From a virus, in the IMG/VR virus record IMGVR_UViG_3300005253_000042, positions 1 to 43,685 of that record: a stretch of 43,685 nt of DNA; one strand, 5' to 3'. The translations under genes were made by a program, and so were the position numbers. The notes under the pieces are model-generated. The model was given only the letters and a program-made list of their open reading frames with translations. It was not told the origin of the DNA and searched no databases. Shown piece by piece: positions 1 through 43,685 of this stretch. Every line of letters starts with the position of its first letter. Position 1 is the first letter of the stretch.

Positions 1-121
1 CATACTACGCGGCAATAAGAACTGACCTTAAGGATAGTGGCGCACTGTGGGATGACCCTGAACTCAAGCGCAGTGTGGAACGAGCGGTGTTGGATTTGTC
101 CAGGTTTATGCCACTTGAAGC
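1..121. repeat. Terminal direct repeat, left copy
   Basis: These 121 bases are identical to the last 121 bases of the window and a coding frame continues across the join. This is seen directly. It is most likely the overlap left when a circular or circularly permuted genome is assembled; a true physical terminal repeat is the alternative and cannot be separated from sequence alone. Confidence 0.95.
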
Positions 122-1700
122 AGTGTATGAACAAACACTGGTTGTCACTGTCACAGATGAATCATTTACCACACCAACTACCACTGCTGCAACCGCATAT
201 GTGAATGCTGAGGATATTAGCGCCAGTACTGATGGAGATACTGCCACGATTGCGGACCAAACACCTGATGTCCCACGGCGAGTGACCTTTACATTGACGG
301 ATGCCAATGTTTCCATCACTGAGTTGACTGTCATTGTTAAAGGTGCGGATGCTGATGGACAGTATATTGAGGAGTGGTTCTATCTCTGGAATGGTTTAGT
401 TCAGACAGGTGAAAAGCAATTCAAGACCATCAATGAGGTAGAAATCCACAACATCGCTGGTGGTGGTGCATCTGATACCTTGAGCATTGGACATAGCACT
501 GGCTTTGCTGAATGGCAGAACCTCGCTAATAGGGTAATCAAGCCTGAATCAGAGTCCATTACCAGTGACCCTGCTGGTACCACCTACACTAGGAACACAG
601 ACTACTATATGGACTATGCCAATGGTCGTATCCAGATAATCAGCGGTGGGTCCATGGCAGTGAATACTGGGTTCCTTGCTAACTACACCAAGAGCAGGAT
701 AGCTATAGACATGGCTGTTATTTTACCAGTCATGACTCGTATGGTACGTGTTGAATATCCTGTGGATAAGGTACCACAACAGTTTGTTACCAACACTAAC
801 ATCTGGGATGGTATGCTTTGGATAGGCAGTCAATTCACCGGCAGTTCCCAGACACAAATGACCGACAATGAACACATCGCTATTTATTATGAACGGGAAC
901 ATACTGCTCCCAGTCTGTATACTAGCGGCAGCTTCCCTCGATTCATGGACCAGGTAGTAACACTAGGAGCAGAAGCATACGCACTGTTTATCAAAGCATA
1001 CCAAGCAGAGCATCAGGCAGTGTTGGACCTGGCTACCATCCGTACTGAATTAGGGTTGACAACCGATATCCATACACTTCTTACCGCTGCTCAGGTAAAT
1101 GTGGAAAAGTACCTCCATGATAATGGTACTTCGGATGCTGTTAGTGCGGTAGGTAATATTGTTACCAGGGTAGTTGAATTACATCTTAAAATAGAAGCTG
1201 CTTTAGATGTAATGTCTGGTTATCTTGATGATGTCGATGCTACTGACCTCGGTAAGGCAGATGTTGGTGCGGAAGCATTGCTTGAAACTGGTGATGGGCT
1301 TATCAACACCCACACTGTCAATGGTCGAGCGATAGAAAATTATGCCGCGTATTCCCAGAGTCGAGTGCTAATTGCACAGGCTAGGACACAGGCAGCACTT
1401 GGATATGCACAGGAAGCAGCGGCAAGACTTAGTGCTGTCCGCAGCTATATTGAAGAATCAGGTTCCTACCAGGGTATAGCTGCTGGATTCGCCGGCAAGG
1501 TCAGTGGCTATCTCAACCAAATAAATGCCTACCTTGGAGAAGCAGCGCAGTACCAATCTGTTGTTTTAGGTGATTTGGAACTGGCAGATAGGTGGCGGGC
1601 AGAAGCCATTGAAAAGCGGGCTGAGTTCCACAGCACCCTGAGAAATAGGCAAGAGTACCGTAGTAGGACTGCTATAGTAGCTGGCAAGCAGCCAGCATAG
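1..1700 (+). CDS. Connector/fibre-like virion protein, 3' part of a gene spanning the contig join
   Basis: The gene starts at ATG 43552 and, joined through the 121-bp overlap, gives a 570-residue protein; the codon frame here starts at base 3. The N-terminal ~35 residues (IRTDLKDSGALWDDPELKRS and the following DLSRFMP) resemble the start of small head-tail connector proteins, which carry a D-x-x-x-x-W-x-D-x-E-L pattern. Residues ~40-270 are Thr/Gly/Ala-rich and probably beta-structured. The last ~270 are long Ala/Glu/Arg helices (AQARTQAALGYAQEAAARLS), likely coiled coil. It is the last large gene of the rightward virion arm. Connector plus tail-spike/fibre fusion is an inference. No enzyme motif was seen. 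Confidence 0.8.
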   Translation, partial: YYAAIRTDLKDSGALWDDPELKRSVERAVLDLSRFMPLEAVYEQTLVVTVTDESFTTPTTTAATAYVNAEDISASTDGDTATIADQTPDVPRRVTFTLTDANVSITELTVIVKGADADGQYIEEWFYLWNGLVQTGEKQFKTINEVEIHNIAGGGASDTLSIGHSTGFAEWQNLANRVIKPESESITSDPAGTTYTRNTDYYMDYANGRIQIISGGSMAVNTGFLANYTKSRIAIDMAVILPVMTRMVRVEYPVDKVPQQFVTNTNIWDGMLWIGSQFTGSSQTQMTDNEHIAIYYEREHTAPSLYTSGSFPRFMDQVVTLGAEAYALFIKAYQAEHQAVLDLATIRTELGLTTDIHTLLTAAQVNVEKYLHDNGTSDAVSAVGNIVTRVVELHLKIEAALDVMSGYLDDVDATDLGKADVGAEALLETGDGLINTHTVNGRAIENYAAYSQSRVLIAQARTQAALGYAQEAAARLSAVRSYIEESGSYQGIAAGFAGKVSGYLNQINAYLGEAAQYQSVVLGDLELADRWRAEAIEKRAEFHSTLRNRQEYRSRTAIVAGKQPA

Positions 1701-1709
1701 GAGAGCGAC

Positions 1710-1814
1710 ATGCATTTCACATTGAAGATTGGTTATATCTTTGGCAATTGGAAACACACCTGGGGAAGCGCACTACATGGTATAGAGGTCTACATCGGTA
1801 TCATCATTGTCTAG
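1710..1814 (+). CDS. Small hypothetical protein at the convergent junction
   Basis: A 34-residue reading frame (starts MHFTLKIGYIFGNW, ends EVYIGIIIV) begins 9 nt after the preceding stop with a GGAG box 6 nt before its ATG. It overlaps the end of the oppositely oriented gene at 1773 by 42 nt, which is unusual for real genes but occurs where phage arms converge. I do not recognise a family. The hydrophobic C-terminus could be membrane-active. The ribosome binding site and position are the only support. Confidence 0.4.
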   Translation: MHFTLKIGYIFGNWKHTWGSALHGIEVYIGIIIV

Positions 1815-2150
1815 TATGTAGTTCAGGTCTTCCTCACTGGGCCGTTCATCCTGTTCATACTCAGCTACATTATAGAAACCTTTACAATCATCAGAACTAA
1901 AAGTGATAGAACAGTTGAGGCATATGTACCATCCTTGCCAGAACCATGTCACACGTTTACCTTCACAGTTTGGGCAGTAGTATCCATGTGTATTTAATTT
2001 ACGTTTCCAGAAATTGTAATCCTCCACCACATATAGTATATCCTCTTCACGTGGTTTACCTTGATATGGACCTGGCCATGGATTAGTGTAGTAAGGTTGG
2101 CGGTTCTCAGGTGGGATAGACAGCATTTCCGCTTGGGTTATGTTTGGCAT
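1773..2150 (-). CDS. Zinc-ribbon hypothetical protein (125 aa)
   Basis: The last gene of the leftward arm. Two CxxC knuckles, CPNC and CLNC, sit about 20 residues apart in a Trp/Tyr-rich stretch, typical of a zinc ribbon; the C-terminus is strongly acidic (EDLNYILDNDDTDVDLYTM). The ATG shares one base with the preceding TAA and has an AGGAGA box just upstream, so translation is likely coupled. A nucleic-acid-binding or transcription-associated role is possible, but no specific function can be assigned. Confidence 0.8.
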   Translation of the reverse strand: MPNITQAEMLSIPPENRQPYYTNPWPGPYQGKPREEDILYVVEDYNFWKRKLNTHGYYCPNCEGKRVTWFWQGWYICLNCSITFSSDDCKGFYNVAEYEQDERPSEEDLNYILDNDDTDVDLYTM

Positions 2151-2422
2151 TATTCTCCTGGCATCTTGCCTTCTTTTAGCCCAAGCATATCGTTATCGTC
2201 TATCAGCATCCACTCACCAAATCCCTTTTGGTCGTCTTCGTGGAGTTGCTTCTCCAGCCACTCAGCTACAGCCTTTAGGGTCTTGGTCTGGGAGGCATTG
2301 GCAATGAGTCTATCTGAATTACCTAACCTCATAAGTTCTGTTTTGTTACTATGAGGGCTTCCGACTCGACTTAGATAATACCCAGCATGTCTGATTTCTT
2401 TGTTTGTTAATAAGCCATCCAT
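2150..2422 (-). CDS. Hypothetical protein (90 aa)
   Basis: The start is at 2422 (MDGLLTNKEIRHAGYY) because GGAGGCAGGAAT precedes this ATG and the longer frame would run deep into the polymerase gene. It lies 16 nt after the polymerase stop. The protein is hydrophilic with a central helix (LKAVAEWLEKQLHEDDQ) and an acidic C-terminus, and has no cysteine motif. The family is not recognised. Its position suggests co-transcription with DNA polymerase. Confidence 0.7.
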   Translation of the reverse strand: MDGLLTNKEIRHAGYYLSRVGSPHSNKTELMRLGNSDRLIANASQTKTLKAVAEWLEKQLHEDDQKGFGEWMLIDDNDMLGLKEGKMPGE

Positions 2423-2438
2423 TATTCCTGCCTCCAAT

Positions 2439-4121
2439 TTATTCCCATCTGGAGAGATATTTAACCTCAATCGGTGTCTCAAATGGTGCAATACTTTCCA
2501 ACATCTTAAAGTTATCCTGATGTACGAACCCATCCACCAGAATCTCATCATGTATCTGGAGCCGCATGTCCATCCCAGCTTCATCACATAGGATTAACCC
2601 GCGTTTCAATACTTCCGCAGCACTGCCTTGATTAGGATAGTCAACCGCCTTACGTGCTATCCCATCAGGGCTGTCCTCACCCAGTGCTGGCAGTCGTATG
2701 TTCCTGCCAAATATAGTGGTCACATAACCATGTGCTAATCCATATGCTTGGATATCCACGATGTATGCTGCTGCACCTGGGAACTTAGAAAACCACATAA
2801 CCTTCAACTGTGCCGCACGTTGTAGAGACACACCGGCCTGTTCCGACAATGTTGTTTCAGTAGCTCCATACACCATAGCAAAGTTAATTGTCTTGGCTAG
2901 TCCTCTACGAATACCTAGAAACTCCGCAGTTTGGTAGTGTATATCTGCTTCCGGGTTTATGGTGTTATCAGGGTTAAACCGAGGCAGTGAATAAATCCTG
3001 AGCATTTCCTTATCTTGCGATAGGTATGCTAGCACTCGCAGTTCCAACTGTGACCAGTCTGTATCTGTCCATATACCGGTATCTGGCAATAGGATTCCAC
3101 GCATTTCACCTTTAGGAATATTCTGCATATTCCTCTTAGTGCTGCTTGGTCTGCCAGTTATAGCATCCATATGAAAGCGGGTATATGCGCGTTCGTCATT
3201 GCCCCATGGTTTGATGTATGTACTTAGGAGTTTTGATTGCTTGCGCCACCTGAGAACAATACCAGCAAGCGGGTCCACCATCTTTGGCAGTATCTTTTTA
3301 CCATCTGTAGAAAGGTTCTTTTTGGTTCTATCCGTGTAAGGTAGCTTGGGGAAGACAGCATAGGCACCACGTTCCGCCAAAATGTAAGCCACCTGTTTTG
3401 GGCTTCCAGGTTTCTCAATATCTTGGTCATTGCATAACTTGAGTAGATAGTCCACATCATCCTGTAGATTCTCCTCTATTATTTCCCTTGCTTGCTGGTC
3501 AATGAGTAACCCCTTGTTAGACATCTTGAGTAGTATCGGGATTACTTTCATTTCCGTTTGCAGGTACTCGTAATCTATGTCAGGTAGAAACTCCAAATAC
3601 AGCTTGAGTGTGGCACTGCTATCCTGCATACACTTAGCAGCGCAGGTTTTTTCTGGCAAGTCAAGCATGGTCTTGGCGCTATATTCCTTGAGTACTTCCT
3701 TGACCTCATGTACTTCCATATGATGGACATGCACAAGGTCAGATAGCACTGCTGATTTATAACGCAACAACCTAGCCATGATAGCTGTGTCCATGACGTT
3801 GGTGTTATCTATTTCAAAGTCTTCCATGGTGTGTAGGTCAAAGGGCGCATTATGGAATACTTTAACCACAGATGGGTCTTTGATTAACTTCCATGGTAAG
3901 TAACTGCTAACTGTTGGATGCAATGGGAAATAGAAACTAACCCGTGGTGTGATGGATATGCCAATACCAACTGGCGTGGTATCCTTGAGCGAGATAGTCT
4001 CCACGTCCATGCCAACCAGCTTGGGGTCAGCATTAGTAATGTACCTATCATAGGTACCACTGTCTGCTGGCTCTGTACCTAAGTAGTAGAAGTTTTCATC
4101 CGGAAAGTGTGCTAAGTACAC
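2439..4121 (-). CDS. Family A DNA polymerase with 3'-5' exonuclease domain
   Basis: 560 residues, replicating the phage genome. The N-terminal DEDD exonuclease shows GMDVETISL (D39, E41), HNAPFDL (N91, D95) and a late Asp in MQDSSATLKLY. The polymerase domain has motif A DTDWSQLELR (~residue 354), motif B RGLAKTINFAMVYG (~412) and motif C QIHDE (~525), all key residues intact. It lacks a 5' nuclease domain, hence shorter than bacterial Pol I and normal for phage replicases. The start is GTG at 4121, overlapping the end of the 58-residue upstream gene by 10 nt, with GAGGT 13 nt upstream. Motif order and spacing make the assignment firm. Confidence 0.97.
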   Translation of the reverse strand: MYLAHFPDENFYYLGTEPADSGTYDRYITNADPKLVGMDVETISLKDTTPVGIGISITPRVSFYFPLHPTVSSYLPWKLIKDPSVVKVFHNAPFDLHTMEDFEIDNTNVMDTAIMARLLRYKSAVLSDLVHVHHMEVHEVKEVLKEYSAKTMLDLPEKTCAAKCMQDSSATLKLYLEFLPDIDYEYLQTEMKVIPILLKMSNKGLLIDQQAREIIEENLQDDVDYLLKLCNDQDIEKPGSPKQVAYILAERGAYAVFPKLPYTDRTKKNLSTDGKKILPKMVDPLAGIVLRWRKQSKLLSTYIKPWGNDERAYTRFHMDAITGRPSSTKRNMQNIPKGEMRGILLPDTGIWTDTDWSQLELRVLAYLSQDKEMLRIYSLPRFNPDNTINPEADIHYQTAEFLGIRRGLAKTINFAMVYGATETTLSEQAGVSLQRAAQLKVMWFSKFPGAAAYIVDIQAYGLAHGYVTTIFGRNIRLPALGEDSPDGIARKAVDYPNQGSAAEVLKRGLILCDEAGMDMRLQIHDEILVDGFVHQDNFKMLESIAPFETPIEVKYLSRWE

Positions 4122-4288
4122 TCTGATTCTACCTCTACTTCTGTGTCATGTAGCAGGTATTTAGGTGAGAGAGCAAGTAGGTCGCCTATTCTTACTGTAA
4201 GTTGTCTATCATCCTCTTGTGTTATGCGTATCCTATCGCCTTCTTCTAGTGTAAGGTGTAAGTAATCTCCCTCCATTTCTAATCTCAT
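4112..4288 (-). CDS. Small acidic hypothetical protein (58 aa)
   Basis: The frame starts MRLEMEGDYLHLTLEEGDRI with GGAGG 5 nt before the ATG. It overlaps the methyltransferase stop by ATGA and the polymerase start by 10 nt, exactly filling the space between them. Alternating charged and hydrophobic residues suggest a small beta-barrel-like fold. No family is recognised. Overlaps at both ends and the ribosome binding site are the support. Confidence 0.75.
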   Translation of the reverse strand: MRLEMEGDYLHLTLEEGDRIRITQEDDRQLTVRIGDLLALSPKYLLHDTEVEVESECT

Positions 4289-5100
4289 ATCGGCCTCCTA
4301 TAAATAATTATATCCTCATCATCTACAGTTTCCTTGCCTTGAGACCTGGCTATCTTAGTAAACGCATTGCCCATGCATTCCCACTTGAACCACGCATAAT
4401 CCTCAAAGCCTATCCTATGGCAGACCTTAGTCACCCACTTGGATAGATATAACCTCTCGCCACCTTCTATTCTATCCTTGATAACAATGGTCAGTGTGCC
4501 ACCAGGACGCAGTGACTCGAAGCATAGCTTGTAGATTTTCTCCATCGCTTTGTTATAAAGGAATGTAGATAGCTTACTAAGGTTCCTTTGATTTTTGGAG
4601 TACTCAAACATCTGTACGTCCATTTCTACTAAGAAATCATCAGGTGCATCCTCTCGTTTAGTGCGTACCTTCTTGATGTTCATAGCTCCTGCATATGGTG
4701 GAGAAAACATAATATGGTTGCATGTTATCGGCAATACAAACCGGCAATCACCATGAATGAGGGTCACCATGCCTTGAGTGGTGGGGTCAACCTCATGTAG
4801 GTTATGCATAGCCTGTTGCTGTAGTTTGTGGTAGCCTTCCTCAATCTCTAGCAGTACTACTCTCCTACCTTTAAGTGCACCTACCAGCAATGACCCAGTG
4901 CCGCTAGTCGGGTCCAATAGCACTTGCCCAGGTTCACTGACATAATCAATCATTGCTAGTTGTAGGTGTAGATTGAGTTTGGCAGGGTGCTTACCCACTT
5001 CTTCGGGAAAGAATAGTTCCTTCCTGAACCCTACATCAGATGGGAATTTGACCCATCCATGTTCATTGCGTGGGAACTCTGGTGCAAATTGTTTTACCAT
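4285..5100 (-). CDS. Orphan DNA methyltransferase (N4-cytosine/N6-adenine type)
   Basis: 271 residues from ATG 5100 (MVKQFAPEFPRNEHGW), preceded by GGAAAG 7 nt upstream; the longer 294-residue frame would overlap the small upstream gene. The SAM-binding motif I is DPTSGTGS (residues 63-70) and the catalytic motif IV is SPPY (133-136), in motif I then IV order. The reaction is transfer of methyl from S-adenosylmethionine to an exocyclic amine in DNA. No restriction endonuclease is nearby, so protection from host restriction or marking of the genome is the likely role. Recognition sequence and modified base cannot be read from the sequence. Confidence 0.92.
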   Translation of the reverse strand: MVKQFAPEFPRNEHGWVKFPSDVGFRKELFFPEEVGKHPAKLNLHLQLAMIDYVSEPGQVLLDPTSGTGSLLVGALKGRRVVLLEIEEGYHKLQQQAMHNLHEVDPTTQGMVTLIHGDCRFVLPITCNHIMFSPPYAGAMNIKKVRTKREDAPDDFLVEMDVQMFEYSKNQRNLSKLSTFLYNKAMEKIYKLCFESLRPGGTLTIVIKDRIEGGERLYLSKWVTKVCHRIGFEDYAWFKWECMGNAFTKIARSQGKETVDDEDIIIYRRPI

Positions 5101-5101
5101 G

Positions 5102-5224
5102 TTAGTTCTTTCCATGAAGGTTTTGCATGTACTCATAATAAGCACATTTATCAGTAACTTTACATTCACTACATTTCTTAGGAGGCCAACAAAATGCTAT
5201 TGTCTTTTTGGTTTCGTTAGTCAT
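5102..5224 (-). CDS. Tiny Cys-rich zinc-knuckle-like protein (40 aa)
   Basis: The frame is MTNETKKTIAFCWPPKKC and onward, with cysteines at 12, 18, 21 and 27 (C-x5-C-x2-C-x5-C), enough to bind one zinc ion. An AGGA box precedes ATG 5224. It ends 1 nt before the methyltransferase start and overlaps the membrane-protein gene upstream by 8 nt. No family is recognised. Confidence 0.65.
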   Translation of the reverse strand: MTNETKKTIAFCWPPKKCSECKVTDKCAYYEYMQNLHGKN

Positions 5225-5348
5225 GCTTACGATTCCTGCTTGAGACATCCTTAAAATATTCCGTATAAAGTTTGATGGATAGGGTCAGTATTAGTAGGTT
5301 AATGATGATACTACCTAAACCTACCCATATTATTGCATCAATGCTCAT
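5217..5348 (-). CDS. Small single-pass membrane protein (43 aa)
   Basis: Starts MSIDAIIWVGLGSIIINLLI. Residues ~5-27 form one hydrophobic helix followed by a charged tail (KLYTEYFKDVSSRNRKHD), the layout of a single-span inner-membrane protein with a cytoplasmic C-terminus. ATGA overlap with the preceding zinc-ribbon gene implies translational coupling. The function is unknown; a host-membrane or superinfection role would be speculation. Confidence 0.65.
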   Translation of the reverse strand: MSIDAIIWVGLGSIIINLLILTLSIKLYTEYFKDVSSRNRKHD

Positions 5349-5527
5349 TTAGCTAGTGCCTCCTTGAAGTTACTCATTAGTTTATCCTGGCACTCAGTAG
5401 AACAAACCCATGCTTGGAAATCAACGTCTGCAAAGTGGGTTTGTTCTGCACATATGGTACATGCTGCTGATGAGTTATCTATCTGTATGATACCTCTATC
5501 TGGCTGCTCACCGTTAAACTTTGTCAT
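5345..5527 (-). CDS. Small zinc-ribbon protein (60 aa)
   Basis: Paired cysteines CTIC (23-26) and CSTEC (42-46) sit either side of a short aromatic stretch, consistent with a treble-clef or zinc-ribbon site. GGAGC precedes ATG 5527. The C-terminus is a short amphipathic helix (DKLMSNFKEALAK). It is part of the run of overlapping small genes between the nuclease and methyltransferase. No specific family is recognised. Confidence 0.75.
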   Translation of the reverse strand: MTKFNGEQPDRGIIQIDNSSAACTICAEQTHFADVDFQAWVCSTECQDKLMSNFKEALAK

Positions 5528-5627
5528 TGTGCTGCTCCATGAAATACTTAATAGCTAGGCATTGCCTATCCCATATGTATTCCCGCCACCAACTATTGAA
5601 TGACGGTCTCACTAGTATTAGGTTCAT
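5514..5627 (-). CDS. Probable small protein (37 aa)
   Basis: The frame MNLILVRPSFNSWWREYIWD and onward begins inside the 3' end of the preceding gene with GGGA 3 nt before the ATG, and ends inside the 5' end of the next, filling an otherwise empty 65-nt gap. Composition is protein-like (Trp, Tyr, Lys, Glu) rather than random. The long overlaps make it less certain than its neighbours. Confidence 0.45.
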   Translation of the reverse strand: MNLILVRPSFNSWWREYIWDRQCLAIKYFMEQHNDKV

Positions 5628-5895
5628 CGTTCCCTTCGGAGCCTTGATTGTCATTATCACTTCTGGCACTGGCTTCCTCCTCAGCGATACGTTCCTGTTC
5701 TATCTGTGCTTCCTCAACCTGAACAAACAATTCACCATCAGCACCATAGAATACAGGCACTCCATCTATTTCTGGAATATTCGGTATAACTATAGCTGTT
5801 GGGTTTTCACCCTTATGGTAGTACCGGTGCGCCCTGAGGTACGATACCAGCATACCTCTATGTACGGAATCCGCAATTACAAATGCCTTAGCCAT
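5593..5895 (-). CDS. Hypothetical protein with acidic low-complexity tail (100 aa)
   Basis: AGGAGG lies 5 nt before ATG 5895. Residues 1-60 look folded (KAFVIADSVHRGMLVSYLRA, then VIPNIPEIDGVPVFYGADGE); residues ~62-100 are a Glu/Asp/Asn/Ser-rich tail, probably disordered. The tail could mimic DNA or bind a basic partner, which is speculation. No family is recognised. Confidence 0.75.
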   Translation of the reverse strand: MAKAFVIADSVHRGMLVSYLRAHRYYHKGENPTAIVIPNIPEIDGVPVFYGADGELFVQVEEAQIEQERIAEEEASARSDNDNQGSEGNDEPNTSETVIQ

Positions 5896-6085
5896 TGTTG
5901 CCTCCTATAACTGGACTTTTCTCACATAGTGTAAATGTACCTACACCGCAGATGTAGACCACAACACCATCACCAATTTGTTTTAACCGTTCAAATAGTA
6001 ATTGGTCTTGAGTTCCTTCATGTATGATAGTAACCTGTACTTCTCTCTGTGGCAGTTTATTAGGTTTTTCAATAGCTATTCTCAT
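5888..6085 (-). CDS. Hypothetical protein (65 aa)
   Basis: Starts MRIAIEKPNKLPQREVQVTI with GGGAGG upstream. The C-terminal half is hydrophobic and beta-like (GDGVVVYICGVGTFTLCEK) with two cysteines. It starts 2 nt after the ERCC4 nuclease stop and overlaps the next gene by 8 nt. The function is unknown. Confidence 0.75.
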   Translation of the reverse strand: MRIAIEKPNKLPQREVQVTIIHEGTQDQLLFERLKQIGDGVVVYICGVGTFTLCEKSPVIGGNNG

Positions 6086-6087
6086 GG

Positions 6088-6813
6088 CTACCTCCCAATT
6101 GCTGTAAGTATTTTCCTTGCACTACTAAGTCCTAACATCTTACCACTTACCAAAGTAGCAGCTATCTCAGTGTCATCCTGATTAAACAGATTCCAAGGTG
6201 TTCCAAACCTCTCAATGAGAGCCTTGGCACGTTCCTCTCCAATACCAGCATTCTTTAATCCCATCAATGAATGGACATACGGGCTTTGTCCCTTAATAAC
6301 AATATGTTCCTTTACATATCTATTCAAGGTAGTATGTTCCAGCTTGAGTGAGTTGTTATACAGTGCAACAATTGCATACGCGGTGGTTTCCATATCCATG
6401 GTCTTAACCGATGTGATGCCAGCTTTATCCAACTGACTGAGCCATGCTTGGAACCCAGCATACGACACATGATACTCACGACCTGGCACTATGATATTTC
6501 CTTTCTTGGATTTCTGCCATGCCTGTGTGATAGAACCATGCATCTTGGGGACAGGTTTGCAATCACCTTCATACAGTAGCAGTGTCTCCTCGACACCACT
6601 CTCAATTTCTCTCCGTAGCTGAGTCTCAATCTTACCCATGCCGGAAAGTATCTCCCCAATTTGTTTGCGCTCTATTTGTATTCTATGTCCATCAACCGCT
6701 ACCCACATGTAGTCCGCGTATTTAGGATTAAGTGCGAGCCTGTGGGTAGGCACTACCTGCTTTATCAGTGCTTCAATGAGTTCAGGTTCATGGCTATCTA
6801 CTAGGATTGTCAT
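6088..6813 (-). CDS. ERCC4-type DNA nuclease with helix-hairpin-helix domain
   Basis: 241 residues from ATG 6813 (MTILVDSHEPELI), chosen over an upstream GTG because of the AGGCAG box and the small overlap with the preceding gene. The catalytic core shows VDSHE (5-9) and IERK (47-50) of the ERCC4/XPF/Mus81 nuclease fold. The C-terminal ~70 residues contain helix-hairpin-helix-like GLKNAGIGEERAKALIERFG, which binds branched DNA. Likely role: cutting forks, flaps or recombination intermediates in replication. Catalytic residues appear intact. Substrate preference is inferred from the family. Confidence 0.88.
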   Translation of the reverse strand: MTILVDSHEPELIEALIKQVVPTHRLALNPKYADYMWVAVDGHRIQIERKQIGEILSGMGKIETQLRREIESGVEETLLLYEGDCKPVPKMHGSITQAWQKSKKGNIIVPGREYHVSYAGFQAWLSQLDKAGITSVKTMDMETTAYAIVALYNNSLKLEHTTLNRYVKEHIVIKGQSPYVHSLMGLKNAGIGEERAKALIERFGTPWNLFNQDDTEIAATLVSGKMLGLSSARKILTAIGR

Positions 6814-7033
6814 TGCTATCTGCCTGACGTACCTCACCTGTTTTGTTGTTTACATGGTATATACCGATTAGATGTAGTCTGCTACGTATCCTTTCAAATA
6901 GGTCATGTCTTTGTGCAGCTATGATAGTACCTTGTTGAACAAGACTGTTCATAACCACACTAATACCAGCTTCACGTTCAGTAAGTTCTGCTAATTCCTT
7001 GAGTTCTGCTTTGGTTACTTTCGGTTTCTTCAT
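6794..7033 (-). CDS. Hypothetical protein, helical (79 aa)
   Basis: First gene after the structured leader and promoter at 7057-7207. AGGAG precedes ATG 7033. The N-terminus is Lys/Glu helical (KKPKVTKAELKELAELTERE), then LVQQGTIIAAQRHDLFERIR. It resembles a small DNA- or protein-binding helical protein but no family is recognised. It overlaps the nuclease start by 20 nt, suggesting coupled translation. Confidence 0.75.
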   Translation of the reverse strand: MKKPKVTKAELKELAELTEREAGISVVMNSLVQQGTIIAAQRHDLFERIRSRLHLIGIYHVNNKTGEVRQADSNDNPSR

Positions 7034-7056
7034 TGTATTCTCCTGCTGTATTCCCT

Positions 7057-7103
7057 GCTAGGCTCACTTTCGTCGCTAAAATAGCTACAATTTCGTGCCT
7101 AGC
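7057..7103 (-). other. Structured RNA hairpin in a 5' leader
   Basis: On the minus strand, GCTAGGCAC (7103-7095) pairs with GTGAGCCTAGC (7067-7057) with one bulged A. Between them lies a smaller hairpin, GCTA-TTT-TAGC. It sits between the probable promoter at 7179-7207 and ATG 7033, ending 23 nt before the start codon, and is not followed by a U-run. It may control translation, processing or stability. The 7104-7178 stretch otherwise holds nothing I recognise. Confidence 0.6.
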
Positions 7104-7178
7104 ACGCACTCAGATGAACCATGGATACACGTTTGATGTTGGGCTATACTTGTAGATAGTCGCTTCAGTAACGCATGT

Positions 7179-7207
7179 TCATTATGGCACTCAGAGCGTC
7201 TTGTCAA
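7179..7207 (-). promoter_or_regulatory. Probable sigma70-like promoter for the 7033-to-1773 block
   Basis: Minus-strand TTGACA (7207-7202) is followed after 17 nt by TAATGA (7184-7179), a weak -10; CATAAT is the alternative with a 15-nt gap. It lies in a 176-nt gene-free stretch just upstream of a block of co-directional genes, in the right orientation. Confidence 0.5.
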
Positions 7208-7209
7208 CA

Positions 7210-7371
7210 CTAGCTTTCCTTGTGTGTGGTAGTATGGAGAGAGGACTGGCATTTTGTGCAGATATGTTCAACAGTTACCAGTCGTGTGTATTTTTTTCCT
7301 TCGGTTGATGATGGAGACTTTACAGTACTAGTTGTTGTGATAACATGTTCCTGACATTTAGGACACCACAT
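7210..7371 (-). CDS. Small zinc-ribbon protein (53 aa)
   Basis: Starts MWCPKCQEHVITTTSTVKS at ATG 7371, chosen because AAGGAGAAT precedes it; the longer frame starts inside the upstream ATPase gene. Two knuckles, CPKC (3-6) and CTKC, form a classic C4 zinc ribbon. The stop is followed by the promoter region, so it ends a transcription block. Function beyond zinc binding is unknown. Confidence 0.75.
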   Translation of the reverse strand: MWCPKCQEHVITTTSTVKSPSSTEGKKYTRLVTVEHICTKCQSSLHTTTHKES

Positions 7372-7372
7372 G

Positions 7373-8209
7373 CTATTCTCCTTCCGCTGCCAGTCTGGAC
7401 ATTTCAACTAGCTTTGCTACTTTGTCATATGTAGGTATGCGAAGTTCTACCCCTACCAAATCAATGCACTCAGCTAGGTCAATGACTGCATGAGGCTTGA
7501 GTTTCATAACCGGTGTATCATCCTTACTAGTATCTATTTCCTTAAGGAATGTATGTACGATAACATCAGCACTGTCACCGAGTGTGTTCCATCCCTTGCG
7601 TTCCTTCTTGCCAGTCTTTTCTTCCTTAACCTCACCGCCACGTAGCACTGGTCCATACTGGTCAGTACTGTGATGAGTAATGATAAGGTTAGTGCGATTC
7701 GCCTTTGCTTGGTACATTACCCCACGCATGCGAATGTTTGGTTCACGATACTCAAAGGTGTTCAGTGATGTACGCAATTGTTGACCTGGTTTGAGGTTAC
7801 CATCGGCAGTGAATTGTAGTTCCTGTTTCTCCTGCAACACTGATGAAGAACATACTTCCCATAGCAGTGTGCCAGTATCAATGACAATGGTAGCAATCTC
7901 AGGGTCATTTACCAACTTCATGTAGTGAGAGAGGAACTGAAAGAACAACTCTTTCATACCTACTACTATCTTACTCGGTCGAACCAGGTTCAAATCAGAC
8001 ATGTCACCATACTGGAATGGCATAACATACCTGAGTTCATGTCCTTCATGCTCAGTGATAATATCCTTACTTTCAATCTCTGCTTTGAACCTATGCTTTG
8101 CTCTATCATAGCCACCGATGTCGAACTCCATATGAGCTAGTTTCTTAGGTGCAGTTAGAGCGAAGGTTGTCTTGCAGGTCTTATCGTCCCCCCAGATTCC
8201 GATTATCAT
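7373..8209 (-). CDS. RecA-fold ATPase, Sak4-like recombination protein
   Basis: 278 residues. A P-loop opens the protein (GDDKTCKT, residues 7-14) and a Walker B-like VIDT lies at 109-112, followed by an IITHH segment near 195, a plan seen in phage Sak4/AAA_24-type single-strand annealing ATPases. The usual Gly before the P-loop Lys is Cys here. It is next to a Cas4/RecB-like nuclease and a possible ssDNA-binding protein, the usual context of a phage recombination module. AAGGAT precedes ATG 8209. Family level is fairly secure; ssDNA annealing is inferred from the family. Confidence 0.8.
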   Translation of the reverse strand: MIIGIWGDDKTCKTTFALTAPKKLAHMEFDIGGYDRAKHRFKAEIESKDIITEHEGHELRYVMPFQYGDMSDLNLVRPSKIVVGMKELFFQFLSHYMKLVNDPEIATIVIDTGTLLWEVCSSSVLQEKQELQFTADGNLKPGQQLRTSLNTFEYREPNIRMRGVMYQAKANRTNLIITHHSTDQYGPVLRGGEVKEEKTGKKERKGWNTLGDSADVIVHTFLKEIDTSKDDTPVMKLKPHAVIDLAECIDLVGVELRIPTYDKVAKLVEMSRLAAEGE

Positions 8210-8424
8210 TTGTTATCCTTTTGTATGTTTATTAGCGCGCCAGAAATGCTCAACATAATGTCATTGAGTCCACTAAGTGACTCAGCTATGGACTGCAAAA
8301 TGTCATTGCGGTTATCCATGAACACAGGTATAGTACAGCTTTCAGATTCCTCAAGGAAGAATTGACATTCACTAGTGCATTTGTCCTTGATTCCATTTAC
8401 AGTTGTGAATCCGCACCTATCCAT
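8206..8424 (-). CDS. Cys-containing hypothetical protein (72 aa)
   Basis: Start at ATG 8424 (MDRCGFTTVNGIKDKCTSEC) with GGAGGAT upstream. Cysteines at 4, 16, 20 and ~31 could bind a metal; the C-terminal half is an amphipathic helix (DILQSIAESLSGLNDIMLSI), possibly for oligomerisation. ATGA overlap with the Sak4-like gene links its translation to that protein, so a recombination accessory role is possible. Confidence 0.7.
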   Translation of the reverse strand: MDRCGFTTVNGIKDKCTSECQFFLEESESCTIPVFMDNRNDILQSIAESLSGLNDIMLSISGALINIQKDNK

Positions 8425-8426
8425 TG

Positions 8427-9314
8427 CTATCCTCCAGCATGTAGTACACCCATTGGACAATATGCCGAAACATCACAATAGCTGGTGCATCGAGTGCCAC
8501 CCCAGTTTTCCTCATCATTGCATGGTTGATTGCATTCACCAGCACTAAGCGCAGCAAGTAGCATGGCAGTTTTTTCCTCGAAGAACTCCCTTACATCATC
8601 TTCATCTAGTTCTCGGACAGGTATCAGATACATCAGCTTCTCAACACCACGACCACGTGCAACCTGCAAGCCGCCATCCCTGACTGTGACCTGAATCTGC
8701 ATGCGACCTACCAGTAGCCCTTTATCCTTGAGCATGATTCGATAACGGTTCAATTGGAGTTCTGTCTCGGTGTTCTCAGCAGCTTCCGGCACAACATCGA
8801 ATGCGTTAACCATCTTGGGAGAACCAGCAGCACCCCAGTTACCACCACGTTTATACACGCCACCATCAGGGTCAGGCTTTTTACCAATAGAGACCACGCC
8901 CAATGCTTTGGCAACCTTGAAACTTCCCCATGTCTTGTAGTCGGTGAGTACATAGTTATACTCCTCATCAGGTTCAAGTAGGTCGAAGATGTCCCTATCT
9001 CCATCAGTGAGTGCAATTTCTGCGGGTAGTCCAAGTTCCTTTGCTGCATTTTCCAATGCCGAATGGTGTTGTGTCCCAAGCAGGGCAAATGCCATAGACT
9101 CAGGAGCTATGCCATACGGCTTGGTGATTCGTAGGAACTCATACATTGTACCATTGAGACATTGGGTGGTGCTAGGTATGCCATTCCATTCCCGCTGCTG
9201 TGTAACTGCTTTGATGGTAGGTGTAGTCAAACAGCGTTGCTCCATCCTACACTCACTCAAGCAGTTGGGTATTGGGGTTGTCCCACCATCAGGACAATTG
9301 AGCCAAGTCAACAT
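8427..9314 (-). CDS. Cas4/RecB-like PD-(D/E)XK nuclease with cysteine cluster
   Basis: 295 residues from ATG 9314 with AGGAGGCGG upstream; the longer frame enters the upstream hairpin and gene. The core motif reads YVLTDYKTW (D125, K127), with histidines at H83/H84 (GTQHHSALE) before it. Cysteines cluster at the N-terminus (C7, C18, C22, C28) and C-terminus (CNQPC, then CTSYC and C), as in Fe-S-containing Cas4/AddB-like exonucleases. Likely role: DNA end resection in phage recombination with the adjacent Sak4-like ATPase. No CRISPR array or other cas gene is present, so this is a phage enzyme, not an adaptation gene. Confidence 0.83.
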   Translation of the reverse strand: MLTWLNCPDGGTTPIPNCLSECRMEQRCLTTPTIKAVTQQREWNGIPSTTQCLNGTMYEFLRITKPYGIAPESMAFALLGTQHHSALENAAKELGLPAEIALTDGDRDIFDLLEPDEEYNYVLTDYKTWGSFKVAKALGVVSIGKKPDPDGGVYKRGGNWGAAGSPKMVNAFDVVPEAAENTETELQLNRYRIMLKDKGLLVGRMQIQVTVRDGGLQVARGRGVEKLMYLIPVRELDEDDVREFFEEKTAMLLAALSAGECNQPCNDEENWGGTRCTSYCDVSAYCPMGVLHAGG

Positions 9315-9336
9315 GTTCCGCCTCCTATTTAATACT

Positions 9337-9378
9337 CCTCTAACCCCCGCCACTAGTGATAGTGACGAGGGTAGGAGG
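9337..9378 (-). other. Long intergenic hairpin (terminator-like, no U-tract)
   Basis: The 42 nt fold as 19 positions on each side with a TCAC loop; only two positions mismatch and two are G-U. It lies in the 73-nt gap between the possible ssDNA-binding gene and the Cas4-like gene. Because no U-run follows, attenuation, RNA processing or mRNA stabilisation are as likely as termination. Confidence 0.65.
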
Positions 9379-9387
9379 GGCATTAAA

Positions 9388-10134
9388 CTAACCCATGACG
9401 CTTGGTACGGTGTGAATACCATTTGCATCAACTGTGGCAAGACTTGCGGCAATCAATTCACTGACAAAGCTACCATCCAGCAGCTTATCCGTGAGTGAAC
9501 CATCCGCCTTGCATGTGGCGTCTTGGAACACAAGAGTTGTGAATTCCTGTATCGAGTGTCCGTTGAGGAGAATCATTGCCTGCTGTCTAGCACTGGTGAC
9601 TCCAGCAGGTGCAGTAGCAGTAGCAGCAGGAGTGCCAGTAGGTACCTGTCCACCAGCATGACCTTCAACAGCGAGGATTTCCCATGCAAACCGTGCTTCA
9701 TTGCCTGATTCCTCGCCGCGCTTGCCATTCCACATCATGTGGCCCGGTGTGTACTTCCAATGCAAGCGCTTGCCAATGAGGTAGTCCTGTCCCTTGACCA
9801 CTGTCGGGTCGGCGTCAGCAGGAATGCCAGCATTGATGATGCGGTCGATGCTCTCACCGAAGATAGCAGCATGGCTACCCTTGCGAGTAGAGAACCACAT
9901 TTCAATCTCTGCTGTTGGTAGGTCATATGGGCTGGAAGATTCAATCACCTCGACCTGGTCTGAGACATAGACAATCTGGAGTCTTGGCTTGTCCCATTTT
10001 TCGTTGGATATCATATTAGGCTTGAACGCTGTGAGTACCGCAGTGAACTCCTTAAGTGGGGTTGCTTCGAACCCTTCATCAAAGTTCCGAGTCTTGAGTA
10101 ATCCCAGCAGTTCTTCTTGGCTCATTTCCGCCAT
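9388..10134 (-). CDS. Possible ssDNA-binding protein (248 aa)
   Basis: Start at ATG 10134 (MAEMSQEELLGLLKTRNFDE), preceded by AAGGAG 10 nt upstream. Residues ~25-150 are mixed beta with many aromatics (GKRLHWKYTPGHMMWNGK), suggesting an OB-like domain; a Pro/Ala/Thr/Gly linker (QVPTGTPAATATAPAG) follows, then a helical domain. Position immediately upstream of nuclease and annealing ATPase, and downstream of a perfect promoter, fits a highly expressed ssDNA-binding protein. That role is inferred from layout and context; no signature motif is present. Confidence 0.7.
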   Translation of the reverse strand: MAEMSQEELLGLLKTRNFDEGFEATPLKEFTAVLTAFKPNMISNEKWDKPRLQIVYVSDQVEVIESSSPYDLPTAEIEMWFSTRKGSHAAIFGESIDRIINAGIPADADPTVVKGQDYLIGKRLHWKYTPGHMMWNGKRGEESGNEARFAWEILAVEGHAGGQVPTGTPAATATAPAGVTSARQQAMILLNGHSIQEFTTLVFQDATCKADGSLTDKLLDGSFVSELIAASLATVDANGIHTVPSVMG

Positions 10135-10285
10135 GTTTCTCACTCTCCTTACCATATAGTTTTTCCAGTATGATGTCCTTGACGTATTCACCTATGGTCT
10201 TATCAGCGACCGCAGCGAATAGTTTGAGATTGTACCTATCCACAGGTTCCAACCTCACAGTCAACGTGTATTTCGGTTCATTCAT
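10079..10285 (-). CDS. Ribbon-helix-helix-like DNA-binding protein (68 aa)
   Basis: Start at ATG 10285 (MNEPKYTLTVRLEPVDRYNL) with AGGAGGAGG upstream. A short beta strand (YTLTVRLEP) followed by two helices (DRYNLKLFAAVADKT, IGEYVKDIILEKLYG) is the ribbon-helix-helix layout of Arc/CopG-type repressors. The last 56 nt overlap the next gene in another frame. It is the first gene after the promoter at 10336-10364, so autoregulation is plausible. Confidence 0.7.
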   Translation of the reverse strand: MNEPKYTLTVRLEPVDRYNLKLFAAVADKTIGEYVKDIILEKLYGKESEKHGGNEPRRTAGITQDSEL

Positions 10286-10335
10286 CGACCTCCTCCTGTC
10301 ATTACAAATAGACACAGTTGATATGCTGATACTAT

Positions 10336-10364
10336 ATTATAGCATGACGGAACACAGATGTCAA
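10336..10364 (-). promoter_or_regulatory. Consensus sigma70 promoter, leftward
   Basis: Minus-strand TTGACA (10364-10359), 17-nt spacer, TATAAT (10341-10336): a perfect match to consensus. The sequence continues ATAGTATC, shared with the promoter at 18554. It drives the ribbon-helix-helix, ssDNA-binding-like and recombination genes. Confidence 0.88.
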
Positions 10365-10367
10365 GGG

Positions 10368-10616
10368 CTAGGATTGAGAGTGTTTATCACTGCTATCCTG
10401 TATGGTGTCGTCTGGTGGGCTAGGCTTGTCAGTAATATCCTCAATACAATCTATACCCGAAACATCAATACCATAAACCTCACCTGAGGGAAGGTAATCT
10501 ATCAACACAGTATTGGCAACCAGTTCTTCAGTATGGTCGATTACCCCAAAGGAACTGGGCACATCCGAAATCTTGATATAGATAGCCTGTGCCCTCTTAT
10601 CATATGTGACTTTCAT
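10368..10616 (-). CDS. DUF2283 family protein (82 aa)
   Basis: Start at ATG 10616 with AAGGAGGGG upstream. The protein matches the DUF2283 pattern: MKVTYDKRAQAIYIKISD at the start, then VLIDYLPSGEVYGIDVSG. The family is small and widespread in bacteria and phages, of unknown biochemical function. The C-terminal ~25 residues are acidic and Ser-rich. It ends just upstream of the promoter at 10359. Confidence 0.8.
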   Translation of the reverse strand: MKVTYDKRAQAIYIKISDVPSSFGVIDHTEELVANTVLIDYLPSGEVYGIDVSGIDCIEDITDKPSPPDDTIQDSSDKHSQS

Positions 10617-10633
10617 TTCATTCCCCTCCTTGC

Positions 10634-11002
10634 TCATCCCTTCTCCTTGACTCGCCTGAAGCCAGCCGATTCCATTTCATATTGGCCCTGCCTGTACCCA
10701 CGCCGATAATCATCTGAAGATAGCTGGTCAGCACGTAAGGCTGGTTTTACCTGGGTGTTAGCCAACTCCACCAGCCTATCCCGCTTCTCCCGTAGTTCCT
10801 GGCCTTCCTTGATTTCGGGTATGGCGAGGATGGCGTCAATGGCCCCAATAATGTTGCCGCTGACTCTCCCTCGGGTTTCCGTCATGGTCTGCTCTTTATG
10901 AATCAAACCCTCGTACTGAGCAAACTCACGGGCGACCAGAATCCGAAGATGCTCGGTTATCTTCTCTCTCATGGTCTTGTCTGTCATTGGGGTGTCACTC
11001 AT
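10634..11002 (-). CDS. Hypothetical helical protein (122 aa)
   Basis: AGGAGGATAGGCA precedes ATG 11002. It is charged and mostly helical (REKITEHLRILVAREFAQYE; GQELREKRDRLVELANTQVK), ending in a Tyr/Arg/Glu-rich segment (DDYRRGYRQGQYEMES). No cysteines and no recognised family. It overlaps the upstream small gene by 8 nt. Confidence 0.7.
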   Translation of the reverse strand: MSDTPMTDKTMREKITEHLRILVAREFAQYEGLIHKEQTMTETRGRVSGNIIGAIDAILAIPEIKEGQELREKRDRLVELANTQVKPALRADQLSSDDYRRGYRQGQYEMESAGFRRVKEKG

Positions 11003-11165
11003 TGCCTATCCTCCTATCTCCATATTGTCTGTCATGTAGATACCACTGGTAATGTTCACATTCATTTTCAGGGTCCTCCACACAGGATTGATTGCGTAGT
11101 TTTAGGTTACACATGGGAGGTAAGTCTCCTTGATTGACTGCTTCCGGGCATCCTACATCAGCCAT
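10995..11165 (-). CDS. Small Cys-rich protein (56 aa)
   Basis: Starts MADVGCPEAVNQGDLPPMCN. Cysteines at 6, 19, 28 and 35, with H37, could bind one zinc. AGGAGT precedes ATG 11165, whose A is the last base of the ATPase stop codon. The family is unknown. It is too compact for anything but a single metal-stabilised fold. Confidence 0.65.
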   Translation of the reverse strand: MADVGCPEAVNQGDLPPMCNLKLRNQSCVEDPENECEHYQWYLHDRQYGDRRIGNE

Positions 11166-11926
11166 TATTCTACTCCTGTTGGTATCTTCGTTACCTCAAG
11201 ACTGCCAGAATTGAAATGAATTGGAAAAGGCTTGGGCTTTGTACCTTCTTCGTTGTTCCTCAACTTCTCAAAGGACATCATGATATTCCCGCCATCATCT
11301 ATCTTGCGGAGTTCAATGGCAGTGTCGCACCACTTGTGATAGGTAGGACCATTCATGTCATGTGCGCCGTAGTGGTAGGTTACACCTTCCACATGTTCAG
11401 GTTTTTTAGAGTGGTGTATCAGTATCACTGCCAACCTATATGTATTGATAAGGGTATTGATTCGTTTAAGCAGTAGGTCCACATCGTAGGTTTGAGTAGC
11501 ATTACCGGATATCAAGCTATATGCAGGGTCGAGTATCAACACACCTGGGTTAGACTCATTAAGTTCCATTGCTAATTCTGAGAGTCCAGGTCCACGGTCA
11601 AGTGTGATGTCATTGTTTGTCCACAACCAGACATCTTCTGAGGATATCCTGTTGCCTATCATGTACTTTTGTATCCTAGCTTGGAGTGCTGATTGTGCTA
11701 TCTCGCATTGTAGGATATATACCGGTGTAGCTATAGTCTTAAAGCCTAACCACGGCAACCCATTAGCTATGCGAAATGCAATGTCTATGGTTAACATACT
11801 CTTGTAAGTTTCAGGTTCTCCAAATATTATGCACCTGGATTCTGGTATCAGTATCCCATTGCTGATGATGTACCTGCGTGCCGGCGCTTTCCACGCAAGT
11901 AGTTGATTAGGTGTCAGTGCCTTCAT
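11165..11926 (-). CDS. RepA/AAA_25-like RecA-fold ATPase (possible replicative helicase or loader)
   Basis: 253 residues. The P-loop is GEPETYKS (36-43), Walker B is VLILDP (129-134), and ILIHH (168-172) matches the sensor segment of RepA/DnaB-type RecA folds. The Gly normally before the P-loop Lys is Tyr. The following gene upstream (11923-12339) encodes an HTH protein and overlaps by ATGA, so the pair may act together in initiation. No separate DnaB or primase is evident in the window, making this the best helicase candidate by inference. Confidence 0.78.
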   Translation of the reverse strand: MKALTPNQLLAWKAPARRYIISNGILIPESRCIIFGEPETYKSMLTIDIAFRIANGLPWLGFKTIATPVYILQCEIAQSALQARIQKYMIGNRISSEDVWLWTNNDITLDRGPGLSELAMELNESNPGVLILDPAYSLISGNATQTYDVDLLLKRINTLINTYRLAVILIHHSKKPEHVEGVTYHYGAHDMNGPTYHKWCDTAIELRKIDDGGNIMMSFEKLRNNEEGTKPKPFPIHFNSGSLEVTKIPTGVE

Positions 11927-12339
11927 GTCATGGACTCCAACACCTGCTGTTTCTTAGCTGGCACTAGATGCCATTGCTGTTCCTGATATAGTACCATACA
12001 TATGCCACTATCACAGAGACCTACCCGTTTCTTGCATCCATCACATTCGGGTAGGTTATCAACAGTGTACCTGAGTCCTAGCTTTTTTATCCACTTGCTG
12101 ATGGTACTGACATCAACCTCATTGTTGAATCGTTTGGCTACCATGGATAGTGAGCCGGAGAGTAGCACTTGTTCCAGTGTTTCCTTGCCACAATAGGTCA
12201 GTGCGATGTACCTCATAAGCGGTGTATGTGGCTGTGTAGGTACTTGAGGTCTATGTTTGAGGTGCTTACGTGCATGTGGTACCTCTTGATGCTCAAGCAA
12301 CCCGCGTTCTTTTAGGATACGTTGTTTAGGAGTGGTCAT
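11923..12339 (-). CDS. HTH protein with C-terminal cysteine cluster (138 aa)
   Basis: Start at ATG 12339 (MTTPKQRILKERGLLEHQEV) with AGGATGAAC upstream. Residues ~60-95 look like a helix-turn-helix (SLSMVAKRFNNEVDVSTIS, then WIKKLGLRY). A cysteine cluster follows (CDGCKKRVGLCDSGIC). The N-terminus is basic and His-rich. DNA binding is likely, and ATGA coupling to the RepA-like ATPase suggests an initiator or regulator role. Confidence 0.72.
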   Translation of the reverse strand: MTTPKQRILKERGLLEHQEVPHARKHLKHRPQVPTQPHTPLMRYIALTYCGKETLEQVLLSGSLSMVAKRFNNEVDVSTISKWIKKLGLRYTVDNLPECDGCKKRVGLCDSGICMVLYQEQQWHLVPAKKQQVLESMT

Positions 12340-12733
12340 GTTCATCCTGTCTTTCACGTTCTATGGCTGAGTAGAAGTCCTCAACACTTTCATCCATATC
12401 CATTGCAGAACCTTCCATTGCACCATGACGAGCGACAACCTCATTGATGATTGCTTCTAATTCGTGAGGCACAGTAGCCATTAGATAACCCCATGCCATT
12501 GCAGCACCTATTGTATTTTGTATTGCTTGACCATTATCCGACATGTTAGCTATATGGAACATGGGGTTCATATTTTCCACAGCATTGACAATGACATTGT
12601 TCATGTCCACTCGTAGGTGTCGTAGTTCGGAGTTGATGAGTTGATATGGTTTATCCATGAGTTTATATGTTGAGTTGACTAGGTCATTCAGTGCTTCTAT
12701 ATTGCTTGGGTCTATTATCCTTACCTTATGCAT
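12326..12733 (-). CDS. Hypothetical protein (135 aa)
   Basis: Start at ATG 12733 (MHKVRIIDPSNIEALNDLVN) with GGAGGG upstream. It is predominantly helical, with an Ala/Gly-rich central helix (IQNTIGAAMAWGYLMATVPH) and an acidic/His tail. A structural or oligomeric accessory protein is possible. The family is not recognised. Confidence 0.7.
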   Translation of the reverse strand: MHKVRIIDPSNIEALNDLVNSTYKLMDKPYQLINSELRHLRVDMNNVIVNAVENMNPMFHIANMSDNGQAIQNTIGAAMAWGYLMATVPHELEAIINEVVARHGAMEGSAMDMDESVEDFYSAIERERQDEHDHS

Positions 12734-12734
12734 G

Positions 12735-12836
12735 TTACCCTCCATTCCACATTTGTACTAGGTCTGTTGCTTTGGTATAGATAATGAATGCTAATGTCCA
12801 GCCGATTAAGAACCAGACTATCCATCGCTTATTCAT
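12735..12836 (-). CDS. Tiny single-span membrane protein (33 aa)
   Basis: Frame MNKRWIVWFLIGWTLAFIIY and onward: a positively charged N-terminus, one hydrophobic helix (~5-21), then a short polar tail. It overlaps the stop of the upstream gene by 8 nt and stops 1 nt before the next start, filling the gap exactly. No strong ribosome binding site, so coupling is assumed. Confidence 0.55.
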   Translation of the reverse strand: MNKRWIVWFLIGWTLAFIIYTKATDLVQMWNGG

Positions 12837-13062
12837 CCGTGTTATCTAGTGTTTGAGTATTGAATCTCTCCTTAGCATCCTTGAGATTGCGGAGTTCACT
12901 GATGCTATATTGGGATAGTAGGTTTGCCCGCATTAGGATAGGGTTCTTGCAGATGCAGATGCGGTCGTGTATTAGGTGTTCTCCATTGTTGAGGTGACTA
13001 CATCGCAGGCAGATTTTATCCGTGTTGCGTAGGATAGGGCTGTTTGGCAGTGCCTTAGTCAT
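12829..13062 (-). CDS. Zinc-ribbon-like hypothetical protein (77 aa)
   Basis: CLRC (18-21) and CIC (~36-38), with His residues between, suggest a zinc site; a helical C-terminus follows (SISELRNLKDAKERFNTQ). GGAGTGG precedes ATG 13062. It is part of the continuous overlapping gene run. Function unknown. Confidence 0.72.
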   Translation of the reverse strand: MTKALPNSPILRNTDKICLRCSHLNNGEHLIHDRICICKNPILMRANLLSQYSISELRNLKDAKERFNTQTLDNTDE

Positions 13063-13502
13063 GCTACCACTCCATCTACCGATTCATCCTCGCAGATTGC
13101 TCTGTATTTAGTGACTACCTCAGTATACTCCTCAAGGTAACATTTAGGTGGCGTGTCAAGACCTGTGATTGTGACGTTTACCGTAATGTTATTGATAATG
13201 GCTTTACCAGATGCAATCCAATTGTTACCATCATATTTGGGTACCAATCCAACAAATCCGTATGTCTTGAGTTGCTTTAGCACTTCATCTGTTCGCCAAT
13301 ATATGGAGATTGGTAGTTCTTCATGTGTTACTGGTTCATCGTGTTCCGTATTGGTGACTGTACGTACTGGATAGATGAATCCCTCAAGGTCACGCACAAC
13401 ATCGGGCATGTCCATAAGTATGGTCTTGGTGCGTTGGAGTTTCTTGAGTTGTTGGTATGCTAGGGTAATATCTCTGGCATTATCCGCCACTATGTTATTC
13501 AT
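13059..13502 (-). CDS. Hypothetical protein (147 aa)
   Basis: Start at ATG 13502 (MNNIVADNARDITLAYQQLK) with GAGAGG upstream; the longer frame starts inside the neighbouring gene. N-terminal helix, then beta-rich residues (ISIYWRTDEVLKQLKTYGFV; NNITVNVTITGLDTPP). No family is recognised. Confidence 0.7.
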   Translation of the reverse strand: MNNIVADNARDITLAYQQLKKLQRTKTILMDMPDVVRDLEGFIYPVRTVTNTEHDEPVTHEELPISIYWRTDEVLKQLKTYGFVGLVPKYDGNNWIASGKAIINNITVNVTITGLDTPPKCYLEEYTEVVTKYRAICEDESVDGVVA

Positions 13503-13896
13503 TGTTATACCTCTCAACCAAATGATTGATAACATCACCGATAGTTTTATGTGAGTGTGAGCTACCACGACATACTTCATATATAGTCCACACTAAACCA
13601 TCCCCACGTTCATGGTTTCTACCGCCATTCCAATACAACTTGAATTGTCTACCATTGTAAATGAATGCTAGGCTCCAGCGTGAGCATTCCTTTCTTGTAC
13701 CGCCAAGGAATAACTGTGCTATCTTGAGTGCTTCATACTCAGATGATGTTACTATTTTTTTAATTGTACATTGGTCAAAGTTTTCCATCATCCACTCAGC
13801 TAATCTCATGGATGATGCACTATCCATACTAGCAGTGACTCTACTACCTCTAGCTACCGCCCTTAGCTTGTCCATCAGTAATTCTGTGGTGTCCAT
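13495..13896 (-). CDS. Hypothetical protein (133 aa)
   Basis: AAAGGAGGCGAGCA precedes ATG 13896, one of the strongest ribosome binding sites in this arm. N-terminal helices (TTELLMDKLRAVARGSRVTA) are followed by a Trp/Tyr-rich beta segment (WSLAFIYNGRQFKLYWNGGR). No recognised family. Overlaps the next gene by 8 nt. Confidence 0.72.
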   Translation of the reverse strand: MDTTELLMDKLRAVARGSRVTASMDSASSMRLAEWMMENFDQCTIKKIVTSSEYEALKIAQLFLGGTRKECSRWSLAFIYNGRQFKLYWNGGRNHERGDGLVWTIYEVCRGSSHSHKTIGDVINHLVERYNNE

Positions 13897-13908
13897 TGCT
13901 CGCCTCCT

Positions 13909-14106
13909 TTATGTATACAGTGCGCTACTAGGTGGTTCATCACTATTGATGCAACGTGCGCTCCATAATCCACAGTGTAGATTGGGGTACTCTCTTGAGG
14001 TGACAAAGTACCCGCATTGTAAGCACTTGTCCTTATACTTTGACATGGTTATCAGTGGTATGTACTGATTCTCCAATGTCTCCCGCAGAATTGACCATTT
14101 GTCCAT
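13909..14106 (-). CDS. Zinc-ribbon-like protein (65 aa)
   Basis: CLQC (28-31) plus later cysteines (C45, C52) form a probable zinc site. AGGAGGG precedes ATG 14106. It lies immediately downstream of the dispersed AT-rich element at 14123-14153. Function unknown. Confidence 0.72.
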   Translation of the reverse strand: MDKWSILRETLENQYIPLITMSKYKDKCLQCGYFVTSREYPNLHCGLWSARCINSDEPPSSALYT

Positions 14107-14122
14107 TGCTATCCCTCCTAAC

Positions 14123-14153
14123 TAATACTAATTGACATGTAATACTATGTTGA
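14123..14153 (+). repeat. Dispersed ~30-bp AT-rich element, copy 1
   Basis: Contains TTGACATGTAATACTATG (14132-14149). The same block recurs at 32656-32673 with one base different and, on the minus strand, from 22471 downward. Here it points rightward although all adjacent genes are leftward. It could be a promoter remnant, an operator or an antisense promoter. The adjoining minus-strand sequence also has AATAATATAGTATC, like the leftward promoters. Confidence 0.7.
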
Positions 14154-14170
14154 TACTATATTATTACTAG

Positions 14171-14398
14171 CTACCAAATTGCAGTGAGTATTCTCCGCCA
14201 TAGTGGTGGTCGTTTGCTCTCTACTATGGCATTGAATTGGTCAGCTATGGTGTAGTTGTGTTTTGCTGCCATGTGTCGGAGCATGTTGGGAGTCCTGGCC
14301 TCTGACCTGATGAAGTGTTCACAGGTGGTACAGGCTGTAGGTTGTCTGGCATACACGGATGCATGTTGGAATAAGCTTTCTCGTATTGAGCTATGCAT
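14171..14398 (-). CDS. C2H2-type zinc-finger protein (75 aa)
   Basis: CTTC (23-26) and H42-x4-H47 (MLRHMAAKH) form a classic C2H2 finger with the leucine before the first His. The flanks are basic (RPPLWRRILTAIW C-terminus). GAGGAAG precedes ATG 14398. It is the second of a tandem pair with 14391-14558, sharing the C-x2-C...L/H..H layout followed by N-Y. DNA or RNA binding is likely. C2H2 fingers are unusual in phages. Confidence 0.78.
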   Translation of the reverse strand: MHSSIRESLFQHASVYARQPTACTTCEHFIRSEARTPNMLRHMAAKHNYTIADQFNAIVESKRPPLWRRILTAIW

Positions 14399-14558
14399 TT
14401 TTCTTCCTCACCCAGTAGTTGTGTTTGGATACAAGGTGCCGTTGAATACTAGTGTGTGAAGTGCCCTTAGCACCCAGGATATAACGGTCGCAAGTGGCAC
14501 AAGACTTGTTCTCCTGTGCTTTGGCTATCATCCAGTGTATCTCTGCTTGACAAATCAT
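14391..14558 (-). CDS. C2H2-type zinc-finger protein, paralogue of its neighbour (55 aa)
   Basis: CATC (20-23) and H41-x4-H46 (IQRHLVSKHNYW) form a C2H2 finger. The sequence around the histidines mirrors the neighbouring gene (LRHMAAKHNYT there, QRHLVSKHNYW here), implying duplication. AGGAGGGTAAT precedes ATG 14558. The 8-nt overlap with the next gene suggests co-expression. Confidence 0.75.
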   Translation of the reverse strand: MICQAEIHWMIAKAQENKSCATCDRYILGAKGTSHTSIQRHLVSKHNYWVRKKNA

Positions 14559-14559
14559 A

Positions 14560-14808
14560 TTACCCTCCTACTTTGGTTACGAGTTGCTCCAAGCTATCTA
14601 TTAGATGGGATGGCACAATATGGTCTTGACGACGGTGATAGTACCGTACCACTGTATTAGCTACAAGTAGGAGGCTACTAACTATCTCGGTCTGCTCTAC
14701 TTTGATTGCTGCTTCACATTCTTCCCAAGCACGACACATGAGACGTTGAGTAGCCTGTGACCTCAAGGGCGGGGCAGTCCGGTCATATTCGTATGAATTC
14801 TCCATCAT
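14560..14808 (-). CDS. Hypothetical helical protein (82 aa)
   Basis: The start is at one of two adjacent ATGs (14808 or 14805); AGAGGAG lies just upstream and 14808 overlaps the preceding TGA as ATGA. The protein is helical (LMCRAWEECEAAIKVEQTEI) with basic and aromatic residues (VVRYYHRRQDH). No family is recognised. Confidence 0.7.
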   Translation of the reverse strand: MMENSYEYDRTAPPLRSQATQRLMCRAWEECEAAIKVEQTEIVSSLLLVANTVVRYYHRRQDHIVPSHLIDSLEQLVTKVGG

Positions 14809-14978
14809 GCTCCTCTCTTAGCTGCTATCTGGCGAGCTAGGTCTTTCTCCTCATGCTTGCGTAATCCCCATGAGTCTAGTCTATCAATGGGAGTATTGCA
14901 CCTATCACATAGTTGTATGCCATGAACCCTATGTACTGGTATGTGCTTGGTCTTGCAGTTGCTACATATGCCATTCAT
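14805..14978 (-). CDS. Small zinc-ribbon protein (57 aa)
   Basis: CSNC (5-8) and CDRC (24-27) make a clear C4 zinc ribbon, followed by a basic helix (RKHEEKDLARQIAAKRGA). GGAG lies ahead of ATG 14978, and ATGA overlaps occur at both ends. A nucleic-acid-binding role is likely, but the specific function is unknown. Confidence 0.75.
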   Translation of the reverse strand: MNGICSNCKTKHIPVHRVHGIQLCDRCNTPIDRLDSWGLRKHEEKDLARQIAAKRGA

Positions 14979-15373
14979 TTGTGGTCACTCCTTCTGTCCA
15001 TTAGTTCTTCAAGTGAAATGGAGCCAGAACTAGTGTAAGCTGGAAGAGAAGTCCTCGACCACCGCTCATCTAGTTCTTCGACAGTTATGGCAATAGTCTC
15101 CTTAGTCCGAGGGCCATGACACTCCCATGCCACACTACCTAAACGCACTCCACTAGGTAGTGTAGTGTATCCCCAAAGCCACATTTCTGGTGTCTCCCCG
15201 AATATAGTTTCCTTAGTAGCAGGTACTAGCTCATATGGGAAGTATGTACCATACAATTCCCCATCAGGAGTGAACTCACCATACACTAGTATCCCACATT
15301 TACCTTTATGTACCTCAGTGATACGTGCTTGTGAACCTCTGTCATTGGTTACTATATCCCCTATTGCTATCAT
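14975..15373 (-). CDS. Hypothetical protein, tandem paralogue A (132 aa)
   Basis: It shares a common plan with the next gene upstream (15370-15786): an opening beta segment with a V-x-x-x-G-x-L-V/I-F/Y-G motif, a Y-x-x-F/Y-x-P-x-E-L segment (GTYFPYELVP), W-x-W-G, then L-P-x-G-x-R-x-G (TLPSGVRLGSVAWE). The C-terminus is helical and Ser-rich. Duplication is inferred from these conserved positions. No known family; AGGAG precedes ATG 15373. Confidence 0.72.
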   Translation of the reverse strand: MIAIGDIVTNDRGSQARITEVHKGKCGILVYGEFTPDGELYGTYFPYELVPATKETIFGETPEMWLWGYTTLPSGVRLGSVAWECHGPRTKETIAITVEELDERWSRTSLPAYTSSGSISLEELMDRRSDHK

Positions 15374-15786
15374 TTCATCACTCCTGGCATATCTGGCAGT
15401 GGCTTGGACTGCATAAGGGCAGAGCCAGTGCCATTGGCATTCTCCTCAGCTATTAGTGTTAGTGTGCGTTCCCATTCGATGTCATATTCTTTGGCGTGGT
15501 TATTACGGGTGTTGCCCTGCTCATATAAACCTAAATCCCCTATTCTCGTACCATTGGGCAACGTGACGTGTCCTCTACATAGCCAACCATTCCAACCCCA
15601 CACCATTTCGGCTACTGGCTCCAATTCCTCAGGCCAGAATCCCCTATAGGTCTGTGGAGACTCCAAGAACTGACCAAATATCAGCAGTCCATGCTGTAAA
15701 GAAACTACACGCTCTACTATGAAGCGGTGCCCATTAGTACTGAGACACTCATCCTCCACTTCGATAATGCCTGTGCGTTCTATCAT
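15370..15786 (-). CDS. Hypothetical protein, tandem paralogue B (138 aa)
   Basis: Carries the same ordered motifs as 14975-15373: HGLLIFGQF, YRGFWPEELEPV, WGWNGW and TLPNGTRIGDLGLYE. ATGA overlaps link it to both neighbours. Likely a beta-rich domain with a helical tail. Function unknown. Confidence 0.72.
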   Translation of the reverse strand: MIERTGIIEVEDECLSTNGHRFIVERVVSLQHGLLIFGQFLESPQTYRGFWPEELEPVAEMVWGWNGWLCRGHVTLPNGTRIGDLGLYEQGNTRNNHAKEYDIEWERTLTLIAEENANGTGSALMQSKPLPDMPGVMK

Positions 15787-15968
15787 TTCCTAGCCATCCT
15801 TTGCCGCATTAGTTTACCTCGCAGGTCATATATCAATCGTTGTGCCTCTCTGCGGGTGCGTACCTGTTCTTCGATAGGTTCAGTGATGCCAAGTTCTTTT
15901 GCTTGTTTAGCAATACGTATAATTTGCTTAGATGTTTTCGGTAAGTCCCAGCCCTTTTGGATTGGCAT
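15783..15968 (-). CDS. Small basic helical protein (61 aa)
   Basis: AAAGGAGAATAGC precedes ATG 15968. A highly basic, helical protein (KTSKQIIRIAKQAKELGI; RTRREAQRLIYDLRGKLMRQ), suggestive of nucleic-acid binding. No family is recognised. Confidence 0.72.
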   Translation of the reverse strand: MPIQKGWDLPKTSKQIIRIAKQAKELGITEPIEEQVRTRREAQRLIYDLRGKLMRQRMARK

Positions 15969-15969
15969 G

Positions 15970-16236
15970 CTATTCTCCTTTGGCTTTGGCTATGACACTC
16001 TTTGCCTCACCATGCCATGGTCTGAAAGCATGTCCCTCAAACTCCGCCTGTGCAATAGCATTCTCCAATGCTTCTAGTAATTCTGGTGCGGCAGCTATCA
16101 GGCAGACGTTAGCATCACCTTCCCCACGAGGTATGTCATTGACTGTAGCGACAACTCTTAAAGGAGAACCACCGCAAATCTTTGACCCTGTAGCGGCTCT
16201 CTTACCCTTATTTATCCACGGCTTTGGTGTATACAT
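15970..16236 (-). CDS. Hypothetical phage protein with LIAAAPELLEALE motif (88 aa)
   Basis: Start at ATG 16236 (MYTPKPWINKGKRAATGSKI) with AAGGAGAGG upstream. The C-terminal ANVCLIAAAPELLEALE followed by a helix is a motif found in many small phage early proteins of unknown function. The longer frame is rejected because it lacks a ribosome binding site and overlaps the next gene. Confidence 0.78.
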   Translation of the reverse strand: MYTPKPWINKGKRAATGSKICGGSPLRVVATVNDIPRGEGDANVCLIAAAPELLEALENAIAQAEFEGHAFRPWHGEAKSVIAKAKGE

Positions 16237-16237
16237 G

Positions 16238-16462
16238 CTACCTCTCCTTATGGCTACTACAGGTAATGCCAAGCCCATCACAGGATAGCAGTGGCATAGC
16301 TCCGAGTTGATGGCGCATGTTTTGGTAGTCATCCCTGCCCCAGGTGTCCATGAACTTGGCGTGAGGTTTGGACCCGCAAGCTACCATTTCACGGTTAGTA
16401 CCGTCTGGATGCGGGTTAGTGCCCTTGTTGTCCTTGCAGGTGCTACACATTTGGTTATTCAT
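16238..16462 (-). CDS. Cys-rich hypothetical protein (74 aa)
   Basis: Start at ATG 16462 (MNNQMCSTCKDNKGTNPHPD). Cysteines CSTC (6-9) and three later ones, with several His, suggest one or two zinc sites. AGGAG lies about 11 nt upstream. It is separated by 1 nt from the genes on both sides. Function unknown. Confidence 0.7.
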   Translation of the reverse strand: MNNQMCSTCKDNKGTNPHPDGTNREMVACGSKPHAKFMDTWGRDDYQNMRHQLGAMPLLSCDGLGITCSSHKER

Positions 16463-16463
16463 T

Positions 16464-16634
16464 TTAGTGTGTACTCCTAAAGTGCATTGTCGCCTCAAAT
16501 TGACACTTCTGGTCATTCCATTTGATAGTACCCTTGATGAATAGTCTGGCCTCAACCCTAGCACTGACTTTGGTCCAGAATACTATCTCTTTGCATACTT
16601 CCTCGATGGTATTACCATACATATGTTTAATCAT
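16464..16634 (-). CDS. Small hypothetical protein (56 aa)
   Basis: Frame MIKHMYGNTIEEVCKEIVFW and onward with AAGGAGATAACC before ATG 16634. It fits exactly between neighbours with 1- and 3-nt gaps. A mixed helix/beta composition (RLFIKGTIKWNDQKCQFEAT). The family is unknown. Confidence 0.68.
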   Translation of the reverse strand: MIKHMYGNTIEEVCKEIVFWTKVSARVEARLFIKGTIKWNDQKCQFEATMHFRSTH

Positions 16635-16637
16635 TGG

Positions 16638-16982
16638 TTATCTCCTTGTCTTTGGTATCCTGAGTAGGAAGTCATGGATAGTGTCGAGTTGGGCACGGGC
16701 CTTAGCATCACTGTTTTTATGCCACTCCATGCCTTCGTCCATAATATCAAACTCATGGAAGTTTGCACCAGTACAGTAATATAACAGTCTTGTACAACCA
16801 GTTGAAGTGGCGAGTGGACAACTTGTGCAGTCGTCTGGATACCATTCACAGATACATTCACCGTCAGTCCGTGTGTAGTTACCTCTACTAACTACCTTGC
16901 TTGTATCAAACCTTTTCAGTAGTTGCTTGTAGTCCCGCTCATTCAGTGTTACCTTAATGTTTCCAATCTTTGCAGTTCTCAT
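16638..16982 (-). CDS. Cys-rich hypothetical protein (114 aa)
   Basis: Start at ATG 16982 (MRTAKIGNIKVTLNERDYKQ) with AAAGG upstream. A dense cysteine block in the middle (CICEWYPDDCTSCPLATSTG, then C and C) could hold two metals, and the C-terminal helix is basic. It may be a zinc-binding adaptor. No known family. Confidence 0.72.
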   Translation of the reverse strand: MRTAKIGNIKVTLNERDYKQLLKRFDTSKVVSRGNYTRTDGECICEWYPDDCTSCPLATSTGCTRLLYYCTGANFHEFDIMDEGMEWHKNSDAKARAQLDTIHDFLLRIPKTRR

Positions 16983-16983
16983 A

Positions 16984-17196
16984 TCATTTACCTTTCCCTC
17001 TGACATATCCTTGTAGCCATGCCTCAATTTCGATGAACAGGAACCAGCCGGAGATAGGTATGTCGCTAGGTCCATAAGATTGGTTGGCTGAGATTTGGTA
17101 TAGCCGTACCTGACCTGATGTGCGGCTGGATAGTGATAGGTTATGCTTATCTAGCTTAACCTTTATGTTTGCTTTCCGTTCTGCTACTGATTGCAT
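16984..17196 (-). CDS. Hypothetical protein (70 aa)
   Basis: AGAGGTAAATA precedes ATG 17196. Basic N-terminus (ERKANIKVKLDKHNLSLSSR), then beta-like VRLYQISANQSYG and an aromatic segment (ISGWFLFIEIEAWLQGYV). It stops 1 nt before the next start. Function unknown. The 42 nt upstream of it hold nothing recognisable. Confidence 0.7.
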   Translation of the reverse strand: MQSVAERKANIKVKLDKHNLSLSSRTSGQVRLYQISANQSYGPSDIPISGWFLFIEIEAWLQGYVRGKGK

Positions 17197-17238
17197 TATT
17201 TACCTCTAAACTCATAGATATACACGATGTTGGTACAA

Positions 17239-17565
17239 TTAATGTGCGGCTCTTTCGTAACCGTCACATACAGGTACATGTTCGACTATACCACTAGTAG
17301 ACATTGGAGTGACAGGTACTTTAGTTATGTGTGTGGCAGGCTTATCACAGTACCTACATTTGCCAAGGTCATAAGCATGTCCTTGCTCCTGTCTCACTGC
17401 ATCTTGGTCCTTGAAGTCCAACACTGAGCCATTGGTTACTGGGCATTGACTACTACGTGGTACTGTGCAATAGGTGTGTGAGTGTTCTATGGTATTGCCT
17501 TGCACTCCACCCCACTTGGGGTTGGTGATTCGTTGCCATTCGCAGGCATTGCAGTGGTCATTCAT
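17239..17565 (-). CDS. Zinc-binding hypothetical protein (108 aa)
   Basis: Two paired-cysteine sites: CNAC (5-8) near the start with C33 and C41 later, and CRYC (~70-73) with C100, plus several His. AAGGTGACACA precedes ATG 17565. It overlaps the preceding gene by 4 nt. The pattern suggests two small zinc modules. No family is recognised. Confidence 0.72.
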   Translation of the reverse strand: MNDHCNACEWQRITNPKWGGVQGNTIEHSHTYCTVPRSSQCPVTNGSVLDFKDQDAVRQEQGHAYDLGKCRYCDKPATHITKVPVTPMSTSGIVEHVPVCDGYERAAH

Positions 17566-17750
17566 TGTGTCACCTTCATTGATGCCAATAAAGTTTGGTG
17601 TATGTTATTCAACTGTACTCCAATCACTACCAATGCACAGGACATAGTGAGAAAGCCAGTTTCTACCATAAATCCACAATCCTTTGTGCATTTCAGACGC
17701 CTGAATGGTATGCGACTGCGTTTGATAGGACATATTCTACCTGTTTTCAT
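17562..17750 (-). CDS. Small basic Cys-containing protein (62 aa)
   Basis: Start at ATG 17750 (MKTGRICPIKRSRIPFRRLK) because it overlaps the stop of the 17747-17887 gene as ATGA and has AGGA 7 nt upstream. The N-terminal third is basic with cysteines at 7, 21 and 25; the middle is hydrophobic (FLTMSCALVVIGVQL). It could bind a metal or associate with membrane. Function unknown. Confidence 0.65.
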   Translation of the reverse strand: MKTGRICPIKRSRIPFRRLKCTKDCGFMVETGFLTMSCALVVIGVQLNNIHQTLLASMKVTQ

Positions 17751-17887
17751 AGTACCATCCTTATCCATATGTCCTGGCACCGTTCACGGGATGCCGCAAG
17801 ACGCAGCATATGTTTCTCATGTTTACCAATGCCACGTCCCCATGTCCATTCATGTTGCTTGGCTGATTGTAGTTTCCTCTTAGCCAT
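17747..17887 (-). CDS. Small basic protein (46 aa)
   Basis: Frame MAKRKLQSAKQHEWTWGRGI and onward; AAAGGATAGAACA precedes ATG 17887. Strongly basic with Trp/His, likely nucleic-acid-binding. ATGA overlap couples it to the next gene. The 167 nt upstream are gene-free apart from the hairpin structure at 17966-18030. Confidence 0.65.
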   Translation of the reverse strand: MAKRKLQSAKQHEWTWGRGIGKHEKHMLRLAASRERCQDIWIRMVL

Positions 17888-17965
17888 TGTTCTATCCTTT
17901 GCCCTATGGTCCGATGAGGTAGTGTGTCCTTTACATGTATTGTGCTCCTTAGGTTATCAGCCTGT

Positions 17966-18030
17966 TGGTGGGTAGCAGTCTATATTACACTACTTCAAGA
18001 GCTTGGTCGTTACCTTCCAAGTACCCACCA
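17966..18030. other. Nested inverted-repeat structure in a gene-free gap
   Basis: TGGTGGGTA (17966-17974) is perfectly complementary to TACCCACCA (18022-18030). Directly abutting it, CTTGG (18002-18006) pairs with CCAAG (18017-18021). The layout recalls an acceptor stem with one adjoining arm, but anticodon and second arms are missing, so it is not a normal tRNA. It fills the 17888-18054 gap, which has no convincing gene. Confidence 0.5.
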
Positions 18031-18054
18031 TCATTAGAATCAAGGTTGTCAGTC

Positions 18055-18222
18055 TTACCTACCATCCTTCTTCATCAAGCTGGTATGACATATGCACTTA
18101 CACCTAGCTGGTGTAACTAGTCGAGGTGCTGGGATATGACCAATACAGAGGTTGTGCTTGTCCATTATACAGTGTGAACTGACAACTGGTACAGATGCAC
18201 TTGGTTTGCTTACCTCTGTCAT
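18055..18222 (-). CDS. Small Cys/His-rich protein (55 aa)
   Basis: Starts MTEVSKPSASVPVVSSHCIM with GGAG 8-9 nt upstream of ATG 18222. Cysteines at 18, 26, 41, 43 and 45 with nearby His (RCKCICH) suggest metal binding. It starts 1 nt after the stop of the 18224 gene. An alternative frame also encodes CICTSC but lacks a start. Confidence 0.55.
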   Translation of the reverse strand: MTEVSKPSASVPVVSSHCIMDKHNLCIGHIPAPRLVTPARCKCICHTSLMKKDGR

Positions 18223-18223
18223 G

Positions 18224-18508
18224 CTACTTCTCCATCATCCTAAGTATCTCATCCTCATTAGCCAGTGCATCATCCTCTAGTGGTAACTCATCCATGTCCG
18301 CTGCTGATATGGGTAAGTTAGTTTCCTTAGTTATCTCTTCTAATGTAATATCAGGAGGCTTTACAGCTTCCGCAATATCATCGGTGTCAGTGATTACCTC
18401 AAGGTCAGGGTATTGCTTCCTTAGTTCCTCGACAATACCAGCGAGTCGTTTACTTGTCAATGCTTGTTCGCCACCAATGATAAGGACTCGTTGCTTCTGA
18501 GTGTCCAT
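18224..18508 (-). CDS. Hypothetical acidic protein (94 aa)
   Basis: First gene after the consensus promoter at 18554-18582. AGGAGA precedes ATG 18508. The N-terminus is nucleotide-fold-like (RVLIIGGEQALTSKRLAGIV, then LEVITD); the C-terminal half is very acidic (DMDELPLEDDALANEDEILR). Could be an early host-takeover protein by position. No family is recognised. Confidence 0.75.
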   Translation of the reverse strand: MDTQKQRVLIIGGEQALTSKRLAGIVEELRKQYPDLEVITDTDDIAEAVKPPDITLEEITKETNLPISAADMDELPLEDDALANEDEILRMMEK

Positions 18509-18553
18509 TGGTTGTTCTCTCCTATTGTTCCTGCCATATCAGGGCTATACTAT

Positions 18554-18582
18554 ATTATAACACATGGTATTGCCGTTGTCAA
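18554..18582 (-). promoter_or_regulatory. Consensus sigma70 promoter, leftward
   Basis: Minus-strand TTGACA (18582-18577), 17-nt spacer, TATAAT (18559-18554), a perfect consensus. It continues ATAGTATA, matching the promoter at 10336. It drives the long early block from 18508 leftward. Confidence 0.88.
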
Positions 18583-18637
18583 TAGCATTGCTTTGAGTGC
18601 TTGCTAGGAAACACGCCTATCAGTATGGAGTATTTTC

Positions 18638-18727
18638 CTACCATGTACCAACCTGCCGATGGATAGCTGAGTGTTGCCATATCTTCCAGTCTACCATTGC
18701 ATTATCCTCACGCCTATGTAATTGCAT
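18638..18727 (-). CDS. Possible micro-protein (29 aa)
   Basis: Frame MQLHRREDNAMVDWKIWQHS and onward, with CCAGGA just before ATG 18727. A second in-frame ATG, 30 nt later, has its own GAGGAT box. It lies between a hairpin downstream of the 18817 gene and a promoter, a stretch otherwise without a gene. Too short to judge by composition. Confidence 0.3.
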   Translation of the reverse strand: MQLHRREDNAMVDWKIWQHSAIHRQVGTW

Positions 18728-18758
18728 GTATCCTGGTTAGCATTCAATTCCTGGATAT

Positions 18759-18801
18759 GCATAAGCCTCCAGGACTGGCAACTAATCCCGGAGGCCAATG
18801 C
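18759..18801. terminator. Strong hairpin after the Ala/Lys-rich gene
   Basis: On the minus strand, GCCTCCGGGA pairs with TCCTGGAGGC over an 11-nt loop, extended by an outer GCAT/ATGC. It starts 16 nt past the stop of the 18817-19449 gene. No U-run follows in the minus direction, while T-rich sequence follows in the plus direction. It may terminate or protect the mRNA 3' end. Confidence 0.6.
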
Positions 18802-18816
18802 TTGTTTATTCTGTTC

Positions 18817-19449
18817 CTAGCTAACTGACTTGAGTTCCCCGCTTTCAACCACCCGGTCCTTGACAGCGGTCTTGATTTGCCACTGCTTGGAGTTGATGTT
18901 GGGTTCCTCGCAGTTCTCCAGCTTGGCCGATTCCTCAGCCGTGGCATACTTGGCAAATACCTCAGCCAATGACATTCCGTACATTGTTTTGGTCTTGCCA
19001 GCACCGCCGCCGACTCCAGCGCGTGTACCCTTGATTGCCGGAACTGCCAGCGATACGCTCTTGATTACCACTGGAGTGCCGGTAGCATCGGGCAATCCAC
19101 TGACGGTGAACGTGAAACCCTTGGCCTTGGTATCCGCCAGTGCCTTGACGATTTCCGCATTGCCAGCGATGATTGCGTAGATGGAAGTGGCTTTGCTGGC
19201 GCGAATTCCTGACAGTGCATCAGCTTCCGCTTTCAATGCTTCCGCTTTGGCCTTAGCAATGAGTCCCTTGGCCTTGGAAAGATTCCCCACTGCCGCCATG
19301 AGTGCATCAGTTCCGCCGTCGGCTCCTGATTCAACCAGCTTGCTGGCACTGACTACGGCTTGCGTGAGTTCCTCAATCGTGACTTCCACTTTGGCTGGAA
19401 CTGCCGCCTTGTCTGTTTCCTTGCCTTGCTTTGCTTCGCCTGTATCCAT
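18817..19449 (-). CDS. Ala/Lys-rich protein of unknown function (210 aa)
   Basis: Start at ATG 19449 (MDTGEAKQGKETDKAAVPAK) with AAAGGAGT upstream. Residues ~20-95 are long Ala/Glu/Lys helices (AKAKAEALKAEADALSGIRA), probably coiled coil; ~105-140 is a small beta segment (KGFTFTVSGLPDATGTPVVI); the C-terminal part is helical (MYGMSLAEVFAKYATAEESA). Codon use is visibly more GC-rich than neighbouring genes, suggesting high expression or separate origin. The transcript is flanked by a hammerhead ribozyme upstream and a hairpin downstream. A nucleoid- or virion-associated role is possible but unproven. Confidence 0.8.
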   Translation of the reverse strand: MDTGEAKQGKETDKAAVPAKVEVTIEELTQAVVSASKLVESGADGGTDALMAAVGNLSKAKGLIAKAKAEALKAEADALSGIRASKATSIYAIIAGNAEIVKALADTKAKGFTFTVSGLPDATGTPVVIKSVSLAVPAIKGTRAGVGGGAGKTKTMYGMSLAEVFAKYATAEESAKLENCEEPNINSKQWQIKTAVKDRVVESGELKSVS

Positions 19450-19519
19450 TATGTCTACTCCTTTATTTTTGATTCGGCCATTATGTGTTGCCACTCACAA
19501 CTGCCCAAGTCCTACTCTG

Positions 19520-19574
19520 AGACTCATCAGGATAGCCATCCAGCTATCGACGCCGCGTTACTGGCGTTTCGTCT
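19520..19574 (-). ncRNA. Type II hammerhead self-cleaving ribozyme
   Basis: Read 5'-3' on the minus strand: AGAC (stem II 3' strand, 19574-19571), GAA plus A15.1 (19570-19567), stem III ACGCC/GGCGT (19567-19563 with 19554-19550), cleavage C17 (19549), stem I GATAGC/GCTATC (19548-19543 with 19536-19531) with loop TGGATG, core CTGATGA (19530-19524), stem II 5' strand GTCT (19523-19520). Every conserved core base is present and GUC precedes the scissile bond, predicted between 19549 and 19548. Stem II is open, so it is type II, a class known in phages. It lies between the 19577 and 18817 genes and would split their common mRNA 99 nt before ATG 19449. Confidence 0.93.
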
Positions 19575-19576
19575 TG

Positions 19577-19717
19577 CTAAAGGGAATTGAACCATGCCTC
19601 AGTCTCCTCATTGCTACACAGTTCGATACGTTCATAGTCTCCATTCTCAAGTAGAATGTAGTACTTGCCATTGACCATGTGTAACACCTTGCCTGCCGCT
19701 TCTCCTAGATATGCCAT
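19577..19717 (-). CDS. Small hypothetical protein (46 aa)
   Basis: Frame MAYLGEAAGKVLHMVNGKYY and onward; AAGGAGGCGAGAC precedes ATG 19717. Beta-like centre (KYYILLENGDYERIELC) and acidic end. Its stop lies 3 nt from the first base of the hammerhead ribozyme, which would cleave its mRNA just after the gene. Function unknown. Confidence 0.7.
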   Translation of the reverse strand: MAYLGEAAGKVLHMVNGKYYILLENGDYERIELCSNEETEAWFNSL

Positions 19718-19744
19718 GTCTCGCCTCCTTGCCGCCTTTACAAT

Positions 19745-19753
19745 ATTCTAGCA
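19745..19753 (-). promoter_or_regulatory. Possible extended -10 promoter
   Basis: Minus-strand TGCTAGAAT is a TGn-extended -10 with five of six consensus bases, 28 nt upstream of ATG 19717. No good -35 is present. It would start the transcript carrying the ribozyme. Confidence 0.35.
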
Positions 19754-19779
19754 CACTTTCCATGCCAGTGCTCATTTGG

Positions 19780-19957
19780 TTGACATAACGAAGTAACGAA
19801 AAGGTTACAGTTTTCTTGCACCATCTAACATCATGTGTGCGGAGGAGTACATTGTTAGTTGACATAATACTCCTGCCAACATTACTTGACATAACAACCA
19901 GCCATTGCCAGCTTGACATAATGTATGTGCCAATGCTCTCCAATCTAGTTGACATAA
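19780..19957. repeat. Array of five TTGACATAA repeats (candidate iterons or operators)
   Basis: Identical TTGACATAA copies on the plus strand start at 19780, 19859, 19886, 19913 and 19949; spacings are 79, 27, 27 and 36. Each is followed by C or T and by unrelated sequence, and none has a -10 at the right distance, so they are not five promoters. Such arrays are typical of replication-initiator or regulator binding sites. The 19754-19944 stretch has no convincing gene. Confidence 0.75.
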
Positions 19958-20097
19958 TATCTCATTGCAGGAGCGCACATAGCAGTGTCCCGGCAGCAAG
20001 TGTCATGTGCAGGGCAGCAAGTGATAGGTACGGGGGAAACAATGTTGAGATGGATGTTAAGATTTCTATAGCTGGTCTCAGAAATTAACCGCCACAT
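19945..20097 (-). CDS. Doubtful Cys-rich reading frame (50 aa)
   Basis: Frame MWRLISETSYRNLNIHLNIV and onward; AGGAG lies 9 nt before ATG 20097. The middle is Cys-rich (CCPAHDTCCRDTAMC), but that part is produced by an 11-bp DNA direct repeat, GGCAGCAAGTG at 19992-20002 and 20013-20023, and its end overlaps a TTGACATAA copy. The region may be noncoding control DNA instead. Confidence 0.3.
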   Translation of the reverse strand: MWRLISETSYRNLNIHLNIVSPVPITCCPAHDTCCRDTAMCAPAMRYYVN

Positions 20098-20120
20098 GAA
20101 AATTTGCTCCTATATTCCTA

Positions 20121-20276
20121 CTACTGGTCAATATCTATTGAGTCAACTATCTTTACTCCGGAACCTGTCGGTATTAATGCTAAGAAGATGTTTGGTATGG
20201 CTCTTGCCACACTCGCTATAACCTCGGATATGGAACTCATATATTCTTGTTCAACCTCGATAAAAATGATTTTCAT
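20121..20276 (-). CDS. Small hypothetical protein (51 aa)
   Basis: Frame MKIIFIEVEQEYMSSISEVI and onward, with AGGAGTAGAACA before ATG 20276. A hydrophobic centre (AIPNIFLALIPTGSGVKIVD) may be a folded core or weak membrane segment. It starts 10 nt after the previous stop. No family is recognised. Confidence 0.68.
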   Translation of the reverse strand: MKIIFIEVEQEYMSSISEVIASVARAIPNIFLALIPTGSGVKIVDSIDIDQ

Positions 20277-20286
20277 TGTTCTACTC

Positions 20287-20442
20287 CTATGCTCCTTTAT
20301 ACCTTAGGTCAGCTAAACGGAGTTGTTCCTTGTAGCTCTGAGCTTGTGACTGTTGAAGGCGCATGCAATCTTCCACAGCTTCTATCAATTCCTCCTTCGA
20401 GCATTCTGATAGTGGTTTACCTCTATAAGTAGTTTCAAGCAT
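20287..20442 (-). CDS. Small helical protein (51 aa)
   Basis: Frame MLETTYRGKPLSECSKEELI and onward, with AAGGAGTGAATA before ATG 20442. The S-x-E/C-S-K-E-E-L-I-E-A pattern and long Gln/Arg helix (EDCMRLQQSQAQSYKEQLRL) resemble small phage early proteins with one helix-turn element. It overlaps the upstream gene by 8 nt. Confidence 0.7.
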   Translation of the reverse strand: MLETTYRGKPLSECSKEELIEAVEDCMRLQQSQAQSYKEQLRLADLRYKGA

Positions 20443-20581
20443 TATTCACTCCTTGCTCTTTCAATTCCTTATGAAAACATTCCAGACAATGTTTTCTAAT
20501 TCCCATACCTGGTGATTCATATAGGTATGTGAACCTGCGACATCGAGGGCAGGGTGATTTTTCCATGGCATCATTTTTCAT
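20435..20581 (-). CDS. Small zinc-ribbon protein (48 aa)
   Basis: CPRC (11-14) and CLEC (32-35) form a C4 zinc ribbon with aromatic residues between (FTYLYESPGMGIRKH). ATGA overlap with the upstream gene. Likely nucleic-acid or protein adaptor. Function unknown. Confidence 0.75.
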   Translation of the reverse strand: MKNDAMEKSPCPRCRRFTYLYESPGMGIRKHCLECFHKELKEQGVNNA

Positions 20582-20808
20582 AGTGGTGAGCTTTTCTGCG
20601 CTGAACCTATAGTCAATGCGAACTGGCGCTCCTCCTCACAATAAACACAGCGGAACATTACGCGATTATCCCATCGCTCTCTCCAGTAGTGTGCATTAGG
20701 TGTATTGGGGTTTTCTTCACATACCCAATCCAAAGATGCTACATAGCTTTGGAAGGAACGTCGTGAACGCAGGTTACCATATGGGAGACTTATATTAGCT
20801 TTTGACAT
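20578..20808 (-). CDS. Hypothetical protein with CxxC motif (76 aa)
   Basis: AGGAGTTGTTCT precedes ATG 20808. Basic/aromatic N-terminus (NLRSRRSFQSYVASLDWVC), then WRERWDNRVMFRCVYCEEER with a CxxC pair and one earlier Cys. A zinc-ribbon-like fold is possible. Function unknown. Confidence 0.72.
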   Translation of the reverse strand: MSKANISLPYGNLRSRRSFQSYVASLDWVCEENPNTPNAHYWRERWDNRVMFRCVYCEEERQFALTIGSAQKSSPL

Positions 20809-20866
20809 AGAACAACTCCTGACATATCATGCATTGGGAACCATATGCTTTTGCATCTTCTTCGAT

Positions 20867-21007
20867 TTATTCCTTAACAGCTTTGAGTGTAGCTACGACT
20901 CCCATGTTAAATGCTTCATGGTGAGAAATAGGTTTACCAGTATAAACATTCTTAACTGTAACCGCTGCTTGGTTAAATGGATTATCTACATCAACTTGAC
21001 GAGCCAT
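20867..21007 (-). CDS. Small protein (46 aa), possibly truncated by an in-frame stop
   Basis: Frame MARQVDVDNPFNQAAVTVKN and onward, GGAGG 12 nt upstream. It stops at TAA (20869-20867), but the same frame stays open for 23 further codons (IEEDAKAYGSQCMICQELFY, then VKS) to a second TAA at 20795. The extension has protein-like composition and a CxxC pair like its neighbours. Nonsense mutation, sequencing error or readthrough could explain this; no independent start for the second part is seen. Confidence 0.6.
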   Translation of the reverse strand: MARQVDVDNPFNQAAVTVKNVYTGKPISHHEAFNMGVVATLKAVKE

Positions 21008-21438
21008 GATTTTGGGATACCTCCAACATCTAGTATTTTCGCAATTAGCTCAGATTGTTCCTTCTCAATCATTGCAATGTCCAACGCGGTGTCTGGTGCA
21101 TCACTTAATCCACGTAGTTTATAATCCAGATAATTCTTACGTCTGATGAGTTTCAACCTAGCAACCTTCTGTTCCACATTCAATGCACTTGCCAATTTGT
21201 TTGGTCCTCGCTTTCCACCCCTTGCATGATACGGGTGAGTGTTTAGATAATCCATGGCTTGGTCCATCCAACACTGCATGTGATAATAGAGTTTGCTATT
21301 CCATGTGCGCTTTGCATCATTGCCTTTGTTCCAAAAGAATACCGTTATCATTGGAGTGGCGAGTGTAATATCCTTCTTACACCATTTACACGATGCTTTC
21401 TTCCTGCACCAGGCTGCTGTTACATTAGGTGGCGGCAT
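20986..21438 (-). CDS. Cys-rich hypothetical protein (150 aa)
   Basis: AGGAGCTACAAATAA precedes ATG 21438. N-terminal CRKKASCKWCKKDI and a downstream H-x2-C (YYHMQC) make a treble-clef/HNH-like zinc site; the C-terminal half is basic helices (EQKVARLKLIRRKNYLDYKL). DNA binding is likely. HNH nuclease is not supported, since no catalytic H-N-H pattern is visible. Confidence 0.75.
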   Translation of the reverse strand: MPPPNVTAAWCRKKASCKWCKKDITLATPMITVFFWNKGNDAKRTWNSKLYYHMQCWMDQAMDYLNTHPYHARGGKRGPNKLASALNVEQKVARLKLIRRKNYLDYKLRGLSDAPDTALDIAMIEKEQSELIAKILDVGGIPKSWLVKLM

Positions 21439-21654
21439 TTATTTGTAGCTCCTAGGGAAACTACGTGCATTGAAGTGTTGGCGTATTCTAGCTAATGGTA
21501 TAGCGGTTTTTACATTTTCGATTGTTCCAAATAAACTGGCAGGTATTGTAGAGTTCATAAGTAGACGTAAATTAGCGTAGTATCCAATTCTTTCTTTCAT
21601 AGCTAGTTTATATGAAGGAGTAGCTTTGTTCCATTTCTCAGTCCATTTATCCAT
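21439..21654 (-). CDS. Small basic protein (71 aa)
   Basis: AGGAGAT precedes ATG 21654. Lys/Arg/Tyr-rich helical protein (WTEKWNKATPSYKLAMKERI; PLARIRQHFNARSFPRSYK). No cysteines. Probably nucleic-acid-binding by charge. It abuts its neighbours with 0-1 nt overlap. Confidence 0.72.
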   Translation of the reverse strand: MDKWTEKWNKATPSYKLAMKERIGYYANLRLLMNSTIPASLFGTIENVKTAIPLARIRQHFNARSFPRSYK

Positions 21655-21992
21655 TAGTGAGTATCTCCTGCTGCCTTTCTCATGGCTACCTGACCTTTCC
21701 AGAATGTTTGTTCCTCAGTCATTGTTGTAGGACCGATACATTTAGGTTTGTTTACAGTGATGGTTCCAAGTGTGTTATGTTTTTCTTGCATATATGACCA
21801 GTCATTAATCTTCCTGCAATGTTGAACTATTGATAGTGGGAATGTTATTCCACAAAGGCATTCATATAGTGGTTTATTATACGCTGGATAATGCACAGCA
21901 CAGTTTATCTTTAGGTTGAGTATAGCTCCTAACTCATCCTCTTCCAACTGTTGTCCATTACCTTGCACGTAATAACCCCATGTGCCTGTCAT
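21654..21992 (-). CDS. Hypothetical protein (112 aa)
   Basis: Start at ATG 21992 (MTGTWGYYVQGNGQQLEEDE), overlapping the preceding TGA. Three cysteines near the middle (CAVHYPAYNKPLYECLCG) and an H-C pair may bind metal. The C-terminus is helical (EEQTFWKGQVAMRKAAGDTH). No family is recognised. Confidence 0.72.
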   Translation of the reverse strand: MTGTWGYYVQGNGQQLEEDELGAILNLKINCAVHYPAYNKPLYECLCGITFPLSIVQHCRKINDWSYMQEKHNTLGTITVNKPKCIGPTTMTEEQTFWKGQVAMRKAAGDTH

Positions 21993-22408
21993 TGCCACTG
22001 TTCTCCATCCCAGGTTTTATTATACTTCTCCTTCATTACGAAGGCCAGCCAGAGTTGTTCCAGACTCTCACAGTATCCACATGGATTCTCTGGTGCTGTC
22101 CACCAATTCCAAAGTGCTTCAATCAGGGCAAAGCACTTGCCATATCCTTGCCCCATCATCTCCTGCAACTGGTCTTGGCGGGGGAGCCAGATGGCAATTG
22201 CCACTAGACCTCTACCACCGTATTCGGAATTACACCCAGCACAATGCAGGGAAGTCTCACCGTCCTCCGCGATGTATTGACTATCCCAATCTTCGTAGTT
22301 AGAAATGTAGTCCCAACCAAACCCACTGGGTTTCAAGTCACGTTTCATTTGTCCCTGTATTTCAGGACAGTTACACATCTTGATGTAAGTCTTGCTGGTG
22401 TCTGACAT
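21989..22408 (-). CDS. Zinc-binding hypothetical protein, first gene of leftward arm (139 aa)
   Basis: Start at ATG 22408 (MSDTSKTYIKMCNCPEIQGQ) with AGGAGCAGCAAA upstream. Three cysteine sites: CNC near residue 12, CAGC (~56-59) and CGYC (~110-113), with Trp-rich segments. It is the first gene after the leftward promoter at 22442-22471, so very early expression is expected. Function unknown. Confidence 0.75.
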   Translation of the reverse strand: MSDTSKTYIKMCNCPEIQGQMKRDLKPSGFGWDYISNYEDWDSQYIAEDGETSLHCAGCNSEYGGRGLVAIAIWLPRQDQLQEMMGQGYGKCFALIEALWNWWTAPENPCGYCESLEQLWLAFVMKEKYNKTWDGEQWQ

Positions 22409-22441
22409 TTTGCTGCTCCTAATATCTGTTTGTCTAATACT

Positions 22442-22471
22442 ATTATAACATACTATAGTATTACATGTCAA
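22442..22471 (-). promoter_or_regulatory. Leftward sigma70 promoter at the divergence point
   Basis: Minus-strand TTGACA (22471-22466), 18-nt spacer, TATAAT (22447-22442), followed by AGTATTAG. The spacer holds the 12-bp palindrome ATACTATAGTAT, a possible operator. The whole block is also the third copy of the dispersed element at 14123 and 32646. Confidence 0.82.
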
Positions 22472-22491
22472 ATATTACTAGAACATTGCTC

Positions 22492-22521
22492 TTGACAATG
22501 ACTGTCACAGCCTGATAAACT
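22492..22521 (+). promoter_or_regulatory. Rightward promoter for the packaging genes
   Basis: TTGACA (22492-22497), 18-nt gap, TAAACT (22516-22521). The GATAAACTA box is identical to that of the promoter at 32705-32733. It lies 17 nt before ATG 22539 and divergent from the leftward promoter. Confidence 0.7.
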
Positions 22522-22538
22522 ATAGACAGGAGGCCATA

Positions 22539-23075
22539 ATGACTGAAACTGGTGTTGTGGACCCCAACTCCACTGTAGACCCTAACTCCGCCGAAGCCAT
22601 TGCTATGTCACTCGTTCCCATGTTTATGGACGGCACTAAGAAAGCTGTTTACCTGGGATACATCATTGCTCACTTTTCCATCACCGAGGCATTAGAACTC
22701 GCTAATACTTCCATGCGTACACTTCTTCGGTGGCGTATGGATGATTTGGACTTCGACTCCATTGAGAAGTTATGCAAAACTGATTTGCGGAAGAAACTCT
22801 CCAAAGAACTATCTGACATTGAGTTTTCCCGTAACTTCAAGCTATTCATGGCTAAGGATTTCTCAGTGCTATTCAAGGATGCTAAGGATGAAGAACTCAC
22901 CGATGATGAAAAGAAATACCTAGTATCCATTCGCAAGTACTACACGCCACAGAACCTTGCTATCATTAAACAGCTTACTGGGGATAAAGATGCTAATCCT
23001 GCAGGGTTTAATTTCTCCCAGCTAACCATGACCCTGAAACGGACACAGGAGTCCATCACAATAAGTGCGGAGTAA
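22539..23075 (+). CDS. Terminase small subunit candidate (178 aa)
   Basis: AGGAGGCCATA precedes ATG 22539. Residues ~33-68 read as a helix-turn-helix (KKAVYLGYIIAHFSITEALE, then ANTSMRTLLRWRMDD), as in small terminase DNA-binding domains, followed by charged helices and a C-terminal region. First gene of the rightward arm and four small genes before the large terminase. The role is inferred from layout and position; no unique motif exists for this subunit. Confidence 0.7.
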   Translation: MTETGVVDPNSTVDPNSAEAIAMSLVPMFMDGTKKAVYLGYIIAHFSITEALELANTSMRTLLRWRMDDLDFDSIEKLCKTDLRKKLSKELSDIEFSRNFKLFMAKDFSVLFKDAKDEELTDDEKKYLVSIRKYYTPQNLAIIKQLTGDKDANPAGFNFSQLTMTLKRTQESITISAE

Positions 23076-23088
23076 TAAGGAGAAAGTT

Positions 23089-23310
23089 GTGTCACTCTTA
23101 AAGCGTACAAGGAAGCAACCACCAGAACTCAACGGCAAAACACCACAATGGTTTCGAGAGTGGCACAACCAACATTATCTACCCGCTATGAGTAGAGTTA
23201 GTACCAACCGTAAGCTAATATGGATACTACTCGCTTCCTCATTAGCTGGAGCAGTAACTGGGGATAACATAGATGCATTGGATAAGATTGTACGTCTATT
23301 AGGTGGATAA
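23089..23310 (+). CDS. Small membrane-associated protein (73 aa)
   Basis: Start GTG 23089 with AAGGAGAAAGTT upstream. Basic N-terminus (KRTRKQPPELNGKTPQWFRE), then one hydrophobic helix (LIWILLASSLAGAVTG, ~43-58) and a short tail. Position among packaging genes is unusual for a membrane protein; a holin-like role cannot be excluded. Confidence 0.65.
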   Translation: MSLLKRTRKQPPELNGKTPQWFREWHNQHYLPAMSRVSTNRKLIWILLASSLAGAVTGDNIDALDKIVRLLGG

Positions 23311-23435
23311 TGGCTAGAGGTGTTAGGGCAACAACCAAGCAACGAGTTGTTGGCAGGCATAACCTGTCAAAGGGTCCTATTACCCGTGTCGGTTTGCGTG
23401 GACAGAAGTATTCTCCAAGGAAGCCAAAGCAATGA
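23310..23435 (+). CDS. Small highly basic protein (41 aa)
   Basis: ATG 23310 overlaps the preceding TAA. The sequence MARGVRATTKQRVVGRHNLS and onward carries 13 Arg/Lys and is probably disordered and nucleic-acid-binding. ATGA overlap with the next gene. Family unknown. Confidence 0.62.
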   Translation: MARGVRATTKQRVVGRHNLSKGPITRVGLRGQKYSPRKPKQ

Positions 23436-23575
23436 GTGTATTTAAGTGTGATTTGGTAGTAGTAATAAAGACCTGTAAGAGTTGTCCAAAATATAGGACT
23501 ATCGAATGCACAGCTATCTATAAGGACCAACATCGTGGCATGGTGGTACTCCCAGCCATAAACGGTAGAGGTTGA
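23432..23575 (+). CDS. Small Cys-rich protein (47 aa)
   Basis: Frame MSVFKCDLVVVIKTCKSCPK and onward, with cysteines at 6, 15, 18 and 26, a plausible single zinc site. ATGA overlap with the preceding gene; ends 5 nt before the next start. Function unknown. Confidence 0.65.
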   Translation: MSVFKCDLVVVIKTCKSCPKYRTIECTAIYKDQHRGMVVLPAINGRG

Positions 23576-23580
23576 TACGA

Positions 23581-23865
23581 ATGGTTTACCAAGGACGTAG
23601 AGCAGGACCAGGTGCATTTAATAATTCGCCAGCGAATACTGCCTGTCCAGGTAGTGGTGGTCAGAGCTTGACTGAGTTTCTCTATCCCATGGGTAAATCT
23701 ATAAGACGGAGGCGGCACTTAATATGTGACCATGCACATGTCTCCTGCAAGGTTGAGCGGTGCTTACATCAGACAGACCATGATTGGGTAGTTCTTAAGG
23801 GCATACAGAATTGTAGTAATCCCCAGTGTTGGGGCGTAAAGGTTAAGTGCACAGAGGATAAATAG
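23581..23865 (+). CDS. Cys/His-rich protein upstream of terminase (94 aa)
   Basis: ATG 23581 with GAGG 9 nt upstream. Six cysteines plus His (HLICDHAHVSCKVERC; NCSNPQCWGVKVKC) suggest two zinc sites. Its stop overlaps the terminase GTG by one base, so the two are translationally coupled. Packaging accessory role is possible by context. Confidence 0.7.
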   Translation: MVYQGRRAGPGAFNNSPANTACPGSGGQSLTEFLYPMGKSIRRRRHLICDHAHVSCKVERCLHQTDHDWVVLKGIQNCSNPQCWGVKVKCTEDK

Positions 23866-25460
23866 TGACCACTGAAACCGAAAGAGCATTTATCGACCTC
23901 ATATCCGATGATAGGAAGTTCATCGAGAATCTCTTTGTGGTCGAAAATAAAGCGCGAGAACGTATACCATTCAAGTATAATGCTATCCAGAACGCGGCAT
24001 ATGATTCCGCAACCAACTTTGATATTACCGTCAAGCCAAGTCAGGTAGGCTTCTCCACAGAAATAATTGCCAGGAGACAAAAATCTGCATTAACTGTTCC
24101 TGGCACTAATGTCGTTTTGATTGCTTACGAGGACTTTATCACCGAACGTCTATTAAGCAAGGTGACATTCAATTATAACCACCTGCGCTCGTTAGGTATT
24201 CCCGGCTTCCCAGAGATTCACCACGATAGCACCTATGAAAAAACCTTCATCTTCAAGAACCCTGATACTCACGAAGAAACAAAGTCCAGCATTTACATTG
24301 CCAGTGCCAGGTCATTTGTCGCTGGTCGTGCTGAGACTATTCACCACCTAATCTGTGATGAGTTTGCTTTCTGGCCGACCATTGCTACTGAGCGTATCCT
24401 CGCACCAGCTATGGCTAGGATACCACCTGGTGGCACTTGTGATATTCTTTCCACACCTAATGGTGAGGATAATGATTTTTGTGGAATGTTTCGATTAGCT
24501 AAGGAAGGCAATTCCGTATTCAAGCCTCACTTCTATCCTTGGTTCATGCATGAAGAATATACATTTGGTGTTAACGATATCCGTGCTGGTTACATTAAGG
24601 ATGGCGATAAACCAATCTTTGACCTCACCGAGGATGAAGCTAGATTAGTAATGAACTTTTCCTTAACATATGACCAGGTTCGTTGGCGTAGGTTTACAAT
24701 CTTCCAAAATGAGAGCCTTCGTAGGAATGGTAATACTCGCACCCTATTTGCACAGGAATTTCCAGAGGATGATGTCTCTTGTTTCCTATCTACAGGAGAT
24801 ATGTATTATGATGTTGAGTTAGTGGACTTACATGCTAAGAATTGTTATCCTGCTCCATCACATAGAGAAGGATTACATATCTGGTATGAGCCGGAAGATG
24901 GTAAGCAGTATATGGTTTGCATTGACCCTGGTCAAGCCAAGATAACTAAAACAGCTATTGGTGTCATAACCATTGAACATGATGAATATGGTAATTCATA
25001 TCCCAAATGGTGTGCTAGGGATGCTGGATGGTATCTACCAGATTTGGGTATGGATAAAGCTGAATCCATAGCTAAGTATTATAACAATGCTGAGATTTCC
25101 TGGGAGGCTAATTCGCAAGGACTTGCTTATGCTCCTCTCGCACAGCGGTACAAGAATGTCTACTACCGGCAAGATGTTGTTAGTGGTAGAACTACTACTG
25201 TTCCTGGGTGGCTTACTACTGGTGGTCGTACTGGCACTAAGGATTATATGTTCCATCAAATACATAAATCATTACGCACTGCGGTAATCCATGATATTGA
25301 ACTTGTTGCGGAAATGCGTAATATACGTGTGTCAGGGGATAAAGTAATTTCAGTAGGAGCCGATGATATCCACGATTGCTACGCGATTGGGTTAGTATGC
25401 AGAGACCCATTCCCAATTCGTAGAGGCTTTGGTGGTAGCTCCGGTTTTAAGTGGAGGTAA
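23865..25460 (+). CDS. Terminase large subunit (packaging ATPase/nuclease)
   Basis: 531 residues from GTG 23865 with GAGG 8 nt upstream. Motor domain: Walker A-like KPSQVGFST (57-65), Walker B LICDE (162-166), coupling motif STPNG (196-200). Nuclease domain: VCIDPG (~353) and the final DDIHD (~500), with an intervening Glu-bearing segment (WEANSQG). The complex cuts concatemeric DNA and drives it through the portal into the prohead. Length and motif order are standard. Immediately followed by the portal gene. Confidence 0.96.
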   Translation: MTTETERAFIDLISDDRKFIENLFVVENKARERIPFKYNAIQNAAYDSATNFDITVKPSQVGFSTEIIARRQKSALTVPGTNVVLIAYEDFITERLLSKVTFNYNHLRSLGIPGFPEIHHDSTYEKTFIFKNPDTHEETKSSIYIASARSFVAGRAETIHHLICDEFAFWPTIATERILAPAMARIPPGGTCDILSTPNGEDNDFCGMFRLAKEGNSVFKPHFYPWFMHEEYTFGVNDIRAGYIKDGDKPIFDLTEDEARLVMNFSLTYDQVRWRRFTIFQNESLRRNGNTRTLFAQEFPEDDVSCFLSTGDMYYDVELVDLHAKNCYPAPSHREGLHIWYEPEDGKQYMVCIDPGQAKITKTAIGVITIEHDEYGNSYPKWCARDAGWYLPDLGMDKAESIAKYYNNAEISWEANSQGLAYAPLAQRYKNVYYRQDVVSGRTTTVPGWLTTGGRTGTKDYMFHQIHKSLRTAVIHDIELVAEMRNIRVSGDKVISVGADDIHDCYAIGLVCRDPFPIRRGFGGSSGFKWR

Positions 25461-25463
25461 CTT

Positions 25464-27137
25464 GTGGCAGACTTGAGTAAGCCTAGCGGAGTTCTAGAAC
25501 GCTGTCGGGCATTGCGTGGTAAGTGGGGCACCCGAGAGAAGAAGTTTACCGAATGGTACGCACAATTAACCTTGCATAATAATCTCGAACAGGAAGGCAT
25601 GGAGTCAGTTATCAGCAACGACCCTCGCACTGGCTATAACCTTGCCAAGCATTTGTTGATTGGCTCCAACATCGCTCATCGTATTCCTTCTGAGAACCTA
25701 GAAGCTAATGAGCAAGCTGCTGTTGGTGAACTTGAACGCTATATGACTGAACGTTGGACCGAACAGGAAATCAACTACCGTCACATGGGTCGTCAGAGTT
25801 GGCTAGGTCAATTAGTAGGGTTAATGCTGGCATTTGGTTGGTACAATGTTTTTGCTATGGTTGAAAAAGACAGGATATGGGCAGAGGTTTGGCATCCTGC
25901 TCAGTGTTATCCCAATTATGATGATGGTGTGCTGGTAGAGCATGCACGAATATACCGAATGTCCTCTGCTGCTGCCAATTTCACCGCCAAAGCAATGGGC
26001 AAGGTTGATGCTAGATTCAATGGCACCACCACCTTATATAACTTTTGGGGATTCGATGCTGACAATGTGCCGGTTAACTCAGTAGTACTTGGCAGTGATT
26101 TCATCAAGAAACCTACTAAAGAAGAACACCTCCACAGATTGCCCATATTCAGTTCTCCAATTGGTGGTCTCCCTGACATGGGTAGCATTGGTAGCGCAAG
26201 TGAATACCAGAAGCATTGGGGTGAACCTTTGCTGGCTACTAATGAGGATATACAAAACAACTACAACAAGATGTTAACCTACCTCCAGCAACTAATCAGA
26301 GACACTGCTAATCCCAGATGGTTTGAACAATCCTCAGGGGCTACTCCGATATTGACACCAGAGACAGTGTTTAAGCGTGGTGGTATTTTTTATGGCGGTC
26401 CTAACGATGCCATCACTCCGTTAGGGACTCCACCAATTCCTGTTGAAATACAACAGATGATGTTTAACTATCAAAACATGCAACAGCGTGGTATGTTCCC
26501 ATACGCTGTGTATGGCAATATCCAACAGCAGATATCCTCCCTTGCAATGGCTAATATTGCCAGTGCATCATTGCAGGTTCTGATGCCATATATGGATGGT
26601 ATTCGTGGTGTTCTTAGTGATGTGGATAATTTCTGGGATACCATTCTCAAAGAAACTGGTTGGACACCTCATGACTTCAAGCGTCCAACTGATTTGCCAG
26701 ACAAGTACCGTTTTGATGTACAGGCTCAGATTGAAATACCAGGCCACCTGGTTCACAGAGCAACTGTAGCAAAGATGTTATCTCCTGATTTTGAGGTTGA
26801 CAATACCACCACTGCTGAGAGACTCTTCCCAGAAATCAAGGACCCAGCTAAGATGTTTGCTAGGACACGCAGAGATAAAGCAATGTCCCATCCTCTGGCT
26901 ATACAAGCTGACCAAGTTATTGCTTATAAGGAGCAAGCCAAGGAACTACGTGAAGCTGGACAGATTGACCATGCCGAAGTGTATGAAGCACTGGCAACTA
27001 GGATGATGTCTGAACTCTCTGGCGCTCCTCCTCAGCAACCACAGGCACCAACCAGGCGTGAAGCTGGCAATATCACAGGTCCTGATAATGCTGAATTAAC
27101 TGAACGTCCTACGCAGCAGGGAGGTGAACCAGTTTAA
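25464..27137 (+). CDS. Portal protein
   Basis: 557 residues from GTG 25464 with GGAGG upstream, 3 nt after the terminase stop. Portal layout: N-terminal helices with NLAKHLLIGSN, a central wing with WHPAQCYPNYDDG, the stem-region helices around QQMMFNYQNMQQRGM, and a Pro/Gln-rich C-terminal tail (APPQQPQAPTRREAGNITGP). It forms the dodecameric ring at the capsid vertex. Assignment rests on position after terminase and characteristic composition rather than catalytic motifs. Confidence 0.87.
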   Translation: MADLSKPSGVLERCRALRGKWGTREKKFTEWYAQLTLHNNLEQEGMESVISNDPRTGYNLAKHLLIGSNIAHRIPSENLEANEQAAVGELERYMTERWTEQEINYRHMGRQSWLGQLVGLMLAFGWYNVFAMVEKDRIWAEVWHPAQCYPNYDDGVLVEHARIYRMSSAAANFTAKAMGKVDARFNGTTTLYNFWGFDADNVPVNSVVLGSDFIKKPTKEEHLHRLPIFSSPIGGLPDMGSIGSASEYQKHWGEPLLATNEDIQNNYNKMLTYLQQLIRDTANPRWFEQSSGATPILTPETVFKRGGIFYGGPNDAITPLGTPPIPVEIQQMMFNYQNMQQRGMFPYAVYGNIQQQISSLAMANIASASLQVLMPYMDGIRGVLSDVDNFWDTILKETGWTPHDFKRPTDLPDKYRFDVQAQIEIPGHLVHRATVAKMLSPDFEVDNTTTAERLFPEIKDPAKMFARTRRDKAMSHPLAIQADQVIAYKEQAKELREAGQIDHAEVYEALATRMMSELSGAPPQQPQAPTRREAGNITGPDNAELTERPTQQGGEPV

Positions 27138-30100
27138 TGGCTGAGAATAATTTAGGAATAAAAACTAAGTTCCCTACATTTGAGGATGCTCAAGCTGAGT
27201 GGGAAAAGCAAACTGCTTTCCACCTCCGTGCAGGACAGCAGGTTACCTCAGCATTGATAGGCATAGATGAACAGGTCCGAACTATTGAACAACAGGCTGT
27301 ACGGGAACAATTAAACCAAGTAATACCAGCATCCAGAGCAATTTTGGACCCATATGGTCAAAGTGGCATATCTGGAATCATTGACTTTTCATTGCCTGAT
27401 AAACGATTTACTAACTTTGAGGAAGTAAATGCTCGTATGGGTAGAATCCTTGTACAGGGGAGGATTCATCAATATTACTTTGACCTTTACACAACTATCC
27501 CAAGATTGATTTCTAACTCTGTTGCTGTAGCATTGGAGGAAGGTGGAGCCGACATCACTGTGGATGATATTCTCCAGGTTGCCATACCACCTGATGTCCT
27601 TGATGAGTTTTCCCGCAATCAAATCAATGATATTATTCAAGGTATGATTGATGTCTTTGTTGGTGTAAGATATCCTGTTGACGAGACATTCACATCAGAG
27701 CAGCTGGATGAAGTAGATAGGTCAGAGTTGAAGCAGGATGCATTGGTTGCGCCAGTACGTCCAAGCATTAAACCTACAGTTACCATTGCCACTGTTAGTG
27801 AAATCCGCAAGCAGTTAGTCCAGTCTACCATTCCAATAAGCAAGCTCACGGATGATAACTGGGATGATGTGATGAAAGGCAATGGCTTAACCGATGCTGA
27901 CCTTGAGTTGGTTAACTTTGCCAGATTAGATTCCCAGCGAATTGTGGAAGCATGGCAAGAACAAATTGCTGCTAATGATGCATTTGATGTTGGTATGCGT
28001 GAGTTACCTCCATATCGTGCGTCAGAAATCCTGTCAGCAGCTTTAATATCTCCTGCACAACCATTGCTCATGGCTACCAATTGGTATTTTGAGCGTGTCT
28101 CTCAACCACTTGCTGGGATATTATGGGGTAGTTTTGGTGTTGGAGATATTGAGGCACAGTATAGAGAATATGTTAAGTCTGGAGATTCCAGATGGCAAGC
28201 TGCTGGTAAGGCTTGGGAAGATTGGGATGGCAATTGGGCACTCAAGTACCTAGTCATGGAAGCTGTAGTGGACCCATTGAGTTATCTTGGTTGGGGCATA
28301 GCTACCAGGATTACCAGACCACTTGGTGCATTTGGTCGATTAGTTGGTGCTGGTGAACGAGCATTTACTACTGTCATGGAAATCCCATTTGACCTTATCA
28401 AGACTGGCATTAAGCGAATACCAATGTCCATGATTCAACGTGCTGGCAGGTACCAAGCAGTAGCAGGTCAAACAGTAGAACGCTATATGGAATCATTCAC
28501 CGGCAGACCATTATCCTTCATGTCTATGGAGCAGTGGGATAAAGGTGTACGTGCAGCTACCAGGGCTGCGAGACAACATCCACAATCTGATACTGACATG
28601 GTCCGTGCGGGCTTGGCATTCCTCCACCATGAACCAATAGGCGAAGATTTGGTTAGGAGTTGGGCAAGACAACTCAAGAGTGGACTCAGTGCGGAAGAAA
28701 TCACTCGCGTCACCATTGACAACGTGGATGATATATTTGAGCAGTGGTTTACCAAACGTATTGGCACTGCGGAGGAAGTTGCTGGTCGTATTCTATCTGT
28801 TCTGGATGCAGCGGATATTGATGATGTCACTAGGTCACTGGCTAGAAAACTGGTCAATGCTAGAGCGGATAGACTCAATGCAGGAGCCAGAGCATATGGC
28901 AAAGCACTGTCACCTCATGTAGCAATGCGTGCTTTCCAGAAAGCTAGTTACCGAATATATGTCAACACCGAGAATAGTGCCGCAGCATTGGTACGTAGGG
29001 AACATGGTCGTTATGCATCGTTGCTGGATAGTGTCGGAGGCCAGTTATCAACAATATGGCGGGACCAAGTTGAACGCAAAATTACCCGACCATTCGCAGA
29101 AGCCTATTTAACTTTTGGTATGTATGGTCCCATGAACGTACTTGAGGATTACTTCCGTTCCGCACTTGGTGGTGTATTCCCACATCGCATGACCAATGAG
29201 CAGTGGGATTTGGTTCGCTTTGGCTTAAATGTAGACCCACAACTCAGTGTGTTTGGTTTGCAGGAACAACTAGGCACCACCTTTGTACGTGAAGGAACTG
29301 CGGACCAATTCAACAACTGGGTTATCCAACTCGCAGCACTTGGTCAGAAAGGTTGGGGCGATAAGATACAGAAATTCCTTGTCAGATTGCCAGGTGGCTT
29401 TGGCATGGATATTCGCAGGAACTTTGTTGCCAATAAGTATTTGCAGATACTCTCCGAGAATGGTGGTGAAGCATTAACCAGATTGATGCGTATGGGTCCT
29501 GAATTACCTGGAGGTTTAGATAAACATTTAGTTAAATCCATTGACCAAGTTATCACTCGCGCAAAAGTGTCTGGCAATCCTGATATGGTTCGTAGTCTCA
29601 AACAGATGTTTACCCGCAAGAAGATTCTACGTAATGAAATTGACACTATCCTTAAAGAGCATCCTAATTTGACTAACAATGTTCGTGACAGGTTAATGCA
29701 GTTCTTCGATGAGGATATGCTGTTCAATACCGCAGTTGATGTTGAACCTCGTTTCGCGGTTGTTAGCAACATTGATAACCGCATCAATGACCTAAACAAT
29801 ATCATGTTAGATGATTTTATCCGTGGTCCGCAGATGGCTACCAGACAGTTTAATGAACTGGCGGATAAGTTGGTAGAGTTTGGCATTGAAAATCCAGTTG
29901 AACTTGCACAGTCTATTATGTCCTTGAATAGAATGTCCGAGTTATTCGGAGCTACACCAAAACAAATCATGGCGCAGGTTACTGTCAGAAGTCGTGGGCT
30001 TCCACTGCCAGAACGTGTGGATGCATTCAACCGTTCATTCGATGATATGTCTAGGTTCATGGAAAGTGCATCACAGGATATTGAACGTGTAGTGAATAAC

Positions 30101-32626
30101 CTGCGGGAACGACTTGCACAACCATTATTCAGCGATGATGTATTACAGACAGCTATAACCAGGGACGCCAATAAACTATTTGATGATATGGTAGCATTGA
30201 ATCAAAGGAGTGCTGACTTCCGCCGTCGAATCAATAGCTGGCGTAGTGACCAGTTCGCAGGTAAAGGGCGTGGGGACCTTGGCAGCGATTTTTGGGATAG
30301 TTTCTATATCCAGCTGGACCGTCAGTATGATGAGTTTAATACTGCTATAGCTGGTAGTTACGGTAAGATGCTCACTGACATTGAGCAGTTGTCCATGTCT
30401 GCTGGAGTGAAACGCACAGTCAGACCTCCAATACGAGTTACTGATAGACCTCTAGCACCAAATGACATTGCCATGTTGATTGAAACTCGTGGTGATGATG
30501 TCTCCCGCGCATTGATGGAAACACTTACCGTACAGAATGACCGAGCATTTTTCATTGAGTATGTGCTGGCAAAAACCCGTACTGATGATGTTGGGTTTAG
30601 TCGCTCCTCCATTGGTGATGTCTATGACCAGATTCTTCATAGTATGCAGGTTAGCCCCGAGGATATGAACTGGATATCCGGCGCACAGAGAGAACTTAAT
30701 CAGGTTCGCAATGACCTGCACATACTCCATAACAGTAAGATGTTTCCAGAAGAGGACATCGCTAGAATTGGTAGTTTCTTTGATGAGACTGCCGATGCTA
30801 TGGATAACGAAATGTTCGACAATGGAGTACTGCGACCTGAGTTTGAGGGTTTGCAAGATGTCCGCCAAAACTCCATGGACGAAGCTCACAAGTGGTACCA
30901 AAAGGAGTACACTGACTACTCCAATGCTAATGCATTCGATGCAATGATGAAGCAGATTTACCCGTTTTGGACTTACGAGTCTCAGAGGTGGTTTTGGGTA
31001 CCGCGCTCATTTGCACGGCATCCTGGTATTCTTGGAGAGTGGGGACGTTGGCAGAACAACACTGACCGTGGTTATATCCCCATTGCTGGTACCAGCATGG
31101 AGTGGAACATAGCTAGAGGCAATGTTTATGGTGTGTTATCCACCCGTCTGATGCAACGGGATTATCCAGAATACTATGACCAACTTGAGGGTGCTTCTAA
31201 GATGGTAGAGTTCTCTGATGCACTGAGTCGTTATGGCTTCTATCCTGGCCCTGTGTTCTCCATTACACTCGCAGCATTGGGTGGGTTGGAAACACAGATG
31301 GGCGAGACCATGCCAGCTATTTGGAAGACCCCATTGAATATGTTGGTTGGCATGTTCCCTGATAACGAAGCAGTTAAGCTACTCTCCGATAAGATATTCA
31401 ATGACAGGTTCCGTGACTATATGACCATTCAAGAGGTGCTGAAACTGGGTGGTGATGGCCTCCGTATTTGGACCAAGCGTAAACTGAACGAGGAACTCAC
31501 GCCAGCAGAGGACCAGATGTGGACAGATGCTCGCTCCTCAGCAGCTTTCCATGGTGCAGCCTTTGAGCAGTTTGGTGTGTTCCGTCTCCGTAGTGAGGAG
31601 AAGCGGCAGATATTCGATGCAGTTACCGAACTGATAACCGAATGGACAGGCTTCACTGCCGCACAACAGGATGAAGCGCGGCGTAGAGGTATACGCATCT
31701 GGGACCTTGTAGGTGGTATGTCACCGGCACAGCAAGAAGTCCTGAAAGAACTAGACTACTACCGTTGGATAGGTACAGCAAGGCCATTGCTCCCAGGTCG
31801 TGAACAACTTGAATTGAATCGTCTTGACCAGGATTGGGCAGATGTAGAGGAATACACGCTGGGTCGTAGGGAAGCCAGAACTCAACTAGAACAGGAGTTT
31901 CTCAATGGTACCCGTGGACCTGATGCATACCTTGCTGGCATGCGTGATGAGTCCGATAAAATCCGCGAGTTCATTGACCAGAAGATGTTAGACAATCCAC
32001 TTATGACTTTGGAAGGTCGTACTGAATATGCTCTGGAGAAGGGCCGCACAATGCCAGTGCAGTCTCCATTCAATGAGCTTATCAACCTCTATTTTAGCAT
32101 TGAGTTACTGGAGACAGTTGACCCAGCTACCGGTGAAATAGTGCGTGATTGGGATTCCTATTGGGGTCAGAGAGAAGCTATTGAGGATGCTATCCCTGAC
32201 GATTACAAAGCTGATTGGCAGCAGGTACTCTCCAAGAATAGCACTCCTACTGAGGAGTTACGCGCTGACATCAACAAGCGGTACTTTATCCCATATAACA
32301 GTGTATGGGAAGTAGTGCTGGGTACATATACTCCTGAGGAGCAAGCACTACTGAAAGAGCTATTCTCCCTTGAGCGATTGGGTTCTAATCTTCCACGTCA
32401 AGAGGAAATCAAACGACAAATCACTGGTGAAGATAAACTACTGGTATCAGACTTCCGTAGAGAGGTATCCGCAGCTAAGAAAGCTCTCCGCTTTGTTAAC
32501 CCAATGTTGGACGCATGGCTATTCTACTGGGGTAAGGTTACCAGCTTTGCCACTCCAGAAGCTCGTCAAACATATAACCAGATAGCCAAAAATACTGGTA
32601 GAAACATTGGTCCAGGAGGCGTATGA
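27137..32626 (+). CDS. Giant virion-associated protein (1829 aa), possible internal ejection protein
   Basis: The longest gene, 12.6% of the genome; its ATG shares one base with the portal stop. Mostly long amphipathic helices with scattered hydrophobic stretches (PAQPLLMATNWYFERVSQPL; ALKYLVMEAVVDPLSYLGWG). A Trp-rich conserved-looking patch (IYPFWTYESQRWFWVPRSFA) lies near residue 1280. I see no transglycosylase, peptidase or ADP-ribosyltransferase motif. Its position between portal and scaffold matches minor head or DNA-ejection proteins. A combined ejection/tape role in a short-tailed particle is inference. Confidence 0.85.
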   Translation: MAENNLGIKTKFPTFEDAQAEWEKQTAFHLRAGQQVTSALIGIDEQVRTIEQQAVREQLNQVIPASRAILDPYGQSGISGIIDFSLPDKRFTNFEEVNARMGRILVQGRIHQYYFDLYTTIPRLISNSVAVALEEGGADITVDDILQVAIPPDVLDEFSRNQINDIIQGMIDVFVGVRYPVDETFTSEQLDEVDRSELKQDALVAPVRPSIKPTVTIATVSEIRKQLVQSTIPISKLTDDNWDDVMKGNGLTDADLELVNFARLDSQRIVEAWQEQIAANDAFDVGMRELPPYRASEILSAALISPAQPLLMATNWYFERVSQPLAGILWGSFGVGDIEAQYREYVKSGDSRWQAAGKAWEDWDGNWALKYLVMEAVVDPLSYLGWGIATRITRPLGAFGRLVGAGERAFTTVMEIPFDLIKTGIKRIPMSMIQRAGRYQAVAGQTVERYMESFTGRPLSFMSMEQWDKGVRAATRAARQHPQSDTDMVRAGLAFLHHEPIGEDLVRSWARQLKSGLSAEEITRVTIDNVDDIFEQWFTKRIGTAEEVAGRILSVLDAADIDDVTRSLARKLVNARADRLNAGARAYGKALSPHVAMRAFQKASYRIYVNTENSAAALVRREHGRYASLLDSVGGQLSTIWRDQVERKITRPFAEAYLTFGMYGPMNVLEDYFRSALGGVFPHRMTNEQWDLVRFGLNVDPQLSVFGLQEQLGTTFVREGTADQFNNWVIQLAALGQKGWGDKIQKFLVRLPGGFGMDIRRNFVANKYLQILSENGGEALTRLMRMGPELPGGLDKHLVKSIDQVITRAKVSGNPDMVRSLKQMFTRKKILRNEIDTILKEHPNLTNNVRDRLMQFFDEDMLFNTAVDVEPRFAVVSNIDNRINDLNNIMLDDFIRGPQMATRQFNELADKLVEFGIENPVELAQSIMSLNRMSELFGATPKQIMAQVTVRSRGLPLPERVDAFNRSFDDMSRFMESASQDIERVVNNLRERLAQPLFSDDVLQTAITRDANKLFDDMVALNQRSADFRRRINSWRSDQFAGKGRGDLGSDFWDSFYIQLDRQYDEFNTAIAGSYGKMLTDIEQLSMSAGVKRTVRPPIRVTDRPLAPNDIAMLIETRGDDVSRALMETLTVQNDRAFFIEYVLAKTRTDDVGFSRSSIGDVYDQILHSMQVSPEDMNWISGAQRELNQVRNDLHILHNSKMFPEEDIARIGSFFDETADAMDNEMFDNGVLRPEFEGLQDVRQNSMDEAHKWYQKEYTDYSNANAFDAMMKQIYPFWTYESQRWFWVPRSFARHPGILGEWGRWQNNTDRGYIPIAGTSMEWNIARGNVYGVLSTRLMQRDYPEYYDQLEGASKMVEFSDALSRYGFYPGPVFSITLAALGGLETQMGETMPAIWKTPLNMLVGMFPDNEAVKLLSDKIFNDRFRDYMTIQEVLKLGGDGLRIWTKRKLNEELTPAEDQMWTDARSSAAFHGAAFEQFGVFRLRSEEKRQIFDAVTELITEWTGFTAAQQDEARRRGIRIWDLVGGMSPAQQEVLKELDYYRWIGTARPLLPGREQLELNRLDQDWADVEEYTLGRREARTQLEQEFLNGTRGPDAYLAGMRDESDKIREFIDQKMLDNPLMTLEGRTEYALEKGRTMPVQSPFNELINLYFSIELLETVDPATGEIVRDWDSYWGQREAIEDAIPDDYKADWQQVLSKNSTPTEELRADINKRYFIPYNSVWEVVLGTYTPEEQALLKELFSLERLGSNLPRQEEIKRQITGEDKLLVSDFRREVSAAKKALRFVNPMLDAWLFYWGKVTSFATPEARQTYNQIAKNTGRNIGPGGV

Positions 32627-32645
32627 TAGATGTACTGTGAGGAGG

Positions 32646-32674
32646 CTAATAATAATTGACCTGTAATACTATGT
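32646..32674 (+). repeat. Dispersed ~30-bp AT-rich element, copy 2
   Basis: CTAATAATAATTGACC and then TGTAATACTATGTAG matches the element at 14123 with about three differences in 31 bases. Here it lies 31 nt upstream of the rightward promoter at 32705, so it could be a second promoter or an upstream control site. Confidence 0.7.
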
Positions 32675-32704
32675 AGTAACTAATTTATTCGTAACAAAAT
32701 AGAC

Positions 32705-32733
32705 TTGACATAAGCCACCAAATGAGATAAACT
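32705..32733 (+). promoter_or_regulatory. Rightward promoter for scaffold and capsid genes
   Basis: TTGACA (32705-32710), 17-nt spacer, TAAACT (32728-32733), in the only sizeable gap (32627-32751) of the head gene cluster. Its GATAAACTA box equals that at 22514. The -35 is part of TTGACATAAG, resembling the 19780 repeats. AGGAG and ATG 32752 follow. Confidence 0.75.
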
Positions 32734-32751
32734 AAGAATAGGAGTAGTAAT

Positions 32752-33381
32752 ATGCCTGAACCGACCTATACCAGCAACAGCGATGGCTCCGTGACAGTGA
32801 CAGTGGAGGACAAGACCACTCGTTTTGTGAAAGAGTCTGACCTACTTGCGGTTAAGGGGAGTTCCGAAACCGAGAAAACACGCTTCGAGGGAGTGGTGTC
32901 AGACCTCCAAACCAAACTAGCTGATTCCACTAGACTCCATAACGAAGTACGTGCATCATTGGTGACGGAACAGGCGTCCAAAGAGACGTTGGATTCCAAA
33001 CTCCAAGAGGCGACCGCTGCCGTGGGCAAGGTTGGTGAGTTGCAGGACAAACTTACAGCGGCGGAAGGCCGTGAGCAGGACGTTACAGCACTCTTGCTCG
33101 GACGGGTCAAAACTGACCTGTTGCAACGTGGTATCCCTGAGGAGAAGCTCAAGGATTCCGACCTAACTGCACTCAGGTCCATCGAGGATGCTCTCAATCT
33201 TGTCCCAGGTAAGCAGCCAGCAGATAAGAAACCTGCTAACTACATACCAGATGGCGGTGGTGGAGGTCCACTCGACAAGAAAACCGCTGTCGAACAGGCC
33301 TCGGAGGAACTAGCTCTGGCTAGGAAGCAACAGGCAGAGAAGGCTGCTGGACTCATCAAAGACCCGGATATGGTCCCATAA
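32752..33381 (+). CDS. Capsid scaffolding protein (209 aa)
   Basis: Directly upstream of the major capsid gene. Residues ~35-110 form a coiled coil (DLQTKLADSTRLHNEVRASL; SKLQEATAAVGKVGELQDKL), then a Gly-rich hinge (YIPDGGGGGPLDKK) and a basic C-terminal helix (ELALARKQQAEKAAGLIKD), the usual scaffold plan in which the C-terminus binds capsid subunits. No protease motif is present. AGGAG precedes the ATG. Confidence 0.85.
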   Translation: MPEPTYTSNSDGSVTVTVEDKTTRFVKESDLLAVKGSSETEKTRFEGVVSDLQTKLADSTRLHNEVRASLVTEQASKETLDSKLQEATAAVGKVGELQDKLTAAEGREQDVTALLLGRVKTDLLQRGIPEEKLKDSDLTALRSIEDALNLVPGKQPADKKPANYIPDGGGGGPLDKKTAVEQASEELALARKQQAEKAAGLIKDPDMVP

Positions 33382-33393
33382 AGGAGAACTGAA

Positions 33394-34425
33394 ATGGCTA
33401 TTGGTCATTGGAACAATCTTACAGAAGCCAAAAAGCTGACCCAATCACAGCTTATTCCTGGCATCGTTGAGGAGGACATCAAGCGCAACAACCTCCTTGA
33501 CATCATCCCGGTAGCACAAGCAATGGGTCAGTCCATCAAGTGGAATCGTGAAGTTTCCGCCAATGAGGATGATGTTTCCAACGTCGCGATTGGTGCGCAG
33601 CTTTCATGGTCCGCAAGTAAGCAATACGACCAGCAAGAGGTCGAATTGAAGCGCAAGTATATCCAGCGTATACTTGATTCCTTCATCCCAGATGTCTATG
33701 GAACCATCAACAACTACGAAGCTACTGTGTTGGTGGAAATGAAGAAGGCTATTATCCGCAACCTTGGTGATGCACTCGTCTACGATGATACCACTTTTGG
33801 TGATGGTGCCAGTGGCGAGGACATTGATGGCCTTCACGCTTGGGCAGCGGTACAGACCGGCACTGAACTGGACATTGAGTTGTCCGGTGCCCTGTCACTG
33901 CGACAGCTTCGTATCCAGCACGACGCCATGAAGTATGGTATCGACTTCACCTACATACCATATGTCATTGCCCGAAGGATTGATGCAGCCTACCAGGAAG
34001 CTGGTCTCGCTCAGTTGGCTACCGGTACTTCCGGCACAATGGGTTCAATCACCTATGGTGTGGATGACCACGGCAAGCGTGTATCATTCTTCGATGGCAT
34101 TCCATTCCTCCGCACAGACTTCCTCATGGAAGAAACTGCCGACACTGGTGAGGGTTCTGACCAGCGTGCTAAGAGTACCAGTGGTAATAACTGGTCCCTC
34201 TTTAGTGTACGACTGGGTGATGTCTTTAACGGCGAACCTGGATTGGGACTCGGTTTCGGCAACACGGAAATGCTTGGACAGTTCTACAAGATTGTCCCGT
34301 TCGACAAGTTGGAAGATTTTGATGCACAAGGTCTGCGGCTTGTTTCCTACGTCAACACACTGCTTGGTAGCAAGTTGGCTCTTGGTCGCGTTTATGACAT
34401 CACCGATGCTGCGGTGGTATTCTAG
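33394..34425 (+). CDS. Major capsid protein (HK97-like fold)
   Basis: 343 residues, starting MAIGHWNNLTEAKKLTQSQL, with AGGAG upstream. Layout: N-arm, E-loop-like segment (LKRKYIQRILDSFIPDVYGT), P-domain with LRIQHDAMKYGIDFTYIPYV, and an A-domain with LFSVRLGDVFNGEPGLGLGF. Its place after scaffold and before a small beta protein, and its length, are normal for a phage major capsid. Forms the icosahedral shell. No N-terminal delta domain of HK97 type is obvious, consistent with a separate scaffold gene. Confidence 0.88.
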   Translation: MAIGHWNNLTEAKKLTQSQLIPGIVEEDIKRNNLLDIIPVAQAMGQSIKWNREVSANEDDVSNVAIGAQLSWSASKQYDQQEVELKRKYIQRILDSFIPDVYGTINNYEATVLVEMKKAIIRNLGDALVYDDTTFGDGASGEDIDGLHAWAAVQTGTELDIELSGALSLRQLRIQHDAMKYGIDFTYIPYVIARRIDAAYQEAGLAQLATGTSGTMGSITYGVDDHGKRVSFFDGIPFLRTDFLMEETADTGEGSDQRAKSTSGNNWSLFSVRLGDVFNGEPGLGLGFGNTEMLGQFYKIVPFDKLEDFDAQGLRLVSYVNTLLGSKLALGRVYDITDAAVVF

Positions 34426-34523
34426 TTAAGGAACAGAATAGGTTACTAGTCAGTATCCTGCCGCTGGGTACACAGACATGGAGAGAGCGGTAAGAATAAG
34501 CTCTCCATCAACAGAGGACAGAA

Positions 34524-35342
34524 ATGGCTTATCAAGGAAGTAAGTATCTCAGCAAGGTAATGAATCGGGATGGCTACGTGATATTTCTCCCCAATGTGGG
34601 TGCACGTGCTGACCTGATTCAGACCAATCCTCCAGACCCATATGCCGAGAGTGTTACACAGCTTTTCCCTCTCGGTACCAAACTCATACAGGGTGAGCGC
34701 ATATGGCGTTATACCAAGGTTGGTGGCGTTGCCTTGAATATCGGTGCAGTCCAGCAACAGGCTAAGGCAGTCCATGCTGAACAGGATGACGACATTGCTA
34801 TTGGCGCTGGGTTCGCCATCGGAATAAGTGTTATCAGTTTCACCGGTACTTCTAACCTAGCTGCGGACCCACTCAATACTACCAATGGACTGGCAGAAGG
34901 TTACATCTACTTCAATGTCGCTGCCGGTCTTGGTCAATGCTATAAGATTAAGAGTCATACTCTTGTCTCCGCCACTGAGATTCCTTTGACAATGTATGAC
35001 GCATTAACTGTTGCTCTAACTACCTCCAGCAAGGCTGGACTTGTCCAGAACCCCTTTGCTAATGTCATTGCCTCAGAAGCGGTAGTTGCTGGCATAGTCA
35101 CTGGAGTACCAATGCTTACCACCACAGCTTCATATTATGTGTGGCTCCAGAGGGGTGGTCCTGCCGCAGTGGCAGTTAATACTACTATCGCATTGGGCAC
35201 TACTGTAGTTGCTGGTATCACTGCTGCCAAGGTTGACCCCGAAGCAAGTGTCACTGGAGAAGTCAATGTCGGTTATTGTATGACTCCTGGTGTCACGGCT
35301 GGCGGTGACCATGCTCTTATTTTCCTGACTCTAGATAGTTAA
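34524..35342 (+). CDS. Probable capsid decoration or head-fibre protein (272 aa)
   Basis: ATG 34524 with GAGGACAG upstream, after a 98-nt gap that contains a small hairpin (GGAGAG/CTCTCC). Ala/Val/Thr/Gly-rich beta composition (IASEAVVAGIVTGVPMLTTT), ending with CMTPGVTAGGDHALIFLTLD, a terminal pattern shared by several phage head decoration proteins. Position right after the capsid gene supports that reading, which remains an inference. Confidence 0.75.
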   Translation: MAYQGSKYLSKVMNRDGYVIFLPNVGARADLIQTNPPDPYAESVTQLFPLGTKLIQGERIWRYTKVGGVALNIGAVQQQAKAVHAEQDDDIAIGAGFAIGISVISFTGTSNLAADPLNTTNGLAEGYIYFNVAAGLGQCYKIKSHTLVSATEIPLTMYDALTVALTTSSKAGLVQNPFANVIASEAVVAGIVTGVPMLTTTASYYVWLQRGGPAAVAVNTTIALGTTVVAGITAAKVDPEASVTGEVNVGYCMTPGVTAGGDHALIFLTLDS

Positions 35343-35349
35343 CCACCTT

Positions 35350-35391
35350 TGAGGGAGGAGGGAAGTCGCCGCCTACTTTCTTCCTCCCTCA
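35350..35391. terminator. Strong 17-bp intergenic hairpin after the capsid genes
   Basis: TGAGGGAGGAGGGAAGT (35350-35366) pairs completely with 35375-35391 (two G-U pairs) over an 8-nt loop. No U-run follows. It separates capsid from tail genes and may attenuate transcription or serve as an RNA processing site. Confidence 0.7.
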
Positions 35392-35406
35392 GCGAAGGAA
35401 AAGATA

Positions 35407-35655
35407 ATGCCACTATATGAATACGAATGCACCGATTGTCTGAACCGTTTTGAGAGAATCTTGCCGCGTGACCAGAGGAATAATGGTATCTGTGATTGTG
35501 GTCATGTTGCAAGGTTGAGAATGTCTGCTCCAGCATGTATCACTGTAGCTGGAGACGCTGTTATCATGCAGGGTGGTAAAGTAATAGATACCCAAAAGAA
35601 TGTAGGCCGTCAGTTTCCTACTGATTACATGAGAAAGGATTTGGGGATAACATAA
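35407..35655 (+). CDS. FmdB-like zinc-ribbon protein (82 aa)
   Basis: The opening MPLYEYECTDCLNRFE and following CDCG match the FmdB/putative regulatory zinc-ribbon family. AAGGAAAAGATA precedes the ATG. FmdB proteins are of uncertain function and are often seen in phage structural clusters. The last half has no recognisable motif. It overlaps the next gene by TAATG. Confidence 0.85.
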   Translation: MPLYEYECTDCLNRFERILPRDQRNNGICDCGHVARLRMSAPACITVAGDAVIMQGGKVIDTQKNVGRQFPTDYMRKDLGIT

Positions 35656-35885
35656 TGCCGAGGCAACAGACCACGAAAGAAATTGCGGATAACATCAACC
35701 TTATTGATAGTAATATCCGTAAATCTAAGTCTCTGGAGAAGTTCCATTGTGAGAATTGTAACAGGGATTTGTGGCATCCCAATCGTGGCATTACTATTAC
35801 CTGTCCATACTGCTACCGTGCCGGACATGTTGAGCGTATGAAGAAACAATTTAGTGGATTAGCCATCATCCAGAGTGGAGGGTAG
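35655..35885 (+). CDS. Zinc-ribbon protein (76 aa)
   Basis: CENC and CPYC pairs about 18 residues apart form a C4 zinc ribbon, preceded by a helical N-terminus (TTKEIADNINLIDSNIRKSK). ATG shares a base with the preceding stop. Its place in the virion cluster suggests a late role, but nothing more specific can be said. Confidence 0.75.
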   Translation: MPRQQTTKEIADNINLIDSNIRKSKSLEKFHCENCNRDLWHPNRGITITCPYCYRAGHVERMKKQFSGLAIIQSGG

Positions 35886-35887
35886 TA

Positions 35888-36388
35888 ATGACTAAGCAAG
35901 TTCCAGTCGTGAATCAGGACATGGATGCCAGATGGCTAGTTATGGATATTGCCGGTGGTCTAGCTGCTGCAACTGTGTCCGAGACTCTCATTATCCCAGC
36001 TAATTCCTTAGTCCGTAGTGTACTGGCATATGTGAGGCAGAGACCTGCCAATGTCACTGGTACCTGCACATTGATTGTTGGGGATGATATTGAGGAAGAT
36101 GGGTTGATTTCTTCCGTTGAGTTGATTCGTCATGTTAGTCCCATCATTGGCAATGACCACGAAGAACTGGGTTTTTACTTTGCTCCTGTATTGCCTATCA
36201 ATCCATCAGATGTTGGCTTCCGTGATGTGAAACTCGCTACTGACCGTGAAACCGACCTGATACACGGTAAACTATACGCTACAGTGGATACTACCTTGAC
36301 AGCGAAACTTACCACTGCTACTGCTGTTAATACCACAGAAGCAATTATCCGAATCTGGTTTGAGGTACTAACCTTAAGCATTAACTAA
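35888..36388 (+). CDS. Beta-rich virion protein (166 aa)
   Basis: ATG 35888 with GGAGG upstream. Thr/Val-rich beta strands throughout (SETLIIPANSLVRSVLAYVR; NTTEAIIRIWFEVLTLSIN), typical of head-tail joining or fibre proteins. No specific family is recognised. Confidence 0.72.
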   Translation: MTKQVPVVNQDMDARWLVMDIAGGLAAATVSETLIIPANSLVRSVLAYVRQRPANVTGTCTLIVGDDIEEDGLISSVELIRHVSPIIGNDHEELGFYFAPVLPINPSDVGFRDVKLATDRETDLIHGKLYATVDTTLTAKLTTATAVNTTEAIIRIWFEVLTLSIN

Positions 36389-36423
36389 ATACATGACTCA
36401 TTGGCCGAAAAAAGGAGGTTACA

Positions 36424-37662
36424 ATGGCAGTCGTAAAAGTTTCGCACCCACAGAAACGGTACCTACTTCTCAGCACTGACACTAAGCCGAGCAAAGCTGC
36501 TGGTGATGATGTTGATAATGGTACAACCCTACTTGAACTTGACACAGCTAAACTTTACACCACCAAAGATGAAGGTGCTACCTGGTATGTGAAGTTTACT
36601 AACCAACTTACTACGTTCGGAACTCCAACTCTTAACTCAGCCAATAATGGTAAGGCTAGATGGGATAGAGGTTCAACGTCCCCATTAGACCAAAAGAGTT
36701 CAACTGGATGGTTGGCAAATCTAGTTGGTGGGACTCAGACCGGGGATGATTGGTCGAGACTTGAAATCCCTGTCAACGAACTTCCAACTCCTCAATTCCT
36801 GGCGGCGCTGTGGTCATACTTCCAGACAAATGCAGAAGTTTACGGCGTCAATATGGTTATCTGGCTGCATGACCCTACTGACTTTGATAAGAGAGTTGAG
36901 GTCACTCAGGCGCCTTCTGGTGTAACTCTAGAAAAGGGTGCTGGCTGGAATGCTCATGAACTTGACCGAGCAGTTACACAATTCTTTTACTACGGTGAAA
37001 ATGTTAGTGGCTCGGATTTAACTGCCGGTACGCAATATACATGGGACCAGTTCCGGGCTGATATTCTATTCTCTACATGGGTTCTTTATCGAGTGACCTA
37101 TGAGTGGGGCTGGTATAGCACAGGGGTATTCGAGGATGCCTGGGTAGCTGATGTTAAATTGAATGGTGAACTTATCAGGATGGGACCGGCATCAGGTGTT
37201 CATAGAAAGACCGTCTCAGTTCAGAAAACCATGATTGCTTCTACCAAGGGGGCGGGTGATGTTTACTCCGAGAACGCTACTACTGGTACGGACTGGGATT
37301 TTGACTTTGGTGGCACCGGATATATTACTAAAGGTGTCATAATGCATGATGCCCAAATGAGTGAAAGGTTCGTGCTCTATCTGTTTAGTCAACCTCCTAC
37401 TAGCGAAACAGATGATAATGTAGCCAATACTAGTCCTATTACCGCAGATGCACTGTTCTTTTTGGGAGTCATTGAGTTTCCTGCTATGTCCTATGTTCAG
37501 ACTGGTGATGCTATCAGTGTAGTTACGCCTAGTGACCTTGGACATTTACCACTCTTATTTGATTCTCCAGTAGTATATGGAATCTTAGTGGGCCAAGATG
37601 GAGATACTACAGTAGCGGAAGCTCTTACTATTATCCTATCTGCTGATATGGAGGATAACTAA
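36424..37662 (+). CDS. Virion protein of unknown role (412 aa)
   Basis: AAAGGAGGTTACA is one of the strongest ribosome binding sites in the window, implying high expression. N-terminal beta segment (NGTTLLELDTAKLYTTKDEG, a pattern common at the start of phage tail-fibre and adaptor proteins), then two beta-rich regions. Position suggests adsorption apparatus or outer head. No enzyme motif was seen. Confidence 0.75.
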   Translation: MAVVKVSHPQKRYLLLSTDTKPSKAAGDDVDNGTTLLELDTAKLYTTKDEGATWYVKFTNQLTTFGTPTLNSANNGKARWDRGSTSPLDQKSSTGWLANLVGGTQTGDDWSRLEIPVNELPTPQFLAALWSYFQTNAEVYGVNMVIWLHDPTDFDKRVEVTQAPSGVTLEKGAGWNAHELDRAVTQFFYYGENVSGSDLTAGTQYTWDQFRADILFSTWVLYRVTYEWGWYSTGVFEDAWVADVKLNGELIRMGPASGVHRKTVSVQKTMIASTKGAGDVYSENATTGTDWDFDFGGTGYITKGVIMHDAQMSERFVLYLFSQPPTSETDDNVANTSPITADALFFLGVIEFPAMSYVQTGDAISVVTPSDLGHLPLLFDSPVVYGILVGQDGDTTVAEALTIILSADMEDN

Positions 37663-38402
37663 TGGGGCTGTTGAGTTCTCCTGCACTTAAACATGTAGGA
37701 AGGTTTGGCCTTAAGTTTAGACCTGATGCCAACACTGTCCTGTGGCTTCCCGGCCAAGACGACCCTCAGAGCGCCACCATCAGAGACCGTAGTGGGTTTG
37801 GGAATGATGGTGCTATCACTGGGGCTACTTGGGTTCAGAATAGCAAGGGACTTTGGGTACTGGACTTTGATGGTATAGATGACATTGTAACTTGTGGTAC
37901 TGATAGTTCCATTGACGAAATCTTTGATGGCGGAGGGGCTGTTGAGTTCTGGGTAAATCCTCGTTCAGACGGTGAGGGTAGTGCTGCACATCTGTATAGT
38001 AAAGGGGCTTGGTCTATAGAGTTCTCTTCTGAGGCTGGCGGTCTAATAATTATACGCCTCTCCTACAGCTTTGACGGTGCTAGTGGTGGTAACTGGAGAA
38101 CATCGGCCACTGTAGTTCCAATAAATACCTACACGTATATCTTGATGAGCTACGATAACGGCAATGTAGATAATGACCCGATATTCTACGTGAACGATAC
38201 AGTACCAGGAATAACGGAGATACTGACGCCTGTTGGAACACGGCTTTCTGATGCTGCCAGCACTCTCCATATAGGAAATCGAAGTGATACGGCAAGAACA
38301 CATGATGGTACTTTAGCTCTTGTCAGGGCTTGCAATGTAATTCCCCCAGTAACTACAGCAGCTATTCGTTATCGCCAGGAACGAGGACTGTTCGGAGTAT
38401 GA
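37662..38402 (+). CDS. LamG/concanavalin-like carbohydrate-binding virion protein (246 aa)
   Basis: DRSGFGNDGAITGATW, followed by LDFDGIDDIVTCGTDSSID and TVVPINTYTYILMSYDNG, then LHIGNRS: the hallmark strand order of LamG/laminin-G jelly-roll domains. These bind sugars, so host-surface recognition is likely. ATG shares a base with the preceding stop. It overlaps the membrane gene by ATGA. Confidence 0.85.
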   Translation: MGLLSSPALKHVGRFGLKFRPDANTVLWLPGQDDPQSATIRDRSGFGNDGAITGATWVQNSKGLWVLDFDGIDDIVTCGTDSSIDEIFDGGGAVEFWVNPRSDGEGSAAHLYSKGAWSIEFSSEAGGLIIIRLSYSFDGASGGNWRTSATVVPINTYTYILMSYDNGNVDNDPIFYVNDTVPGITEILTPVGTRLSDAASTLHIGNRSDTARTHDGTLALVRACNVIPPVTTAAIRYRQERGLFGV

Positions 38403-38641
38403 GACAGATATTGCTCAGTGCAACAGTGGTTGGCATGGGATTGGCATTCCTGTACCTCTTCTACCAAATCCTCACCAGTGGTAAGGTCTATTTCCACGAG
38501 CCTAACCCGGTCATCCTGTGGGCAGAGATAGTGGTGATTGGGATACTCACGGGATTTGGTCTCTATATGTTTATCAAGATTATCAGGAGAAAGAAAATGT
38601 CAAAGCACCCTATCAAGAAACCACATAAGCCGAGGAAGTAA
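38399..38641 (+). CDS. Two-helix membrane protein, holin candidate (80 aa)
   Basis: Start at ATG 38399 (MRQILLSATVVGMGLAFLYL), overlapping the LamG stop as ATGA. Two hydrophobic helices (~4-25 and ~42-66) are separated by a short polar loop and followed by a very basic tail (KIIRRKKMSKHPIKKPHKPR). That is the class II holin layout. No endolysin is seen nearby, so the holin call is inference from topology. Confidence 0.7.
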   Translation: MRQILLSATVVGMGLAFLYLFYQILTSGKVYFHEPNPVILWAEIVVIGILTGFGLYMFIKIIRRKKMSKHPIKKPHKPRK

Positions 38642-39745
38642 ATGCCAAAGACTCTCAGTGCAGCACTCCTTGCAGAAATGTTAGCGGCTTCCAACAAGCC
38701 GTATATCAAGCTGGAGATTAATAGCGTTCAATATTTTCCTAAACTGCTAATTCTCCGTCACAGTGAGGAGCCATACCGTGACTTTGCTACCATTGTGTTG
38801 GATAACCATGATAGAGCATTTGATAGCTTGAACCTCAAAGGCCAGTACTTTGAGATAGCTTATGGTCACGAAACTGGTAACAATGTAGCGGATAGCACTG
38901 GCTCTGACGACCCTACTGCAAGCTATGGTGATGCTGATGTCAATGAGTTTTCCTACACACCTGGCCTGTGGGTGAAAAGCCAGCAGATAGTTACTAGCGG
39001 TGATATTTCCGTATGCCAGTTATATTGTGAAGGGATATGGATGTTCCTACGTGAGTTGAAAATCCTCCTTTCACTTACCGATGCAGAAGGTGGCGAGAAG
39101 GTGGCGCCATATTGGAGAGCCGCATATGATGGTACCACTGCCACTGTCTATGACATCATGGAAGACATCATTGAAACCGCGTTTGGGTTCACACTAGATG
39201 CATTGTCTGAGGATGATGGTATCATTGATAGTTTCAAGCCGATATTGGACATCAATAATGCTCCATATGAAAATGCGGCTTCTGTCCTCTATGACCGTCT
39301 GTTACTAATGACCAAGAGTTACCTACGATGGAGAGCGCACAAACGAGCGTACATTGTTTATCCTCAAGATGGTGATTCAGTGGATTGGACAGTGTATTCT
39401 TATAAGGCTCCTTACTTCTATGGCTACCAAGAAACCAAGAATCTTACTATCCCTAACACTATCGCAGTGTATGGTAACAGTGAAGGTGCTTCCGAAAATG
39501 AATGGCCTAATATCATTGTTAAAACAGCGGTAGATACCACTGCCAAAGCTGAGTATGGTGGTGTTGAAGTTACCAAACCGCATATTGATGGTAGTTTAAC
39601 TACTGATACTGCTGTCCAGAACCGTGCAGACGCACTCATGGCTAGACAACTTGCTGAGGAAATACCGGGTAATGGTGTCATGCCACATCATCATGGAATT
39701 GAAATGTATGATAGAGTATCTGTTATAGGTTCTAGAGGACTATAA
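38642..39745 (+). CDS. Hub/baseplate-like virion protein (367 aa)
   Basis: Starts immediately after the previous stop. The plan resembles phage tail hub proteins (gp27/XkdQ-like): N-terminal beta domain (YIKLEINSVQYFPKLLILRH), mid-helical section (ENAASVLYDRLLLMTKSYLR), then NTIAVYGNSEG and a final QNRADALMARQLAEE segment before a short beta end. A role at the tail tip is likely by inference; catalytic residues were not found. Confidence 0.7.
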   Translation: MPKTLSAALLAEMLAASNKPYIKLEINSVQYFPKLLILRHSEEPYRDFATIVLDNHDRAFDSLNLKGQYFEIAYGHETGNNVADSTGSDDPTASYGDADVNEFSYTPGLWVKSQQIVTSGDISVCQLYCEGIWMFLRELKILLSLTDAEGGEKVAPYWRAAYDGTTATVYDIMEDIIETAFGFTLDALSEDDGIIDSFKPILDINNAPYENAASVLYDRLLLMTKSYLRWRAHKRAYIVYPQDGDSVDWTVYSYKAPYFYGYQETKNLTIPNTIAVYGNSEGASENEWPNIIVKTAVDTTAKAEYGGVEVTKPHIDGSLTTDTAVQNRADALMARQLAEEIPGNGVMPHHHGIEMYDRVSVIGSRGL

Positions 39746-40995
39746 TGCCAGAGCTACAGGACTTTACAACCTATATAGAAGTAGACCCAGGCGCTGATAT
39801 ATCAAAGACTGCGGCTAGGATAACTTGGGCTAGTATGCCCAACACCGTAGAATCCTATGTCTACAAGGATATGACGGCAGGGTTCTTCTCTGGTGACTTT
39901 GCATTTACAATGGCTATCAATCAGTCAGTAGCTACTAATGGAGGTAGGGTAGGTCATTGGGCAGTTGCAAATGCAGTAGATTCTAGACGTGGGTTATTCG
40001 ATGCTAATGAGAGTTACATTGTAGTAACCTCTAGGCAGACAGCATCGTCACCAACAAACAAGATAGGTATATTGGAAGGTGATAGCGGCTCTGAGTTTTT
40101 AAGTAGTGAGATTGCTATAGATAAGGGTACTGTATATTACTTACTGATTACACGTGATGAGTCTGCAGGTACATATGGTACTATGACACTTTCGGTTTAT
40201 ACTGATGAAGCTAGGACATCTTTAGTAGGCTCTGTTGCCCATTTGCTGCATAGTTCTAAGAAGGACTACCGTTACCTGTATGGTTGTCAGGCAACTGAAT
40301 TTGGCGGTGGTGGCCTTATATCTGGGCATACTGAGAATATGAAGATGTCTAACCTGAGTACCGTCCCTGTAATTGTATATCCTGAGGAAAGGGACGTTGG
40401 CGGTGGTGTTCATCGAGTTACTAGTCTTGTCCATGTTTATGACCGAGTGCAAAATATCTATGATTTGGAGTTCCAACTCGGTGAAGTTTCCGCTGATAAG
40501 ATGCCATTAGTTGAGGGAGTTATTGCAGAAATACCGCCTCCTCCTGTAGGTCCAACAGGACTTCCAGCATTAGCTCCACCTGGCGTGATGGGAATTACCG
40601 ACCCTAACATAGCAATACCTCCTTTTGTACTTCCATCTGTACCTCGACCAGATGGCTCTAAACCAACTATACCTGGACTTCCTAGACCCTTCCCTGACTT
40701 ACCTCCTATTGAAAAGCCCGGACAAATACCTAGACTTGAGCCGAAAGAAGGTCTTCCTGGATTACTTAGGCCATTCCCTGAATTACCTCCTATAGAGAAA
40801 CCTGGTATGGTACCTAAGTTTGAGGCTCCATTCAGTAAGAGAGGTAGAGGCTTGTCTGGTGTCGAAACTCCACAAGAGCGTAGAGCCAGGTTACTTGGCA
40901 GAGTAGGTATCGGAACAGCAACTCCTCCAACAGGTGGAGAAACTGAGCAAGAGAAACGTGCTAGACTTCTAAGTGAAATAGGTATTGGTGGATAA
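39745..40995 (+). CDS. LamG-like virion protein with proline-rich repeat tail (416 aa)
   Basis: N-terminal ~215 residues are jelly-roll-like (GGRVGHWAVANAVDSRRGLF; KGTVYYLLITRDESAGTYGT). From ~260 the chain is Pro-rich with two copies of a roughly 20-residue unit containing RPFPDLPPIEKPGQIPRLE and RPFPELPPIEKPGMVPKFE. The C-terminus repeats ETPQERRARLLGRVGIGT and ETEQEKRARLLSEIGIGG. The internal duplications imply recent expansion. Possibly a stalk with terminal oligomerisation helices. ATG shares a base with the preceding stop. Confidence 0.77.
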   Translation: MPELQDFTTYIEVDPGADISKTAARITWASMPNTVESYVYKDMTAGFFSGDFAFTMAINQSVATNGGRVGHWAVANAVDSRRGLFDANESYIVVTSRQTASSPTNKIGILEGDSGSEFLSSEIAIDKGTVYYLLITRDESAGTYGTMTLSVYTDEARTSLVGSVAHLLHSSKKDYRYLYGCQATEFGGGGLISGHTENMKMSNLSTVPVIVYPEERDVGGGVHRVTSLVHVYDRVQNIYDLEFQLGEVSADKMPLVEGVIAEIPPPPVGPTGLPALAPPGVMGITDPNIAIPPFVLPSVPRPDGSKPTIPGLPRPFPDLPPIEKPGQIPRLEPKEGLPGLLRPFPELPPIEKPGMVPKFEAPFSKRGRGLSGVETPQERRARLLGRVGIGTATPPTGGETEQEKRARLLSEIGIGG

Positions 40996-41228
40996 TGACA
41001 TTCCGACATGAGCGTCCAACAGTCCACAAAGAGAGGTTAGGTCGACCAGCATCAGAGCCAGTGGTTGACCAGAGTGAAGGTGTGGCATCTTCTATTCCAA
41101 TCAAGCACTCATCCTCACATGAATCAGGTGGCAGTGATGTAATGGATATAAGTGGGTTGACAGATATTGCTGTAACTTACGATAGTGTTGTAGTGGTTAG
41201 TGACAATGGAAATGTGGTGACATCATGA
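40995..41228 (+). CDS. Small virion-cluster protein (77 aa)
   Basis: Ser/His/Val-rich (SSIPIKHSSSHESGGSDVMD), ending in short beta strands (DIAVTYDSVVVVSDNGNVVT). Overlaps both neighbours (TAATG, ATGA), implying coupling. Likely a small fibre or adaptor component by context. Confidence 0.7.
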   Translation: MTFRHERPTVHKERLGRPASEPVVDQSEGVASSIPIKHSSSHESGGSDVMDISGLTDIAVTYDSVVVVSDNGNVVTS

Positions 41229-41608
41229 GTAGATTAAAAGAATTGTCAATAGCACTCCTAGCATCAGTTTCTGGTGTGGATATGAAAACGGCAGGAAAAA
41301 CTGTCCTATACTCTGTGTCAGTGGGAAAAACAGGGTATGTCCTATTCGTAGTGGTTAGAGAACCCAGTGCTAGTATGGCTGGAGGCACTGATTACGATTT
41401 AGGAACAGGTGCTAATGCCGATACCTGGAGACAGACAATTAACCTGTCTAGTATGACCACTCTAGCTACGGATTATATGGCTATAGCTGGCGCAGATGTA
41501 ACCAAGTACACTGACAATGCCGCTGCTGCTGCGTTTGGAATTAAGGTGATAACCGGCACCACAGCAGCTTGTACAGCTACCATTGATGTATTTGGGTTCG
41601 AGGCATAA
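41225..41608 (+). CDS. Small beta-rich virion protein (127 aa)
   Basis: Helical opening (RLKELSIALLASVSGVDMKT), then Gly/Thr/Ala-rich strands (KTVLYSVSVGKTGYVLFVVV; AFGIKVITGTTAACTATIDV). No motif. ATGA overlap upstream and TAATG downstream. Probably an adaptor for the fibre that follows. Confidence 0.72.
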   Translation: MSRLKELSIALLASVSGVDMKTAGKTVLYSVSVGKTGYVLFVVVREPSASMAGGTDYDLGTGANADTWRQTINLSSMTTLATDYMAIAGADVTKYTDNAAAAAFGIKVITGTTAACTATIDVFGFEA

Positions 41609-43338
41609 TGTCTAAAAGACTAATCTCTGGAATGGAATATCCCAAAGTCAACCAGGATGGTGGATTCCAGATAAGCTCTGACATCATCCTTCAAGACTAC
41701 ATCAAATACTTTGGTGATAGGACATTACTTACTGGTGGGGCTATTACTGACAATGGTGATGGCACTATTGCTGTGACCAGTGGTACAGCTTGGGCTAAGG
41801 TTACTGATGTGGATACTGCTGTAGGCAAGTTCTTTGACTTCTCTGCTGACAACAGCGTAGCTCTTACTGACCTAGTTACCAACTACATATACCTTGACTA
41901 CAATGGCGGCACTCCGCAGATGGTAGTGTCTACCAGTATCCTAACTCATGGTTTCAAGCAAGACCATGTACTCGTAGGTACAGCCTTCCGAGATGGACTT
42001 ATCTCTCACTTCCACCATGTAGACACAGTGGGGATAGGACGGATGGGCAGGGTAGACATGCACCATAGGGAGGAGCACGCTGTTCATCGTGTGGATGGAA
42101 TAGTTACTTCCTCAGTTGGAACCCGTAACCTTAGTATAACTGCAGGAGTGCTATACGAGGGTGTTAGTAGACATACTACATCTCCATTCACTACGCCCAA
42201 TTCAGGAACTGCTGATGCTACCGAGGCTAACAAACTCCACGATGCTGATGGAGGATTTGCTGCTACTGATGTAGGGAAGACAGTCCACAATACTACTGAC
42301 GACACCTACGCAGAAGTGACTGCGTTTGTGGATAGTGGAGAACTCACTCTCAGTGCTGACATATTTATTAGTGGCGAGAACTATGACCTGGACTCATTCA
42401 CCTACTGGTACACAACTGATAGTGGCTCTACTTGGACTGAGGTTAGGGGCGCTACCGCTATCAGCAACAGTCAGTATAACAACATTGCCAGTGGGCTGGT
42501 AAACCTGACCGCCAATAGGTATGGTGTTCACTGGGTCTACATGGAAGTAGATGGTGAGCATTTCCATGTCCTATACGGGCAGGGAAACTACAAAATCAAT
42601 GAGGCTGAGGAAGCAACCCCCCCGAGCATAAGCCCCAACATTGTCAATCAATACTGTGCTCTCATCGCAAAGATTATCGTTCAGGAGGGGACTAATACTC
42701 TCAGCATCATGTTCCCCTGGACTACAATCTTCACGTCTAGTTTCGCCACCGACCACGGCTCGCTAGGTGGTCTTGCTGACGACGACCATCTACAGTATCT
42801 CCTTGCTGATGGCACAAGGGCATTATCTGGTGCTTGGGATATGGGTAGTCAGTTAATCACCAACCTGAAACTTGGCGGCACAATGGATGCTAACTCTGAG
42901 GCTTTAATAAATGTCTTGGATTTAGACTTTGGTACTGAGTCCCTCCCGGGTACCTTTTGGGCTACGTTAACCGCTGCAAATGCTGGCACAGCTTGGCTCA
43001 TTATGTCAAAGGACAGCATCGACATCCATAGAGCAAGATTAGCCTTGAGCGGCGGTGTTGATACTGCGGTATGGTCATGGGTAAATAGTACGCTTACAGG
43101 CATAGTGCTGAGTGGCGCCCTGGATGCCGCTGGACAGTTTGTGAAGTGGACATCAAGCCTCGACTCCTCCTCAGTAGCCAATGAGGTTTCGATAAGTGGC
43201 TATGACATAGACGCCACACATCGGGTCTTGGCGATTAGTTCCGAGGAGACGGTAGCAACAGAAACTGTGGAAGCCAATCGCACGCTCCGCGTTAGAATCA
43301 ATGGTGCCACTTACAAGATGCAGTTGGTAGCCGTCTAG
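41608..43338 (+). CDS. Tail fibre protein (576 aa)
   Basis: Residues ~378-405 contain HGSLGGLADDDHLQYLLADG, the D-H-x-x-L-x-G-L-x-D-D-D-H-x-Q-Y motif common in phage fibre/side-tail-fibre proteins, followed by LSGAWDMGSQLITNL. The N-terminal part is a beta-rich shaft (GGAITDNGDGTIAVTSGTAW). The likely role is receptor binding at the tail tip. The C-terminal ~130 residues probably hold the variable head domain. Confidence 0.87.
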   Translation: MSKRLISGMEYPKVNQDGGFQISSDIILQDYIKYFGDRTLLTGGAITDNGDGTIAVTSGTAWAKVTDVDTAVGKFFDFSADNSVALTDLVTNYIYLDYNGGTPQMVVSTSILTHGFKQDHVLVGTAFRDGLISHFHHVDTVGIGRMGRVDMHHREEHAVHRVDGIVTSSVGTRNLSITAGVLYEGVSRHTTSPFTTPNSGTADATEANKLHDADGGFAATDVGKTVHNTTDDTYAEVTAFVDSGELTLSADIFISGENYDLDSFTYWYTTDSGSTWTEVRGATAISNSQYNNIASGLVNLTANRYGVHWVYMEVDGEHFHVLYGQGNYKINEAEEATPPSISPNIVNQYCALIAKIIVQEGTNTLSIMFPWTTIFTSSFATDHGSLGGLADDDHLQYLLADGTRALSGAWDMGSQLITNLKLGGTMDANSEALINVLDLDFGTESLPGTFWATLTAANAGTAWLIMSKDSIDIHRARLALSGGVDTAVWSWVNSTLTGIVLSGALDAAGQFVKWTSSLDSSSVANEVSISGYDIDATHRVLAISSEETVATETVEANRTLRVRINGATYKMQLVAV

Positions 43339-43348
43339 GGGGAAGGTA

Positions 43349-43549
43349 ATGGAAATCAACATCGAGGAACAGGAAGCAAAGCTCAAGGCTGAGGCACAGA
43401 GGATTGGAGAGGAACTTATGGAGGCAAGGAAGGGACAGGTTATGCTCCAACAGAAGGAGCAAGACCTAATCAACCAGGTACTCAAAAACCAAGGGGCACT
43501 GGATTTGCTGAATGACCTTATGGTATCAAGTCTAAATATTGAGGTGTAA
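43349..43549 (+). CDS. Small coiled-coil protein (66 aa)
   Basis: GGGGAAGGTA precedes the ATG. Almost entirely heptad-like Glu/Lys/Leu helix (EEQEAKLKAEAQRIGEELME; QQKEQDLINQVLKNQGALDL). A chaperone, trimerisation or bacteriophage tail assembly role is possible. It stops 2 nt before the connector/fibre-like gene. Confidence 0.72.
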   Translation: MEINIEEQEAKLKAEAQRIGEELMEARKGQVMLQQKEQDLINQVLKNQGALDLLNDLMVSSLNIEV

Positions 43550-43551
43550 TC

Positions 43552-43685
43552 ATGGACCTGACAGCATACTACGCGGCAATAAGAACTGACCTTAAGGATA
43601 GTGGCGCACTGTGGGATGACCCTGAACTCAAGCGCAGTGTGGAACGAGCGGTGTTGGATTTGTCCAGGTTTATGCCACTTGAAGC
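43552..43685 (+). CDS. Connector/fibre-like virion protein, 5' part running off the window
   Basis: ATG 43552 (MDLTAYYAAIRTDLKDSGAL), 2 nt after the previous stop; GAGGTGTAATC precedes it. The frame continues without break into bases 1-1700 if the ends are joined. Bases 43565-43685 repeat 1-121. Confidence 0.85.
   Translation, partial: MDLTAYYAAIRTDLKDSGALWDDPELKRSVERAVLDLSRFMPLE
43565..43685. repeat. Terminal direct repeat, right copy
   Basis: Exact copy of 1-121. Removing one copy leaves a circle of 43,564 bases in which every gene is intact. Confidence 0.95.

Follow-up and report, generated by a model that had tools for sequence, protein, structure and literature searches.

The minus strand of a 43,685-base IMG/VR virus record, analysed in full and referred to here as the window, carries a type II hammerhead ribozyme at positions 19574–19520, between an ORF of 46 amino acids and a gene for a 210-residue protein, p210. 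The motif is confirmed as real by its sequence, a motif scan and a covariance model (R1). We consider it likely, with a probability of about 80%, that this hammerhead cleaves itself, cuts off the RNA of an added ORF and gives p210 a structured 5' end.

A complete type II hammerhead on the minus strand

Read 5' to 3' on the minus strand, the element is AGAC-GAA-ACGCC-AGTAACGC-GGCGT-C-GATAGC-TGGATG-GCTATC-CTGATGA-GTCT. Stem II, which is open, pairs AGAC with GTCT over 4 bp (19574–19571/19523–19520) and is followed by the GAA of the core (G12–A14, 19570–19568). The closed stem III pairs ACGCC with GGCGT over 5 bp (19567–19563/19554–19550) across an 8-nt loop, AGTAACGC, and keeps the A15.1–U16.1 pair that type II requires. 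Next come C17 (19549) and the closed stem I, GATAGC/GCTATC, of 6 bp (19548–19543/19536–19531), after which CUGAUGA supplies C3–A9 (19530–19524). Stem I gains an extra closing pair from U19542 and G19537, which leaves a GGAU loop (6 nt if the U.G pair is disregarded). All hammerhead core bases are present (C3 U4 G5 A6 N7 G8 A9 and G12 A13 A14, with N7 = U and H17 = C), the 15 canonical stem pairs are all intact, 16 positions are paired, and the triplet for cleavage is GUC. From hammerhead anatomy, we take the predicted cut to lie between C17 (19549) and G1.1 (19548). A sequence-only reading of this DNA had described a complete type II hammerhead with a full core, stems of 4, 5 and 6 bp and a GUC triplet, cut at 19549/19548; the letters and a full-length covariance match bear out the description, and the cut position agrees with ours. 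When the window was scanned for hammerheads of types I, II and III, no second one was found.

Statistical support for the motif

A covariance model built from 51 phage hammerheads, with the window element excluded, matched the element over its full length with 51.2 bits and, by a rough calibration, an E-value of 5.7e-12; this was the sole match in the window. As the 51 hammerheads had been picked for intact stems, their pair statistics characterise the set and are no proof of the structure. None of 3,194 dinucleotide-shuffled windows gave a type II match with stems as long; the shuffles yielded 97 looser matches, the best of which paired 15 positions, one fewer than the 16 of the real element. 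Both the shuffles and the E-value uphold the earlier judgement that the whole pattern is very unlikely to have arisen by chance.

The covariance search proposed with that judgement gave a divided outcome. The Rfam models stayed below threshold: at gathering there was no type II match, RF02276 (Hammerhead_II) not reaching its 37 bits, and at E ≤ 10 there was no Hammerhead_II and only a partial Hammerhead_3 of 13.7 bits, whereas the model from the 51 phage hammerheads recovered the element. Rfam proved insensitive to this kind of hammerhead, giving 3 matches in 13 control loci rich in them. Unconstrained folding did not rank the ribozyme fold first and preferred other pairings for stem II. The fold constrained to the ribozyme lies 1.8 kcal/mol above the minimum free energy, the 51 comparable phage hammerheads spanning 0–7 kcal/mol, and free folding by itself appears uninformative here.

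A common phage subgroup without the pseudoknot

As a sample for comparison, we took the matches of a degenerate core pattern scanned against IMG/VR, which comprised at least 209 type II candidates (at least 191 of them unique) from 112 of 120 stretches. Central to the published type II consensus is a pseudoknot in which loop I pairs with the 3' tail, found in the majority of those described (PMC3088659). A pseudoknot of this kind is predicted for about 40% of hammerheads overall and is no strict requirement. In the window element the best pairing of this kind has 2–3 bp, short of the 4 or more taken as the criterion, and most of the 209 listed phage candidates likewise have fewer than 4 bp. 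Lacking a 4-bp pseudoknot, the window element may cleave more slowly or may rest on non-canonical loop contacts.

A loop I of the form URNNUG or URNUG, in which a U.G pair closes stem I and leaves 3–4 nt unpaired, was found in 107 of the 191 unique listed hammerheads, and in 104 of these 107 an A directly precedes stem II. The window element belongs to this subgroup, with U[GGAU]G as loop I and A19575 (minus strand) directly 5' of stem II. Since the loop I letters and the A lie outside the search pattern, they lend the window element independent support. The A is also kept in 53 of 60 listed hammerheads that are docked at a stop codon and in which it cannot belong to that codon. A19575 is likely a partner of loop I in a tertiary contact, and a non-canonical loop contact may replace the pseudoknot in the phage subgroup. 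As Rfam misses them, this common subgroup of phage hammerheads is under-annotated.

In all 41 listed loci with multiple hammerheads, the copies lie on one strand, mostly spaced about one gene apart, and among the listed matches whole records hold up to 11 type II hammerheads. Multi-copy IMG/VR records include L038 (11 copies), L002 (9), L012 and L025 (8 each) and L079 (6); in records with 6–11 copies these sat on a single strand wherever checked, again about one gene apart.

Position between two genes of the leftward region

The virus is a tailed phage, and its leftward transcript would carry the ribozyme. Its minus-strand arm encodes DNA polymerase A, a DNA methyltransferase and AAA proteins, and its plus-strand arm encodes the terminase and the major head protein; the gene content suggests that the leftward region is early. 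This region is headed by a perfect consensus match to a sigma-70-like promoter (TTGACA-18-TATAAT with TG; 22442–22471, minus strand). Another such promoter, also a perfect match (TTGACA-17-TATAAT with TG), stands at 18554–18582 (minus strand), just downstream of p210. Upstream of the 46-aa ORF there is a consensus match to an extended −10 promoter-like site, TGCTAGAAT (19745–19753, minus strand), and five iteron-like TTATGTCAA repeats at 19780–19957 (minus strand), related to repeats that precede p210 in other phages. The TTATGTCAA repeats span about 180 bp and are a possible origin or operator.

The ribozyme begins 2 nt after the TAG (19579–19577) of the 46-aa ORF (19577–19717, minus strand), for which no family match was found, and 70 nt separate the end of the ribozyme from the ATG of p210 (18817–19449, minus strand), which has an AAAGGAG ribosome site and orthologues in six related phages. 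The element is therefore intercistronic; the term leader, applied to it earlier, does not fit the whole and suits its 3' half alone, which would become a leader after cleavage. The accompanying proposal that it splits the message of two early-region genes is consistent with the gene order and with the replication genes on the same strand. Searches with p210 gave no convincing match in Pfam, PHROG or PDB and no relatives in bacterial or archaeal genomes, known phage records had no DNA match near the ribozyme site, and the window terminase is about 25% identical to those of named phages. The phage lineage is undescribed, and a known ribozyme class is found at a new locus.

The place just after a stop codon is typical of phage hammerheads. 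With genes called by simple ORF scans, 79% of 169 unique listed hammerheads had a same-strand stop within 10 nt upstream, compared with 5% of random positions on the same contigs, and docking held for 72 of 93 listed cases (77%) when one hammerhead was taken per contig and flanks were dissimilar. Of the same 169, 85% had a start with a ribosome site no more than 50 nt downstream (random, 20%), 92% had a start codon with a ribosome site no more than 100 nt away (random, 38%), and 15% fell inside an ORF of at least 100 aa, compared with 63% of random positions. In the literature searched, which covered few subscription papers, we found no statement of docking at stop codons; published work (PMC3088659) describes hammerheads that lie between genes of prophages and contains the idea that they cut long transcripts into gene-length pieces. 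Docking across many phage hammerheads offers a testable link between translation and self-cleavage.

These distances bear on a possible, if somewhat unlikely, alternative, that the active ribozyme mainly serves the 46-aa ORF as a compact maker and stabiliser of its 3' end, replacing a terminator, and that any effect on p210 is incidental. Listed phage type II hammerheads do lie closer to the upstream stop (median 2 nt) than to the downstream start (median 24 nt), and no terminator-like site was found on the minus strand in 16500–23900. However, close packing after the stop may be plain genome economy, because the downstream side needs space for a ribosome site, and 85% also have a start with a ribosome site no more than 50 nt downstream.

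The p210 site in related phages

A search with the terminase retrieved 23 contigs, most of them 46–59% identical; none of them contained a hammerhead, whatever its type, whose core was sound. Weak model matches in contigs L123, L133 and G036 were rejected, their cores being truncated or broken. Orthologues of p210 were present in six distinct phages (seven contigs) at 31–41% protein identity, and the hammerhead is absent from all six orthologous sites. Absence of the core from conserved relatives had been named beforehand as evidence against the ribozyme; the absence was indeed found, and given the divergence of these phages (31–41% protein identity) it is read as a lineage-specific gain and not as a false call. 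The comparison suggests that the ribozyme may be a recent local gain. No close relatives were found through p210, the presumed portal or the AAA protein. The only near relative found, reached through the DNA polymerase, is a contig of 7,934 bp (L122; 91%), with 81–92% DNA identity to window positions 1–8497 over segments; it stops short of the ribozyme site, and no near relative covering that site was found.

The region ahead of p210 in the relatives combines, in varying ways, a hairpin whose loop reads AGURGYAAC, a promoter-like site and TTATGTNAA repeats. In L127, L128 and L151, the promoter, the hairpin and p210 follow in direct succession with no insert, whereas the window has the 46-aa ORF and the ribozyme between the repeat and promoter region and the p210 hairpin (19479–19502, minus strand). 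The hairpins of the window, L127, L128, L132 and L151 share the invariant loop, align without gaps and change on both sides in 6 of 9 pairs, a covariation that comes from five sequences only and from a structure read from those same sequences. This hairpin, which had no Rfam match, lies at about 6577–6601 (minus strand) in L127, at about 324–348 (plus strand) in L128 and upstream of p210 in L132 and L151. In L128 and L132, 16 nt separate the end of the −10 element from the hairpin loop. There, the leader hairpin begins a few bases from where transcription is expected to start, which makes a 5'-end hairpin the family arrangement. The locus provides a comparison with and without the insert: the downstream gene and leader hairpin are the same, and L127, L128 and L151 have the promoter with nothing inserted.

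L132 has a small ORF with flanking 30-nt inverted repeats between the hairpin and p210 (2061–2293), and similar ORFs occur in L133 (4854–5287 and 5312–5611) and in L125/L126 (L125, 3339–3624). The flanking repeats measure 16–31 nt with the core GTYTATCACTCCTAGG, and each arm is able to fold as its own hairpin; these units are possibly gene cassettes or RNA processing signals. On the simplest reading, different small genes would have entered the p210 site in different lineages, and the newcomer in the window would have come with, or been given, a ribozyme.

The same observations could be taken to mean that the hammerhead came in with an acquired gene cassette, as a passenger that is active and has no selected effect in the window phage. 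It is missing from the six orthologous sites, it is a single copy in the window genome, and the unrelated inverted-repeat-flanked ORFs at the p210 site of L125, L132 and L133 indicate a place that attracts insertions. Drift, however, would soon break a ribozyme with no selected effect, and here the core bases and the 15 canonical stem pairs are intact; we regard this explanation as decidedly unlikely. That the motif was assembled by chance, or is an inactive relic that does not work as a ribozyme, is hardly credible, as the Rfam shortfall and the differing minimum-energy fold that might speak for it are outweighed by the independent model and the shuffles, the subgroup loop letters, the typical position and the poor recovery by Rfam in the control loci.

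A model for the locus

We therefore favour removal of the added ORF from the p210 message, a reading under which the two genes would be co-transcribed, the ribozyme active and insertion the direction of change. As insert-free relatives have the promoter directly before the hairpin and the window has an ORF and a ribozyme in between, the ribozyme most likely trims the added RNA. Once a ribosome had finished the 46-aa ORF, the RNA behind it would be free to pair, and the ribozyme would fold and cleave after C17 (19549), leaving the ORF intact. For the upstream message, the new 3' end would be the stem III hairpin, some 28 nt beyond the stop codon. Hammerhead self-cleavage yields a 2',3'-cyclic phosphate and a 5'-OH; the p210 message would carry this 5'-OH at its new end, 100 nt upstream of the ATG, with the stem I hairpin first and the conserved leader hairpin and the ribosome site after it. 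Cleavage would in this way recreate a 5'-end hairpin similar to the family arrangement and might influence mRNA stability.

At termination, a ribosome shields about the next ten bases beyond the stop codon. Because these include the first strand of stem II and the GAA of the core, cleavage should wait for translation of the 46-aa ORF to end, and such a delay could also be a by-product of tight packing. Going further, and quite speculatively, stop-docked ribozymes might allow a small gene to be inserted before a resident gene without changing the mRNA, acting as a translation-gated 'insertion neutraliser' that travels with cassettes, an idea we consider doubtful. If true, a ribosome on the new ORF would keep the ribozyme open, and its departure would permit the cleavage that restores the structured 5' end of the resident gene. 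The locus bears on what hammerheads do in phages. Gene-flanking prophage hammerheads self-cleave in vitro, and the one from Agrobacterium does so in E. coli as well (PMC3088659).

Comparison with known systems

Like other type II hammerheads (RF02276; Perreault et al, 2011, PMC3088659), the window element has a complete core, with stem II open and stems I and III closed, a GUC triplet and an intergenic place in a phage genome. Unlike the published consensus, it has no loop I/3'-tail pseudoknot of 4 bp or more and is missed by the Rfam model. With the non-pseudoknotted phage hammerheads from IMG/VR (set A1) it shares a U.G-closed stem I of 7 positions with a URNNUG loop, a 4-bp stem II, the preceding A and the place just after a stop codon. 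It differs from them in a tail that starts with C, where theirs usually starts with A, and in a short stem III with an 8-nt loop; many of those phages have 2–11 copies on one strand, whereas the window genome has a single copy. The HHphage hammerhead of haloviruses HF1 and HF2 is unlike the window element in being a core variant, in its archaeal host and in having a helicase as the downstream gene; like the window element, it lies ahead of an early viral gene, and an in vivo 5' end has been reported near its cleavage site (PMC3088659).
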